64,000 nt of DNA from Romanomermis culicivorax (lineage: Eukaryota; Nematoda; Enoplea; Mermithida; Mermithidae): positions 124,001 through 188,000 of the forward strand of contig CAWUHX010000167.1 in NCBI GenBank assembly GCA_963922205.1, in the 5' to 3' direction. Position 1 is the first letter of the stretch, and every line of letters begins with the position of its first letter. The translations under genes and the position numbers were made by a program. Below are positions 1-64,000 of the stretch, piece by piece. The notes below the pieces were generated by a model. The model saw only the letters and a list, made by a program, of their open reading frames with translations. It was not told the DNA's origin and made no database searches.

Positions 1-560
1 GACTTGATTTCAGTAAAAGTTTGTTTGTAGAACGCTAGATAAGCATTAGGCAGATAATTGCGAGTGATACAATAATGTCTATCAGAAAAAGTGTTCACCT
101 CAAATGCCCTGGGAAATATACAGTTCTGAGCATAAGTGTAACAGATCTCTGAGGCTAGGTGGGGTAAGTGCCTGGTCGAGGTTAGCCGATTCAGCTTATC
201 TTCGAGAGGGGATCTGGAGTAACTCACCAAAACGAAATTTTAATCTTAAAAGTTGCTAGACATGAGTAAAGTCCAAAAATATCCATAAAAAGATTGTTTA
301 TAGCGCGAAGTATCAATAAACTTGATTTTTCATTTTTTTGATCAAAATTAGCCGTTCCAAGAATACAATTTTGGTGATTTAAACAATAAAACTATGCCAT
401 AGCTATTTTCGAGCCAATTTGAAGCAGAATCCGCAAGTAGAATAGATAATGCATGAAAAGCTTACCCCCACTCAATTGGACGGGGCATCATTCTTCTGCT
501 GTGCATTTCCCGATTCCAGGTATCCTGTCGGCACATCTTAAGAGGGGAGGTCAAGAAAAC
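1..560. other. TOR intron or unassigned AT-rich sequence
   Basis: No exon, repeat end or RNA gene is recognised. TOR should continue leftward, so this is probably intron. The expected next TOR block after VIRYSDSQFRE (an EFLFQQL-like segment) was not found here or in 1731-2182. Confidence 0.4.
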
Positions 561-1730
561 CATACATGTAATGGAGCTACGAAGTCTGAGGGGCAGTGTT
601 TTTTTCTGCAACCAACTTTCTGCACAGTGCAGAATAGCCAAAAAAAGTTTCTGCACTGCGGTTTTCTCCTGTTACCACTGTTTTTTCCCACAGTCCTTTT
701 TCCCAAATGGTAAAAGGGGTCAAATTTTTTCCCCATTTTCCCCAAGTCGTTTTTCGCTTAAAAATGCTCATAGACGCTTTTTTGAGCTTTTTCAAATCTT
801 CTGGTGTTTTAAGAGCAGTTAATTTATTAAAATTGAGGAAAAAATTGAAATTTTCGAGTTTGATCGAAGTCTAATCTACAATCATTGTGGAACAAATTTT
901 CTAGCAAACTATCCAAGAGCAAAATGACTATGAATTACATGAGAAATCGATAGTCAAGTCCTCTATGAAGACAGGTGAGAGCCCAAAAAAGATATCAATC
1001 TTTCCTTCGAGAAGCGCCGGAAAATTTTTTTAGGTATTGACATTCTGCGACGCTGGAAAATCTTTCCCGAACATTTATTTCAAGAATTAGATTCGAATTC
1101 TGTGCTCATAAGTCGTAATTTCTGGAATTTTATTTTATGAAAAATTTTAAAACCAGTAATTTATTCGCAAACTCTCATGAACTTGGCCGAAAAGATGAGA
1201 GTAAGACGAGTAGAAATTTCCGAAAACTATTTCCATGAAGCTTTTGAATTAATTTTATGTTAATAAAGGAATGGTCGCCTGAAAAAGTTTAGAAACTTGA
1301 CGTATTGATCTTTCTCAAAAAATTTATCAAGGAAAAATGCGAATCTACATTAAATATCGAGATAAAATATCGAAGCCTATCAATTAAGACATGAGATAAT
1401 ACATTTAAGATGATGAAAACTATTATAGATAGACATGCTAAAAGTCGCGCCTGAGCTAGGTAATACATAATAACGATTATTAAAGTTCGCGCTGGAACAT
1501 TTTGAGATTACGACCTTCTAAAATGCACTAAAATGCATCTTTTCTGTATCCGATCCCCAAAATTTTCTTCCCCAAATGGGAAAAGAGCCCAAAATCTTTT
1601 TCCCTTTTGCGAATTTTTTTCCCAAAAAAGCACGATTTGGGGGAAAAAACAGTGCCTGTTACAGCACAATAATAATGAAAAAAGTCACTTGACACACCCC
1701 AGTGAGGGTATCCCCCCAATAACATGTATG
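561..1730. mobile_element. Split CATACATGTAA-family element interrupted by later insertions
   Basis: The left end at 561 reads CATACATGTAATGGAGC and the right end at 1730 reads CCCCCCAATAACATGTATG. These are the two ends of the poly-G MITE family described below. Most of the middle is foreign, including the hAT element at 676-1654. Flanks (AAGAAAAC and AATTAAAT) match only partly, so this is an old copy or the pairing is wrong. Confidence 0.45.
676..1654. mobile_element. hAT-like non-autonomous element, 979 bp, perfect 8-bp target duplication
   Basis: Terminal inverted repeats CACTGTTTTTTCCC and GGGAAAAAACAGTG are flanked on both sides by CCTGTTAC (668-675 and 1655-1662). Eight-base duplications with CA.TG-type ends point to the hAT superfamily. 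No transposase reading frame remains. A decayed copy of the GCGC hairpin module sits near 1012-1020. Confidence 0.82.
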
Positions 1731-2182
1731 AATTAAATCATGGCATGTGATGATCCCTCATTAGAGGGCGAGGTTCTCATAGCACTTACACTCTTAATTA
1801 CATGCATGATCTGAAGTTTGATAAATTTCAGAACAAACAAATCCGAAATGGTGCGAGGCCAGATTACCTTATTGATTCAATGCAATTCTCTGCTTGTCCA
1901 TATCAGTTATAGTTTCGGAGATCAGGTACAGCAAAAATTCCAATTTTTAAGCACATTTATGCAAAGTTCAGAGTAAAAAATGCCAATGCACAAAACTGGA
2001 TAGTGAAACATTACTCAGATTTTTGTGGGCTATCGATCGCACTTTAAAAAATATTATTTATCGTGTTCGATAATAAATTAAATTGAATGGAAATAAATTT
2101 TAGATGAATCTAGTTGAAAAAAAATTGAAGAAAAATTGAAATAGAAATGAATATAGCGAGAATACATCACGAAGTTCCTCAC

Positions 2183-5100
2183 TTCTCTAAACTGCGAATC
2201 AGAATAACGAATAACTTTTAAAAGATTCGGCATGACTTGGTCGATATATGGTAGGCATTTCGACCCCAATGATTTGAACATAAACATCAACGACTGAACA
2301 ACAACAGTATGTTGCTGGCATAAAGACGGATCGGACAAAATTTGCATCAAGTTCGCTATGGCGAACGCGGGATAAAATTCTTCCAACGTGCATTTTTCCC
2401 AATGAAACCACTGAACAATTTCTTAATCAAAATAGGGTCAAAATGAAAACATTTAGTTGTCAAATGGGTACTGTGGCCGAAAAAAATATTAGTCTTCCGA
2501 CAGCCATAGAGTCAGAGGAAAATGTGAAAGAAGGCTGACATCCTCCATTAATCTCGAATTTTACAGCTCAATTTTTTCCAAATTTCGGTCTCTTCTGACT
2601 GATTCTTACCTCCATACGAATAATATGGGGTGGGAATTTGCCAAGCCCGAGTTCTGATTTTCCTTCGCCCAAAATTCCCAAACCCTCTCCCGTATCATCC
2701 GACCCCCTACAGATACCGTTCACTCCGTAATCTAAAGAAAGAAATATGTATCATTGAAATTTGTATTCCTTCGAAATGCAGTATTTCATGCATTCAATTA
2801 AACTTTCCATTATCGTACTACTCCGTTTTCCATGTCCTCCTCTGTCGTTGGTTTGTTATTTGAATTCGGTCCCTTCTTAAAGCAGAACGCATAATTTTAT
2901 AAACTTGTAAACCCATCGGATGTGTGGAATATGCTTCTCAACATCCAACAATGCTCACGTTTTTGAATCTTACCGACTCGATCGAAGTCGGCAAGATGTG
3001 CCCAATCCACTCGATGGAGAAAAATTTGAAGCGGCTCAATGAAATCGATAATCGAATTTCCATCAAGGTTGATTACAATTTATTTTTGGCTATCGTAAAT
3101 ATGATCGTCGATCAAGAATGTCATGAATTCGAGGAAGCCAGAAGCCGATATTGAAACAACAACTTAGCTCACGTGCGAGATGCATTCTTTTATTTGCTGA
3201 CTTCGTTGCTTCATTTTCGTATTATGTTTTTTTTCTATTTTTCTTCTCTTTTAGCACAATAAATACGTAGGCAGTAGTAGAGAAATTTAGGAGTATAGTT
3301 CAACTTTGGGTTCAACTAATCACTGTTTAGACGTGATGCGAGTGCAGATCCATCGTTTTTTCCAAAATCCGCTTTTTAGACGTACATGTCCGCCACAAAA
3401 TTTCCGAAGTTGGACAAAACCGTTGAAAAATTTGGAAATATTCGCCATCCGTCAAGTGGACGTGAGGAGAGCGAATTCCGCATCCACGGTTTAGACCAAA
3501 ATATCCGCCAAGAAAGTGCGAATTCGGCATCCGCTGTTTAGACAGATGTTTTGTTGCATCCGCCGTTTAGACCAAAATATCTGCGCGGATAGTTTTGAAA
3601 TAGCGGATTGAAATTTCGATTAGCCGTTAAGACCAGGAAAAAGTGGATTCTGTATCCACCAACCGTATCCGCTGTCCGCCGATTAGTTGTACCCTCAAAT
3701 TTTTCAAAGGTATGAGAATCCCGGAATTATCGCCCCTTACCATATTCCCACTGGTTCTCATCCCCCTCTCATTTAATCTATCAGTTCTTTCATTAATTTG
3801 AATACATTTTCACATTTTTTCTTTAGTTCTGCTGTTTTCGCCACATTTAATTTTCTCCTCACCAACCATGTAACAAAAACCTTACAGTATTAAATGTAAG
3901 CTTACCCTGTCTGGCATCCTTAGTATCTTTGGACTCCGGCATAGACAAAGCAAAACTTAAAGTCTCTACGGACTGACTGGAGCTTGAAGTTCTCATTGAA
4001 TAAAGCCTTTGTTTGTAGGGATCTAGAGCTCCGATAAGCCCCAATATCCGAATAACCTACATGAAAACACCCTAGAAAAATATAGTTTAAAAAGAAATGT
4101 GTATGCATGTAATGCATACTTCGTGACGAATAGATGTTATTTGCTCCGTTTTCAATATTCTAAACAACGTTGGTAACAAATCGGGGTGTTTTTCGTAAGG
4201 TTCGACCACGTATCCTGTGTTTTGTACTAGTTGGCATAAAGTCCAGAGTGCAACCTTCAAAAGGCGTACACGACTGTAGAATGAGTAAGATGATTACTCT
4301 TCGCCAACGAACTTCTCTTTTTTCTAGCGAATTTGGATCTTGCATGAATTCGATTAACAAGGGAGTCAAATTTTCTTGCTCTTTTATAAAATCCAAGCCA
4401 CCCACATTCACTAGTTCACCTAAGGCGTGCAGAACATTGATGATAACATCCGTTTGATTAGGAGCCGTGGAATTTAATTTGTCGACCAACACCTGAAGCA
4501 GAAGATAATCCATACATACTAACGGAGGAACGTTTCCAGTGAAAATGCTGAATTCAGTCATTTAATAGTGCATTCGATAGCCCAAAACTAGCTGAGTAAT
4601 GAGGCACAAGGCGTTCTTTTCAACGGATCTTTTTTACATCATACTCTATATAAACGTTCTCAATAATGGTAAATTCGCTTATAGCTGATCTTAGCAACCA
4701 AAAGAGCATAAGAAACGAAAATGCGTTCGATCGAAAGATCGTTCCACGAAGTGCAATACTGTCCGGTATATCGACTTCCTACCTGTGATATTCTCCAATT
4801 AAGCATGTATTTCAGCAAAATCCCTGAGGTCAGATTGATGCGTACTTGTACGCTACTTTTATGGAAATTTTAATGTAAATAACGCCCGCTGGGAAAAACG
4901 ACATATGTAACATTATCCAGCTCGCATTGAGCTATAGAATGCACTATAACTTTCCCCCATACATGTAATTGGGGGGGGGGAAGTGCTATGGGAACCCCCC
5001 CCCCAGAAATCGTCGACCATATGGCTAGCCATTGGATTGGGCGACCGCCCCCCCCAGGATTTTCCAATCCTATGGCTAGCCATATGGTAGCCCTAGGGAC

Positions 5101-8100
5101 CCCCATACTTTTGGTCGGAAAAATACTGAAAAATATTAATTTTTTGATGAAAAATGTCCATTTTTGAACAAAAAATGGTCAAAAACGTCAATTTTCTCGG
5201 CGCTTCGCGCCATAAGTACATATTTTATCATTTTTTAGACAAAAATTACTACTTTTTAAACCGTTTTTCGACATTTTTCATGAAAAAAATCGATTTTTTT
5301 TCCCTTCAGGACCCCTCCCCCCAAAATTTTGGGAATTACTGACCCCCGGCCCCAAAAAAGTGCTGCAACCCCTCCCCCCCAGACCTCGGAGCTCCGTTAC
5401 ATGTATGCTTTCCCCATATAGGAATTTCCACCGAGAAACGTTCTTTCGTAAAATTTAACGCCTTCAGAAAGATTTTAATGCAAGTTGTAAAAGTAGTAAA
5501 AAACTGTAAAATATGGTACGATATTGATGGGTTTCGAAAACATAGTCGTATGAAAAAGAAATAAAGAATTAGAAACTATTACGGCAAGCAATAAGTTGTT
5601 AAGAGAAATCTAACTTTAAGAGTCGACGGCACATAAGGTTTCATGAATTTTGGAGCGCTGAAAATTAGTTGAGACAATAATTTAGCACTTCGTTCCTCGT
5701 TTCGATTTAACCCATTGAAATTCAATTCGTTGAGAATCTAAATTGAGAAAAATTGATATCGTGATTTTAAAAAAGAACTTATCGAACCTAAATCGGTCAT
5801 TGAAAATCGTTCGATGATACCCGTTACTGAAGATAATGCAGATTTCTACTTCGTTTTCGACAAATCAAACGATTACAAGAAAAAAATATAGAACATATCT
5901 CACAGAACTGAAGTGAGCTGTTTTTCATTTGCCTATTTCTGGTTTAGCAGTGAAGCTTCCTTACACTAAAACAAATTAATATCCATCGGAAGTTATCGTG
6001 AAAAAGTTAAAATAGAAATACCGAAGTCTGTTTTTCTTGAAATGCTTTTAAATGATAAAACTGAAAGATGTTTTACTAAACTATATTTCGAATAGGATTG
6101 GAAACTTGTGAGGATACTCGACGAACGTGTAACGATTTTTCAAGTAAAAAGTACCACAGTAAGAGCTTAGTGTAAACGATTTCGACGAAAGCACTAATTT
6201 TTTTCGTCTATTAATTTATAAACTTTTAAAAGAGACTACAAATTTAACTTTACCCTACTTGTATCAATACACGCCTTAAGACTGGCATGATTATTGCCGG
6301 ATTGACCTCGCTCAATTTTCCGAGCGAACAGACGACAAACTGTCGCATTTCGAAACTTTCATCTTGCAATGCGACGAAAATTAGTTGTAAAATTTCTGCT
6401 TGAGCCAAATGTATGTAATAGATATCGTCCGCCATCAAAGAACGTAAAACGCAAAGTCGAACTTCTTGATCTAGGAATACTTATGCACTTCATGGCCTAT
6501 CTAATTTTTTAAAAGTTTTTTAATGTGTTAGCTATATACACCATATAGGTATAGGCAAGGTACGCTAGCTAGTTTTTTAACGCGTAAGGTATATACAACG
6601 TGCATGTATACGCGAAGTACAAAATAGTGTAAACTGATGTTAGTGTAAAGACCGCTCCCACAGTAAGGTGAATTAGGGGTGTGTTTACCTACTTAATTCT
6701 TAAAGATCATTTATACTTGCTTTTTTCGATGGAACGGAACGGATCACCAAAAACTTGAAACGTTCAGCCTAAAAATCCGCTTTCGATCAGAAAGGATAAC
6801 TGCGATTTTCTAGAAAATGACCGGCAGTAACCTCGAACCGAACGGAACGAAAATTTCCTTTTCGCTCGGTAACATTGTGTCGATTGCATTCTGTTCCATT
6901 CCGTTCCATCGGAAAAGGCAAGTATAAATGACCCTTTAGGCTTAGGCTTAGGGCTGAGCGAAGCGGAACCATGTAGGCGAGGCGGGCGCCTAGCACCCGC
7001 CCCATTAGGTTTTTTTCCTGCATTTACTGGATTATACATTGGAGTTTACACTTTGATACTTACAGTGCCAAAAGATTTTTTATGGTGGGTATGCTCAGTT
7101 TTGCTGCTTACCATGACATTAATCTACGACCTTCGAGACTTTAAGTTAGAAGATCTCTACTTCTGAGCAACACCTGGTGAAGACACCGCAATATCACGGT
7201 GCCAAGAACGAGATTTGTTATGGCAGTATCCACAATGCTGAACCTGCGGTCAGCTTATGATTTCTCGTGGCCCAGCAAGATTGCTAAGACGTATGTCTCT
7301 GAAGCGTACACAGTGTAAAATAATGTTGGTGTAAAGATGACTATGTGCACTGAAGTAAGGGGAAGTACAGTATAGTGCCTTGTCAATTATCTACTAAATT
7401 CTTAAGCTTAGGCTTAGGGCAGAGAGGAGCAGAGCCACACAGGCGGGTGTGTAGTGCCCATCTTCTTGGGGGTTTTTCTGCATTTACTGGATTTCACATT
7501 TTACACTGTCAAAAATATTTTTAGGGAGGGTGGTGGGGGATGGAGGCGCGAAACCTTGCTCGTGTTCCTTACATATTCAAAAACTAGCTAGCGTACGTAG
7601 CCTGTACATACACGCTGTATATACTTTACACGTTGAAAAACTAGCAGCGTATGTTGCCTAAACATACATGCTGTATATACCTTAAACGTTAAAAAACTTG
7701 GAAAAAATTCAATAGGCCGTAAAGTGCATAAGTGGCGTACGGCGAATAGTAGCTCAACTATTCGAAACATGAAGTGAGAAATGCATTGACGAGAAAAAAA
7801 TATACAAGACATGATTGGATAAAAAAACTGGCTGAATAACTAGGAAATTGTATTATACATCTTAGTTAAAACTCTAATGGCGAAGACCGCAAAATAAATC
7901 TTTAGAAAACTTGTTCTTACAGAGAATTTCCATTTGCAAACATTATAATAATTAGCAGCAAATATAACTCACTTTTGTCGGTTACGCACAAAGCCATGAG
8001 CTTATTCATTATTTCACGAATTAATTCCAATGCCGCCTTTTCCTTATGTTTAAAAGGCTCGTTGTTGAATATCTTTATAAAAGGCGACAATAATAGAACC

Positions 8101-11100
8101 ACAGTTCTTGTTGCTGTCAATCTTATTTCAATAAACTTCGACTCCAAATATCCCTAAAACTTGGAGTTGACAAATATTTATCCAATATTTTGATTCCTTA
8201 TAGCTGTTTCTTACCGCCGTTATGAATTTCAAAAAAGATTCAGTCACGTAACGGGAAAATTCGAATTTCGACAGCGTATTCAAGGCTAAAATTGTCAGTT
8301 GCGGATCGGAAACAAGTACGGGAGTCGAAGGTAATTCTATGGGACGCGGGAAATCTAGAATGTTTGGCGGCGATTTTTGGATAAGTATAATTGACAACTG
8401 CTTGTGCAAGCCGTCTTCAACGTCCCGTTTGAGCTCGGGGATCTGCTTTACAATTTCATTCAAGGCAATTACAAGGTTGTAACTGAAAAAATAAACAGTC
8501 TAGAGATGCTGACAACAGAGAAATGGTGAAAAACGACATAAATTTCACCTCAATCCTGAAGTTAAAACTTGATCAATAATTGATCTTATATAAGAGAAAG
8601 TTTCGATGCCAACGTATTTTGTCAGCAAAGTTAGGCAATTGAAGATAAACGGATCACTCGACGTCATTTGTTTTTTCCTGTAAAGAAGAGAAAATAAGGG
8701 TGATATTTTATTTTTCATCATGTTTCAGATATTACTTGAGCGTATCTTTTGTCGAGGCGATGGAAAGCCGTATCTGTTCGAAAATTCGAGGCAAAAATGG
8801 CGATAATTTATCTTGTACAAAGACAGCGATGAAACCGATAGCGTTGAAAGCATTCATTTTTTCTTTGGATGTTACCAACACGTGAAGAATAAAAGTTACG
8901 GAATCTTCCAAGTATCTAAAACTCGATGCAGCATGATGAATTGTAATAGAGGAAAAAATTATCTGCGCGGAATGGAGCCCATAATTTTTCAATCAATACG
9001 TAATTTCAATACGTAAATAGGTAATGACATACTGGTGTGATCAATTATTGATAATAGAACGTACGTTTAGACAAGAGAGAAATCAAATAATTCTAACAGA
9101 ACATCTTTCGCGAAAAGTTTACTTTCGAATCCAATTCAAGTTGAATTATTTTTTCCACATTAATTGATAATTAAGGGAAGGTTTTTTAGGCCAATTAGGA
9201 GCCATGGCTCCTAAAAGTTCCGGTTGGCTCCTAAAAATTTAGCGGCACAAGCCGAATTGGATTGTAAAAATTATAGATTAATGACCTTTTTGATTAGTAG
9301 ATTCCTGTACGGAGATGATTTTTATGCATTTTGAAATAGAAAATACCAAAAATTTTCCCGCGCTTCGCGCCGGATTTCAAATCATTTATGATTCGTAGTA
9401 TCATTCTGTTGTGCGGTTATAAAATGTCGGCCTAGTTTATGCTTATAGCTTTTAAAAATCAGCATGTCATGGGAGAATGTTTGACCTTATATTGTTTTTT
9501 CGCGTATTTGACAAAAATCAAGGTTTTTCTAGATTGTTTTTACAAAATCGTTTTGTAGTGCTTTAGAATTTTCGGTTATCATGAACATAACTTTTTGCAT
9601 TTGAAAAATGATTGAAACCTCATCGGCATGGGAAAATGGCAAATTTTCTTGCTATCTGAAAAAGCCATCCAGATTCTTTGTTGCTTGCCTAATTCTTGAG
9701 TTTTAGTTTGCCAGACTGAAAATACATTGAATTCACTGAAAAATTGGGCACATTTCACGCAGGGAAAAGATATTTAAAATATTCATTTTCCAACGCTATA
9801 GAATATCAAAACCAAAATTTTCTTCTGGTGCTAAGAGCCGGAAATAATTATCAATATTTAAGTTGAAGTAAAATACCTATCGCGCTTTTTTATGCTACAA
9901 ATCATTTGAAAACTTTTTGATAAATAATTATGATTGGTACTGGCTCCAGATATATCAGATTGAAAATGAAGGAAAAATGTTTAACCTCTTTTGCCAACCC
10001 AATGATGAAAAGATCATGATCGATTATCGGTAAATTCAGAAGAATGTGCTGAAAACATGAAATTTCCGACATTTTAGAAACCTAGAAATCACAAAAGTTC
10101 CGAACAAGTTACTCTAGTCAACCTTTTGATTTTTTTTCTCCAAAACTCTGGAAATTCAGTTTGACGCGAACTGAATGAAATACAAGGGATATGATTTTTA
10201 ATCATTTTCTGATCATTTGGCGAATTTATCAGTTTTAGATTGAGCAACTGAAAATTTATGTGTGCAACCAAATTTCTCCCCAATTTACAGATCAACCTGG
10301 CTTGTGCGAAAAAAACCCGAGCCTGATAATTATGTGTGTGATTACGAATGTATTCAAAATGATTGATCTGTTATGTGAGCTTCTATAGAGATTTTGAAGA
10401 GTGTTTTTGACTAAATTTGATGAAAAAACTGTTTTTTACTACCACATTTATTTACAAACTTTTTAGTTTTGGCTTGTTGAAATTCCTATTGGCCTGTAAA
10501 ATTTTTACCTTAGGAGCCAAATGGCCTGTCGAGAAAAAACCAAAAAAAAACTGAATTAGGGTGTCATCATTGAGTTAAATAATTTTTCGACACGAAAATT
10601 CGTAATTTGAAAACTCACTTTTCTATAAACGAATCACGATTGAAAGCAGCTAACCGCGGCAAAATTTCCAACAAAATTTGTTGATTGAACATTTGTTTAT
10701 TCCATCGACATTTAAGTACGCTATTGGTAAGCTTCAAAAAGATATAACACGTTACACAAAATTCAAACTTTAAACAGAAAATTTACTCACAGCATCGTAA
10801 TTTTCTACGACGTATTTACGACACGTTCTGCTTACGAAGCGCGCCTTTTTTCTAGGCGCTAATAACCAGTTGTATACATTTTCCACGTCTTTGTGATTGA
10901 AAAATCTTTGACTTGTCATTGAACAGACAATCTTGAAAGTTAACAGACAACTTTGCTGAAGCACTACAGTTAAATTCCGTCTTGATAGTTGGATATGCAC
11001 AGAAAGATTTTTAACGTGTTAAGCGTATTTTTTATCTAATGTCGCGTTGTTTTTTCATGTAATTATTTGAAATTTTATACCATGCACAGAGGCCCAAATT

Positions 11101-14100
11101 GAAGAAAGTGTATAAAACGGGGTAAGAGTAAAAGGAATATGTATGGTAGAATCGTAGGCTAAGGCTGAGTAATGTTCGAGTTATATCGCGGGTAAGATCA
11201 TAGGTTAAGTAATTAAAGACTGTCCGTAGAAAAATAACCTACGATTTTATCTATATCGAATTACAGAAATTGCGTAAGGTTAGGTAAAAATTCGGTGAAA
11301 AAGACAAGAAAACCTGCGATTTTACCCTGATAGTAGGTTTATATTGAAAGGAAGCCTATATTTTCCATGTGAAGATCGACTTTGATTGATTTTTTGTATG
11401 CTGTCGATGTGCTGCAGTTAAGGTGAATATGGTGCTAGCGATGGCAATGACGAGTAGCACAAAAATTCTTATTTTTCGATAGTGCATTGATGCATTGATC
11501 ATCACTGCACACATTTCAGTACAATAGTCCTTGCATAAATCAAGGACACTAGCGTGCTCTTTTAGATGAATACCTTTTTCAGCTACATTGATACTCGATA
11601 GTGCAGGAGTTTTCAAACACATTTATGGCTTTTGATGCTCTATCGAAATGAAAGAAAATTGATTTTTGACAACAAAATTTTGATGTGCGAATCTGATTAA
11701 AATTATGACATTTGATGAAGATCAAAGCTTGAATCATCTTCCAGAAAATAATGCATCAGCTGAAAAAATGATTCTACAAGGCTCTAAAGTAATAAGCAAA
11801 TACCGCTTGTGCCAAAACAACTGAAGTATACAAAGAGTTAGATCCTGAATCGAGGCGTCTTTTTACTGATTCCTCTAAGAACATAGAATAAAGATGATTG
11901 GCTGCACATAATCATTAATAGTTTGAGAAGTGAGCATCAATATGAGTGACGGCTTTTCTGAGTGGCTGTCCCAGGGTATTCAATGCAATCAAAAAGTACA
12001 GTAAGTTCATAACTTCAACGCATAAAGAGTAATTGTAAATATCGGGAATTAATCGAGCGATTATCCTGTTTATCAGGTACTGACTGCCGTGGGTGGTAGT
12101 TTTATAAAAAATAGTACATAACGGTCAGAAAATTCGATTGCGAGCGTCTCATTCCTGAATACAATACAGTAAGAAGTGGGAACTATAGCTGGATGACTGC
12201 AGTTAAAGTAGCACGAGCGGATGACTTACATACTCCAGGAACTAACGCGTGATCATTAGACATTCTTTTGCGTGATATTTCCTTCTTTAGACATGCGTGA
12301 TTTGATACAGAAAAGTGAAAAATTATTTTTAAACAAAATTTTGAAGGAATCTACCCTCCAAAAATTGCAGGCGGTGTCCCTTCAGCACTAATTTAATTCA
12401 TATTGAGCATACTTTTTCGTAATCATCCGCCACGTTGTTATTATCCAACATATTTTCGACCTCATGACGGATTTTCTGAAAAGATGCGCACACTAAATAC
12501 TCATGAAGATGCTAAAGGATCAGGCATCGTGTTAAGTCATTTTTTTCAAATTAAAAATTGGAAAGGAGCAATTCGAACTCGTGGTAGTAATTGGAATATA
12601 GATTAGCTAATGAAATCTTAATGCATGATAGAATTGCGGGCATTCATCAGAGCTTTTTCTCAAATTAGAACTCACCTCTCCATCAAGGTTAGAAATAATA
12701 AGTAACTCATTTATTATCAGTAGAGCACTGTGAGCCTTGTCTTCTCGAAGATTAGCCGCCACAGTTTCGTTGCAACTTTCTTCGAAACATTTTCTAGCTT
12801 CATCGTAGCAAAGCTAAGACGAATGAATAAATGAATTAAGAAACTTGTCGACTAAGCATAACAATAGCTTACTTTGTACCAATGATCTCTCTGCTGTTGT
12901 TTAGTTTCACGTTGCAATGTTACAATTAAGGCAGCACGCAAAGCTACTATGGCTTGTTCTCTAATTACAGGCTTAGAAAGCACATATGAATATCACACAG
13001 GCTAATTAAAAGAAAAGAAGAAAAGACTTATGTGATATCTTACTTTTGAATCTTTGATCGCATTAAAAATCGAATCATAAAACTGATGGATGTGCTGAAA
13101 AAACAGCGTTGGAGTTGCTTGAGCAATTTCCTTTAAGACTAAAACCTAAAAACATGATAACAATTTGTTAACTATTCTCCATCTAAAATTACACAAAGCA
13201 GAAAGATCAATCGAACTACTTATAAAATCGAAAGGTTCGACACGTTCTGTGGGTGAATACACAACTTGTGATCACTGTTCAGTAATTATCATTGCTTTGT
13301 CTAATGGGTTAAATTTTGCATCACATAAAATGGAAGCAGTTTGTGTTATAATCAAAAATCTGAAAATTACTGCGGCAACACGGCGACTTTCGTTTTTCTC
13401 GGCAAATTGTAACGATTCGAAGCAACGTTTAATTTCGAAATTGACGTACTGTGTTATGTAAGAGCCGTAGGAGAGGGCCAAATGACCGACAGCCCTGGCG
13501 GCCAATTCCACGACGCCGATGTCGGGATATTGAAAAGTTGATCGTAAATAATTCGAAAATCGACTCAATTTTGTACTGGCGATATTTTTATCTTGTTTGA
13601 TTAGGCATACTAAATTTTGGCAAAGTAAAAATGTGTTTATTTTGCCTATATGGATTATACGACAAAGATCATAAGACACAAATTTTTGTTGCACAGTTAT
13701 ACAGGTAATTATAACAGACGCATGAAATTTTTGCCGATAAATTTTCACCACTGCCCCTTATGCGGGTAGCTTATCAACTAAAGCAAATTTCAGTAATTCC
13801 ACTACATAGAATTTGTCTACAACATAAACAGATTTTGGTCGGTCCTCAAAAATCTATTGTCAAATTCAGTCCTAAAACACATTTATTAGCTTGCCCATCA
13901 TATAAATTCCGCCTTTCCGTTCGTTGGGATCGCTACTATTCAACAAATCGGATATAGTCTTATCGCAATGGTCTAAGAACAGCTGTACATCGTCGGCACT
14001 TTTCTCCGCTAATTCGCCGGAGAGGTAACTATGAATAAAAAAGGGTATTAAAAGGAGGAAGGAAAAGAAATAGTATGAAATAATTCCAAGTTCTAACTAA

Positions 14101-14220
14101 CTCGAATAGATCTTGCGCCGCTTTAGCTTTCTCGTCATCATTTTTCGACGTTAAACGTTCGACGAAGTTATCGTTACAAAACGAATTAATTGCCGAGGTC
14201 ATCGTTTCACTGTCGCTCAT
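2183..14220 (-). CDS. Tor: Target of rapamycin (TOR) kinase, N-terminal half, 18 exons, 3' part outside window
   Basis: TOR is the PI3K-related Ser/Thr kinase of TORC1/TORC2 that couples nutrients to growth. The visible part (about 965 codons) is the N-terminal HEAT solenoid, which binds Raptor-type partners; the FAT, FRB and kinase domains must lie left of position 1. Exons on the minus strand in order: 14102-14220 (ATG at 14218-14220), 13895-14028, 13371-13609, 13044-13145, 12873-12971, 12676-12813, 10791-10955, 10619-10731, 8736-8915, 8549-8677, 8215-8482, 7973-8153, 6259-6470, 5615-5737, 4313-4492, 4120-4254, 3906-4056, 2183-2410. Residues matching TOR family blocks include SDPNERKGG, LPRLAAF, IPELKRDVEDGL, HLAQAE, VALWTL, LGLIGALDPYK and DQVMPNLLKVIR. 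Phases join across exons 1 to 17. The link from exon 17 to 18 does not, so a small exon is missing. The start of exon 7 is the least certain boundary. Several introns hold transposons. Confidence 0.95.
2924..3154 (+). other. Unassigned open frame, possible 3' exon or retrocopy fragment
   Basis: A 76-codon frame on the strand opposite TOR, inside the TOR intron between the exons ending at 3906 and starting at 2410. It has balanced, coding-like composition (SIEVGKMCPIHSMEKNLKRL, then a helical EARSRY end) and a TGA. About 100 bases downstream lies CACAATAAATAC, a possible polyadenylation signal near 3260. I do not recognise the family. It may be the last exon of a nested gene or an inserted cDNA fragment. 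Confidence 0.3.
3307..3695. mobile_element. MITE with GGGT(T/A)CAACTAATC ends, about 390 bp
   Basis: The left end GGGTTCAACTAATCA and the right end GATTAGTTGTACCC are inverted repeats. The interior repeats a TTAGACCAAAATATCCGC-type phrase several times, in both GTTTAGAC and ATCCGC forms. No coding frame. It lies in a TOR intron. Confidence 0.65.
4958..5407 (+). mobile_element. Poly-G MITE copy 1 (CATACATGTAA ends), TSD CTTTCCCC
   Basis: 450 bp in the TOR intron between the exons at 5615 and 4492. Ends CATACATGTAATTGGGG and CCGTTACATGTATG, flanked by CTTTCCCC at 4950-4957 and 5408-5415. The interior has poly-G and poly-C runs, CCATATGGCTAGCC palindromes and the CGGCGCTTCGCGCC hairpin at 5199-5212. 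Non-coding. Confidence 0.9.
6513..7695. mobile_element. Fold-back element with tandem ~60-bp subterminal units in TOR intron
   Basis: The left arm (about 6513-6615) and right arm (about 7570-7695) are inverted copies of tandem units built on CTAGTTTTTTAACG, GGTATATACA and a TACGCTAGCTAG palindrome. The interior contains two direct copies of a segment running from GTGTAAAGA to GCATTTACTGGATT (about 6640-7050 and 7315-7505). The first of these is interrupted by the MITE at 6701-6938. It fills most of the intron between the exons at 7973 and 6470. Confidence 0.65.
6701..6938. mobile_element. MITE with ~40-bp inverted ends, 238 bp, nested in fold-back element
   Basis: The left arm begins TAAAGATCATTTATACTTGC and continues into GATGGAACGGAACGG. 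The right arm is its near-perfect reverse complement, ending GCAAGTATAAATGACCCTTTA. Ends of the T(T)AA type suggest a PIF/Harbinger or Tc1-like MITE, but the duplication is too short to decide. Confidence 0.7.
9178..10553. mobile_element. hAT-like element 'GGAGCC' copy 1, 1376 bp, in TOR intron
   Basis: Fills the TOR intron between exons 10619 and 8915. Inverted ends: AGGTTTTTTAGGCCAATTAGGAGCC on the left, and on the right TTAGGAGCCAAATGGCCTGTC followed by an A-rich run and CTG. Flanks ATTAAGGG and AATTAGGG agree at 6 of 8 bases. A second copy is at 49312-50644. Contains a CGCGCTTCGCGCCGG hairpin at 9359-9373. No intact transposase. Confidence 0.75.
10956..12675. other. Long TOR intron without recognised content
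   Basis: Between TOR exons 6 and 7. A hydrophobic minus-strand frame at 11356-11622 and a plus-strand frame at 12403-12606 look like chance openings. The variable insert of TOR proteins at this point is short here or has an unseen exon. Confidence 0.4.
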
Positions 14221-14483
14221 CGACAAGCAAAATCAATCTGATGACGAGGAAACGAAATGATAAAAAAGCGACAGAACTGCGCCGATATCCACAGCAAATT
14301 TTTTTTACCACTTTATGAATCAGCTCAAAATTTTTTCAATTTGGAAGCTTAAGAAATGTTGGAAAATGTATGTTAAAAATGATATGTAATACTCCGGTTA
14401 GATTTTCAGTCGAAAAATGATGGAGTTAAATAAATGTATCAAGAAATGTATAGGAAAAGTCAGCAAATTAATATTCATGGCAG

Positions 14484-15136
14484 GGTTTTTTGTGCACTGA
14501 GCAAAGTTTTTGGAGCTCGTGCATAAAGTTTTTAGAACGTTTTGTGCACACTGCAGAAGTCAATTTTCATAGCATACGGGTTTTTAATGCGGTTCGTATG
14601 TTGTTGTTTTGGTCGATTCTTTCACAACCTGAAATGTCTCACCTTATTGTTTATTCTATGATTTTTGATATTTCAATCTATGATCTTCATCTATTTGATC
14701 AAAATCAAGATTTGAAGAATCTAAATTTTTGGCTGCTAGTTTGATTTTTGAGATGTAATTGCATGCTTTCAATATATAATTTTTACATTCTGTTCTGGTA
14801 TGGAAAATGGTCTAATGGACTGCAAATTAGACGGCTTACTCAGGAAATAACCGTTGACAGAATTCATTTTTCAGCATTGTAATATCAAAATCCATAAAAA
14901 ATTTTTGCGCTTTGCGCTGGAACTTTTTTATCATTCTTGCTGTTTCGCCTGAATTTATTAAACATCATTCGCTTCAAGCTGATTAATCAACTGGTTAGCT
15001 GATTAAAAAAATCATCTCATTGCTCAAGTCGGAAAATCATTCTATACTTAAACCAATCACAGCCATGGAATAAGTCTTGAAAACATTCATTTACCAGCGT
15101 CCTAGGGTATAAGACTTAAAAAAACCGGCGGCCAGG
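14484..15136 (+). mobile_element. hAT-like fragment, left end (CAGGG...GTGCAC type)
   Basis: Starts CAGGGTTTTTTGTGCACTG. It is followed by a degenerate GTGCA-rich subterminal region and text shared with the elements at 16643-17850. The matching right end is not clearly placed; a GGCATGTGCAAAAAAACTG phrase at about 15896-15914 may be it, with the next element nested inside. Confidence 0.5.
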
Positions 15137-16047
15137 CTCGTATTTAGAGGAGAGAAGGGGGGAATTCCCCCCTAAATTTTTTTACATTTAAAATTTCCAG
15201 TAATATCATTGTACTTAATACATCACAACTCCCAAATAAAATTTGCGTTATAAATGAAAAATAGTGACAATTTTCAGGCGCTTCGCGCCGGATTTTAATT
15301 ATTCAATAATTTTTCTATATTATTCCAGTGCGCGGTTAGAAAATGTCATTCTAGCTACTACATATAGTTTTTAATTATCAACATATTACGGATAAAGGTA
15401 TGATCGTGTGTTGTTTTTTGGCGAATTCAACGAAAAGAAAGATTTTTCTGGCATATTTTCCCAAAATTTTTTTCCGATGTTTACAAAAATTTTGACACTT
15501 GTGTGATTAAAAAATTTTTAGTTCAAGTCGAAATTCTTGGTGGTTGAAGAATTAAAATTCTTGGTTGCTTTCATAGTTTTTAAATTGTAGTTTGCCAGAT
15601 TGAAAATTCACTGGACTTTACTGAAAAATTAAACTTTCTGTCTATGAAATAAAAAGTGAAATGATTCATTTTCTAGCGTTTCAGGATGTCCAAATTCAAA
15701 AAAAATTTCCGGTGCTACGCGCCGAACAAGTTAATTCATATCAATCTTTTTCATTATTTCTCCAAAATTCAGAAAATTGGGTTTTGAAAGTTGAAAACCG
15801 ACGTGAATCATATTTTTTCCGATAAACATAAGCTAATTTAATGATTTTAGAGCGAGCAACCAAAAATCTATCTAAAACCAAAATTTTTCCCCCCTGGCAT
15901 GTGCAAAAAAACTGAATCCAAGCACACATACTTAAACTAACACAAAATAAGTCGTCTTTACTGCAAAAAATGAATTTCTTTTTATTCAGTAAGTTCCAAA
16001 AAAATTTTGGAAAATCGCCCCTCTTTTTTGAAAATCCTGGATACGGG
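15137..16047. mobile_element. Element with CCCGTAT(C/T)(C/T)AG ends, about 910 bp, long relative of 62013-62288
   Basis: The left end CTCGTATTTAGAGGAGAGAAGG and the right end CTGGATACGGG match, in inverted order, the 276-bp derivative at 62013-62288. The shared inner phrase is GTCGTCTTTACTGCAAAAAA. It carries an AGGCGCTTCGCGCCGG hairpin at 15276-15291 and hAT-like internal text. Non-coding. Confidence 0.6.
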
Positions 16048-16642
16048 TATGCCGGCGCCGCGCCGGAAGGAAGGAAAAATAAAATCCAGTCTATAGTTTT
16101 TTACTTTGACTGATCACAGAGATGTCGACCAGCTAAAAAATAGGTCGGGCACGATTTTCGCTCTTGCAAAAAAGTAATGCGTTATATAAACGTAGCTCTA
16201 ATCAGTGTTTCTTTTTTGCTGAAAACTTTTTGCCCCATTTGAGAAAAAACATCAAAAATTTTTTCCTCATGAAGAAAAATCAATTTTTTTAGTTTCCATG
16301 CTTGAAAATTCCTCAAAATCATTTCTGATGTGTTTTTTGACCGTTTCTCATTAACTTGCATCTTATTCCGCCAAAAAACCGACATTTTTTTGCAACAAGT
16401 TTCGAGCTATGGACCTGCTTATTAATAAATATTTAAGTGAGTTTACATGCGCCAAGCAAGAGATTAATTGAACGACATAACCTTTATATCTTATATTTCT
16501 TTGACGACATAAAACAACCTAATTTTGACATAAAAAGTTAATCAAACAGTAAACTTTGATGAAAAGATATCAATGAAAAATAAAATTTTTAAACTGATTT
16601 TGAACAGCTGACAATCTGACATAAAAGTATGAACTTGACCAC

Positions 16643-17850
16643 AGGGCTTTTTTTCTGGCCAAGTTGCAATGTGCAACTTGGGGAAAAATTTTGGTTGCAC
16701 AGATAAATTTATGGTTGCTCAGTCTAAAATCAATAAATTAGCTTAATTTTGTCGGAAAAACCACCAAAAGCTAGTATTCGATTCGCGTCCGTTTTTGGCT
16801 TTTAAAACCAAATTTTCGGAGTTTTGAAGAGAAAATTAAAAGAATGGTATGAGTGACTTGTTCGACGTCTAGCGCCGAAAATTTTTCGGGGATTCTGATT
16901 TTTGATGTTCTAGAAAGCTGGAGAATTAACCTTTTCAACTTGTATTGAAAACACAGGTTTAGTATTTCAGTAAATTCAATGAATTTTCAGTCCGGCAGAC
17001 TAAGGGTTTTTTTGCACATAGCAACCAAATTTTGGGCTGTGCAACAAAATTTTTTCTGCCAAGTTGCACAGTGCAACTTGAGGCCTGACTGCTCTTTCGA
17101 TTAGATATTAGGGTTTTCTGTCCGGAAATGCATTTTCATGCGTTCTAAAATGGAAAAAAAAGTGAAAATTTTCCGGTGCTTCGCGCCGGGTTTCACTTCA
17201 TTTATCATTTTTTATAATAATCTAGTGCGCGGTTAGAAAACTTCATTCTAGTTAGTGCTTATAGGTTCTAATTATCAACATATTATGGATAAATGTTTGA
17301 TCCTGTATTGTTTGTTGACGAATTTGATGAAAACTAACATTTTTCTCGGTCATTTTCCCAAAATTTTTTTGCGATCTTCATAAAAATATTGACTTTCATG
17401 TGATTAAAACATTTTGAGCGTAGAAATTTTTGCCGATTGAAAGATCCAAATTCTTAGTGGCTTGCCTGGTCTTTGAATTTTAGTTTGTCCAACTGAAAAT
17501 TCATAAAATTCACTGAGAAATCAAACCTTCTGTCTGGGAAATAAAAGGTGAAAAAATTCATTTTCCAGAGTTCTTGAATATTGAAATCCAGAAAAAAACC
17601 ACATTACTCTAGTCTAGTCATATTAATTTTTTCATTTTCTATCCAAACCTCGGAAAATTGGGTTTCAAATGTCTAAAACTGACGCGGATCGAATGAAATA
17701 CTAGAAAACTAGTTTGCGATAGTTTGTCGGATAAATGCAAGTAAATTTATCGATTTTAGAGCGAGCAATAAAAAAATTTATCTGTGCAACCAAAAAAATT
17801 TCTCCAAGTTGCACATTGCAACCTGGCCTGTGCAAAAAAAACCTGGAGAC
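16643..17850. mobile_element. Nested hAT-like elements with GTTGCACA(G/T)TGCAAC subterminal palindromes
   Basis: An outer left end CAGGGCTTTTTTTCTGGCC (16643) and an inner left end AAGGGTTTTTTTGCACA (about 17004) precede a right end GGCCTGTGCAAAAAAAACC (about 17830-17848). The palindrome AAGTTGCACAGTGCAACTT recurs beside the ends. A CCGGTGCTTCGCGCCGG hairpin lies at 17173-17189. No coding frame. Confidence 0.6.
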
Positions 17851-18336
17851 TACAATTTCAAATACTAGGAAAGCAACCAAGAATTTTGATTCTTCAACTA
17901 GCAAAAATTCCTACTTGGACTCAAAATGTTTTAATTACACAAATGTCAAAATATTTTTAAAGATCGCAAAAATGCTTTGGGAAAATAACAGAGAAAAATC
18001 TTGCTTTTCGTCAAATTCTCAAAAAAACGACACAGGACAGGATCAAACATTTTTCCATAACATCTTGTTAATTAAAAGCATAAGCATTACCAGTAGAATG
18101 GCATTTTCTAACCGCGCATTGGAATAATATATAGAAAAATTATTAAATAATTGAAATCCGGCGCGAAGCGCCGGAAAATTTCAACAATTTTCAATTTTAT
18201 AACGCGTAAAATGCACCTCCGATTGGGAAACCATAAAAAAATTTTCCCTCAAATTGGTGCCTAATTTCAAACAAATTTTACTCAATTCCAAAAAATTCCT
18301 CAAAAATGGTCGATTGAGGAAAAAAACTGTGGCTCT
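17851..18336 (-). mobile_element. Inverted hAT-like segment ending in a GAGGAAAAAAACTG terminus
   Basis: 17860-18180 is an inverted copy of the subterminal stretch found at about 17170-17480 and 15277-15560. It includes a perfect CCGGCGCGAAGCGCCGG hairpin at 18158-18174. The right limit reads GATTGAGGAAAAAAACTG (about 18312-18330), a hAT-type end related to the TIR of 676-1654. Confidence 0.5.
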
Positions 18337-18489
18337 CATACCTGTAATTGAGGGGCTTACCCAACTCCCCTCAGTTTAGAAAAATTCAGAAAAAATTGGC
18401 AAAAAAGTGCCTTTTTTTGGCCTTTTTTGGGAAAAATTTCGACTTTTTTCGACTCATCCCTCCAACTGGTCGGACCTCTTGCAGGTATG
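18337..18489. mobile_element. CATACCTGTAA MITE, 153 bp, perfect TSD GTGGCTCT
   Basis: The left end CATACCTGTAATTGAGGGG and the right end GGTCGGACCTCTTGCAGGTATG are flanked by identical GTGGCTCT (18329-18336 and 18490-18497). Sister family of the poly-G MITEs: same length of TIR and 8-bp duplication, with one central base changed. Confidence 0.85.
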
Positions 18490-19615
18490 GTGGCTCTAAT
18501 TATAATAATATTTTATTCGATAGTCGATTGTAAAAAGAATACAAAAAAACGGTTAGCAAAGAACAGTTAATAGAGAAAAAAATGTAATACGGATTAATGA
18601 AGTGTAACAATCGACTATACAGGCGACTGAAGGCGGAAAACGCGCTGACACAGACGCCTAATTAATTACCCAGTAAAGTTTGTTTATCTACATTTTTCAG
18701 ACGATGTATGAAGGATGTTACATTAGATGACGTGATAACAGACTGAGGAAGCTTGTTCCAAATTTGTATAACCTGAAGCGTAAAAAAATTTTTACGAATA
18801 TCTGTTTTACATTTTGGAATGGAAAGTTTATATTCGTGAGGATGTCTTGTTTTGATAACATTTGAGAAAGAAAATAATGTTTTGGTTGGCATATCTATGA
18901 AGCCATGAATAATTTTGTACACATGGCATAAATCAAATAAAATTCGGCGGTATTCTAATGATTCAAGATTTAAAAATTGAAGTCTATCATCATAGTTCAT
19001 ATCCTTGGAAAAATGCAAAAGTTTTTTTGTGAAATATTTCTGTACTTTTCTGTACCTCCGACCAGTTGGGGGGGGGGGTAAATCCGAAATTTGGGGGGGG
19101 GGTAGAAAAAAGTCGAAATTCTTCCCAAAAAACATACTTTTTGCAAATTTTTTAATTTTTTCAAACTGGGGGGGGGGGTTGGATGAATTTGGGTACATTG
19201 TTGGCCAAGTTGGGGGACACCCACCCTCCTCCCAAGTACAGGTATGTTGAAAACCTTAAATAGTAAGGCGATAACATGATAAGCTTTTTTAATCGTACCT
19301 GAAATATGATCAAAAAACTTGAGGTTGTCACATATTAAAACAACAAAATCTTTAACTTTTACGTCAATTGTAAGTGGCACATCGTTAAGATAATATTTAA
19401 TTCTAGGATTATTCCTACCAAAAATGAATAGTTGTACATTTTGAAATAGAAAGAGGTAATTGCCATATGACAGACCATTCATATATTTTATTTAATAAGT
19501 CTTGAGTTTCCAGAGAAAATGTTGAAGCAGCATAACAGCTTAACATCATCAGCAAATGGAAGAAGTTTCACGTTTTCATTATTTTTAATGGAAGGTAAGT
19601 AGTCGTTTATGAAGA
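18490..19615 (-). pseudogene. CR1-like LINE, reverse transcriptase end and C-terminus, decayed
   Basis: Minus-strand frames hold an RT fragment with the FADDVKLL catalytic-box motif (about 19525-19570). Further on comes the C-terminal block with DRLQFLNLESLEYRR, IRKNFFTLQVIQIWNKLP and FIHRLKN (18662-19040). The same C-terminal block occurs in the LINE at 58-61 kb. The copy is 5'-truncated at the hAT element starting at 19624 and interrupted by the MITE at 19043-19246. An AT-rich 3' tail follows down to 18490. Confidence 0.75.
19043..19246. mobile_element. CATACCTGTAA-family MITE inserted in LINE
   Basis: The right end CCAAGTACAGGTATG and the left CCTCCGACCAGTTGGGGG match the family at 18337-18489 and 63143-63336. 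The extreme left end is lost. Insertion splits the LINE protein between its KVFNIP and YRKVQKYF segments. Contains three poly-G runs. Confidence 0.7.
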
Positions 19616-19623
19616 TCAAAAAT

Positions 19624-20492
19624 CAGTTTTTTTTGTGCCAAAACATGGTTTTTGGCACAAAAAAATTTGGAATAGCACAAAAAATTTTGAGCGTTTGTGC
19701 CAATTGGCACAAATTTTTTGGCTGGTCAAACATTAAATTTCCTTGATTTTTAGACGTTTTAGGGGCTGAAAATGCAAAAAATTTTCGGCGCTTCGCGCCG
19801 AATCAATGAATATAATATTTCTCATTCGTATATTTGACCCGAACGCAAACGATTTCTCTTCGAACAGTGTATTAGTATCGTTGCAGCAAACTTTACAGGC
19901 TGTCAAGACTGATGAGTGAAAAGAAATTCCGAATATTCTCTCTTCATTCAGTCAGATTCAGATTCAAAACTGAAATTCTTTTTGTGTTTGATTGATTCAA
20001 ATAGAAAAGTCGATATTGTTGATATTTACAATGTTTACAATGTTTCGACCGAAAATGTTTCATGTTACAATGTTTCGATCGAAAATTAACACGATTTTCT
20101 ACTTGATTTTCTCCAGTCTTTACATGGTTGTTAAATATACATAACATAGATATTCGTTCGTAGTCGAAAATTGAATCAATTTGAACTTCCTGAACAATTC
20201 TAGAGCTATTTAAATTGTCTCAGCATTCCATTTCTTTTTGGGATTTCGTGAACTATTTTGTTGCACAGTTTTTTCTTTTCTCACTGACATGGTTAGCTGA
20301 AAAATAGGTTGGGCACGATTTTTACAAAAAATTAATGCGTTAAACGTTAACTTTTTATCAAACTTTTGGCTTAAAACTTTTCCGCAGTTTTCAGTATGTC
20401 TCTAGCGAAAAAAAATTTTTGTGCCATTGGCACAAATTTTTTTGGCCCCTTGTGCCAATTGGCACAAATGTCCGTGCGCAAAAAAAACGCTG
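19624..20492. mobile_element. hAT-like element 'GTGCCA', 869 bp, TSD TCAAAAAT
   Basis: The left end is CAGTTTTTTTTGTGCC; the right end is GTGCGCAAAAAAAACGCTG. The left flank is TCAAAAAT. The right copy of TCAAAAAT was itself split by the poly-G MITE at 20500-20947 and is restored once that insertion is removed. Subterminal TTGTGCCAATTGGCACAA palindromes. An ATTTTCGGCGCTTCGCGCCG hairpin module at 19781-19800. Confidence 0.82.
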
Positions 20493-20499
20493 TCAAAAA

Positions 20500-20947
20500 C
20501 ATACATGTAATTGGGGGGGGGGAAGTGCTATGGGAACCCCCCCCCCCCCAGAAATCGTCGACCATATGGCTAGCCATTGGGCGACCCCCCCCCCCAGGAT
20601 TTTCCAATCCTATGGCTAGCCATATGGTAGCCCTAGGAACCCCCATAGTTTTAGTCGGAAAAATACTGAAAAATGTCATTTTTTTCATGAAAAATGTCAA
20701 TTTTCGAACAAAAAATGGTCAAAAACGTCAATTTTCTCGGCGCTTCGCGCCATAAGATTTTATCATTTTTTAGACAAAAATTACTACTTTTTAAACAGTT
20801 TTTCGGACATTTTTCATTAAAAAAATAGAATTTTTTTTCCTTCAGGGACCCCTCCCCCCAAAATTTTGGGAATTACTGACCCCCGGCCCCAAAAAAGTGC
20901 TCCAACCCCCCCCCCCCCCCAGACCTCGGAGCTCCGTTACATGTATG
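20500..20947 (+). mobile_element. Poly-G MITE copy 2, TSD GTCAAAAA
   Basis: 448 bp, same orientation as copy 1. Ends CATACATGTAATTGG and CGTTACATGTATG; GTCAAAAA flanks at 20492-20499 and 20948-20955. Inserted exactly at the right target duplication of the hAT element 19624-20492. Hairpin CGGCGCTTCGCGCC at 20739-20752. Confidence 0.9.
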
Positions 20948-20955
20948 GTCAAAAA

Positions 20956-21110
20956 TACTCATATTTTCATGAAAATTTTGGCCTAAAACCTTTCCGCAGT
21001 GTTTATAGTATGTTTCCTGTCGAAAAAAAATTTTTGTGCTATTGGCACAAATTTTTTTGGCCACTTGTGCCAATATGGCACAAATGTCCGTGCACAAAAA
21101 AAACAGAGCC
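20956..21110. mobile_element. Solo right end of a second GTGCCA hAT element
   Basis: Ends TTGTGCCAATATGGCACAAATG and GTGCACAAAAAAAACAGAG, closely matching the right 150 bases of 19624-20492. Its left part is not seen nearby. Confidence 0.55.
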
Positions 21111-22104
21111 GAATCAATTTACTACAGTAATAGATTCAGTGGCGCTTGCTTTACAAGCATGGGTACGTACCTGCACACAGTACAGCATAAAAAAGAAGTC
21201 ATAACTGCCGATGAATAAGAAAATCGGAAAATCACACAAGCGTTATGTAGCCCAAAATGCTCCCAAATTTGAACAATGACACATCACTTATCATCAAAAT
21301 AATAACAGAGCTTTTACAGTAAGGTTTCACCCTCAAGAAATTGTTTTATTTTATTGAGAATGCCCACAAATTTTCAGCCCTCTGACATAACAGTAAACCG
21401 CAAACATATGAAATGGTGCTTGCGTTCCACTACTATTAGTCGGAAGTACTTAAAAGTGTTAAACACCAAGCAGGGGTATCATCTCGCTTCATAGAGCATA
21501 ACTGCAGCGTCAAAGCATTTCAGCAATATTCATAAAATCGTTTTTTATCATTCCAAGGATTCGTAGACAATACATGCAATGGTGTCCAATATCCAAGCAT
21601 CAAAGTTCCAATCTACACTCCATTCATTTTGAAATGATCGACGTAGCGAAGTCACAGCCAAACTTTTATTCAAAATTATGGAAGGCTCGCTGACTCTTTA
21701 ATAAATTTTTCCTTGGTGATACAGGCTCCTAGATGATCACTCTTATTAATCATTTCTAGATTATCGGAATTTATTTCCTGATCTCTAGTAAGATTGTGTT
21801 TGTCGAAACTCCGATTGCTGCATCGATCACTTTAAAATGAATGAAGCATAGTAAGTAATATTTTTCTCTATGTTTACTGTAGTTTTTATCACGTATATCT
21901 CAGAAAATGCCAGTGCATATAGTTTATGAACGATAACAGAAATGCGATTTTCCAAGTCATGACAAAAAATAGCATAAAACTGCATATCAAAACGTCTTCA
22001 CACAACGTGGCTCCCGAAACACCTTCAAGGACAAGATCGAACTTTTCAATTTTCTCTACGTTTTCAAAGTTAAGCTCTCATACAATTTGTTGCTGATGTT
22101 TTGG
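21111..22104. other. Gene-free stretch with one copy of a ~230-bp dispersed repeat
   Basis: 21605-21840 is about 80% identical by eye to 23946-24165, in the same orientation (shared phrases CATTCATTTTGAAATGAT, GGCTCGCTGACT, GGTGATACAG, CTCTAGTAAGA). No frame or known family recognised in the rest. Confidence 0.5.
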
Positions 22105-22490
22105 GTCTGACCACATGTAAGACGATTTTTTGTGGGTGGTCATCAATTGCCAAAATCTTACAGTGGGCCATTAAAAAAAAAATTTCGATTTTTTGGCCCA
22201 AAAAGTCTAGAAAATGATTCAAAAAGTAGTTGTAAAATAACCATAAAAACATGGCGCGAAGCGACGGAAAAATTGACATTTTTGACAGTCTTAGCTCAAA
22301 AATGATCATTTTTTAACCAAAAAATTGGCCTTATTCAGTTTTTTTCGACCGCAGAGATGAGGGTTCTTTGACTAGCCCATTTCAGCTATATCATAGGCAA
22401 ATCTTAAGGGGTCACCGTAAGTTTAGCGCCATCGCCGATGATTTCTGGGGGATTCTTATAGCACCTTCGCTCAATTGTATGTTTGCAGAT
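22105..22490 (-). mobile_element. Decayed relative of the poly-G MITE
   Basis: Contains GGCGCGAAGCGACGG and AAAATTGACATTTTTGAC at about 22252-22285, then GATGATTTCTGGGGG, TTATAGCAC and CAATTGTATGTTTG. These are the same blocks, in the same order, as the reverse-oriented copy at 22671-23106. Ends and duplication are no longer clear. Confidence 0.5.
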
Positions 22491-22611
22491 GACCCAAAAT
22501 TTTGTCAAGGCAAAATACTTCAAAAATTTATATTTATGGTGCAAAATGTCGAACTTTTGTCATCTTTGACCATTTTCTTGTTAGGAAATGGACATTTCGT
22601 GCGAAAAAACA

Positions 22612-23325
22612 GGGGCCGGTTTCGCTGAGCTGCAGCTTAACTCTATATGTTATAACATTGCCGTTAAGCTCATATACATGTAACGGAGCTCCGAGGTCTG
22701 GGGGGCTTGGAGCACTTTTTTTGGGCCGGGGGTCAGTAATTCCCAAATTTTGGGGGAGGGGTCGCTGAAGGAAAAAAAACTCGATTTTTTCATGAAAAAT
22801 GTCCGAAAACCGGTTCAAAAAGTAGTAATTTTTGTCTAAAAAATGATAGAATATGTACTTATGGCGCGAAGCGCCGAGAAAATTGACGTTTTTGACCATT
22901 TTTGTTCAAAAATTGACATTTTTCATGAAAAAATGGCATTTTTCAGTATTTTTCCGACTAAAACTATGGGGGGTCCCTAGGGCTACCGTATGGCTAGCCA
23001 TAGGATTGGAAAATCCTGGGGGGGGTCGCCCAATGGCTAGCCATATGGTCGACGATTTCTGGGGGGGGGGTGTTCCCATAGCACTTCCCCCCCAATTACA
23101 TGTATGGTTAAGCTGTAGCTCAGCTGCAGCTTAGCTCACGCACACAAAACATATCAAGAAAGTTAAGCTGCAGCTGAGCTACACCTTAACTCTGTATGTT
23201 ATAACATTGCCGTTAAAGTGCAGCTCAGCATGCTGATGCAGCTGAGCTACAGCTTAACGGCAATGGTGTGACAAATAGTTGAGCTGCAGCTCAGCTGGAG
23301 CAGTCTCTTTGATGAAACCGGCCCC
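22612..23325. mobile_element. MITE with GGGGCCGGTTTC ends and AGCTGCAGCT repeats, hosting a poly-G MITE
   Basis: Perfect 12-bp inverted ends: GGGGCCGGTTTC (22612) and GAAACCGGCCCC (23325). The subterminal regions consist of repeated AGCTGCAGCT/CAGCTCAGCT palindromes on both sides. The central TATGTTATAACATTGCCGTTAA phrase occurs twice. Interrupted by 22671-23106. Superfamily not settled. Confidence 0.75.
22671..23106 (-). mobile_element. Poly-G MITE copy 3 (reverse), TSD GTTAAGCT
   Basis: 436 bp in reverse orientation. Flanked by GTTAAGCT at 22663-22670 and 23107-23114. The left end has a 2-base insertion (CATATACATG). Reverse-complement hairpin GGCGCGAAGCGCCG at 22863-22876. Confidence 0.88.
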
Positions 23326-26300
23326 AGTTATTTATCCCAAACAATGGTGTCCCATACTCTTTTCCTAAGATAGCAATATGATTTGCAAATCTCGACGATT
23401 CTTGGTGGTCCTATCGTGATCGACAGTTTACATGTTGATCAGCTTTTTAATGAGTCTAGGAAAACTTTTGGCATCAAAAGAAACTAAGAATATCACTTGT
23501 ACAACAATAGTCGTGCTTACTGACATTGTCTAGAAAGTTTTTTCCAGGATGAAGAAATGAATGCTTCTTCGAAGGTAGATAAAACAATCGCCTGTATATT
23601 TTTAAAATTGAATTTCCAGCAAAGTACATGCAAGCTTTATGGAATATTGCGATATCTTGCGTTGATAATATCCGCCTCACTAATTTCCAGAGAAATTGTT
23701 GCATTTCTAACCCCTGCATTCAGTTACGTTTGTAGAAGGCAGCCAACTTACTTGCCAAGATCACCACAAAATTATTCGGGCGTTGACTTACTTTACATAC
23801 TTCGTCGAAAAATTAACTTTCATAGTTTTCATCATTATCTGGCTATTATCTTACTCATGAGGTTTGGAAATATAAATCGCATCGTGAGAAGTTCGGTTTT
23901 CAAAGGTGGAAAACTTCTTGTGTAGCATATTATTATAAATGGCAACTTCACCACGCTTCATTCATTTTGAAATGATAGATGCATCGAGATCGCAGTCAAA
24001 CTTTTATTCTAAATTATGGAGGGCTCGCTGACTATTCAATAAATTTTTCTTCGGTGATACAGACTACTTGATGATCACTCTTTTCAATCATTTCATGATC
24101 ATCGAAATTGATCATCTCTAGTAAGACTGCGTTTACTGCAACTCCGACCATTGTATCTATAATTCCAAAATGGAGTATAGCTCTGGTCAAAATCAATTTC
24201 TTGGTCCTTTTCTACTATTGACATTTTTCAAAGTTCCACTCTTGAGCAACGACTTGCTTCATAGAACAAAATTTCTCTTCTCTGGCTAAATTTATTCGCA
24301 GATTCTATCCATAATCGTCGAAGCTTCAAATTAGAATCCAGTTTTCAACTACAGTAAAAACTTTAGTCATCAGAAATCCATTCTCCACGCTGCCCAGCGT
24401 AGATTACCGAAAAAGTCCATCATCCATCATATAGAAACCGCAATCTTACCATTGTTCACGCAGTGGCCAAAGTTCCAAGGTCATGTATACATACGATGTT
24501 CTTTCATTTTGAATTATTTCTGTAAGAGCAAAAAAGGTGATAAAAACGCGCCCGAAATTCTGAGCATCTTACTTACAGGTTCCTCGCTGTATTTTCAATA
24601 ATAAACGATGAAAAATTACAAGAACAAAATATGGTTACGGTGAAAAACAATTAGTAAGACGAAATTTTAAATTTTGGTAATCGTCTCACTACATGTCTTT
24701 CAACGTAACGCATAATTGTATATTCGTTACGCTGAGGCATTATGCAAATTCTCCGGCGCCAAGTAAAGCAGGAAGTCTGTACGTGTGTAGGATAGTAGGT
24801 TTCTAGCCAAATAACAAAGGGCTGCTGATAGGCGCGCAACGTGTACAAAAATCGATAAAATTCCGCAAAGAATGACGTCACGAAGGTCATTGCTGTTGAA
24901 ATACGGTAAAAACAGAGATGAGGAAGTAAAACTCCGCGAACGAAGTAAAGCCGAATAACCGGCCGCTAGCTAGGGCGAAAGGCAACTGAAATGAGATGAG
25001 CGCACAAAAAAAATTCAGGTTGTCATGAGAAACGAACAACCTAGTACTCTATCGCCGCTCACCAGCCCTCTTTTCTACTTAATCTAGGTTTTTCAATATG
25101 GTGGCCCGGAGAGTATCAATCCAAAGTTTCTAAAAATAGAAACGCGTAATGGCCACAGACGTGCATTCTGCATGGTTCCCGGCCTCGGATTGTGTGCTCA
25201 AAAAAGCGAAAGAAAAGGACCGTGCACCCACCAGCCATCATAGATTTGAGAACCATTCTCTCTTCTCTGGGAGAATACGCACGTAGAATATTTTTTTCCT
25301 TTCGCGCGCACAAAACACGCGTTATCTGACATGCAGGATTTCTTTTTTTCATTATCTCCCATTCTAAAAATAGCAACTTTTTCACGTTAACGAGGGACGA
25401 GATAGAAAGAAGGGATGGGAAAAAATGTAAGCAAAAAAAATTTTTCTCCTGGTGTTCCTGATTCAGCCAAATTTCGAACAGAATAGATAAGCGCGCATTA
25501 CATAATATATACACTAAAAATGGATATATAACGCAAAAGCGTGAGCACAATGTTCGACAATGGCGTTCATCGGCATAAGTTCGCAAAATCAGCAGCTGAT
25601 CAAACTGTGAACAGTTTGCGAAAATATGAACTTTTCGGTTAATGATGAAATGGAATGATTCAAAAAGGCAAAATACAGTTTTTCTCGAAAATACATACCA
25701 AGGACTTGTATTTTGCCCATATTCATCATTATCTTCCTAACGGTATGATAATCTCCTAAAATATTCTACACTAAAACACTGATAGATGCTCGGTCGTGAC
25801 ATTTCGTCGCACTTGTGAGTTCGCAGTATTGTATTTTCGATAACTATACTTCAAAATCGTATAGCAATGTTTTAAGGCGACATTTAACTTTTATCTTCCT
25901 GTCTAATCTAATGGAAAATATATGAAAATCATTCTCTACAGGCTTCTTTCCTCCCTAATGGAGCTCTCAGGCATACATGCACGTAGGGGGTCGGGGGAGG
26001 CTTTATTTTTGGTCTGAAAATCACGAGCCAAATGGCTTCTAGGCCTAAATTTTTAGCAGCCAAATTTAAATTTTGAGAGCCAAAAATTTGTAATCGAAGA
26101 ATACCGAAAAATAAGCCTGTAACACAGTGGAATGTAATTAAATTATACGGATATTTAATCAGTTGATACGTGTTCAAAAAATGACTGTTCCAAACTTCAT
26201 TTCCAACCAGTGCTTTTCTTGTACAGCACAAAAAATTTCTGAAAAACACGATATTGAGTGTATTTTTACACGAACCTTCTTCCAGGATAGCACTTGAGTT

Positions 26301-27010
26301 CGTATCCTTCTGGAACAAAAGTACAGGGTATTGAAAAATGCCGCTTCTAATCTTCTTCATTCTATTGCCTCCTAGCTTTGCGACGCGCAGCGCCAAAATT
26401 TTTGTCAGATTCTAACATTCCAAAATGTTGTAAAAAACAATTTAAAGATAACTTATTCAATAAACACAAGGTTCCAATTTTCTGTTCAAGAACATGTCTT
26501 TATCATTTTACAAATTAAAAAATAAAATTATACTTTCATAGTTTGACAAAATTCAAATTAAACTTGAAATTTCTGAAAATCGCTTCCGTGATGCTGAGAA
26601 ATTCAAACTCGGCTTCATGTTTAAAATTATCGGTACAAATAAGTTGGAAAAATTGAGATTTTGACCTCTAAAATGTACCAAAATTCCTCTTTTCCATATC
26701 AAATCTCCTACGTTTTTCGCCTTTTTGAAAATTTTTCGCCCTTTTTTTCTAATTTTTCCATTTTTCCAAAATGCCTCCTAGACCTAAAATTTTAAGAGTC
26801 ATTTCTGAATTTTTAGGGGCCTAGGCCCCTGAAATGACTAAAAAATGCCCATCTGGGCATTGACCTCAGCAGATTTTGATTGTTCTTCAAAAGATTCTTG
26901 CTGACCCTCAGCAGATTTTACACCCCCCCTCCCAGAAACTATCAAGAAGCTGATGCATAAAAATGAGCAAGAGAGAAGAGAAAGTCGTCATAAAAATGAG
27001 GTATAGTCTC
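23326..27010. other. Gene-free stretch; second copy of dispersed repeat and worn transposon pieces
   Basis: 23946-24165 repeats 21605-21840. A CATACATGCACGTAGGGGG terminus near 25973 resembles the CATGCAC MITE family. Inverted GGCTCCTAG/CTAGGCC-type phrases around 26035-26830 suggest a decayed hAT-like element. The open frames at 23557, 24651, 25116 and 25929 match no family I know and look incidental. Confidence 0.4.
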
Positions 27011-27080
27011 AGGCCCTATTCAGAAGTACAGTCGCCGATCCTAGGATTCCTAGGATTTTTTACTACTGAATAAGGCCTTA
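27011..27080. mobile_element. Tiny palindromic MITE (GGCCCTATTCAGAAGT family), copy 1
   Basis: 70 bp: AGGCCCTATTCAGAAGTACA, then GTCGCCGATCCTAGG, ending in an ACTACTGAATAAGGCCTTA inverted end. Others are at 28397-28503, 32044-32132 and 32157-32226. Confidence 0.65.
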
Positions 27081-27559
27081 CTCGGACGCATGTCTCATTT
27101 TGGCGCCCCACTTTATATATTCTGCTATTCCAAGAATCATTCTAATCGTTTGTTTAATTAAGAGGCGATACATTAATTTATTGTCATACTCGACGTGCAC
27201 GGCAAGAAAATTTTGGTATGCATAAGCACCACCACATAGTGCACAAGCGGCATGTAGAGACAAATGTTCCATATGATACTAGACGTAGTAGGTGCAGAAA
27301 ATAAGCTACTGATCTACAGATTGTTGACTTTTAGTCTTTGCATTTCCTCATTTCAACGGTGTCTTCACAAGTCTTTTATTCGATGACGAATCTCACAATA
27401 ATAATTTCTAATAATTTCTCAAAAATTACTCATTCCAAAAAGTAATAGATTTCGCGCGTCCGAAAATTGGGCTGTTACAAAAATTTAGATTTTTTTCACT
27501 GTCTCAACCAAAAGCTTTTCTTGCTATCAGGCATTAATGAAATGACAGTTATAAATCAT

Positions 27560-27860
27560 AGCTCAGGAATTGATTTATAGTCTGTTTTTCTTGAAACGCT
27601 TCTAAATAATGAAAGTGGAAAGCAATTATATAGCATTTCAGATTTTCACGATTTGCTGATGAACAATATATCGTATAGGACTGTAAACTTGTGAACATAC
27701 TGACTAACCTTTAACAATTTTTAGAGCAAAAGATTTTACAGAAAGAGCTGTATGTAAACGATTTTGACGACAATACTGATTTGTGTCACTTTTCTATTTG
27801 GAAGCATTTTATAAAAAAACATACTATAGACTCATTCGTATAAGGTTTTATAAAGAATTA
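27560..27860 (+). repeat. Dispersed repeat shared with 5990-6230 and (inverted) 43790-44000
   Basis: All three share TCTGTTTTTCTTGAAA(C/T)GCTT, a TAGGA(C/T)TG(T/G)AAACTTGTGA phrase and GTAAACGATTT(C/T)GACGA. The copy at 43790-44000 lies inside the 'CCGCAC' hAT element, so these are probably fragments of that family. Confidence 0.55.
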
Positions 27861-28396
27861 AACTTGGTTGGCAAACTTTAGTGAAAAAATTATTGCTGTT
27901 GTTGGTCAATCATTTAATGTAAAACCGATTCGTTATTGCTCGAAAGCATAGTAATCAGTACCTTCCATGAAATGTGATCATTTCTAGTTTATTTCACTGA
28001 GATCGTTCCTTTTTATCATTTGAACACTCGAAGACATTCTTCAAGACTAAGTCTAGAGCAATTGCTGGAAATCTATGAAGACTGTAAAAGAATGTGAGCA
28101 GAAAAATAAAATTTTCCATCTTACTCATTTTCATAGGTCAGCAAGTTTAATTTTCTTTCAGACCATTATGATGATTACGAAATTCGTATCTTTGACGGTT
28201 ACATGATTTTCGTCATTATTTCAGTAGGCTCACTATATTTTCCTGAGATAAAATGTTTTATGGGTCATGTCCCATACTTTGGACAGAGTTCATTGTGTTG
28301 TGTACTGTATCCTTTTCATAATTTGTGCTTTAGTTTTTTCCATGCACAACACGACATTTGCGCACAAAATGTGGCTCTTGTGTACTGCCTGGCACT

Positions 28397-28503
28397 TAAG
28401 ACAATTCAGAAGTGCAGTCGCCGATTGAGTCCTAGGAATCGACTACAGACGCCGATTGTCAACGACAAAAATCCTAGGATTTTTCATCTCTGAATAGGGC
28501 TTT
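28397..28503. mobile_element. Tiny palindromic MITE (TTCAGAAGTGCAGTCGCCGA family), copy 2
   Basis: AATTCAGAAGTGCAGTCGCC at the left and a CATCTCTGAATAGGGCTTTA inverted end at the right, with CCTAGGAATCG and ATCCTAGGAT inside. Resembles copies at 27011 and 32044. Confidence 0.65.
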
Positions 28504-28645
28504 ATGCTCTATCTGACGCTTGTGCAGTATATAACGCTTGTGAAGCCGACGCGAGAGGAAGGTCCTCGTACTTTCCATCGAGGGTGTGGGGGTGGGTAAG
28601 CAAAAAAACAAAAGGAGAGCGCCACAGGCATCTTTTTGGGTCGGT

Positions 28646-29722
28646 GCCAGATCCTTTACCTAGTGCACATCCGCTACCTAGTGCACAACCGCTACCTAGT
28701 GCACATCCGCTACCGTAGTCAGATCCGCTACTTTCTGCTGAGGTATATAAGTAACACGTTACTTTTACTTTTTGCGTTGAATAACCTGTAGGATTTCGTT
28801 AATATACAGTAAGCATTTACAAACTATTCGGCTCATTTAATTTTTTTACCAATTAGATGGCGCATGCACCGTGAAAATTAAAAATTTCATTATTAATTTA
28901 TTAAATTTGGAATTAAATGTTAAATGTGACTGTTAAAAATTGGGAAATACGCGTTTACAAACGATGCGCGTCAAAATTTTCAATTTGCCCCGTACTTTCA
29001 GAAGTAAATGCAAGAAATTGTGTTCTGCCAAACGCATATGAACCTCGGTGAGATGCAGTGATTTGTTGTTCTTGGCCCAGGGTTATCCCAATAATTTTAG
29101 ATAGAAATGGCACAATTGCCATGGATCCACGTTTGCTGAAAATAATCAGTCCTTGGTCTACTCTGTAGACTATTCAACAATAGTTTTTTTTATTTTGAAC
29201 TCAAAATTATAAAATATTTGAAGATAATTTTTAAAAAGTCAAAAAAGTCTGAAAAAATTAAAAAAACAAAACGAAAACGATATTTTCATCACTTGGATTG
29301 GTACAGGTAAAGAATGAAAAACGTCCGTCTAGGCTGATCGTTCTGTCACTCGAGGTGCCTGTGTGGTCACTTTGTTATGTAAATAAAAACTTTTCACTCA
29401 TTAGAATGTGGTTGCGTGGTAATTTTTATGATTTATTACTTACCTTTACTCATTAGTGACTTATCTTTAGGTAGACTATCTGTAGTATTACGTTTTTAAA
29501 CCATTCTCGCGGTTCCACAAAAGTGGCGAACAAAATATTTTTACCTCGCAGAACGCCTCGTATTCCATTTTCTTTTATTCTTTTGTCTTCGGAAAACCCT
29601 TATGAAAATAATAGCAAAACCTTTTTCACATTGTTGCTGTCTAGTAGCGGATGTGACTATGGTAGCGGATGTGCACTAGGTAGCGGATGTGCAGTAGGTA
29701 GCGGATCTGCTACCCAATCTGT
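28646..29722. mobile_element. Inverted-repeat element with tandem 18-bp subterminal units, ~1.1 kb
   Basis: The left arm (28646-28735) holds four head-to-tail units of the CTAGTGCACATCCGCTAC type. The right arm (29640-29722) has the same units inverted (GTAGCGGATGTGCACTAG). Outer ends are CCAGATCC and CCCAATCTG. The 0.9-kb interior is AT-rich and non-coding. Repeated subterminal units of this sort usually serve as transposase binding sites. Confidence 0.7.
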
Positions 29723-29924
29723 TTTTCTACAAAATATGCATTAGAATACTCAAAAAACTGTCTTCGAAAAAGTTCAGGGTGGTTTTTGACGATTTTTTTT
29801 TGGACCAGGATATGTCTAGGGCTTCAGGTAGGAGGGCTATTGAGGAAAAAGATTTCCTATTTTTCGCCTAAAAAGTCCGAAAAATGGTTTAAAAATAGTC
29901 AGCTTTTGCTGGCCATATTTTAGC

Positions 29925-30150
29925 AAGACCTTGGGCAATATGCTAATGTTTTCAATCGGCTTATAAAATGCCGTCAACCAGTTAGGAGCTCGAAAAAGTC
30001 AGCTAGAAATCAAATATATTTTTTAAATTCAGATAAGAATAGCAAAAATCAAATCAACTTCTAGCCGAAGACAGGCGACCAAATTCAAAAATCAGGCAAC
30101 CAACTTAAAGGTAAGATTCTTTAACCAGCAAGAACAGTTACTGCCAAGCA
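29925..30150 (+). repeat. Dispersed repeat with GCCGTCAACCAG core
   Basis: The phrase AATATGCTAATGTTTTCAATC, then GCCGTCAACCAGTTAGGAG and an AGCAAGAACAGTTACTGCCAAGCA end, recurs in diverged form at 34555-34745, 45530-45760 and, inverted, about 47455-47515. No coding frame. Family unknown. Confidence 0.5.
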
Positions 30151-31215
30151 CTGGTTTTAGCCATTGGCTAACCTCGGGGTTCTTAGTGGCATCTCCCCAT
30201 CAATTACATATAATTTTGTTCTTCTAGCGTCAGACTGGCTTATTTCTTCGAATCAAAATTCTTAAATTTTCGTCGACTTTTGTCGATTGTACCAGTGAAA
30301 CTTTCGTTCGCTTTGACATTGAAACCACGACAAATAGCTCAGAAAGTTTTTTCGAATTCTTGTCTTGAAAGTTTCCTGAGCAAGCTTTTATTCCTAACAT
30401 TTTGGACTCATTCGTTTACTTTTTGTCGACGAATGATTCCAATGTCCACTAAATCGTATATAATTCAAAAAGTTTCCTACAGTCCGCACAGCATTGGAAA
30501 GGAAAACTGTTGCATTGTATTGTAGTTCAGCAAACTGCGACACTCATTTCTGACCGAGAAGAAAGAAAATGCACGGAAAAACAGGCCTGCACAACGGCGT
30601 GCAATTTTCGATGCTATAAGAGAGTCACGAATCGTTTGTCAATTTTTTGAGCGTGCAAGAAAGTCCAAGCAAGGAATGAATTATTTTGCTAATTTAGCTG
30701 CATGCCAGCACCGAAGGAAGGATGGACTATGTATACCGTACTCTCAAAATGACGGAATACAAAAGCAGCATCGTAGTTTGCAAGGACAGCTGGAAATTGC
30801 TCTTGTTCCTTCGTACAAATACAAACAATCTCAAACCACATTTTTCGCAGCACAAAATGAAGAATCTAAGGCCCGTATATTCACAATCGCGTGTTAAGTC
30901 AACACGGTGTTAGGACTTAACACAGTGTTGGCTAACACGGCGATCGAGCTAACACCGTGTCAAGTATCACCTCGTATTCACAATAGCGTGTTAAGTCCGT
31001 GTTACTTTGAGCCTATTCTGCCACCGTGTTACTTTTGTAACAGGGTGGCAGAATAGGCTCAAGCATGTTTTTTAATATGAAAAAGGATATAACAGGAAAA
31101 AAATAACATTGTGATCAATGTCAACAAGGTTTTTCAACAATGCCAGCGTTTTTCAGCATGTAATATTTGAGTTTGAACAGTCATTTGATGAGCAGTTAAT
31201 TTTCATGAATAAAAC

Positions 31216-31545
31216 TTATGATTTTGTATTAACCTGAAGTGCTGGAGGAATCGCATGATTTCGACCAGAAGTTTCTAATTGATCCTGGAGAAGCGTAATC
31301 AAGTCTGGGGAACCATTTTTCGACAATTTGTATCTTGATTTAAAGGTAACGTTATCGTAGCCCTCAAATGGATTGGCCCTATCCCGAAAGTGACGAATAT
31401 GATGTCCTATTTCTTCACTTTCATCAAGATGATCCAATAGGTCAATAATATCCATGACAATTGAAAAAATTAACAAACAGACTACTGCTAACACGCCGCT
31501 AAAACTGGTAGGGGCAGGTTTAGAACGCCGTGTTAACTTTTCCAT
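31216..31545 (-). pseudogene. HARBI1-like nuclease N-terminal exon (PIF/Harbinger transposase remnant)
   Basis: A 109-codon frame. After a hydrophobic start it reads RDRANPFEGYDNVTFKSRYK, LSKNGSPDLITLL and SGRNHAIPPALQV. HARBI1-type transposases have this order: the RDR.NP....D..F..R+RLSK block, then RNHA.....LQ before the first catalytic Asp. A possible donor (CAG/GTTAAT) follows LQ. The catalytic DDE part is absent from the element, so it is a non-functional remnant. Its location between matching PIF/Harbinger ends supports the call. Confidence 0.72.
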
Positions 31546-31628
31546 TTTTCGACCCTAACACGCGATTGTGAATACGGGGATAAAACTTAGCACCGTGTTA
31601 GCCAAAATTTAACACCATGTCAGCCTAA

Positions 31629-31879
31629 GGCCCTGTCATACTTCACCGCGCGGCGCCGCGCGGTACCGCCATTGAAGTATGAATAGGTTTTTGTAATTTT
31701 TGCGGCGCCCCGTCAGGTTTCAACTAAACCAATACACATTTTTTGAGAAGAGCAAAATCCAAAAGTAAAAAAGCGGCGCCGTACGGCGCCGCGCGGCGAA
31801 GTATGACAAGCCACCGCGCGGCGCCGCCTGTTAGTATGAATAGGACAACCGGCACCGCGCGGCGAAGTATGACAGGGCC
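31629..31879. mobile_element. GC-rich palindromic MITE (GGCCCTGTCATACTTC ends), ~251 bp
   Basis: Ends GGCCCTGTCATACTTCACCG and GCGGCGAAGTATGACAGGGCC, with TA or TAA at the junctions. Inside are repeated CCGCGCGGCGCCGCGCGG palindromes, notably GC-rich for this window. Probably PIF/Harbinger-like. Nested in 30870-31905. Confidence 0.75.
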
Positions 31880-32043
31880 TTAACACGCGATTGTGAATAC
31901 GGGCCTAAGTGAACAAGTCGAGATCGAGGCGAAAGCTAGAATAACCTAATTATTTTTTGCTAAACAATGGTCAATATTACGCTCAAAACTGAGTTCGCAT
32001 TGTCTATAATTTTTGGACCAAAACGTTCGACAATAAAATGTGT

Positions 32044-32226
32044 AAGGCCCAATTCAGAAGTGCAGTCGCCATTTGAATCCTAGGAATCGGCGACAAAATT
32101 CGTAGGATTTTTTCACTTCCGAATTGGGCTTTCTGCAAATTGCCTATTCATTCCTTAAAATCGCCGATTAAATCCTACGGATCGGCGACAAAAATCCCAG
32201 GATTTTTCACTTCCGAGTAGGGCTTA
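32044..32226. mobile_element. Two adjacent tiny palindromic MITEs, copies 3 and 4
   Basis: 32044-32132 (AAGGCCCAATTCAGAAGTGC to CACTTCCGAATTGGGCTT) and 32157-32226 (ATCGCCGATTAAATCC to CACTTCCGAGTAGGGCTTA). Both contain an AATCGGCGACAAAA-like core opposite a TCGCCGATT-like core. They can fold almost end to end. Confidence 0.65.
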
Positions 32227-33014
32227 AATAGTAAAAAACTACCTTATTGGATCAGAAATTGTTGAAACGATGAATTTGCAAGGTGTTCGGCTACGTGATT
32301 TAATTCTTCATACAAAAGTTTAGGCATTTCGGAAATTCAGACATTTTTACTTATAGAAGCCCTACGCGGCCAGCTCCAAGACCCAATTTTTTCCGCATAG
32401 CATGCTTATGTTATGACCAGCGCCCGTCTTTCAATTTTTCGTCCCAAACAAATGCGCCATGTTCTACTTCTCATATTTTCAATGCTTCATTTCACGCACC
32501 TCGCATAACCGATGATTTAGAGAATCGATTCGCTTGAGGAAAATTTGTTAGTTATGAATTAATTTCAAAACATCGTTGTACATAATAATATCTACAGTAC
32601 AATAAAAATTGCACACACGATTATCCAATTTGCGATAAAGAACATCAATCTTCATCAATTATAATCATTGGGCAAGGTTTCCTTGCCAATTTTTTAAGCT
32701 CGAAATCGTCTTCGTCGTCGATGACATCAACTTTCTAAAAATCATAAACAATATTCATATAAGCCTCGTGGGTTTCAAGAAAATATATTTTTCAGTTCCA
32801 ATAATACACCGAAGAAATATCGTCGATTTTTAAGTCTTCCGCAATGCCAAAAATTGAAAACAATGATTACTGAAAAACACAATGTGAAGTACACACAGAC
32901 AAATGAGTTACTGACCGTCAGTACGCTGTAGCTCGAAAAAATGATAAATTTCGAAATTGTATTCATTGATTAGAAATCTAACAGTTAAATTCAATAATAT
33001 CGCTCTGAAATCAT
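32227..33014. other. Gene-free stretch downstream of SLC22
   Basis: No exon, repeat end or RNA gene recognised. A GAAATCGTCTTCGTCGTCGA run near 32700 looks exon-like in composition but has no frame I could assign. Confidence 0.35.
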
Positions 33015-33244
33015 ACATATGCATAGGGGGTAGGGGGTAAACCCTCCTACCTGTGACCCTATGGCCCGGAAAAAATCGGCAAACCCCACCCACCGAAGAT
33101 AGTTTTTCATTATTTTTATGCATATTATGTACGATAAACATGCTTGTGGAGCTATTTTTAGTTTTTTGCTCACTCACCCCCCAACTATCCCCGATGAAAA
33201 GTTCGAGGACCCTCTCTCCTGGAAAACTCTTGCGGTGCATGTCC
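33015..33244. mobile_element. CATGCA-end MITE copy 1
   Basis: CATATGCATAGGGGGTAGGG at the left, GGAAAACTCTTGCGGTGCATG at the right, with ACCCTCCTACCTGTGACCCT and GGCCCGGAAAAAATCG inside. Same blocks as 52270-52516 and 62293-62531. Confidence 0.65.
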
Positions 33245-33449
33245 GTTTGAAATACTTAATTCTAGTTAGAAAACGAAGATATTTGGAACACTGCATTCTT
33301 GAGGAAAAAACATGTCTGAAAATTGTTCAAAAGCAAGGATGCATTGCATTTTAATTTTCATCATAAAATGCGGCGGCAATGTAATTCGGTGAATGTTCTT
33401 TCATTTTAATGACCGATTGCAAGAAAAAATATGTTCTGCAGTGCCCCGC

Positions 33450-36400
33450 TTATTTTAAACGGTGTTTCTCGATATTGGCAAAGCCAGACGAATAAAGAGT
33501 GATGAAAGATCTATTCACTTGAAATCGCGTAAGTTTCCGCTTTTCAGACTTCAATGAAAATAAATTCCTTGTAGATTTGAAACGTTCGGCTTCTTCGATA
33601 CTTTGCAGTAAAGGTGCATCGGTTGTTTCGGGTAGAAATAAGGAAAGAAGGCCGGCCATTATCGTAAATGCACCCATAATCAATAACGGTAGAATTCTAT
33701 GATATAAGCCCTGAAATCAGAAACAATAGAAACAAAACAACATAAAAGCGTAAAAAATTACTAGCGAGACTAAGTACGGCGCCAGAAGAAGTCCAATACC
33801 GGCGATCATCGAACTCATACCCATACCCATAGCTCTTACTACCGTAGGATACAATTCACCGGCGAAAATGTATATAATACCGAATGACGCGGCTATACCG
33901 AACTTCCCCAGAAATGCTAAACCGCTGATGACCCATTTTTCGTCTGAAAATTGTAGAGAAATGACTCAATAAGAAACTGTATGTAGTCAAAGACAATGGA
34001 ATTTCAATTATGACCTTCTATTTCAGTTAAGCAAAGTGAAGTGTTTTTTGAGTTAATCGAACTTCCTTCTGGAAGCTAGATCTTTTTATGTTTGTGAAAA
34101 ATGAATCTATGCAGGTTCAAAAAATCAAACTTGAAATTGTCAGAATAAAATATGAACTAAATATTCACTCCAATTACAGTCTGTCTCAGTGTTTTTTAGC
34201 GGCACACCCATTAGCAGTGTCGCTAATGACAGTTTGACTTCATTAGCGCAAATTTTTTTTTAACATTTGGCGAGTTATGCGAATCTGTCAAATAATCAAA
34301 GTTGGTCGACTTTTTGATGTTGATATACTATATCATTGAAATAAAATTTTGCCTGATGGAAAGCATTTAATTAAAAATTTGAGTTAAACGTACCCACCTA
34401 TATTCATCATAGTAAATCCTAAAATAAAAATTATGTCATTAGCGCTCCGCGTTAATGACCAAATATATGATTACTTTTTTAGCACGGTGATAATGAACTT
34501 GGGCCTGTGCTAATGAAAATTTTAGTCGTGCTAAGAAACAGTAATACAAATAAGGAAAGTTAGCTACCATAATGTCGTCAACCAGCTAGAAACGAAAATC
34601 AGTTAGAAATCAATAAATTTTTGACAAATTTGTGCAAAACAACAAAAACTGTGACAACAAAATCCAGGCAACTACCCGAAGAAATTGGATGCTTCAACCA
34701 GATAGAACTTCTGCTATTGCCCAGCATTGCTTATCGTTTATACTCAATGAAAACAATGATTCTTCCGTTCCATAGTTAATACGAGATTTTTCACTTCCTC
34801 ATACACTTTTTCGTACAAAAAATGCAAAAAACTCACGCATAGGAACGAAAATGGTCGATATACAAGCCACTCCGCCGATTAACATCGATATGAAAAGCGA
34901 CCAACGACGACCCATTTTATCCAAAAATACCCACGTTGTAAGATAAGCGGGAACTTCAACGGCGCCGTTAATCATGAAAGAAACATAATCATCGACTTCC
35001 AGATTGGAAATATTGAACGTTAGACCGTTATAAACAACAGCATTCACGAACCTTGGAGAATGGAAACATTTATTGAACACGTAAAAGAATGAGCAAGTGG
35101 AATGAAACGCTTCAAAATTTGTATCGAAGTCTTTCTCAAATATTTACTAAACTTTCGATTCAAAAAAATCAATCTGAATCAATTTTCTGAAATTTCTATG
35201 AACGCTTTCAGTCTTACGAAAAATTAATGTTGCTTGACAATATTTTCTTATCAACTTTTTTGGTATCAAAATTTCAGAATTAAAAATTTTCTAATCACGG
35301 ATTTAGTAAAAATTCAAGAAAATGATTTCGTCTCTCAATGCCGGTTTTTGAATATATATCTGATTTTGATCCAAAATCTCGTCTCACTTCGTTAATATTT
35401 TATATTGCACGTGAAACTCACCAAATAAACGAAATAAGGATAAACCGCATCCGCATATTTCTCGTTTGAACCAAGTCGGTCATATTATGTTTAGATTCGC
35501 CCTGCTTATTACAAGTGGTACAATAATATAACGTCTCCTGTAAGAGTTTAGAACAGATCACCATAATTTTTTCTCCCTATATAGATTTTTTGGGATATCG
35601 AAATCAGCTAAATAATTTTTTCTCACAATTGAAGGGAATCAGAAGTAAAATTTGCGAATCTCCGGATCATTATACTAAAACCTTGCAGAAAAACTAAGAA
35701 TTTTTATTAAACCTGCCACGCGAGGCACTAAGCTCCAATGCATGCTTTTTAATTGTAAAAACGTTATCCGGAAAGCCGGTATTCAGAACACAAGCATTTC
35801 AAACTGATTTTTTTCGTAGTAGGAACCGATTAAAACGAGAAAAACAAGGAATATCCGGCTTACACAATCCCGCCTGATTTCTGAAGGGTCTACAACAATT
35901 TTGTTGAACTTTGCGATTTTCAATAAATGTTTGTAAGCCTGATCGATCTTGCCTTCAGTGATTAACCATCTGGGCGACTCCGGCAAAATCCTGAAAAAAT
36001 ATAATCTTAAATGTCAGATTTTCAATGTTTACAAATTACTTTAACAATAGCAATGCACAGAAATATAGTGTTTCATCTGTAAGCCCATATAAAAACGAAA
36101 AAGGTGACCTTCCATAAGAGTAGATTTTAGAATTATTGTGATTTGAAGGTATGGGATAAAGATTGAGAACTAATTTCTGCAAGTACGAAGCCTGAAATTT
36201 CACTAACCACCAATAAATGAAAAGCACGGCGAATGGGGCGTTACTGACGAAGGTTATAATGGACCAAGACCGTATCAGCGACGCAATGAATCCGAGGGCA
36301 CACATAGCCAATCCGAAAATTATGCATACGACCATGCCGGCAAAGATTCTTCTGGACGGACCGATGAGCTCCATTGCTGAAGTAAAAGTCATTTGCATAT

Positions 36401-39400
36401 AAAAAAGCTGAGAAAACCAAAATCAAGAAGAAGCAATGAGTAAATCAGATTCTTCAGAAGATCAAGGAAAAAGTAAACATGATTGCAGGGTTCATGGCGA
36501 TTTCAAAAAACAAAGTTCTCGGCTTTTTCCCGGTTAGGTGAAAGAAGTTTTACCCCGGTAGGTTATGAATGTCTTCAATCTTCATCGCTTATAAATGCAA
36601 AAGCTCACGCTGAAAAGTTTGAAAAATTCCAAGCTTGCGGGAAAAATTGAGAGAATTGATGAAAAATCTCGGCAAAATACCGACTAAACGAGTAAAAAGG
36701 ACATAATTCAATTGGAATAAACTGTTGAAGGTTAATTAGTAAAGTGAAAGTAGATATGCTAACGGTCGGGCCTGATAAAAAACAATGACTATTATACTCA
36801 GGCCCCTAACTAGGGGGCGAATGGGGGAATTCTCCCCCGAAATGAAATCGAACAAAAAATTTTTAGCCCGTCAGATAATGCAGCTTCAACCGAAAAGATG
36901 CATTTCTCTGAACTTTAGAAGGCTGCCTTCTATCAGGCGCAACTGCCTTCTATCAGGCGCAACCGGTAACATATCTGCTTCCACCTACTAGTTAAATTTC
37001 AACAGTTTCAATCAATTGAGCAACCTTATCTCTTTTTTATTCGTCAAGAACCAGTATTTTGCCAAAAATTGAGGTTTTTGATCGATCCTCTGAATTTTTT
37101 CTATGGCATAGAACACGTCAAATGTTTTCAACGTGAAACTTTGCATTTATAAACGATGAAGACTGATCACATCATTCTTGGCTGTAAATTTAGAACTTTA
37201 CTTTCAGTGATGTTAGTTGCAAAAATTTATTTTTCAAAGTTTTAGTATATAAAAATTCGAAAATTTTTATATTTTAAAATAATGAGAAAGAAAATTGCAA
37301 CCAATTGGCATGATTTTAATTCACATTTAAAATTTTTTCACAATTATCCGAAATGCAAATACTCAAATTTATGGTGATTAGGGACGAGTTAGTAAATTGA
37401 TTTTGAAATGGCTGCCCATTTAGCAGTTCGGAACATTTTTCAAAATGTGACATCTAAAGGATGTCTTTTCCATTTTGGAGAATGCTTAATTCGGAATATT
37501 CAACGACACAGTTTGATGCCTCTCCATGAAATTGAGAATTCGGAATTGAAAAAGTGGGTTCACTTGGTAAAATCATTAGCTCTAGTACTGCCCGACCTCG
37601 TTATTGAAACGTGACAACAATGCTACAAAATCTACTAGACGGTCTTAATCAACAAGTGCTAGAATTCGTTGAATATATTGAAGTATTACTGATGTGTACG
37701 ACATAACATGCAGTTCATTCGTATCCCAATTTTTAGAGTGCGTCCAAGTTTAGTTTGTGTATTAGAAAGCACTCGTAAATTCACTAACTTATACAATTTT
37801 CTAATTGAAAATGCAGCGAGGATTTTAAATATGCAAAGGACATTACGATCTGATAAGTAGTTTCTGAAATAAGCCGATTCTGCTGAGATAAATATAAAAT
37901 TAGGTGTCATGATCATACGTGCACAGCATAGAAATTCTGCTGGAGGACAGCCAGTACAGGGGATAGGATACAATTTTTTTCGTTTGTGATAACGAAAAGA
38001 AAGGTCTTTTGACATCCAATCAGCACATTCTCCAACCTATATTAGTCAAACATGTGAAATTATTTTCTTGGACAGTATATTTTAAGTTTTAATGTTACCT
38101 CTTTGGAATCAAAAAATTCTTTGTGACAGTCGGAAACTATAAAGTTTGTTTAAACTAAGTTATTTTTTTGTTCAGAAAGATCGTTTAAATACAGTATCAT
38201 TTTCATTCCTATGACGACTTTCTCTTCTCTCTTGCCTGGGGGCCGGCAAGAATCTGCTGGGAGTCAATCAAAATCTGCTGGGGGTCACATGTATGGTCAT
38301 GATGATTTTGAATGAGGAAGCTGCGGTGTACAGATAGCAGATACATGTTTCGATACCCCTATGGATGCTAATGTTACCCAAGAAGTTTTAGTGTCTCCCT
38401 GACCAAACTTAGACGACAATGAGCGAAGAAGTTTTGGAGCATCCTGTTTTATGCACAACTTTTTTGGTGATACTCATCAATCAATGAACATTGGAAGTTT
38501 GAAATTCGGTCATATCATAAAATTGATACTTCCTTGAAACTACCAAAATCCCAAAATGTCAGCTTGCTTGTTTGGAAGACTGCAAAAATACGGGTACACC
38601 ACTCATCTTAGCACTCCAATGTTGCTGCTTCATGAAAATAAGCTCAAGTATTCAGATTAATTTTGAAGATGTAAACTATTTTAAGATCAACTGGCTCAAT
38701 GGAATTTGCCGGTTGGAAGTTTGGAATCATTTTGATTATCAATGGCTAGATGTAAAATTAGGCCCAAGAACAACAAACCACGCTGAAGTGTGGCATAATC
38801 GGTTTAATTATGATTTTGGGCATCCTCATCCAGCTTTGAACAAATTTTTACACTGGCTTCAAGAAACTGCGAATGTCAACAATATTCGAATGCAATTATT
38901 AGCTGGTAAATTCATACAAAACCCGTGAAAAACTTCCAGGAGCACATGCATATGGGCCCTGACATCCTCAAAATTGAATTGCCTTTCAGAACAGTTTGAT
39001 TCTTGTTATTTCTCACATTTCAGGTATTTTTTATCAAAACAGAAAAGTGTGTGACACTTATCTATCCAATCAAGCAACCGGTCATCAGATTTTCATTATG
39101 GTGTGCAATTTCAAGTCCCCCATTTTAATTTCAATACAATGTACGGCTCAGATCTTTTTCCTCAATTCCAAATTTTTTCCTCGAAAGACCCGTTTGAGGA
39201 AAGAACAGCGCCCCTAAACTTAAAATAGAAGCCAAGCAAGAAAAAGAATTTATTAAAATCAATAGAAAATCCCAATTTTCAACAAATCCAGTCCGAATAC
39301 CGAAGATAAATTGGTTAATGAGAAGAGAAACTTTAAATCATGAAAACCACGAACGTTTATTTCTTCCGGTGCATAGCACGAGAGAATTTGGGAACACAGA

Positions 39401-42400
39401 AGCTTATGAAATGTTGTTAAATGTATTCAAGCGACAAGTTGAAATATTTTCGGTTTAGATTGCCAGTCAAAAAATAATGGCATTGAATAAATGCACAGAG
39501 CGAGCCAAAAGAAGGCGACAGGTGCTGACTTTCATAGCCTTCAAATGGATGAAGCTTTTTTAGAGCAGTTTGCTGCCGTCGATAGATAAAACATCTGGCA
39601 TAAAAACTGCAAAGTTTCAGTCAGACTGTTCAAATATTGACTGACTAGAAACAAGAATACTAAACCTGGTTTTTTTTTGATCAAGGATTTTTTTGATCCT
39701 GGCGAAATTTGGCCCATATTGAAATAAGAAACTGCCAACTTTAAATTACGTGTAAATCGCAAATCTGGGTGATTTTTAAAGTACTCTCTTGTGTAAAAAA
39801 CCTTAAAACTCATTTTTAAAATAGGACAACTTTTACTTAGATTTCACAACTTTTAATTTTTGAAAAACGACCACTTATACAAAATTTTTGTTTATCTGAA
39901 AAACATAAAGGTTAAGAGCCTAAGACTTGGCCCTAACAAAAAAGACAAATATATGATTCTAATACAGCAATCCACATTAAGAAAGCTTCATCCATTCGAC
40001 AGTTATGAAAGTCAGCACCGGTCGTCTTTTTTAGCTCGCCATGTGTAAGGAAATTGGGAATATTTACAAAATTCATCGCGAAAATGCCAATTCTCACTGT
40101 ATTTTCAAAGTGTGTTTTATTCACTCTAATCTGAGATGAGAAACAGATTGGTGGAAGCAATCAAGGTTAACTGAGAAATGCAACAAAACTTCTTCTCGAC
40201 TACGCCTTAGCCCAATTTTAGTGAATGTTATGAATTATTGTCAATACCGGCGCGAAGCGCAGGGAAAATATAAAATTTAGACTTTTCGAATTGCACCAAA
40301 ATGCGTCTTCTCACCTATGCCAACAGTATAAACGCTCAAAAAAATTTCCGTTCAATACGGAAAAGGCCCGAAAACTTTTCCGCACGGTCAAAAAGAGTCC
40401 GTAGTGTGCGGAAAAAACCCTGATAGGTACATACAGCTGTACGAACAAAGTCTTTGAGCATAGTAAAAAACAAAGTTTCGTAACATTCTTTGCTTTCAGT
40501 CAATCAATGAAAACATGTTGATTTTACTTTCGAGATTCCTGAAAATTTTAACAGTAAAAATGACCATTAAAAGCCAAAAGTAAAAAGTTCCCAGAAGCAA
40601 TTAAATAAATTTGAAAATGCGATAAAATGTTCATTTAATTATGAATTTTTCAAGATATTCACGGTTTTCACGGTCCAACTAAAAATTTTCGGCTTTTTCC
40701 CGGCTTTCCCGATCGCTATGAACCCTGTGGTTTGAAAATTTGCGTCAGGATTTTCTCTGGGACCAACAAAAAATCTTTGCTTCAGGAGCAACGTCTACTG
40801 TAGAAATATAAGGTTCTTCCTGCTGAAAAAATCGTACATGCATCAGGATCGAAGCAGCTAATTTGAATTTTGTACGACTGTTCTTATCAGATTAACAATC
40901 ATATTTTATGCAAATTAAATTACAATTTCATTAAGCTAACATAATTTTTAAATTTTGATATGGCGACGCAATTCGATATAGCAACGCAGTTTAAAAACAT
41001 AAGGCTCACCAATAATGAAAGGGATTTGATATAAAGCTGGGAAAGTCAACCCGACAATAAAACGTAATGCACTAAACATGAAAATGTTGGTCGCGAATGC
41101 ATTGGCTGTTCCGAAACCGACTTGAATGGCCAATATTGAAAAAAATGACGCTCTTCGACCCCACCTGCAAAAAATGATCCACTAACCGTGAAAACGCTAG
41201 CCATATGGTCGACGATTTCTGGGGGGGGGGTCCCATAGCACTTCCCCCCAATTACATGTATGGTCGTGAGCTACAATTAATTTTCATTTCTCTTTAAAGT
41301 TTGAGGAGCTAGAATTCTGAGTTTCATTCGACTGAGAAAAAGTTCCTGATTTTGAATGTAACTCATTTGAACTAAGCTCGAAAATAATTTTTGATATGGA
41401 ATCCTAAAACTTCCGACACAAAAACAAAGTATCGGAACCATACATGTAACGAGATCCTGAGGTCTGGGAGGGAAGGTCGGGCGACCTTTTTGGGCCGGAG
41501 GTCAGTGATTCCCAAAATTTTAAGGGGAGGAGGAAGCAAAATTTTTTATTTTTTTCACTAAAAAAGTCCGAAAATCGGTTAAAAAATAGTGATTTTGTCT
41601 AAAAAACTGTAAAAAATGTATTCATGGTGCCGAGCATCGGGAAAATTGACATTTTTGACCATTTTTAGTTTAAAAATTTACAATATTCAGCAAAAAATTG
41701 TCATTTTTCAGCATTTTTCCAACCAAAAGTATCTGGGTCCCTCTGACTATGTGTCTGGCCATAGGATTGGGAAATCCTGGGGGGTGTTGCCTAATGGCTA
41801 GCCATAGATTTCTGGGAGGGGGTTTCTATAGCACTTCCCCCTCCCAATTGCATATATGATCGGAACATGAAAAAACTAACGCTGATGTAAAAACTCAAAT
41901 AAAATTGAAGAACTTCAACCTGCCGGCACCCGGCACGGAACATTTGGCTCAAGATTACACGCGTACTCTAGAATTTTCGAAACATTGTCAGTTCGATCGA
42001 AGACGATTAATAACTTCATAAGCCTTTTCTAACCAATGCTTACTTATCTGCAATATAACCGAATACGATATTTCCAATGAGGCTTCCAATGTAGAAAACC
42101 ATTGTCGAGAACGCAGGTAGATACGCACGTTCGCATACCAGATTGAACTAAAAACGTGACCAATAGAAAAATTGAGTGACCTGAGGAATGTATTTTCAAG
42201 TAGAAAATTCATATCCAGTTTATGCTTGTTTAATGTTTGTACTGCAAGTCTTTACCGCGCCTTTCGAGATGATGCTGTTTCCGCTTTAGCACCTTGCTTT
42301 CTTAATGAAAAAATTATGGAAAACAGAAACAAAGAAACTGGTGAATGGCGGAGAAATAAAATATTCGTCTAAATTTTTCAAGATCATTTCTTCTACAAAG

Positions 42401-45400
42401 ACATCATAGAGACGGTAGTGTTTATCCGATGCTTGCACAAAAAAGCTAAAACATTTTTTCAATATCACTCAACGGTATGCGATCGGCATTTTGAAGAAAA
42501 TGTACATTCTTATCCGTAGTTTTTTTACTGCTTTTTACCTGGGTCAAAATTTTCAGAGTAAAGTCAAACTCGTAAAATTCTGAGCAACTTATTGTGGTAA
42601 GAAAAGATACATAATCTTTGATGCGTGAGCTCTGAAAGAGATGTTCCCGTTTTGCAATTTTTGAATTCACAGTTTTGATTTTGTTGTTTTCAAAACTGCA
42701 ACTGCAAATTTACAGTGTTGAAAAAAGTGCTCATGAATGGCTTACTATAATAAAAAATGCCGCTAAAAGTGTCAACAGTCAGTATTGAGCAATTTCAAAC
42801 GATTTTGTAGGTCAGAAAAACAAAAGGTTGGGTCGGAATTTCGGTTGTGTATCAGTTTGAATATGACGCAATTTTTGCTCTTGCGCTCAAATTTTTTGAG
42901 GATGGCTGATTTCTTTATATTTCTACTCGGTTGAAGCCCACTGTCAATAGGCGATGAAAAACATTTTCTCTTCACAATGCTGCTACTCAGTACAAAACAA
43001 TCGCCGTGGCAGACAATCAGATCTTTCATACTAGAACTCTAAAATTGGAATGCTTAATCAAATCAAATTGAAGTTCGTAGAAGCTTTGCAATTTTTTTAA
43101 TATAATTTTTCTAAAAGAACTATTTTTATTCGCTCTTTGCTTTTCTCGACCCTTCAAGTTGAAGTTGAATGTTAGAACAGTTGAAAGCTTCAACTGTTCT
43201 AACATGGCTAAAACTTTGACCACTTTGATATAATGCTAAGGTTACCTCGTTCTTGTTGAAAACCTTCGTCCACACCAGGGTTTTTTCCGCACGCCTTCAT
43301 CCGCACTGTGCGGAAATGACCCAAATTTTTTTCCGCACACGAAAACTTTTTCCGTTCGAAGTTTAAATCATTTGAAAAATGTGTGAAATGAGCGAAAATT
43401 ATAGATTGCTAAGAAAATAATGAAAAGTATCTGTTTTTCTATCTCAAAAACATTATTTTAGATTGATTGAGCAAAGTTAATAGTTGCTGCTGTCATTTCT
43501 GTGATTAGAGCTGAAGATTTATAGATTCCAATTGATTTTCCAATTGATTCAATTTCTACATTTTGATATTCTAGAATGCTGGAAAATGAGCCTTTTCAAC
43601 CTTTATCTCTAAAATAGAAGGTTTCAAAAATCGTGTAGTTTCCCAATGACAAAATTTGTGTTCACAAAGTTCAGAAAACCTCAAGTGAGAGAAAGAATTC
43701 ATGATGATCAATATTAAATCTCAATTTTCAACAAAATCCGAACCTATAGTCCGTTTTTTACAAAATGCTTTCCAATTGAAAAAGTAACACGAATAAATAT
43801 TTACACTGTCGTATAAATCTTTAACATAGAGCTCTTGCCTTAAAATTTCTCACTCGAAAAATTTTAAAGGTTAGGTCAGTATGCTCGCAAATTTCCAGTC
43901 CTATATGATATATTGTTTTTCAGAAAATCGTGAAAATCTGGAATACTACTTGCTTTCCACCTTCATTAGTTAGAAGCATTTCAAGAAAAAAGACTATAAT
44001 ACTGAAGATTACTAATTGATGAATGGGATGAGAAACTTCAAATCATGAAAACCATGCACACTTAACTTCTGATGCGTCACACCAGAGAATTTTTGAACAA
44101 AGGAGCTACTAAAATCTTGGAAAATGTATTCTAGAGATAATTTGTAATACTTTCGGTTTAGATTTTTCCTAGAAAAATGATGGTATTAAATAAATGTGTG
44201 GAGAAATGTGGGAAAAATCAGCAAATTCATATGAGAATTCCAATTCACACTACAAAGTGACGAGTTTTACTCACTCTAGCAGAGACATATAAGATTGATG
44301 GAAACAATCAGGGACAACCGAGAAATCAAACTAAATTTCTTTTTGGCTGTGCTTCAGCTTAATTGTAGTTAATATTATAAATTATTTTCATTGCCGGCGC
44401 TCCGCGCCGGAAAAATTTGAGATTTTGACCACCCAAATTGCACCAAAATGCACCTTTTCATCAATGCCAGCAGTAGAAACTCCCAAAGAAATTTCCGCTC
44501 TGTGCGGAAAATGCCCAAAAATTTTTCCGCACAGCTCAAAAAAAAGTCCGCACTGTGCGGAAAAAAACCCTGGTCTACACAACAGAAATGTTATTTCTCG
44601 TCATAAACTTTTTGTTTTTTTAAATTAATGCATCTCGAGGCTTTTCAACTGGAGTTGGATCATAAAAACAAATGCTTGCGTTTACAGGGATCATACAGAT
44701 TCCCTGAAACCAAATCCCCTGACTTGGTTTTTTCAACGAAAATTCCCACTTTTTTTTGTATAAAATTATGTAATAAAGTTCTTTCCGTGAAAAAAGTAAA
44801 TCCACGACACAAATAGTCCGTTTCGAAACGTCGTCAGAAAAGATAGATTTTCCCGGCCTTTTAGCGAGTTAATATCTCAAGATTTACGGGCGTTTTAGCA
44901 TAATTTCCATTTTTTGGCATAATTCCGGTCGATAAGTGTACTTATCTCATTGTTGTGACATTGTTAAATGTAAATAATATGCCGGAAATATTTCTTCATT
45001 TTTCATTCAAGTCATGTTTACGTACTCAAAATTACTCAGACAGAATACTTGAAAGGCCTAAAATTTAAAATATACACTTACAGTCAAATAGCGGAAAAAT
45101 CTTTTTTGCGCATTAACTCCATGATAACGTTTTTTCGACATCAGTTTTAGCAGTTTTAACAGTACTTTGAATAAACTACTGTTATTGCTCTGATATTTGA
45201 ACCTATTTTTAATTGAGACAGAAAAAATTCGTTCAGCGCAGAAATTTTTTAACCATTTCTGCGCGAGTGCAGATAGAGACGTACACAAAAAAGAATTTGT
45301 GAGATAGAAAATTCAATTTGTGCGGTCATCTTTTTTTTGCTTTTAACGTGGTTCATATAACAATTTCAGAAAAATATGCAATTGTTTTTCAACTTAATCC

Positions 45401-46700
45401 TAAATAACATGACTTTCACGGGTTTGCCAGAAATAGATAAAATATCAAGACAATCTCAGGATTACCAGATTCCCAGGTTGTGTATGAACCAGAATACACA
45501 AACTCACACATAAGTCATAATAGAATTACTGGACCTAGACAATATGCTGATGTTTTCAATCAACAAGGTAATGCCGTCAACCAGCTGGAGTACTGAAGAA
45601 GTTTGAACGACGAATTCAAGCAAAACAGCGAAAGTCATATCAACATTGAGCTGAAACAGAATAAGACTCGAAAAATCAAGCAAACAACTAAAAAATTGAA
45701 CTCTTGAATCACAAGAACTTCTGTCATGAACTAGCATTGAGTGTTGTCTGTATACTATGATACTGATTGACATTACAATTTTGCTCATGTTCAGAATTAT
45801 ACTGAACTGATTACCAAATGTGTCCATTTCAAATATGCTTTGAAACGTTTCTGGTGTTGTACTATTCTTTAGAAACATAAAATGTTTCCGTCCTTTGAAT
45901 AAAAACTATTTACTTCCTAAAAGATAGATATCCAATGGTGAATTTGATAAAACTATTTTAAACCTTCACTTTCTGCTACAAGTACTATAATTATCAAATG
46001 AGATTGGAAACATTCTGTCAGCCAGTAAGTAGTACAATAAAAATTGAAAAGCAACGTTCAGGGAAAAATTAAAACTTTTAAACTAGCGTTGAAAATGTCT
46101 ACTTAACATCCAAGTTTCAGGTCAGAAATATCAAAAGCTGTTTCAATTTGCCAGACACAAGTTGCAGTTCTTGTAATTCAGTCCAATGATTGAAATGTCT
46201 GAAACCGAACTAAAACCGAAAAATATCCCCCAAAATTTTCGGTTTAGGTTTGGCAATAATGAACATGAATTTGTAAGACTAATGGTAACTATAGTAAGAT
46301 TAAGATTATCAGATACATTTCATTAACGTTTCATAATTTTTACCTCTGTAACAATTGTACTTTCGTAAACCGATTTATCGAATTCGAATTCACGGCATTC
46401 AACTATCGTCACGTTTACAGCTAAACTTGAACTTCCATTGTCTTGGTAAATTTTACTGGGCAAAATGAACGATTCGTCACACCTTTTATACAAGATGTTT
46501 GTCGACGAACTTTCGAGTGCACTCGAGTAATTCGTATTATTTTTACAACGATGGGCCGGTACGGCAGCTACGAAAACTTGATTGAATGCCGTCCAAGCCG
46601 ACGGTATACTGGCCGGCAGGCAAATAATAAAGTACATGATCAACTGATAGCTACCGAAATCACCGACCTTGGACAAAATGTCGTCGAATTCGAGATCCAT
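33450..46700 (-). CDS. SLC22-type organic cation transporter (MFS), complete, 9 exons, 561 aa
   Basis: Predicted plasma-membrane transporter with twelve membrane segments, of the SLC22 organic cation/carnitine/carcinine type; the substrate cannot be read from the sequence. Exons on the minus strand: 46344-46700, 42044-42147, 41010-41164, 36208-36376, 35864-35990, 35422-35537, 34837-35051, 33762-33943, 33450-33710 (stop). All phases join and the total is 562 codons including the stop, close to the usual 550 for the family. Segment 1 lies near residues 20-42. A long Cys-containing extracellular loop follows, as is typical of SLC22. MFS signatures are in the expected order: ADKWGRR (152-158) after segment 2, PESPRWL (265-271) in the central loop, DKMGRR (387-392), GELYPT (443-448) and LPET (501-504) after segment 12. 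Introns of 4.2 and 4.6 kb carry a hAT-like element and a MULE remnant. Nothing suggests a pseudogene. Confidence 0.93.
34187..34543. mobile_element. hAT-like MITE with CAGTGTTTTTTAGC end in SLC22 intron 7
   Basis: The left end CAGTGTTTTTTAGCGGCAC and the right end GTCGTGCTAAGAAACAGTA are inverted. GCTAATGAC/GTCATTAGCGC palindromes are subterminal. Flanking duplication not clear. Confidence 0.6.
36785..37010. mobile_element. Possible transposon end with 20-bp tandem duplication
   Basis: Begins with CCCCTAACTAGGGGGCGAAT and GGGGGAATTCTCCCCC palindromes. Two adjacent copies of CTGCCTTCTATCAGGCGCAA follow at about 36922-36961. The GGTTAATTAGTAAA phrase just before it (36729) recurs at 63078, followed by similar text. 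Confidence 0.4.
37408..38928 (+). pseudogene. MULE-like transposase-derived gene, degraded, inside SLC22 intron 3
   Basis: Two plus-strand pieces. 37408-37614 reads FQNVTSKGCLFHFGECLIRN and continues to ALVLPDLVIE. 38572-38928 has VWNHF, LGPRTTNHAEVWHNRFN and HPHPALNKFLHWLQ. MULE-type transposases have KGC.FHF.Q...R.+Q, then the R.NN..EGWH...N....HPN.+.F+ block near the C-terminus. Here NN is TN and the G of EGWH is V. Stops and about 950 non-coding bases separate the pieces. Opposite strand to SLC22. Confidence 0.62.
39226..40422. mobile_element. hAT-like 'CCGCAC' element, partial copy
   Basis: The right end GTGCGGAAAAAACCCTG at 40422 and the internal text (for example AATCATGAAAACCA and TTCGGTTTAGATT) match 43276-44572. 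The left end is missing or replaced. A damaged CCGGCGCGAAGCGCAGG hairpin is at 40247-40263. Confidence 0.6.
41199..41262 (-). mobile_element. Truncated poly-G MITE end
   Basis: 64 bases running from GCTAGCCATATGGTCGACGA to ATTACATGTATG, identical to the right end of reverse-oriented copies. The rest is absent. Confidence 0.8.
41439..41858 (-). mobile_element. Poly-G MITE copy 4 (reverse, diverged), TSD ATCGGAAC
   Basis: 420 bp in SLC22 intron 2, flanked by ATCGGAAC (41431-41438 and 41859-41866). Ends CATACATGTAACGAG and CCAATTGCATATATG. The GC hairpin is decayed (GGTGCCGAGCATCGG). This copy is clearly older than the others. Confidence 0.85.
43169..43205. repeat. Perfect 17-bp stem palindrome with 3-base spacer
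   Basis: ATGTTAGAACAGTTGAA, spacer AGC, then its exact reverse complement. Lies in SLC22 intron 1, 70 bases before the hAT element. Too tight a loop for a miRNA precursor. Confidence 0.8.
43276..44572. mobile_element. hAT-like 'CCGCAC' element, 1297 bp, TSD GTC(C/T)ACAC
   Basis: In SLC22 intron 1. Ends CAGGGTTTTTTCCGCAC and GTGCGGAAAAAAACCCTG; flanks GTCCACAC (43268-43275) and GTCTACAC (44573-44580) agree at 7 of 8. Subterminal GTGCGGAAA/TTTCCGCAC repeats. CCGGCGCTCCGCGCCGG hairpin at 44394-44410. No intact coding frame. Confidence 0.82.
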
Positions 46701-49311
46701 TAGATTTTAGGAGAAGATCAGACGTGAAAAGTAACTTTATATCCTTACTTTATCGGTCCGAGGTGAATTTATACGCCTAAATGATCGTGTATGCAAATAT
46801 GGAAATTGGGAGTTGTTTTTACTGTTGATCAGAAAAATAAATACAAAAATTAATATTCAAGACGCCAAGCAAACAAAGCACTGTTAGGTTTGCTGAGAAG
46901 GTCTGGTTGAATTTCACGCAGAAAGTCTGGTAAACACGGAAACCTGTAAAACACAAGGCATCGTCAAAAACGCAAACGGGTACAAGTATACTAAAATTTA
47001 AAACAATTTTCAAAACTTCGCATTAGTAATGTAAAATTTGTTATAATTGATATCGAGCTGATTCCAAAATCGCGTTCAAGATTGGTGACTCGAAATCTAG
47101 ATATTTTAGTCTATCGCTCAAACAAACTGAAATATTTTCGATTTTAAAACATCAATCTTCACACATGATTCTAAAACTTCCAGTCAATCAAGTATTTGAA
47201 ATGAGATTACAGCTATTTGAAGACATGATACTGAAATATCCAAAATCGATCAGTGGAAATTAAAATAACTCCCCCAAATCAAGAGCAATGATTCGAAATC
47301 AATCAGGACGTGAACGATTCTGATTTCTTCGAGCAATTAAGGTGTTCGACTAATGATCATTATCGGCTTCGCGCGAAAAATCTGCGATAAGCAGACAAAG
47401 ACAAAGTCGGATGAATATTTTCTACATTGAATATTTTATCAACATTCAAGTTTGAATTCTAGTTGATTTTTCTGATTTTCTAGCTGGTTGGAAACATCAG
47501 CACATCGGCCAGACTCGGATGGAGGAAACGGAAATTTGCGTGGCGTTTACATCCGACCACACGTATGAATGCAGTACTTCTTATACAGTAATCATTTAAA
47601 TGCAACAGTTATTATTACTGTAGTTCTGAAATGGTATATATAAGCAATGAGATTAGCAATGATTCCCAAATCGGTCAGCTTTGTTACTTTTGTATACTCA
47701 TTTCTCTATGTCAATTTTTTGGACCATTCCGCTCCCAGGTAAAAAAACTTTGAAGCCGTGATTACTTACTTAAGAAACACTGGCAATATGTTATTGTGGA
47801 AAAAGGACACTGGATACTTGTGAGAAAGAACAAATCAGAATGGAAGAAAACGATTCTAAATTTACATATGCAAAACAGAGACAAATAGAGAGGAAAGCGA
47901 GAAAGAAATAGAATCATAAAAAAGTTAGTGCAATTTTGTACATGGTCTAACTTAATGAAAAGAAATCTAAACTAACTTAAAATAGCGCTTAAAACCGCGT
48001 TTTGTCGTATTTTTCAGGACTGTCGTAACGCAAATTAAACGTCTTCAAATGTATCTGAATCGAGCAATGTGGAATCTCAGCAATAGTATTACTTCCAATG
48101 AGTATATGCAATACACAAAAGTAAAAATAGTAATTATGTTTGCGTACAAAAATAAACTGAAGTCGACCTCTTTTCACCCCAAAATGCACTATCTAATCAA
48201 AGCAAAATTATTATCAGGGTTTTACTGTTTCGAAAAATAGTTTCATGAAGAATGGAAGAGAACGCCATGTGATATCAAGTTGTGAAAGCCTTTCGAACTG
48301 TAACTAGATTTTTGTAGTACTCGATTGTCATTATAAAATTGATTACCATTGTACTCATTAAACTGATAGTACAAGACAAATATATACATGAACAGGATGG
48401 ATCATTACTTATCAAAAGAGTCAGTGATGCGTGAAACGTTTGTAATCATCAGAGAAAAACTTGCGCACAATCTGAAGAACATTATCTTCTGCAGACGTAG
48501 ACAAAAAATACGAAGATTGTGAAGTATAAGCAAAATATAATTAACTTTTCAGATACGAAAGCGACATTAGGATACTAGGACCTCTTCACAACTACTTCAC
48601 GCTTTTAGGAAAAGCAGCTTTTTGAACGTAAAAAAGTTTACCATCCGACAGGTTTTTCCAAACGAGAAAAGGAAAAATCTCATTTTCAAACAAAATTCTA
48701 CATATATATATATGTAACCGGTTAACTATATTATTTTTTCGGGCTACTTGCCAAAGCACGAAACATGGACTAAAGAGGATGTAACAGAAATTTACTTACA
48801 TTCAAGCTTCTCTATCCTTTTTGCCTCGAAAATGTTGTCATTCTTGGACTGACAAAGTCCATTAACGTCGTATCTCTACAACAAAAAAAGAGTTAGTTAA
48901 AAAAGAAAATATACGATCTTTGAGAATGATTTCTAATTCAAAAGAATCAGAAAGTCGTGTCTCACTTGAACGAAAAAAACACTCACTTTACGATAATCGC
49001 TGAATGACGTCGTAGAAATTTAAATTTTTATTGCAAATCCAAGTATCTAAAAAAAGATAAAATACGCTAACTTCTTCCTAAATGGATTTTATGGCGAAGA
49101 AAGTTGTAAATTAAAAAAATCAAATTCAGAAAATCGAATTCGTGATCCTGCAAAAGTCAGCTTCGAGATGAAAAATTCCATATAGTCACGGATTCAAGCT
49201 ATACAGTATAAGTTAGGAAGTAATCAGTGAAAATGTTATTTAAATGAAAAACTTTCCGAATCAAAATTCATGCAAGTTTATTGTAGGATAAATTTTTAGG
49301 CATGATGCGAG
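46701..49311. other. Spacer between SLC22 and HAUS4; promoter side of SLC22
   Basis: No coding exon recognised. A diverged copy of the GCCGTCAACCAG repeat lies inverted near 47455-47515. A CATATATATATATG microsatellite is near 48705. The SLC22 promoter should lie just above 46700, but no convincing core element can be named. Confidence 0.35.
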
Positions 49312-50644
49312 CAGGGTTTTTTTGGCCAATTAGGAGCCATGGCTCCTAAAAATTTTGGCGCACAAGCCAAATCGGCTTGTAAAAATGAGAGCCTAACCAC
49401 CCTTTTTGATTAGGCTATAGGGCTTCCTGTGCGGAGATGCATTCCAAAACGAAAAATACCGAAAATTTTCCGGCGCTTCGCGACGGATTTCAAATCATTT
49501 ATGATTCTTGGTATCATTTCTGTTGTGCGGTTAGAAAATGTCATCCTAGCTTATGCTTATAGCTTTCAGAAACCAGCATGTTATGGATGAATGTTTGACC
49601 TTGTATGGTTTTTTCCACGTATTTGACAAAAATTAAGATTTTCCTAGATTAGTTCTACTTTTCGCATTTGGAAAATGATTGAAACATCCACATGGGAAAA
49701 TGGCAGAGGTTCTTGCTATCTGAAGAAGCCAATTTTTGAATTCTAGTGTTTGCCCCACAGAATACTCATTGAATTCACTGAAAAAATAGGCCTTTCATGC
49801 AGGAAAAAGATTTACAATGCTATAGAATATCGTAATCTAAAATTTTGTTTCAGTGCTAAGCGCCGGAGATATTCAAGTCCGAAGTAAAATATCTATTGCG
49901 CTTTTTTACGTTATAGATCATGTGAAAACAATCGCTTTTGATAAATAATTGTGATTGGTAAATTACTGCCTCCAGACATATAAGATCCAAACAGGAGGTA
50001 AAATTTTTGACCTCTTCCGCCAGTCAAATGGTGAAAAGATCAGTCATCGGCAGTTGCAGCAGAATGTGATGAAAAATGCATTTTCCAACATTTTAGAGGC
50101 CTCGAGATCAATATTTTTCGGCGCCAGGTACCGAACAAGTTACTTTAGCCAGACTTTTGATTTCTTTCTAAAAACTCAAGAAATTCAATTCTAAAAGTCA
50201 GGAACTGATGCGAAGTGAATGAAATACAAGGGAAGTAACTTTTAATCATTTTTTCTGATGAAATTAAGCGAATTTATCAATTTTATAGTGAACAACTAAA
50301 AATTATAATCTGTGCAACCAAATTTTTCCCCAAGTAACAGATCAACGTGGCCTGTGTGAAAAAGCCCTGATGATGTATTTGCATGATGACAGATCATTTT
50401 TGAGCCTTATTATTCTGTGTGTGATTAAGAAAGTATTCAAAATGATTGATCTGTTACATATGTGGAATTCTTTTTGAAGATTTTGAAGAGTGTTTTTGAC
50501 TAAATTTGTTGAAAACACCATTGTTTTACTACCACATTTATTTACATACTATTTAGTTTTGGCTTGTTGGAATTCTTTTTGGCCTGTAAAATTTTGACCT
50601 TAGGAGCCAAATGGCCTGTCGGGAAAAAACCAAAAAAACCCCTG
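49312..50644. mobile_element. hAT-like element 'GGAGCC' copy 2, 1333 bp
   Basis: Ends CAGGGTTTTTTTGGCCAATT and GGCCTGTCGGGAAAAAACC, then a CCCCTG finish. Flanks GATGCGAG and AATGTGAG agree at 6 of 8. Collinear over its length with 9178-10553. Hairpin CCGGCGCTTCGCGACGG at 49470-49486. Confidence 0.8.
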
Positions 50645-51345
50645 AATGTGAGAATAGCATAAACAATCATAACTGAACTTGTGTACATTTATTTTATTCC
50701 CAGCCATAGAAAGGTAAAAATTCTACGCAAAATACATTTTCGAAAATAGTAAGGAATTGTTATGGACTGAAAATGGCTGTACCGAGCCTTTTCAAAGTTG
50801 ATGTTTTCAGTAACAGTTTTATTGAGTAGCTCTTGATGGGTACCCAAGGATTTCTGCTCCACAAAAACATAAAATCTCATTAAAAATTTGACTAACCGAG
50901 AAACTGAGCACATTTCCTGATGGAGCGCCTCAACAGCGGTACACTACCAGGTAAATGCCATACAACGAAACGTTTTGTAGCGAACGAACTTGTCATCCCC
51001 AATTCCATGAATGAAATTCATTGCTAACGGTATTCAACCCATATCAATTAGTTATAATAATTAATTCCTAGCCTTTCGAGCTTCGAATAGTTCAAGTCGA
51101 CGTAGGGGAGAAAAACGAATAATGAATAAGAGAATGAAAATGAATCATATTAATACAAAATATCCTATAAATACTAGGGAAAAACGACATAATAGTAAAA
51201 AAAGCAAAAATGATTCTTTTGTGGAATAGCATTAAAACTAACGGGCAAACAAAAAGCTCAAGACATAACTGTAAAATGGAGACTTTACCTTAGCAATGGA
51301 AAAATAAGGTTGGTAAAATGTACAATAATTTTATAACAAAATTGT

Positions 51346-54284
51346 TCAATGCATTGAATTCGCTTCATGGTCGAAACCAATAACCTTGGAACGATCGTTT
51401 GACAAGCTGAATTCTCGCAATGCCCAGCGTTTGTCTTCGATATCTTTCGTTAATTTTCCATAACTATCGATCAAATCGTCGAACGTCGATCCGGAAAGAG
51501 TCGCGTACGACTTGAGCCTGGATTTGACCTCGGCGATCCGACCGTTGAGATTACTAATTTCGCACTTTCTGCGGTTCCTTTAAAAAGTTTTTCGATGCAG
51601 AAGGACAAAGAGTAATGATTTTTTCTACATGACCTTTTCCGATGAATAAATTCATACTAAATGTAGTCTTGTAACTTTTTGAAATTTTCTATAACGTGAC
51701 AAAATAAAGCATCGAGAGGTTTTACTCACCTGATTTCATTCAAACTTTTTATCGTGTAGCTTGTAAACGTACTTTCATTAAGTTTGGCCAACATGAGTCT
51801 AAAATGAAACTTGTGTGCGAAAATTAACGCTAAATTCTTGGCCATATCCCTAAAAGCTAAATGGATCAATAGAATCCTAGAATCCCTAGGCAAATGGAGC
51901 AAGATTGGAAAATCAGCACCGAATAAAATTGAAGAATTTGAAGCACTAATACAGGCCACGGAAGGATTAGATGTCAAAATACTTCACTTCGAAACATTGG
52001 ATTCAGTTCAGCATATCTCATCAAGTAACATAATACCTATTATATCTCATGCTGACGTACTAATACAACAGATTCATAATTACCAATATGTAAGGAAGAA
52101 AAATTATGCACTATATGTAAAAGAAATCCAACCAAAGAAGTTTAATCTTCTGTTCCACTGATTTGTTGACAAGCAATGGAATTTTAAACTCCATCAAGCA
52201 ATAAAAGAGGAGCAATGTTGGATAACTTGGATAAATTATGCGAGAGTTATCTACTGTATACAAACATATATGCACATAGAGGGTCAGGTGGGGTAAATCC
52301 TCCTATCTGAGACCCTGGACATCCCTCCTGGCCCGAAAAAAGTCGTTAAACACTCCTCCCTGTAGTTTTTCAAAGAGTTTTTTTGATGATTTTCATGCAT
52401 ATTTTGTTACGAAAAACATGCTAGCATAGTTTTTTGCTCTTTTTGCTTACCTACCCCCTCAATGGAAAGTCCAAGGAGTCTCCACCCTGGAAAACTCTGG
52501 CCGTGCATGTCTGATGCCAAGCAATGGAAAATATTAGTAAAGAATTTAAACAAAGCAAAAACAGAACGAGAAATTACCCAACACGTATGGCATATGAGAG
52601 TAACAAGTAAGTTAAAATCGAATATTATACAAAGTAATTTTTCAATCACAAAAAGGAGAAACAGCATGGAAAGACAGACTATGATTGCCAGAAAATGTCA
52701 AATTTGAGCAAACACAGAAAGCATTGAAAGAGCTAGGAATGTCAAACAAATATAACCAATTTCAATTCAAAATACTTCATAATGCATTAGTTACAGCAAA
52801 ATTACTTATCAAAATATAAAATTCAGGAATCAAGCTGATGTTTTTTCTGCGAAGAGACGACGTATTGAATGCCCAACAGTTGGAATGTTCTGGTTTCAAG
52901 TTAAACGAAACATCAAAAGAAGATGCATGGAACATTTTAGATCAATAGACTATTAGATAATTTTGGGCAAGTTTGAAGAGTATAATGCGAATGAAAAAGT
53001 TGGAAATAGCTGGGCTATGTCCAGTTCGCATCCTACTGTAGGTGTGAACTGGAAATAGCAAGGTTAGATGGGAAAAAAAAGTTCCATTGTATTCACAGTT
53101 TATAAATTCTGTATTATGTTATACCAAGTTTGGCGCATGAAACATGTCTACTATCGGGCGTACGAGTGTGAAAAGATGGATCAGATTGAATACTTCCATT
53201 GGACATCATGAAAAAATTGTAACCACGAAGTAAAAAATAATAGCTTAGCTAGGATGCCCCCGTCTCGCTAAGCAGGCGTTTTGGCTCAAGTTTACTTCTC
53301 GCTTTTTTTGCTTCTATTTTTCAAAAAGTCAAGATATTGTTGTAAAGTTAATTGTATTTATGAGTAAAATCTAACTGACAAAAAATTCAAATGGTTCGTT
53401 CTCACTTAGTTTTTAGTAATAATGCCATCGATTTAACACCAAACCAAATTTTGAAAAATTCGTATTGTTCTTTATCGCGGCCCGACACAATAACTTGGAA
53501 GTGATTTTTCGAGGATTCCAAATAATCAAGTAAATTCTGGAAAACTTGGTTTCGATGAAATTGTAGATATACATAATCATAAAGTTTCAATTCACTTTCA
53601 AATACGCATTGATTTTAAACTCGAGAACTGATGCTCCATCGATAATTTTCTCTTTCAATGCGACATTTTCATCGATCAAATCATTAACCTTCCGCCAATT
53701 CAAGTCCACTAATTGCGAAAATTGAACAAAGTAGATAGTTATCGGTTGAGTGAGACCAGGTTATAGAAATGCAAGTGTTCATTCTTGTTGTACGAAAAAA
53801 ATTACGACACCGACATTATGACATTTTTAGTGCGCCGATTTAATAGAATCATAAAAATGTAAATACCACTTCTGAGCTCCAGAACACCATTCAATGTCGA
53901 CTTTACTACAGACAACGAATCACAGAGGTATTTTTGATATTCCGTCGTAAATTTTTCGTCAGTCTGAACAAACAAAACTGTGTTTAACTTCGAAACGAAA
54001 AAAACATGGGCAACTATTGTTTACCTGAATGATGGACGAGAAAAACTTTTCGATAGGTCTTTCGCACAAACTGAGTTCTTGATTAGCTAGTAATGCGGCG
54101 ATTTGATCTTTCGTCTAAACTTCAAAGCTGATCGGTAAACCAAATAAAAAACAGTCATCGAAAACATTATTACCGCCAATTGAAGGCCACATTCTTCACT
54201 GAAAATATTTTGAGTTAGTCTTTGAAGAATCATATTGCGGCGGAAATGCGTTTCAACAATCAGTTCCCTTTTACACGCAGACAT
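51346..54284 (-). CDS. HAUS4: HAUS augmin-like complex subunit 4, 7 exons, 280 aa
   Basis: HAUS4 is a coiled-coil subunit of augmin, which recruits gamma-tubulin to spindle microtubules for branching nucleation. Exons on the minus strand: 54174-54284 (ATG at 54282-54284), 54025-54114, 53867-53963, 53596-53708, 53406-53536, 51730-51798, 51346-51577 (TGA). All donors and acceptors are GT/AG and all phases join. The assignment rests mainly on the C-terminus: a Lys/Arg/Glu-rich helix, then FDDLIDSYGKL and EDKRWALREF (251-260). As I recall it, vertebrate HAUS4 ends with an FDRLVKEY...ENKRWALQEF block of the same spacing. The upstream part is helical and poorly conserved, as usual for augmin. Vertebrate HAUS4 is about 360 residues, so the N-terminus is short here; an upstream exon could be missing. 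Intron 5 (51799-53405) contains a LINE remnant and a MITE. Confidence 0.82.
51811..53070 (+). pseudogene. Non-LTR retrotransposon C-terminal remnant in HAUS4 intron 5
   Basis: A plus-strand open stretch 51811-52161 is followed, after the MITE at 52270-52516, by frames reading QFQFKILHNALVTAKLL and then, with a frameshift, ADVFSAKRRRIECPT. This resembles the F+++LHN.L.T...L then C..C.....E..H....C zinc-binding tail of LINE reverse transcriptases. Several frameshifts and stops. Confidence 0.5.
52270..52516. mobile_element. CATGCA-end MITE copy 2, inserted in LINE remnant
   Basis: ATGCACATAGAGGGTCAGG at the left, CTGGCCGTGCATGTCTGAT at the right. CTGAGACCCTGG and GGCCCGAAAAAAGTCG are shared with 62293-62531. 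Confidence 0.65.
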
Positions 54285-54477
54285 ATTATTTTTGTTATCA
54301 GAGGCCCGTTTCAGAACAGTGTTAGGAGGGCGTAGGTGTTCTTAAAACAAAGACATTATATGCTCCTGAATCGACTCAGGGTATGTCCTAAATAATAAAC
54401 AATGCCCTCTGAGAGCGTATCGAACCATCGTCTTACTTTTGTCGGCACTTTGCTGGACACAGGTAGCCAGAAATGCT

Positions 54478-54523
54478 ACACTCTTACTTTGGCGAACAAT
54501 GTTAAAGGTGCCAAAGTAAGACT
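54478..54523. repeat. 12-bp perfect inverted repeat upstream of HAUS4
   Basis: TCTTACTTTGGC and GCCAAAGTAAGA separated by about 22 bases, 200 bases upstream of the HAUS4 start codon. A third related CTTTGGCGC occurs at about 54577. Could be part of an unrecognised MITE (a GGCCCGTTTCAGAACAGTGT end lies at 54303). Confidence 0.5.
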
Positions 54524-54839
54524 GTTGTCTTAACTTGGCGCTCATTGTTTAGTAGCCATCTTTCTTGAATGTCGTACTTTGGCGCCGCATCTTACACTAC
54601 CATTCGAACACTCATTTTAATCATTTATCCAAGTAAGAGGCGATTACCACCACATTATTTATCGTCGTACTAAATTCTGTTCAACTTCATGAATAAGTAA
54701 ATAAAATATCGTACATAAGTAAGGCTCAATTTCAAACAAAAGAGCAGTGAAATTATCCGTATTTTCTAGACCAGCACGACGTTGAGGAAAATCATATTTG
54801 GCACGAGGAATAAAGGCTTCGTAGGTTAGGCTAAAGCTC

Positions 54840-54950
54840 TATTAAGTCAAATTGCCGAGTGTCGCCGATTTCTATGATTTCATCGGCGACAGTCGGCGAT
54901 TTCGCTGATTCATTCCTAAAAATCGGCGATTGTCGCCGAATTGTAAGGAA
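54840..54950. repeat. TCGCCGA-rich palindromic cluster
   Basis: Repeated GTCGCCGATTT / AATCGGCGA units in both orientations, related to the core of the tiny MITEs at 27-32 kb. Confidence 0.5.
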
Positions 54951-55380
54951 GAATTTGTGGATTGGACAGCAGTTGCAGACTCATTGTTGCTTAAGTGAAT
55001 TTTACTTCTTTTTATGACAAAAATAAAATAAGGGTGCACCTGGAAATATCAAAACAAAATTTTCTTCCCACACATGCCACATGCACACTGGATGTTTTTT
55101 TAGGTTTTGACTTATTTTCGCATACATGTATTCTTTAGGGAAAGCTAAAAATACCTTTGCGATGTTTCGGGCAACCTTAACTCAAAAATGACAAAACTCA
55201 ATTATGGTTAGCACCGGCAACATTCAATTGTTATCGTGTTTCCTTCTTGAGTAAACTGTAATGCAACTCATTTTTTGGGCTGCGTTAGAGTTACGGGGTA
55301 AATGTGGAGAATATTCTGACATGGGAACGTACCTATTTCGGGAGAGAGAAAGATTTGGTGGGAAGCGACGTGGTTTTAGG

Positions 55381-55560
55381 CAGGGCTTTTTTGTGTTGAA
55401 AAATGGTTTTTTGTCACAAAGTAATTTGGAATCGCAAAATTTTTTTGAGTATTTGTGCCAAATGGCACAAATTTTTTGACTGGTCAAGGACTAAATTTGC
55501 TCAATTTTCAGGCATTTTATGGGACAGAAACGAAAAATTTTCTCGGTGAAGTCAATGAAT
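55381..55560 (+). mobile_element. GTGCCA hAT-like element, left end only
   Basis: CAGGGCTTTTTTGTGTTG, then TTTGTGCCAAATGGCACAAA and further text matching the left 170 bases of 19624-20492. Cut off at the poly-G MITE starting at 55567. A lone right-end-like GCCAATTGGCACAAA lies at 57492-57506. Confidence 0.6.
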
Positions 55561-55566
55561 AACATA

Positions 55567-56007
55567 CATACATGTAACGGGGCCCCAAGGTCTGGGGGGG
55601 GGGGGGTCAGGCGACTTTTTTTCGGGCCGAGGATCAGTAATTCCCAACATTTTTGGTGAGGGGTCTCAAAGAAAAAAAATTCGATTTTTTCACGAAAAAT
55701 GTGCGAAAAATAGTTCAAAAAATTGTAGTTTTTTCTAAAAAGACCAAAAAATGTATTCATGGCGCGAAGGGCCAAGAAAATTCACATTTTTTACCGTTTT
55801 TTATTCAAAAATTGACATTTTTCATCAAAAAATTGATATTTGGCAGTATTTTTCCGTCCAAAAGTATGGGGGTCCCTACGGCTACCATATGGCTAGCCGT
55901 TGGATTGGAAAATCCTGAGGAGGGGCGGTCGCCCAATCGCAAGCCATATGGTCGAAGATTTCTGGGGGGGGGGGGGATTTCCATAGCACCCTCCAATTAG
56001 ATGTATG
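55567..56007 (-). mobile_element. Poly-G MITE copy 5 (reverse), TSD ATAACATA
   Basis: 441 bp, flanked by ATAACATA at 55559-55566 and 56008-56015. Ends CATACATGTAACGGGG and CCAATTAGATGTATG. Hairpin decayed to GGCGCGAAGGGCC at 55760. Confidence 0.88.
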
Positions 56008-56631
56008 ATAACATAGCCTACTTATATTTGGTAAGAAGAAAACGTTTTTCGAATATTATATTTGAATCATTGTAGAAAACTTGTAGGTTGTCAATGACTG
56101 ATAATTCTGAACATCCAATGTTCATTAAATGGAAATGGGATCACGTGAATTTAGACCGAAATAGAAGCACTACTACCCAGCATCGATTATTCCGATGGCA
56201 AATAAAAACTGGAGTATAGAGGAATTCAGTTTGTACTTGGGATATGATTCAGCGTCAGGACACTCAAAAAGGAAAATTGAAATTTTGACACAATTTTTCG
56301 ACCACAAACTTATTATCTTAGGGAGTAAGCAATTATAAACATCCTCAATTTAATCTTTACACCGTTCTTAAAAAGGAATTCGTTGCCAAAAATTAAAGGA
56401 AAATGTAAAGTTCCTTTTTTTACCTGACAAGGTTTTATCCTGAAAGAGCAAAATAAGGCATACACAAAAATCAACTTGAAGAGGACCCTAAAAAATAATT
56501 TACGCCGGCAACGAAATTATTCAATTAAATAAGCACGACCCGATTTTTAAATAATGTTTAAAAAAAGAAAAATAAAATACATTTCATGTCAACTGAAAAA
56601 AATATGTGTTGAGGAAAATAGCGTTCTTAAT

Positions 56632-57464
56632 TCAAAAATTAATTACAGGTTTATCAAACCTACTAATTTTGACAACCTTATGCTTTAAAAAGTTATCCTC
56701 AAAAGCATTATGGTCCATGATTTCAAGAAGTCTAAGCACAGTTTTTTGCATATTTTTCCTAAACAATTCCCGAATATCTGCCAATCTATCATTCTTTTCA
56801 TAACCTTGTCTCGTCAGCCATATACAATTTGGTGCCATATATAAAACAATATTGGCCACAGTCAGTTGTTCCTTACTACAAGAATATAATTTTAAACAAA
56901 AGGCAAAATTGAGTATACATACACATCAGACTACCCCATGGGGAGGGGTATGAGGGGGGTATTACCCCTACCTAAAGTCCCTAAAATTGATCACTGATTG
57001 CCTAATTTTGAGACAAAATAACGTGTTTAGTGGACATTTGGCTACACTACCCCCCAAAAATTTTCAATTTTACCCCTACCTAAAAATCTGACCTTGGGGA
57101 ACTCTGATACACATTGAAATTTTTATTTTTTTGAACAGTTGTATAATCTTTATCCAAAAATCTGTCAGTCTTGGACATAAGACTATTGCGTGCAAAACAT
57201 CTTCTCTACTGGAATCATTTTGTGCTCTACAAAATTTACAATTTGGATCTTGGTGTTAATCATATGATTAATTTTGGATCTAGTCAGAAGAAGCCGGTGC
57301 ACAATTGCAAAGTGAAGATTTCTTGTACCACCGTCCAAAAATTTGCACTTTGATAAGCTTAAAAGTTTGTTTAAATCCAATGAACTTTCATTTAAATTTG
57401 TTACCCAATACGACATTGGCCTTTCATTGGTCAGATTTCCTTTTCTGATATGAAAATACAACAA
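56632..57464 (-). pseudogene. Non-LTR retrotransposon C-terminus with zinc-binding tail, interrupted by MITE
   Basis: Minus-strand frames: RNLHFAIVHRLLLTRSKI, then (after a frameshift) CKFCRAQ...DVLHAIVLCP, a CxxC...H...C arrangement as in the RVT zinc-binding tail. Then, beyond a ~190-bp insert, VANIVLYMAPNCIWLTRQGY and RKNMQKTVLRLLEI. Related to the remnant in HAUS4 intron 5. 3' limit about 56630. Confidence 0.6.
56922..57112. mobile_element. MITE with ACACATCAGA ends, ~190 bp, inside LINE remnant
   Basis: The left end ACACATCAGACTACCCC and the right end GGGGAACTCTGATACAC are inverted. The interior is C/G-run rich (GGGGAGGGGTATGAGGGGGG, TACCCCTACCT). Confidence 0.6.
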
Positions 57465-57529
57465 TTTTGTGGTTACTTTTGTGGTTACAAGCCAATTGGC
57501 ACAAATTTCAGTGTGCAGAAAAACGGTTC

Positions 57530-58184
57530 AAGTCACCGTCTTCGAGAATTTTTTCTACATGAGAACCATCCCAAAACCTTTTTTCATAATTTTCTAAAAA
57601 CTTCTCCCGATTTTAAAAAGCATTTATAATGAGGCCACGAATGTTTTTTTCCTACTTTTAGGAGTACAGGAGTATACCCAAACATTCTGACGTTTTTGGG
57701 GTCAGTAATCTGCAAAAATGAGGAAAAAATTGATAAAATTCTAGTCAGGTTAGTCAAATCCAGCTGATAAACGATACATTGGTGTTCTACAACAGTTGAA
57801 AGTACATTAAAGATATATTTCTTATAATTTCATCTGCAATCAACATTTGTGATTTAGATTAGTTATCAAATTTTATTTATTTCCTTTTCCGGCGCGAAAA
57901 GTTTCGGATTTTTCCTTTTTAAACCGCTGGAAAATGATTTTCTGCAAGGTTGAGAAATAAATTAAAAACAAACAGATAGAGTGTAATTTATTTCTCATTC
58001 CGGCGCGAAGCTCGTGAAATTTTTGACTTTTTTACTAACGCTAGAAAATAAATCTCTGCATGCAACAAAGATTCCTGACTAGAAACTCTAAATTTACAGT
58101 CTAGAATGATGTCTTCAATCTTCGTCGTCTATTAAAACAAAAGTTCACGTTGGAAGGAAACGTTCGTAAATTCCAAGCAGAGAG
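57530..58184. other. Gene-free stretch with hairpin-module debris
   Basis: Two damaged copies of the hairpin module (TTCCGGCGCGAAAAG near 57887 and TTCCGGCGCGAAGCTCG near 57997) with their usual flanks. No frame recognised. Confidence 0.4.
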
Positions 58185-61100
58185 AGGAAAAATTCAATTG
58201 ATGAAAAATGACAATTTTCGGCGTAATACTGACTATTAGCTACACACATATAATAGACAATATTTCGGACTCGAACCAAATCAAACAAATTATTGACCAT
58301 TACGGAGCAGATTTAAAACTCGATGCTGATTCATTCGTATGTATATTTCGTGGCGGTGACAAACCGAAATTTAACAAAGTTGTTTTCAACGACAGTACAT
58401 CGAAAAAACTGTTGATCAAAATGATAAATATGAATTCGAAAGGCGAAGATATGAGAGCGAGACCAGACTTGTCATATTAACAAAGAGAAATGGGTTGAAA
58501 CCTATGTAGAATTTGGAAAATTAGAAGATAAAGATAATTTCTTTATAAATTATGGTGTATGTACTATTAAATAGTAAAGAAAATGCTGCGTCGTAATCAC
58601 AGTGTGCATGTTTGAGATGGAAGCTGTGCTGGTAAAAAAGTTGCGCCTGAAAATGTAGAGAAAGTCCTGATTAAATCTATTCTCATAAATATTCGTAGTA
58701 CAAAAAATAAGAAAATTTATCTAAATTCAATACTCAATAATTATGATTTAATATTTCTCACAGAAACTGGCTAAGATGGGAGCATAACAAATAATATACA
58801 CTTGTCTCTGATTTGTCCTTCCAGATTTTGAGGAAAGATAGAAAAAGTCATCGAGGTGGTATATGTGTACTGATGGCGAAAGTCCCATTTAATAAGAGTC
58901 GTATTAGATATACCGCAATCTTTCAACTGCTTGGAAACCATGGTAATCGAGGTCCTAAATCTTGGGATTCAATGTATTTTAGTATACAGAGCTCCTTCAA
59001 CTGATTGTGAAACTGATGTGAAATTATGCTAATTTATTGAAGGGTCTAGTTTGAATAATAAACCAAAAATCGTACTTGGAGATTTTAATTTACCTAAAAT
59101 AGATTGAACATCTGAAAGTATACCAAATGATGATGTGAGTTTGATATATTGGAATTATGTTAATAGATGTGGTTTCTCAAAATTCAACCTACTCGTGGGA
59201 CAAATATTTTATATTTTTGTTCTAACAAATCAGCAAGGTCTATGTCGAAATATTGAAGGTCAACCACTCTTATCAAATTCTTGTGACCATCGTAGCATTG
59301 TTTTTGAGATATTAGGGCCCAAGCAAAAACCCAAGGATAAAAAAATTCTACATTTAAGTCAAAAAATTTTGATTTTATGCTGCCAATATGAGTACTCCAG
59401 AATGGGACATGCTATTTTCGACATGTACAACTGTAGACGATTTTATGACAAGTTTCTGGCAATTATGCAAACTGGGTTGGCAATTATGCAAACCTTAAAA
59501 AAAAATCTGGCAATTACGCAAACCTTCAAAATCAGAAGTTGAAATCTTGGCAGATATACAGGTAAAATAAAAACCAAGTGTGAAGGAATTAAATCTTAGG
59601 CATATCAAAAAACTTGAGCAAGCATTGAAACAATTCCGTATTGAAAAAGAAAGAAAGCTTGTTAGACATGAAAATCTCAAATTATTTAATAACTATGTCA
59701 TCCAGGGTCTAAATAATATCCAAGAAATTTTAGTCCTAAGACAAAACGGTAAATTATTAATAGGAACTAAAGATATTCTAGAAGCTTTTAATCATTTTTT
59801 CTCCTCAGTCTTCACAAAACATAATGGAATTGAGACTGATATAAATTTTAATTCACATGAAAATACATAGACTAACAGGAATAAGAATTTCAGATGATGA
59901 TATTTGCTCCAAATTGGAAGATTTAAAAATTCAAGTTCGGTGGGACCTGATGGTTTACCTACCAATAATAATATTTAAAAGATTAGCTAATTGTCCACCC
60001 ACTGGAAAAATCTTCAATATTTCAGTATTGACTTGGCGCCTTCCGAGCGTCTGAAAAATGGCTCATGTGACTCCAGTTTTCAAGAAAGGGATCACGAATG
60101 AAAGTTTCAACTACCTGCCTGTATTTTTAACTTGCGTTTGTTGTAGGATTCTTGAAAAAATCATAAAAGCTCAATTGACAAATTTTCTCATTCTTAATTA
60201 TTGTATTTCTGATCGTCAGTTTGTTCTCTAAATACTTAGTTGATAACATTGACAAATAAATGGTAGTTGATGTAATATATTTGTATTTTTATAAAGCCTT
60301 CGATACACTACCACATTCAAGGCTTACTGCAAAAGTGGAAAAATATGGTCTTAAGGGAAATTTATTGTCCTTTATTACTGATCTTTTTCATAATAGACAA
60401 CAGAGAGTTGTGTCAAAGAATACCATGCCAACTTTTCAAAATGTAACAAGTGGAGTCCCACTATTATCCCTTTTATTTGTCAATGATATAGATAACTCAC
60501 CGCGATCAACTAAAGTAAGCATGTTTTTGTTCGCTGATGATATAAAAATTTATGAAATAAATTTATTTAAAAAAAATAAATTTTTGTATCATCAGCGAAC
60601 AAAAGAAGTGGGGACCTTCAAAAATTTCTAGAATCTGTCGTCAGATGGTCTGAAATATCTCAGCTAACTCTTTCTACTTCTAATTAACATTTTGGATTTA
60701 ATAACAAAATGAAAAGTACAAAATTGATGATAAAATAATTGAGGATACTGGTAATTATGTTAAAGATATTGGTACTTTTTAATCAAAAAATTTAAATTTG
60801 ATGAACAAATGAGCATAAATGCTTACTACAGATTATATCTTATATTATGTCGATTTGTAAGCAAATATAAATTCTTGCCGACTAATGCATACAAAACGTA
60901 TATATAACGCCAGCCCTATTTTGGAATATGCAACTACAATCTGGTCACCACAATCAACTAAGAACATCAGAGCCATTGAAAAAAAACAGAAATACTTCAC
61001 AATGAGGGTTCTCAATTTTCTTGAGGTTTCTTATAATGATCGTTTGACTATACTAAAGCTAGAAACAGTTTAAAATAAAAAACGTTGGAATGATTGATTG

Positions 61101-61490
61101 AGGCAGACGTGAAATTGAGTGATTTCTGCACCATTACACATTTTCAGACCCGATCCAGCCACAGTTGAAAGTTAAAAACAGATTGTCCGAGGACTGATAT
61201 TAAGAAATATTTTTTTACGAATAGGGTTAATCATATCTGGAATAAACTTCCTGAATCAATACTCACATCTAAAACTAGTAAAGTTTCTCGCTCTAAATTG
61301 GATAAATTCAACTGTGAAAAAAAATCGAAAAAGTCAACTGTAAGAGCTATGCTTTTTTTGACCATGCACAGCGTAATCGCCAATATACTGCATATTTATC
61401 CCGTACCTATTTATTAACTTATTCGTTCATTTTTATTAAATTATCTTGACATTGCTTAATGCTGTTGGGAATAGAATCATCATCATCATC
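58185..61490 (+). pseudogene. CR1-like LINE, near full length, multiply frameshifted
   Basis: An ORF1-like frame (58208-58480, GGDKPKFNKVVFND) is followed by an apurinic endonuclease-like region. This has NNYDLIFLTETG near 58738-58775, IVLGDFNLPKIDW near 59070-59107 and CDHRSIVFEI near 59280-59310. Next come RT pieces: YFYKAFDTLPHSRLTAKVEK and VTSGVP...LLFVNDI with FLFADDIKIYE (60260-60560). The C-terminal block has ILEYATTIWSP and NHIWNKLPESI (60885-61270). Frames shift many times and internal stops are common. The 3' end carries an ATCATCATCATC run at 61475-61490, as short 3' repeats do in CR1/L2-type elements. Same family as 18490-19615. Confidence 0.8.
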
Positions 61491-62012
61491 AACATGGACA
61501 TTCTGTTGGGGGTCAGTCAGGGCAAGGGATGAGTAATTTGTTTTTTCTTGGTTAACAAAAAAGTTTTTTAACATCTAAGAAGCAAATTCTTACGTTGAAA
61601 TTAGTCAAATATGTAAAAGTATTTGCTTAACCAGCTTTTTTAAAGGTTTTCGTGTTACTCCTTTGAAAATAATCTATGCTTTGTTCAGAAAAACCATTAA
61701 ACTACGGCATCATTTTTGCTTTTAGGACGTCTTCGTCGGTTTGTAGCCATATGCGCCGATTTCATTTGCGCTCTGACCAAGGGCAGTAAACATTTTTTCT
61801 AAATTTTACTTCATTTAAAGAGTCAAAATGATAAAATCTGGAAATTCATGTAATAATGATTTTTGTAGTGAACAAACAAATATTTCAACGAGAGCAGTCT
61901 TTCTTTACGCAGCTCAATTTTTTCCTTTCTCCAAACACAGCAACCGATCGATAAGCCATCAAAGCTGCAAGCAGGTTAAGCTTTTTGCATCCTGAACATA
62001 CATGCACACATA
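61491..62012. other. Gene-free stretch
   Basis: Between the LINE tail and the next MITE. Contains TTCTGTTGGGGGTCAGTCAGG near 61502, a phrase resembling the CTGCTGGGGGTCA text at about 38275. No other feature seen. Confidence 0.35.
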
Positions 62013-62288
62013 CCCGTATCCAGGATTTTCAAAAAAGGGGGGAATTTTCCAAAAATTTTTTAGAATTGACTGAATAAAAAGAAAATCATTTTTGCAGTAA
62101 AGACGACTTATTTTCAGTTAGTTTAAGTCTGCTTGGATTAGTGGCTAAGTTCTATATTTGACAAAAAGTATATAAATATAATTTAATTTTGGAATTGTGA
62201 TGTATAAGTACAATGATATTGCTGAAAATTTTATTCTAAAAAAAAATTTAGGGGGGGGGGATTCCCCCCTTCTCCCTCTAAATACGGG
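62013..62288. mobile_element. CCCGTATCCAGG-end element, 276-bp internal-deletion derivative
   Basis: CCCGTATCCAGGATTTTC at the left and TCCCTCTAAATACGGG at the right. Both ends and about 120 adjacent bases match 15137-16047 in reverse, while the middle 600 bases are absent. This is the usual relation between a longer element and its MITE. Confidence 0.75.
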
Positions 62289-62292
62289 ACTG

Positions 62293-62531
62293 CATGCACA
62301 TAGGGGGTAGGGGAGTAAACCCAAACAACTGAGACCCTGGCCATCCCCCTGGCCCGTAATCGTCAAACACCAACTGAACTTTTTTCGACACCGCTTTTTT
62401 TGATGATTTTTGTGCATATTTTGTATGAAAAACCAGGCTTCAGGACTTTTTTGTTTTTTTGCTCACCGAGACCCCTACCCTCCTGGATAAAAAGTCCAAG
62501 GACCCCCCCTGGAAAATTCTTGCCATGCATG
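62293..62531. mobile_element. CATGCA-end MITE copy 3
   Basis: CATGCACATAGGGGGTAGGG at the left and TTCTTGCCATGCATG at the right, with GAGACCCTGGCCATCCCCC inside. It lies directly beside the element at 62013-62288. Confidence 0.65.
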
Positions 62532-62798
62532 TCTGATCCTGAAACATTCAATGAAAAAGATTACAAGAAGTCGATTATCACCCTTTTTTCAGTTATGCGT
62601 ACTGTTTTTCAAATCCAAAAAAAATTGCAGATTGACGACGATTTACAATTCTGTGGCTTTGTGACTAGTTTGTCTATATGGCTGTCACATAATTTACAAT
62701 ACTTTAAGTTTTTGCCCAGCTTGGGTGGTCTTTATTACTGTTTTATGTGTATACGTATTAAGCATGTATTCCATTTCGTACGCTGTTTTCATGGCATC

Positions 62799-62935
62799 AT
62801 GGCGCAAATGAACAATGCGCATTTGGTAATGGCGCATATGAAAAGTGGCGCAATTGCCAATGGCGCATATAAAACATGGCGCAGTTGGATTGGCGCAATT
62901 GGCAGAAGCGAATATGAAAAAGGCACAATTGGCTA
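62799..62935 (+). repeat. Irregular ATGGCGCA(A/T) minisatellite
   Basis: About nine spaced units of ATGGCGCAnnTGnnnA type (GGCGCATATGAAA, GGCGCAATTGCCA, GGCGCAGTTGGA) at 13-18-base steps. Each unit is centred on an NdeI- or MfeI-like palindrome. A run of open frame across it on both strands is a by-product of the repeat. Confidence 0.6.
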
Positions 62936-63142
62936 CACCCCGTCTTCCTCTCCTTTTCTTTCTCATTTTGCTCTATTATCTTCTTGATAAATGCGAGACC
63001 CCCCAAGACCCCCCAAACCCCATGAGCATGTATTACAAAATAAGACAACTTAGCTCAATTGGTAGAAGCTCTTGAGGGTTAATTAGTAAATTGAAGTAGA
63101 TAACTAATGGCTGCGTCTGATAGATTATAATGAATATTATAC

Positions 63143-63336
63143 CATACCTGTAAGAGGTCCGACCAGTTGGAAGAGAATAAACCCAAAATTTTGATGTGGG
63201 GATCTCGGAATTTCCAAAATTTTGGAGGTCCCCGAAAAAAGTCGATTTTTTTTAATTGGAAGAGTGTCTCAACATTTGGGTATAGGGTTCCACCAAGTTG
63301 AGGTCCCCCCGATCCCCCCGCTAATTTACAGGTATG
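63143..63336. mobile_element. CATACCTGTAA MITE, 194 bp
   Basis: Ends CATACCTGTAAGAGGTCC and CTAATTTACAGGTATG. Flanks TATTATAC and TATTATCA agree at 6 of 8. GACCAGTTGG, GGTCCCCGAAAAAAGTCG and CCAAGTTGAGG are shared with the copies at 18337 and 19043. Confidence 0.8.
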
Positions 63337-63362
63337 TATTATCACTGTTCTTTTCGCCAAAT

Positions 63363-64000
63363 CAGTGTTTTTGGCGAAAAAATCTGGAAATGCAAGAAGA
63401 AATTTGGCAAAATTTTTTTTTAATTTTGAAGTCGGTGAGCTGTATTTTGGTGCATTTTAGAAGGTCAAAACCCCATAATTTTCCGGCGCTTCGCGCCGGC
63501 AAGGATAATTTTGATCATTGCTCGCTATAATACCACTCGAGAGCGATCGTAAGCATGTCTACTTTACTTACTAGTTAGCATTCAATAGTTGTTAACACCT
63601 AGAATGTCTCATCTCGTGGTTTAATCAACTTGATATTGCGTCTTATTGTTTGACGAAACTGGATTTTTTTGATTTTTTTACAAAATTTTTCTGCGGTCTT
63701 TACAAATTTTGAACCTTGTGAACATAATTTTTTTTGCATTCGGAGAATGATTGAAACATCAACAGTTTGGGACAGTGACAGTAATCGCTGGTTGAATAAT
63801 GCAAATTTTTGGTTGCTTTTCTGATTTTACAAATCAAGTGGCGTGCTTTCAATATGATTTTTTGCATTTTGTCCGACTGTGAAAAATGATTGGGTTGAAT
63901 GCAAAATTAGACCACTTATCAAGGTAATAAATGTCGAAGAGATTTATTTTCGAGAGTTCTAGTACCAAAACTCCAAAAAAATTTCGGCGTTTCGCGCCCG
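63363..64000. mobile_element. hAT-like element, left part, runs off the window
   Basis: Starts CAGTGTTTTTGGCG with a TTTTTGGCGAAAAA subterminal palindrome. A perfect CCGGCGCTTCGCGCCGG hairpin lies at 63483-63499, and another version (TTCGGCGTTTCGCGCC) reaches the window end. Internal text resembles 14.8-15.6 kb and 17.1-17.5 kb. Confidence 0.6.

What the first reader, a model, noticed from the sequence alone, without database searches (positions are those of the whole stretch)
63483..63499. A GC-rich 17-bp hairpin module shared by otherwise different transposon families
CCGGCGC-TTC-GCGCCGG, usually preceded by AAATTTT, is perfect at 63483 and 18158 and near-perfect at 5199, 9359, 15276, 17173, 19786, 20739, 22863, 44394 and 49470. 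Damaged copies are at 1012, 22252, 40247, 55760, 57887 and 57997. The hosts have different ends: CATACATGTAA MITEs, and hAT-like elements with GGAGCC, CCGCAC, GTGCCA or GTGCAC subterminal repeats. A GC palindrome kept in AT-rich, otherwise diverged elements suggests a shared function (transposase or host-factor site, fold-back RNA, insulator or origin-like hairpin) or repeated exchange between families.
Basis: partly seen in the sequence, partly recalled or inferred. Interest (0 to 1): 0.7.

Follow-up and report, generated by a model that had tools for sequence, protein, structure and literature searches.

The report
Shared hairpin module in many transposons
A short GC-rich DNA hairpin occurs nearly nineteen thousand times in this genome, and where it was examined it ends a roughly 60-base segment shared by otherwise different gene-less jumping elements, with its pairing and loop partly protected from change.

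Summary
The stem CCGGCGC-NNN-GCGCCGG (at most 1 mismatch) occurs 16,058 times in 359 Mb (reversed control 8); 2,823 more have both outer bases changed. It is not a free 17-bp unit: it is the 3' part of a stranded ~60-bp module (about 45 bp AT-rich DNA ending in AAAATTTT, then the hairpin), to which similarity between families is mostly confined. Hosts with resolved ends have hAT-like 8-bp target duplications. One element may hold several modules, in one orientation. Ends have been replaced: family A carries a buried family-D 3' terminus. Pairing is kept at the outer pair (C-G or T-A; doubles 13 times expectation) but hardly or not at the two inner pairs tested. Loop variants are TVC 3,058, TTD 1,777, VTC 291, which partly fits the very stable GNA DNA mini-hairpin. 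In the one family tested, copies decay without protection after insertion. Best reading: an old internal cis element retained in source lineages while ends change, comparable to SINE "highly conserved domains". Function is inferred, not shown.

The parts
63438..63499 (+). module of element C: ~45 bp AT-rich part plus hairpin
   Evidence: 88.7% over 62 nt with L007 1456-1517; 76.8% with 9318-9373 and 40302-40247
63483..63499 (+). perfect hairpin CCGGCGC-TTC-GCGCCGG (the given finding)
63984..64000 (+). second, damaged module hairpin of the same element, at the window edge
9178..10553 (+). family A element (hAT-like TIR, GGAGCC subterminal repeats), imperfect ends
   Evidence: best TSD 7/8 with TIR 7/12
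9357..9373 (+). family A module 1 hairpin, 1 mismatch
9825..9841 (+). family A module 2 hairpin, 3 mismatches
49312..50644 (+). family A element, TIR CAGGGTTTTTTT, TSD 6/8
49470..49486 (+). family A module 1 hairpin, 1 mismatch
49850..49866 (+). family A module 2 hairpin, 3 mismatches
50118..50134 (+). family A module 3 hairpin (TCGGCGC CAG GTACCGA), outer pair T-A
17003..17844 (+). family D element (GTGCAAC subterminal repeats), TSD 7/8, TIR 11/12
17173..17189 (+). family D module 1 hairpin, 1 mismatch
15275..15291 (+). family D-like module 1 hairpin, 1 mismatch
15709..15725 (+). family D-like module 2 hairpin, 2 mismatches
16862..16878 (-). family D-like module 3 hairpin, outer pair T-A, damaged
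18158..18174 (-). family D-like module 1, perfect hairpin
19785..19801 (+). T1-type module, hairpin with compensated outer pair TCGGCGC-TTC-GCGCCGA
20500..20947 (+). family G MITE, TIR CATACATGTAA, TSD GTCAAAAA 8/8
20737..20753 (+). family G hairpin TCGGCGC-TTC-GCGCCAT; outer two pairs not complementary
5197..5213 (+). family G hairpin
22861..22877 (-). family G hairpin (element about 22672-23107)
22251..22267 (-). related module in a neighbouring repeat, 3 mismatches
55759..55775 (-). family G hairpin, damaged
40247..40263 (-). family B hairpin, 1 mismatch
44394..44410 (-). family B perfect stem; loop GGA in module orientation
1004..1020 (-). family F hairpin, one arm damaged
58000..58016 (-). 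damaged module hairpin, element related to family E

Best explanation
The hairpin is the 3' part of a stranded ~60-bp module that is an old internal part of non-autonomous, hAT-like DNA elements. Shown: (1) elements carry up to three or four modules, all in one orientation in the elements examined; (2) element families with different termini share the module and in some cases the interior around it, and family A was formed by new ends around a family-D element whose 3' terminus is still buried inside it; (3) genome-wide, the outermost stem pair switches between C-G and T-A mostly in a paired way, inner stem positions are kept as sequence, and in the loop the first base is nearly fixed while the middle one is free. 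Inferred: the module is a cis-acting site needed for amplification of the source elements, read as a hairpin in single-stranded DNA (the strand with the GNA loop) or as a palindromic site by a transposase or host factor common to the families, so it is kept in source lineages while ends change and daughter copies decay.
For: Module extent: 57-65 nt cross-family matches that mostly end at the hairpin end; upstream identity between 27 module clusters 0.49 against 0.38 shuffled, downstream 0.41 against 0.39; leaving out the ascertained last 13 nt, 0.456 against 0.401, with 8.8% of pairs at 60% identity or more against 0. hAT-like TSD and TIR: families A, E and G 8/8, D 7/8. Buried end: family-D homology in three A elements stops at D17 base 841-842 of 842, which is 236-276 bp before A's own 3' end. 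Outer pair: exact 8,092, singles 2,669, doubles 2,823 against 220 expected; 45 of 50 listed doubles are T-A. T-A occurs in at least one copy in 8 of 27 clusters, and two clusters hold T-A beside C-G or C-A. Of the 16 T-A loci fetched without regard to context, 16 have AAAATTTT at 6/8 or better upstream. Loop: TVC 3,058, VTC 291. GNA loops in DNA are unusually stable (PMC4686876, passages).
Against: Pair 4-14: 18 doubles against 11 expected, 8 of 18 complementary, with little or no covariation. Pair 5-13: 53 against 22, but 19 of the 36 complementary doubles listed have TAC/TAT loops, like the one family seen in L020/L049/L051. TTD loops (1,777) break the GNA rule, though part is CpG decay. In the G MITE family, found without using the hairpin, the stem diverges as much as the rest (0.124 against 0.097) and its outer two pairs do not match. 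Copies inherit changes, so 13-fold is not 13-fold independent events. The DNA folding model gives the same -9 kcal/mol for the six loops tried. No transposase was identified. A weak downstream similarity exists (3.1% of pairs at 60% or more against 0.3%).
Confidence: 0.5

Rival explanations
1. Passenger DNA: the module is only common ancestry. Interiors are carried along while ends are replaced, and the hairpin stands out because it was the search key. Copy numbers reflect a few successful masters.
For: Families A and D share interiors; within the G family there is no stem protection; pair 4-14 behaves as independent; modules were found through the hairpin, so apparent stem conservation between clusters is inflated.
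Against: Flanks between clusters are near 50% identity while exact stems number 8,092; the outer pair switches in a paired way in several module lineages; the two loop T positions differ tenfold.
Confidence: 0.27
2. Mutational upkeep: the palindrome folds during replication and template switching copies one arm onto the other, so paired changes arise without selection.
For: Complementary doubles exist at all three pairs examined; outer pairs would be affected most; an F-family copy (L050) has a paired 5-13 change while the other five of its cluster keep C at position 5 and at least four of them G at position 13.
Against: 599 singles at pair 4-14 gave only 8 complementary doubles; T-A is mostly a lineage state (11 of 11 in the T1 cluster, 0 of 7 in E module 1); the G family shows no upkeep.
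Confidence: 0.13
3. Palindromic double-stranded binding site of a dimeric protein (transposase or zinc-finger host factor, insulator-like); the hairpin is never extruded.
For: Inner bases are kept as sequence; arms are symmetrical; families have other palindromes in their subterminal regions.
Against: Half-sites read independently would not give the 13-fold excess of paired outer doubles, and a pure spacer would not keep its first base.
Confidence: 0.25
4. RNA-level role: a transcribed hairpin, small-RNA precursor or AAUUUU-plus-hairpin (Sm-like) signal.
For: One orientation within elements; AAAATTTT directly before a hairpin.
Against: No Rfam match at gathering level in the window; in 11 module loci one match, E 0.45, far below its gathering score. 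No expression data here.
Confidence: 0.1

Closest known systems
SINE highly conserved domains (V, CORE, Deu) and the V domain inside MITE MER6 (PMC6887750; abstract and passages seen)
   Same: A short segment kept across otherwise different non-autonomous elements, able to pass between element types, with a suspected but unproven function.
   Different: V is ~120 bp, known from SINEs and spread over metazoans; here the segment is ~60 bp with a GC hairpin, in hAT-like DNA elements of one genome, several per element.
hAT-type MITEs and non-autonomous hAT elements (recalled)
   Same: 8-bp target duplications, short TIRs beginning CA, no coding capacity, subterminal repeats.
   Different: A shared internal hairpin module across families with different ends.
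GNA-loop DNA mini-hairpins, d(GCGAAGC) (PMC4686876, passages)
   Same: The strand opposite the TTC loop reads GCGAAGC; TCC, TAC and TGC loops give GNA on that strand.
   Different: That is chemistry of oligonucleotides; no such structure was shown here in cells.
Bacterial REP palindromes (PMC2817692, PMC3733652; search listing only)
   Same: Short, high-copy palindromic repeats.
   Different: Bacterial, usually free-standing; here embedded in eukaryotic elements.
Helitron 3' hairpin (recalled)
   Same: Short GC-rich hairpin in a non-autonomous element.
   Different: Here internal, repeated, with 8-bp duplications and no CTRR end.

Membership tests
hAT superfamily (non-autonomous) | 8-bp target site duplication | tested here: met
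   8/8 for A (L016), E (L005), G (window 20500-20947); 7/8 for D (17003-17844); A copies in the window 6/8 and 7/8; none credible for F (L007); B, C and T1 not tested
hAT superfamily (non-autonomous) | short TIRs beginning CA | tested here: met
   CAGGG (A), CACCG (E), CATACATG (G); D best read as AGGG
hAT superfamily (non-autonomous) | mobilised by a hAT transposase | not tested
   no hAT transposase search was made; P-superfamily elements also make 8-bp duplications (recalled)
Helitron | CTRR end shortly 3' of the hairpin | tested here: not met
   CTRR at +6..+20 in 4 of 77 modules, against 8 of 77 at +21..+35
Helitron | no target site duplication | tested here: not met
GNA DNA mini-hairpin | loop G-N-A (TNC on the other strand) | tested here: inconclusive
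   TVC 3,058, VTC 291, TTD 1,777; middle free, first base fixed, third base not
structural hairpin under selection | compensatory change in the stem | tested here: inconclusive
   strong at pair 1-17, one family plus near-chance at 5-13, little or none at 4-14; pairs 2-16, 3-15, 6-12 and 7-11 not tested genome-wide
known structured RNA | Rfam match | tested here: not met

The most novel reading that the evidence does not exclude
A 'highly conserved domain' of DNA transposons whose conserved core is a single-stranded-DNA mini-hairpin of the GNA class: a shared factor recognises the extruded hairpin, so unrelated-looking hAT-like families stay parasitic on the same machinery while swapping their terminal recognition sequences.
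Probability: 0.2. Interest if true: 0.75.

Novelty: new variant of a known kind. Interest (0 to 1): 0.5.

Why it matters
Ends normally define a DNA transposon family because the transposase reads them. Here ends are replaced and an internal module stays, in nearly nineteen thousand hairpins. If the module is used, it would be an internal requirement for amplification that several families share, and it gives a genome-wide natural mutagenesis set (stem and loop variants in thousands of copies) to test whether a DNA hairpin is read in a eukaryotic nucleus. If it is only a passenger, it still marks how non-autonomous elements acquire new ends.

Tried and rejected
Viral origin: the exact AAATTTT+stem pattern has 0 matches in viral contigs. 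Prokaryote collection: 3 matches in three bacterial MAGs, taken as chance or terminator-like and not read further. Known RNA: none. tRNA: none found with a bacterial-code search. Helitron: rejected. Folding energies with DNA parameters do not tell the six loops tried apart, so the GNA idea rests on published chemistry and counts. A first clustering with free end gaps merged 79 of 80 modules and was discarded; the second used ungapped identity. The mTOR domain shows a eukaryote; 'animal' is a guess from recalled gene structure. Literature: no paper in the held library has GGCGCTTCGCGCC or its complement; searches listed nothing that describes this module, judged from titles and abstract starts only. 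ORFs of 130 aa or more near modules were listed and looked at by eye only; they were not scanned.

Dropped rows: L001, L002, L003 and L006 were left out of most scripts as overlaps of L009 and L005. Two of 50 hits were dropped by name (GC-rich, no module). In one search, 80 of 110 hits passed the AAAATTTT filter, and 77 of these were clustered after a length filter. One of 17 T-A loci (L045) was fetched at a wrong coordinate and holds no hairpin. The 20 loci L052-L071 came largely from the AAATTTT-anchored list, so their context is not independent evidence.

Full report
What was checked. 23 matches with up to three mismatches stand against 0.15 expected. By context, 19 of the 23 are copies of the same thing; three are another GC-rich palindrome cluster at 31783-31865, and one (6983) lacks the context. 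The own genome (unnamed, 359,112,060 bases in 595 contigs) holds 16,058 places with at most one mismatch, against 8 for the reversed pattern. Of these 8,092 are exact. A further 2,823 have both outer bases changed, so at least 18,881 hairpins exist.

The real unit. Oriented by the AAAATTTT side, all copies read in one sense, and the loop begins with T in 72 of the 77 module copies clustered (this set was partly chosen by stem state). Local alignments between unlike elements cover 57-65 nt and mostly end at the last base of the hairpin, for example 63444-63499 with 9318-9373 and with 40302-40247. A few run further: 63438-63509 with 44455-44384, and 63445-63590 with L005. Between 27 module clusters the 45 nt upstream are 0.49 identical against 0.38 for shuffles, the 38 nt downstream 0.41 against 0.39. 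Without the last 13 upstream nt, which the search itself favoured, the values are 0.456 against 0.401, with 8.8% of cluster pairs at 60% or more against none. Downstream, 3.1% of pairs reach 60% against 0.3%. So the unit is about 45 bp of AT-rich DNA plus the hairpin, with a weak tail in some lineages. Of the 16 T-A hairpins fetched from the unanchored list, 16 have AAAATTTT at 6 of 8 or better upstream.

The hosts. Where ends could be resolved they are hAT-like: family A in L016 has the 8-bp duplication CCTTCAAG and TIR CAGGGTTTTT; family E in L005 has GTGCACAC and a perfect 12-bp TIR CACCGTTTTTTT; the 448-bp G MITE at 20500-20947 has GTCAAAAA and CATACATGTAA; family D at 17003-17844 has 7 of 8. 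The window copies of A have 6/8 and 7/8, and F in L007 gave nothing credible. No transposase was looked for. Modules recur within an element in one orientation: 49470, 49850, 50118 in A; 611, 977, 1098 in L009.

Ends are replaced. Family D element 17003-17844 aligns to three A elements through much of its length at 66-75% identity. In all three the homology stops at D base 841-842 of 842, its own 3' terminus, although the A elements go on for another 236-276 bp to their own GGAGCC end. On the 5' side homology begins 56-105 bp inside D. So A is a D-type interior with new ends around it.

Is pairing kept? For each pair I counted exact stems, stems with one side changed, and stems with both sides changed (exact patterns, whole genome). 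Pair 1-17: 8,092 / 2,669 / 2,823, where independence predicts at most 220 doubles; 45 of the 50 doubles listed are T-A. Pair 5-13: 843 singles, 53 doubles against 22; 36 of the 50 listed are T-A, but 19 of these 36 have TAC or TAT type loops, as in the one family seen in L020, L049 and L051. Pair 4-14: 599 singles, 18 doubles against 11, 8 of the 18 complementary, which is little or no covariation. The other four pairs were not tested genome-wide. The outer-pair result is not a single lineage: T-A is present in 8 of 27 clusters, and cluster 23 (E module 2 type) holds two C-G, two T-A and one C-A. But copies inherit changes, so the excess is not a count of events.

The loop. With Y..R stems, changes of the middle T give 3,058 hairpins, of the first T 291, and of the last C 1,777. 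The two T positions are the fair comparison (same base, neither in a CpG), and they differ tenfold. The third position is also free to some extent: it is a CpG, and TTG is common in one family (F). On the other strand TNC reads GNA, the loop class described as extraordinarily stable in DNA, with GCGAAGC melting near 78 C (PMC4686876, passages). The rule is therefore only partly met. The folding program gives -9 kcal/mol for all six loops tried and cannot test it. In 254 kb not chosen by hairpin, perfect arms are separated by 3 nt in 7 cases and by 1 nt in 1.

Against function. Nine copies of the G MITE were collected by whole-element alignment, blind to the hairpin. Their stem diverges from the family consensus by 0.124, the whole element by 0.097, and the two outer pairs do not match. 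So there is no protection after insertion, and at least this family spread with an imperfect hairpin. This is expected if only source copies are selected, but it also fits a passenger.

Reading. I take the anatomy (stranded ~60-bp module, hAT-like hosts, several per element, end replacement) as shown. That the module is a cis-acting site retained by source elements is the most likely explanation, at about even odds. A passenger, a double-stranded palindromic site, mutational upkeep and an RNA role remain. The nearest known phenomenon is the SINE highly conserved domain, one of which (V) also sits in a DNA transposon (PMC6887750; abstract and passages). What differs here is a hairpin core, DNA-element hosts, and several copies per element. 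I found no paper on this module in the searches made, which cover open-licence papers only and were judged from listings.

Noticed in passing
window 31783-31865: Separate cluster of GC-rich palindromes (GGCGCCGCGCGGCGA-like, repeated three times with TATGACA-like flanks), without the AAAATTTT module.
   Followed up: no
window 10220-10320 and 50203-50369: A family-D type 3' terminus lies buried inside family A elements.
   Followed up: yes
L046 about 250-280: A second, longer perfect palindrome (14-bp arms around TCAGCGCC/GGCGCTGA) in a T1-type element, close to the module.
   Followed up: no
window 16642-18340: An older element, split by element 17003-17844, seems to have a GTGCAAC-type end on one side and a CCTCAA-type end on the other; no target duplication was seen by eye, so a chimera is not proven.
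   Followed up: partly
window 9197-9220, 17060-17080, 20440-20460: Each family has its own perfect or near-perfect subterminal palindrome (TTAGGAGCCATGGCTCCTAA, AAGTTGCACAGTGCAACTT, GTGCCAATTGGCAC), often near AAAAATTTT.
   Followed up: partly
window 2081-2422 (-): Exon of an mTOR gene (PF11865, E 2e-22); nearby exons at 4163-4561 and 8131-8499 look like the same gene by eye.
   Followed up: partly
window 62799-62898: Minisatellite with a ~31-bp unit rich in ATGGCGCA.
   Followed up: no
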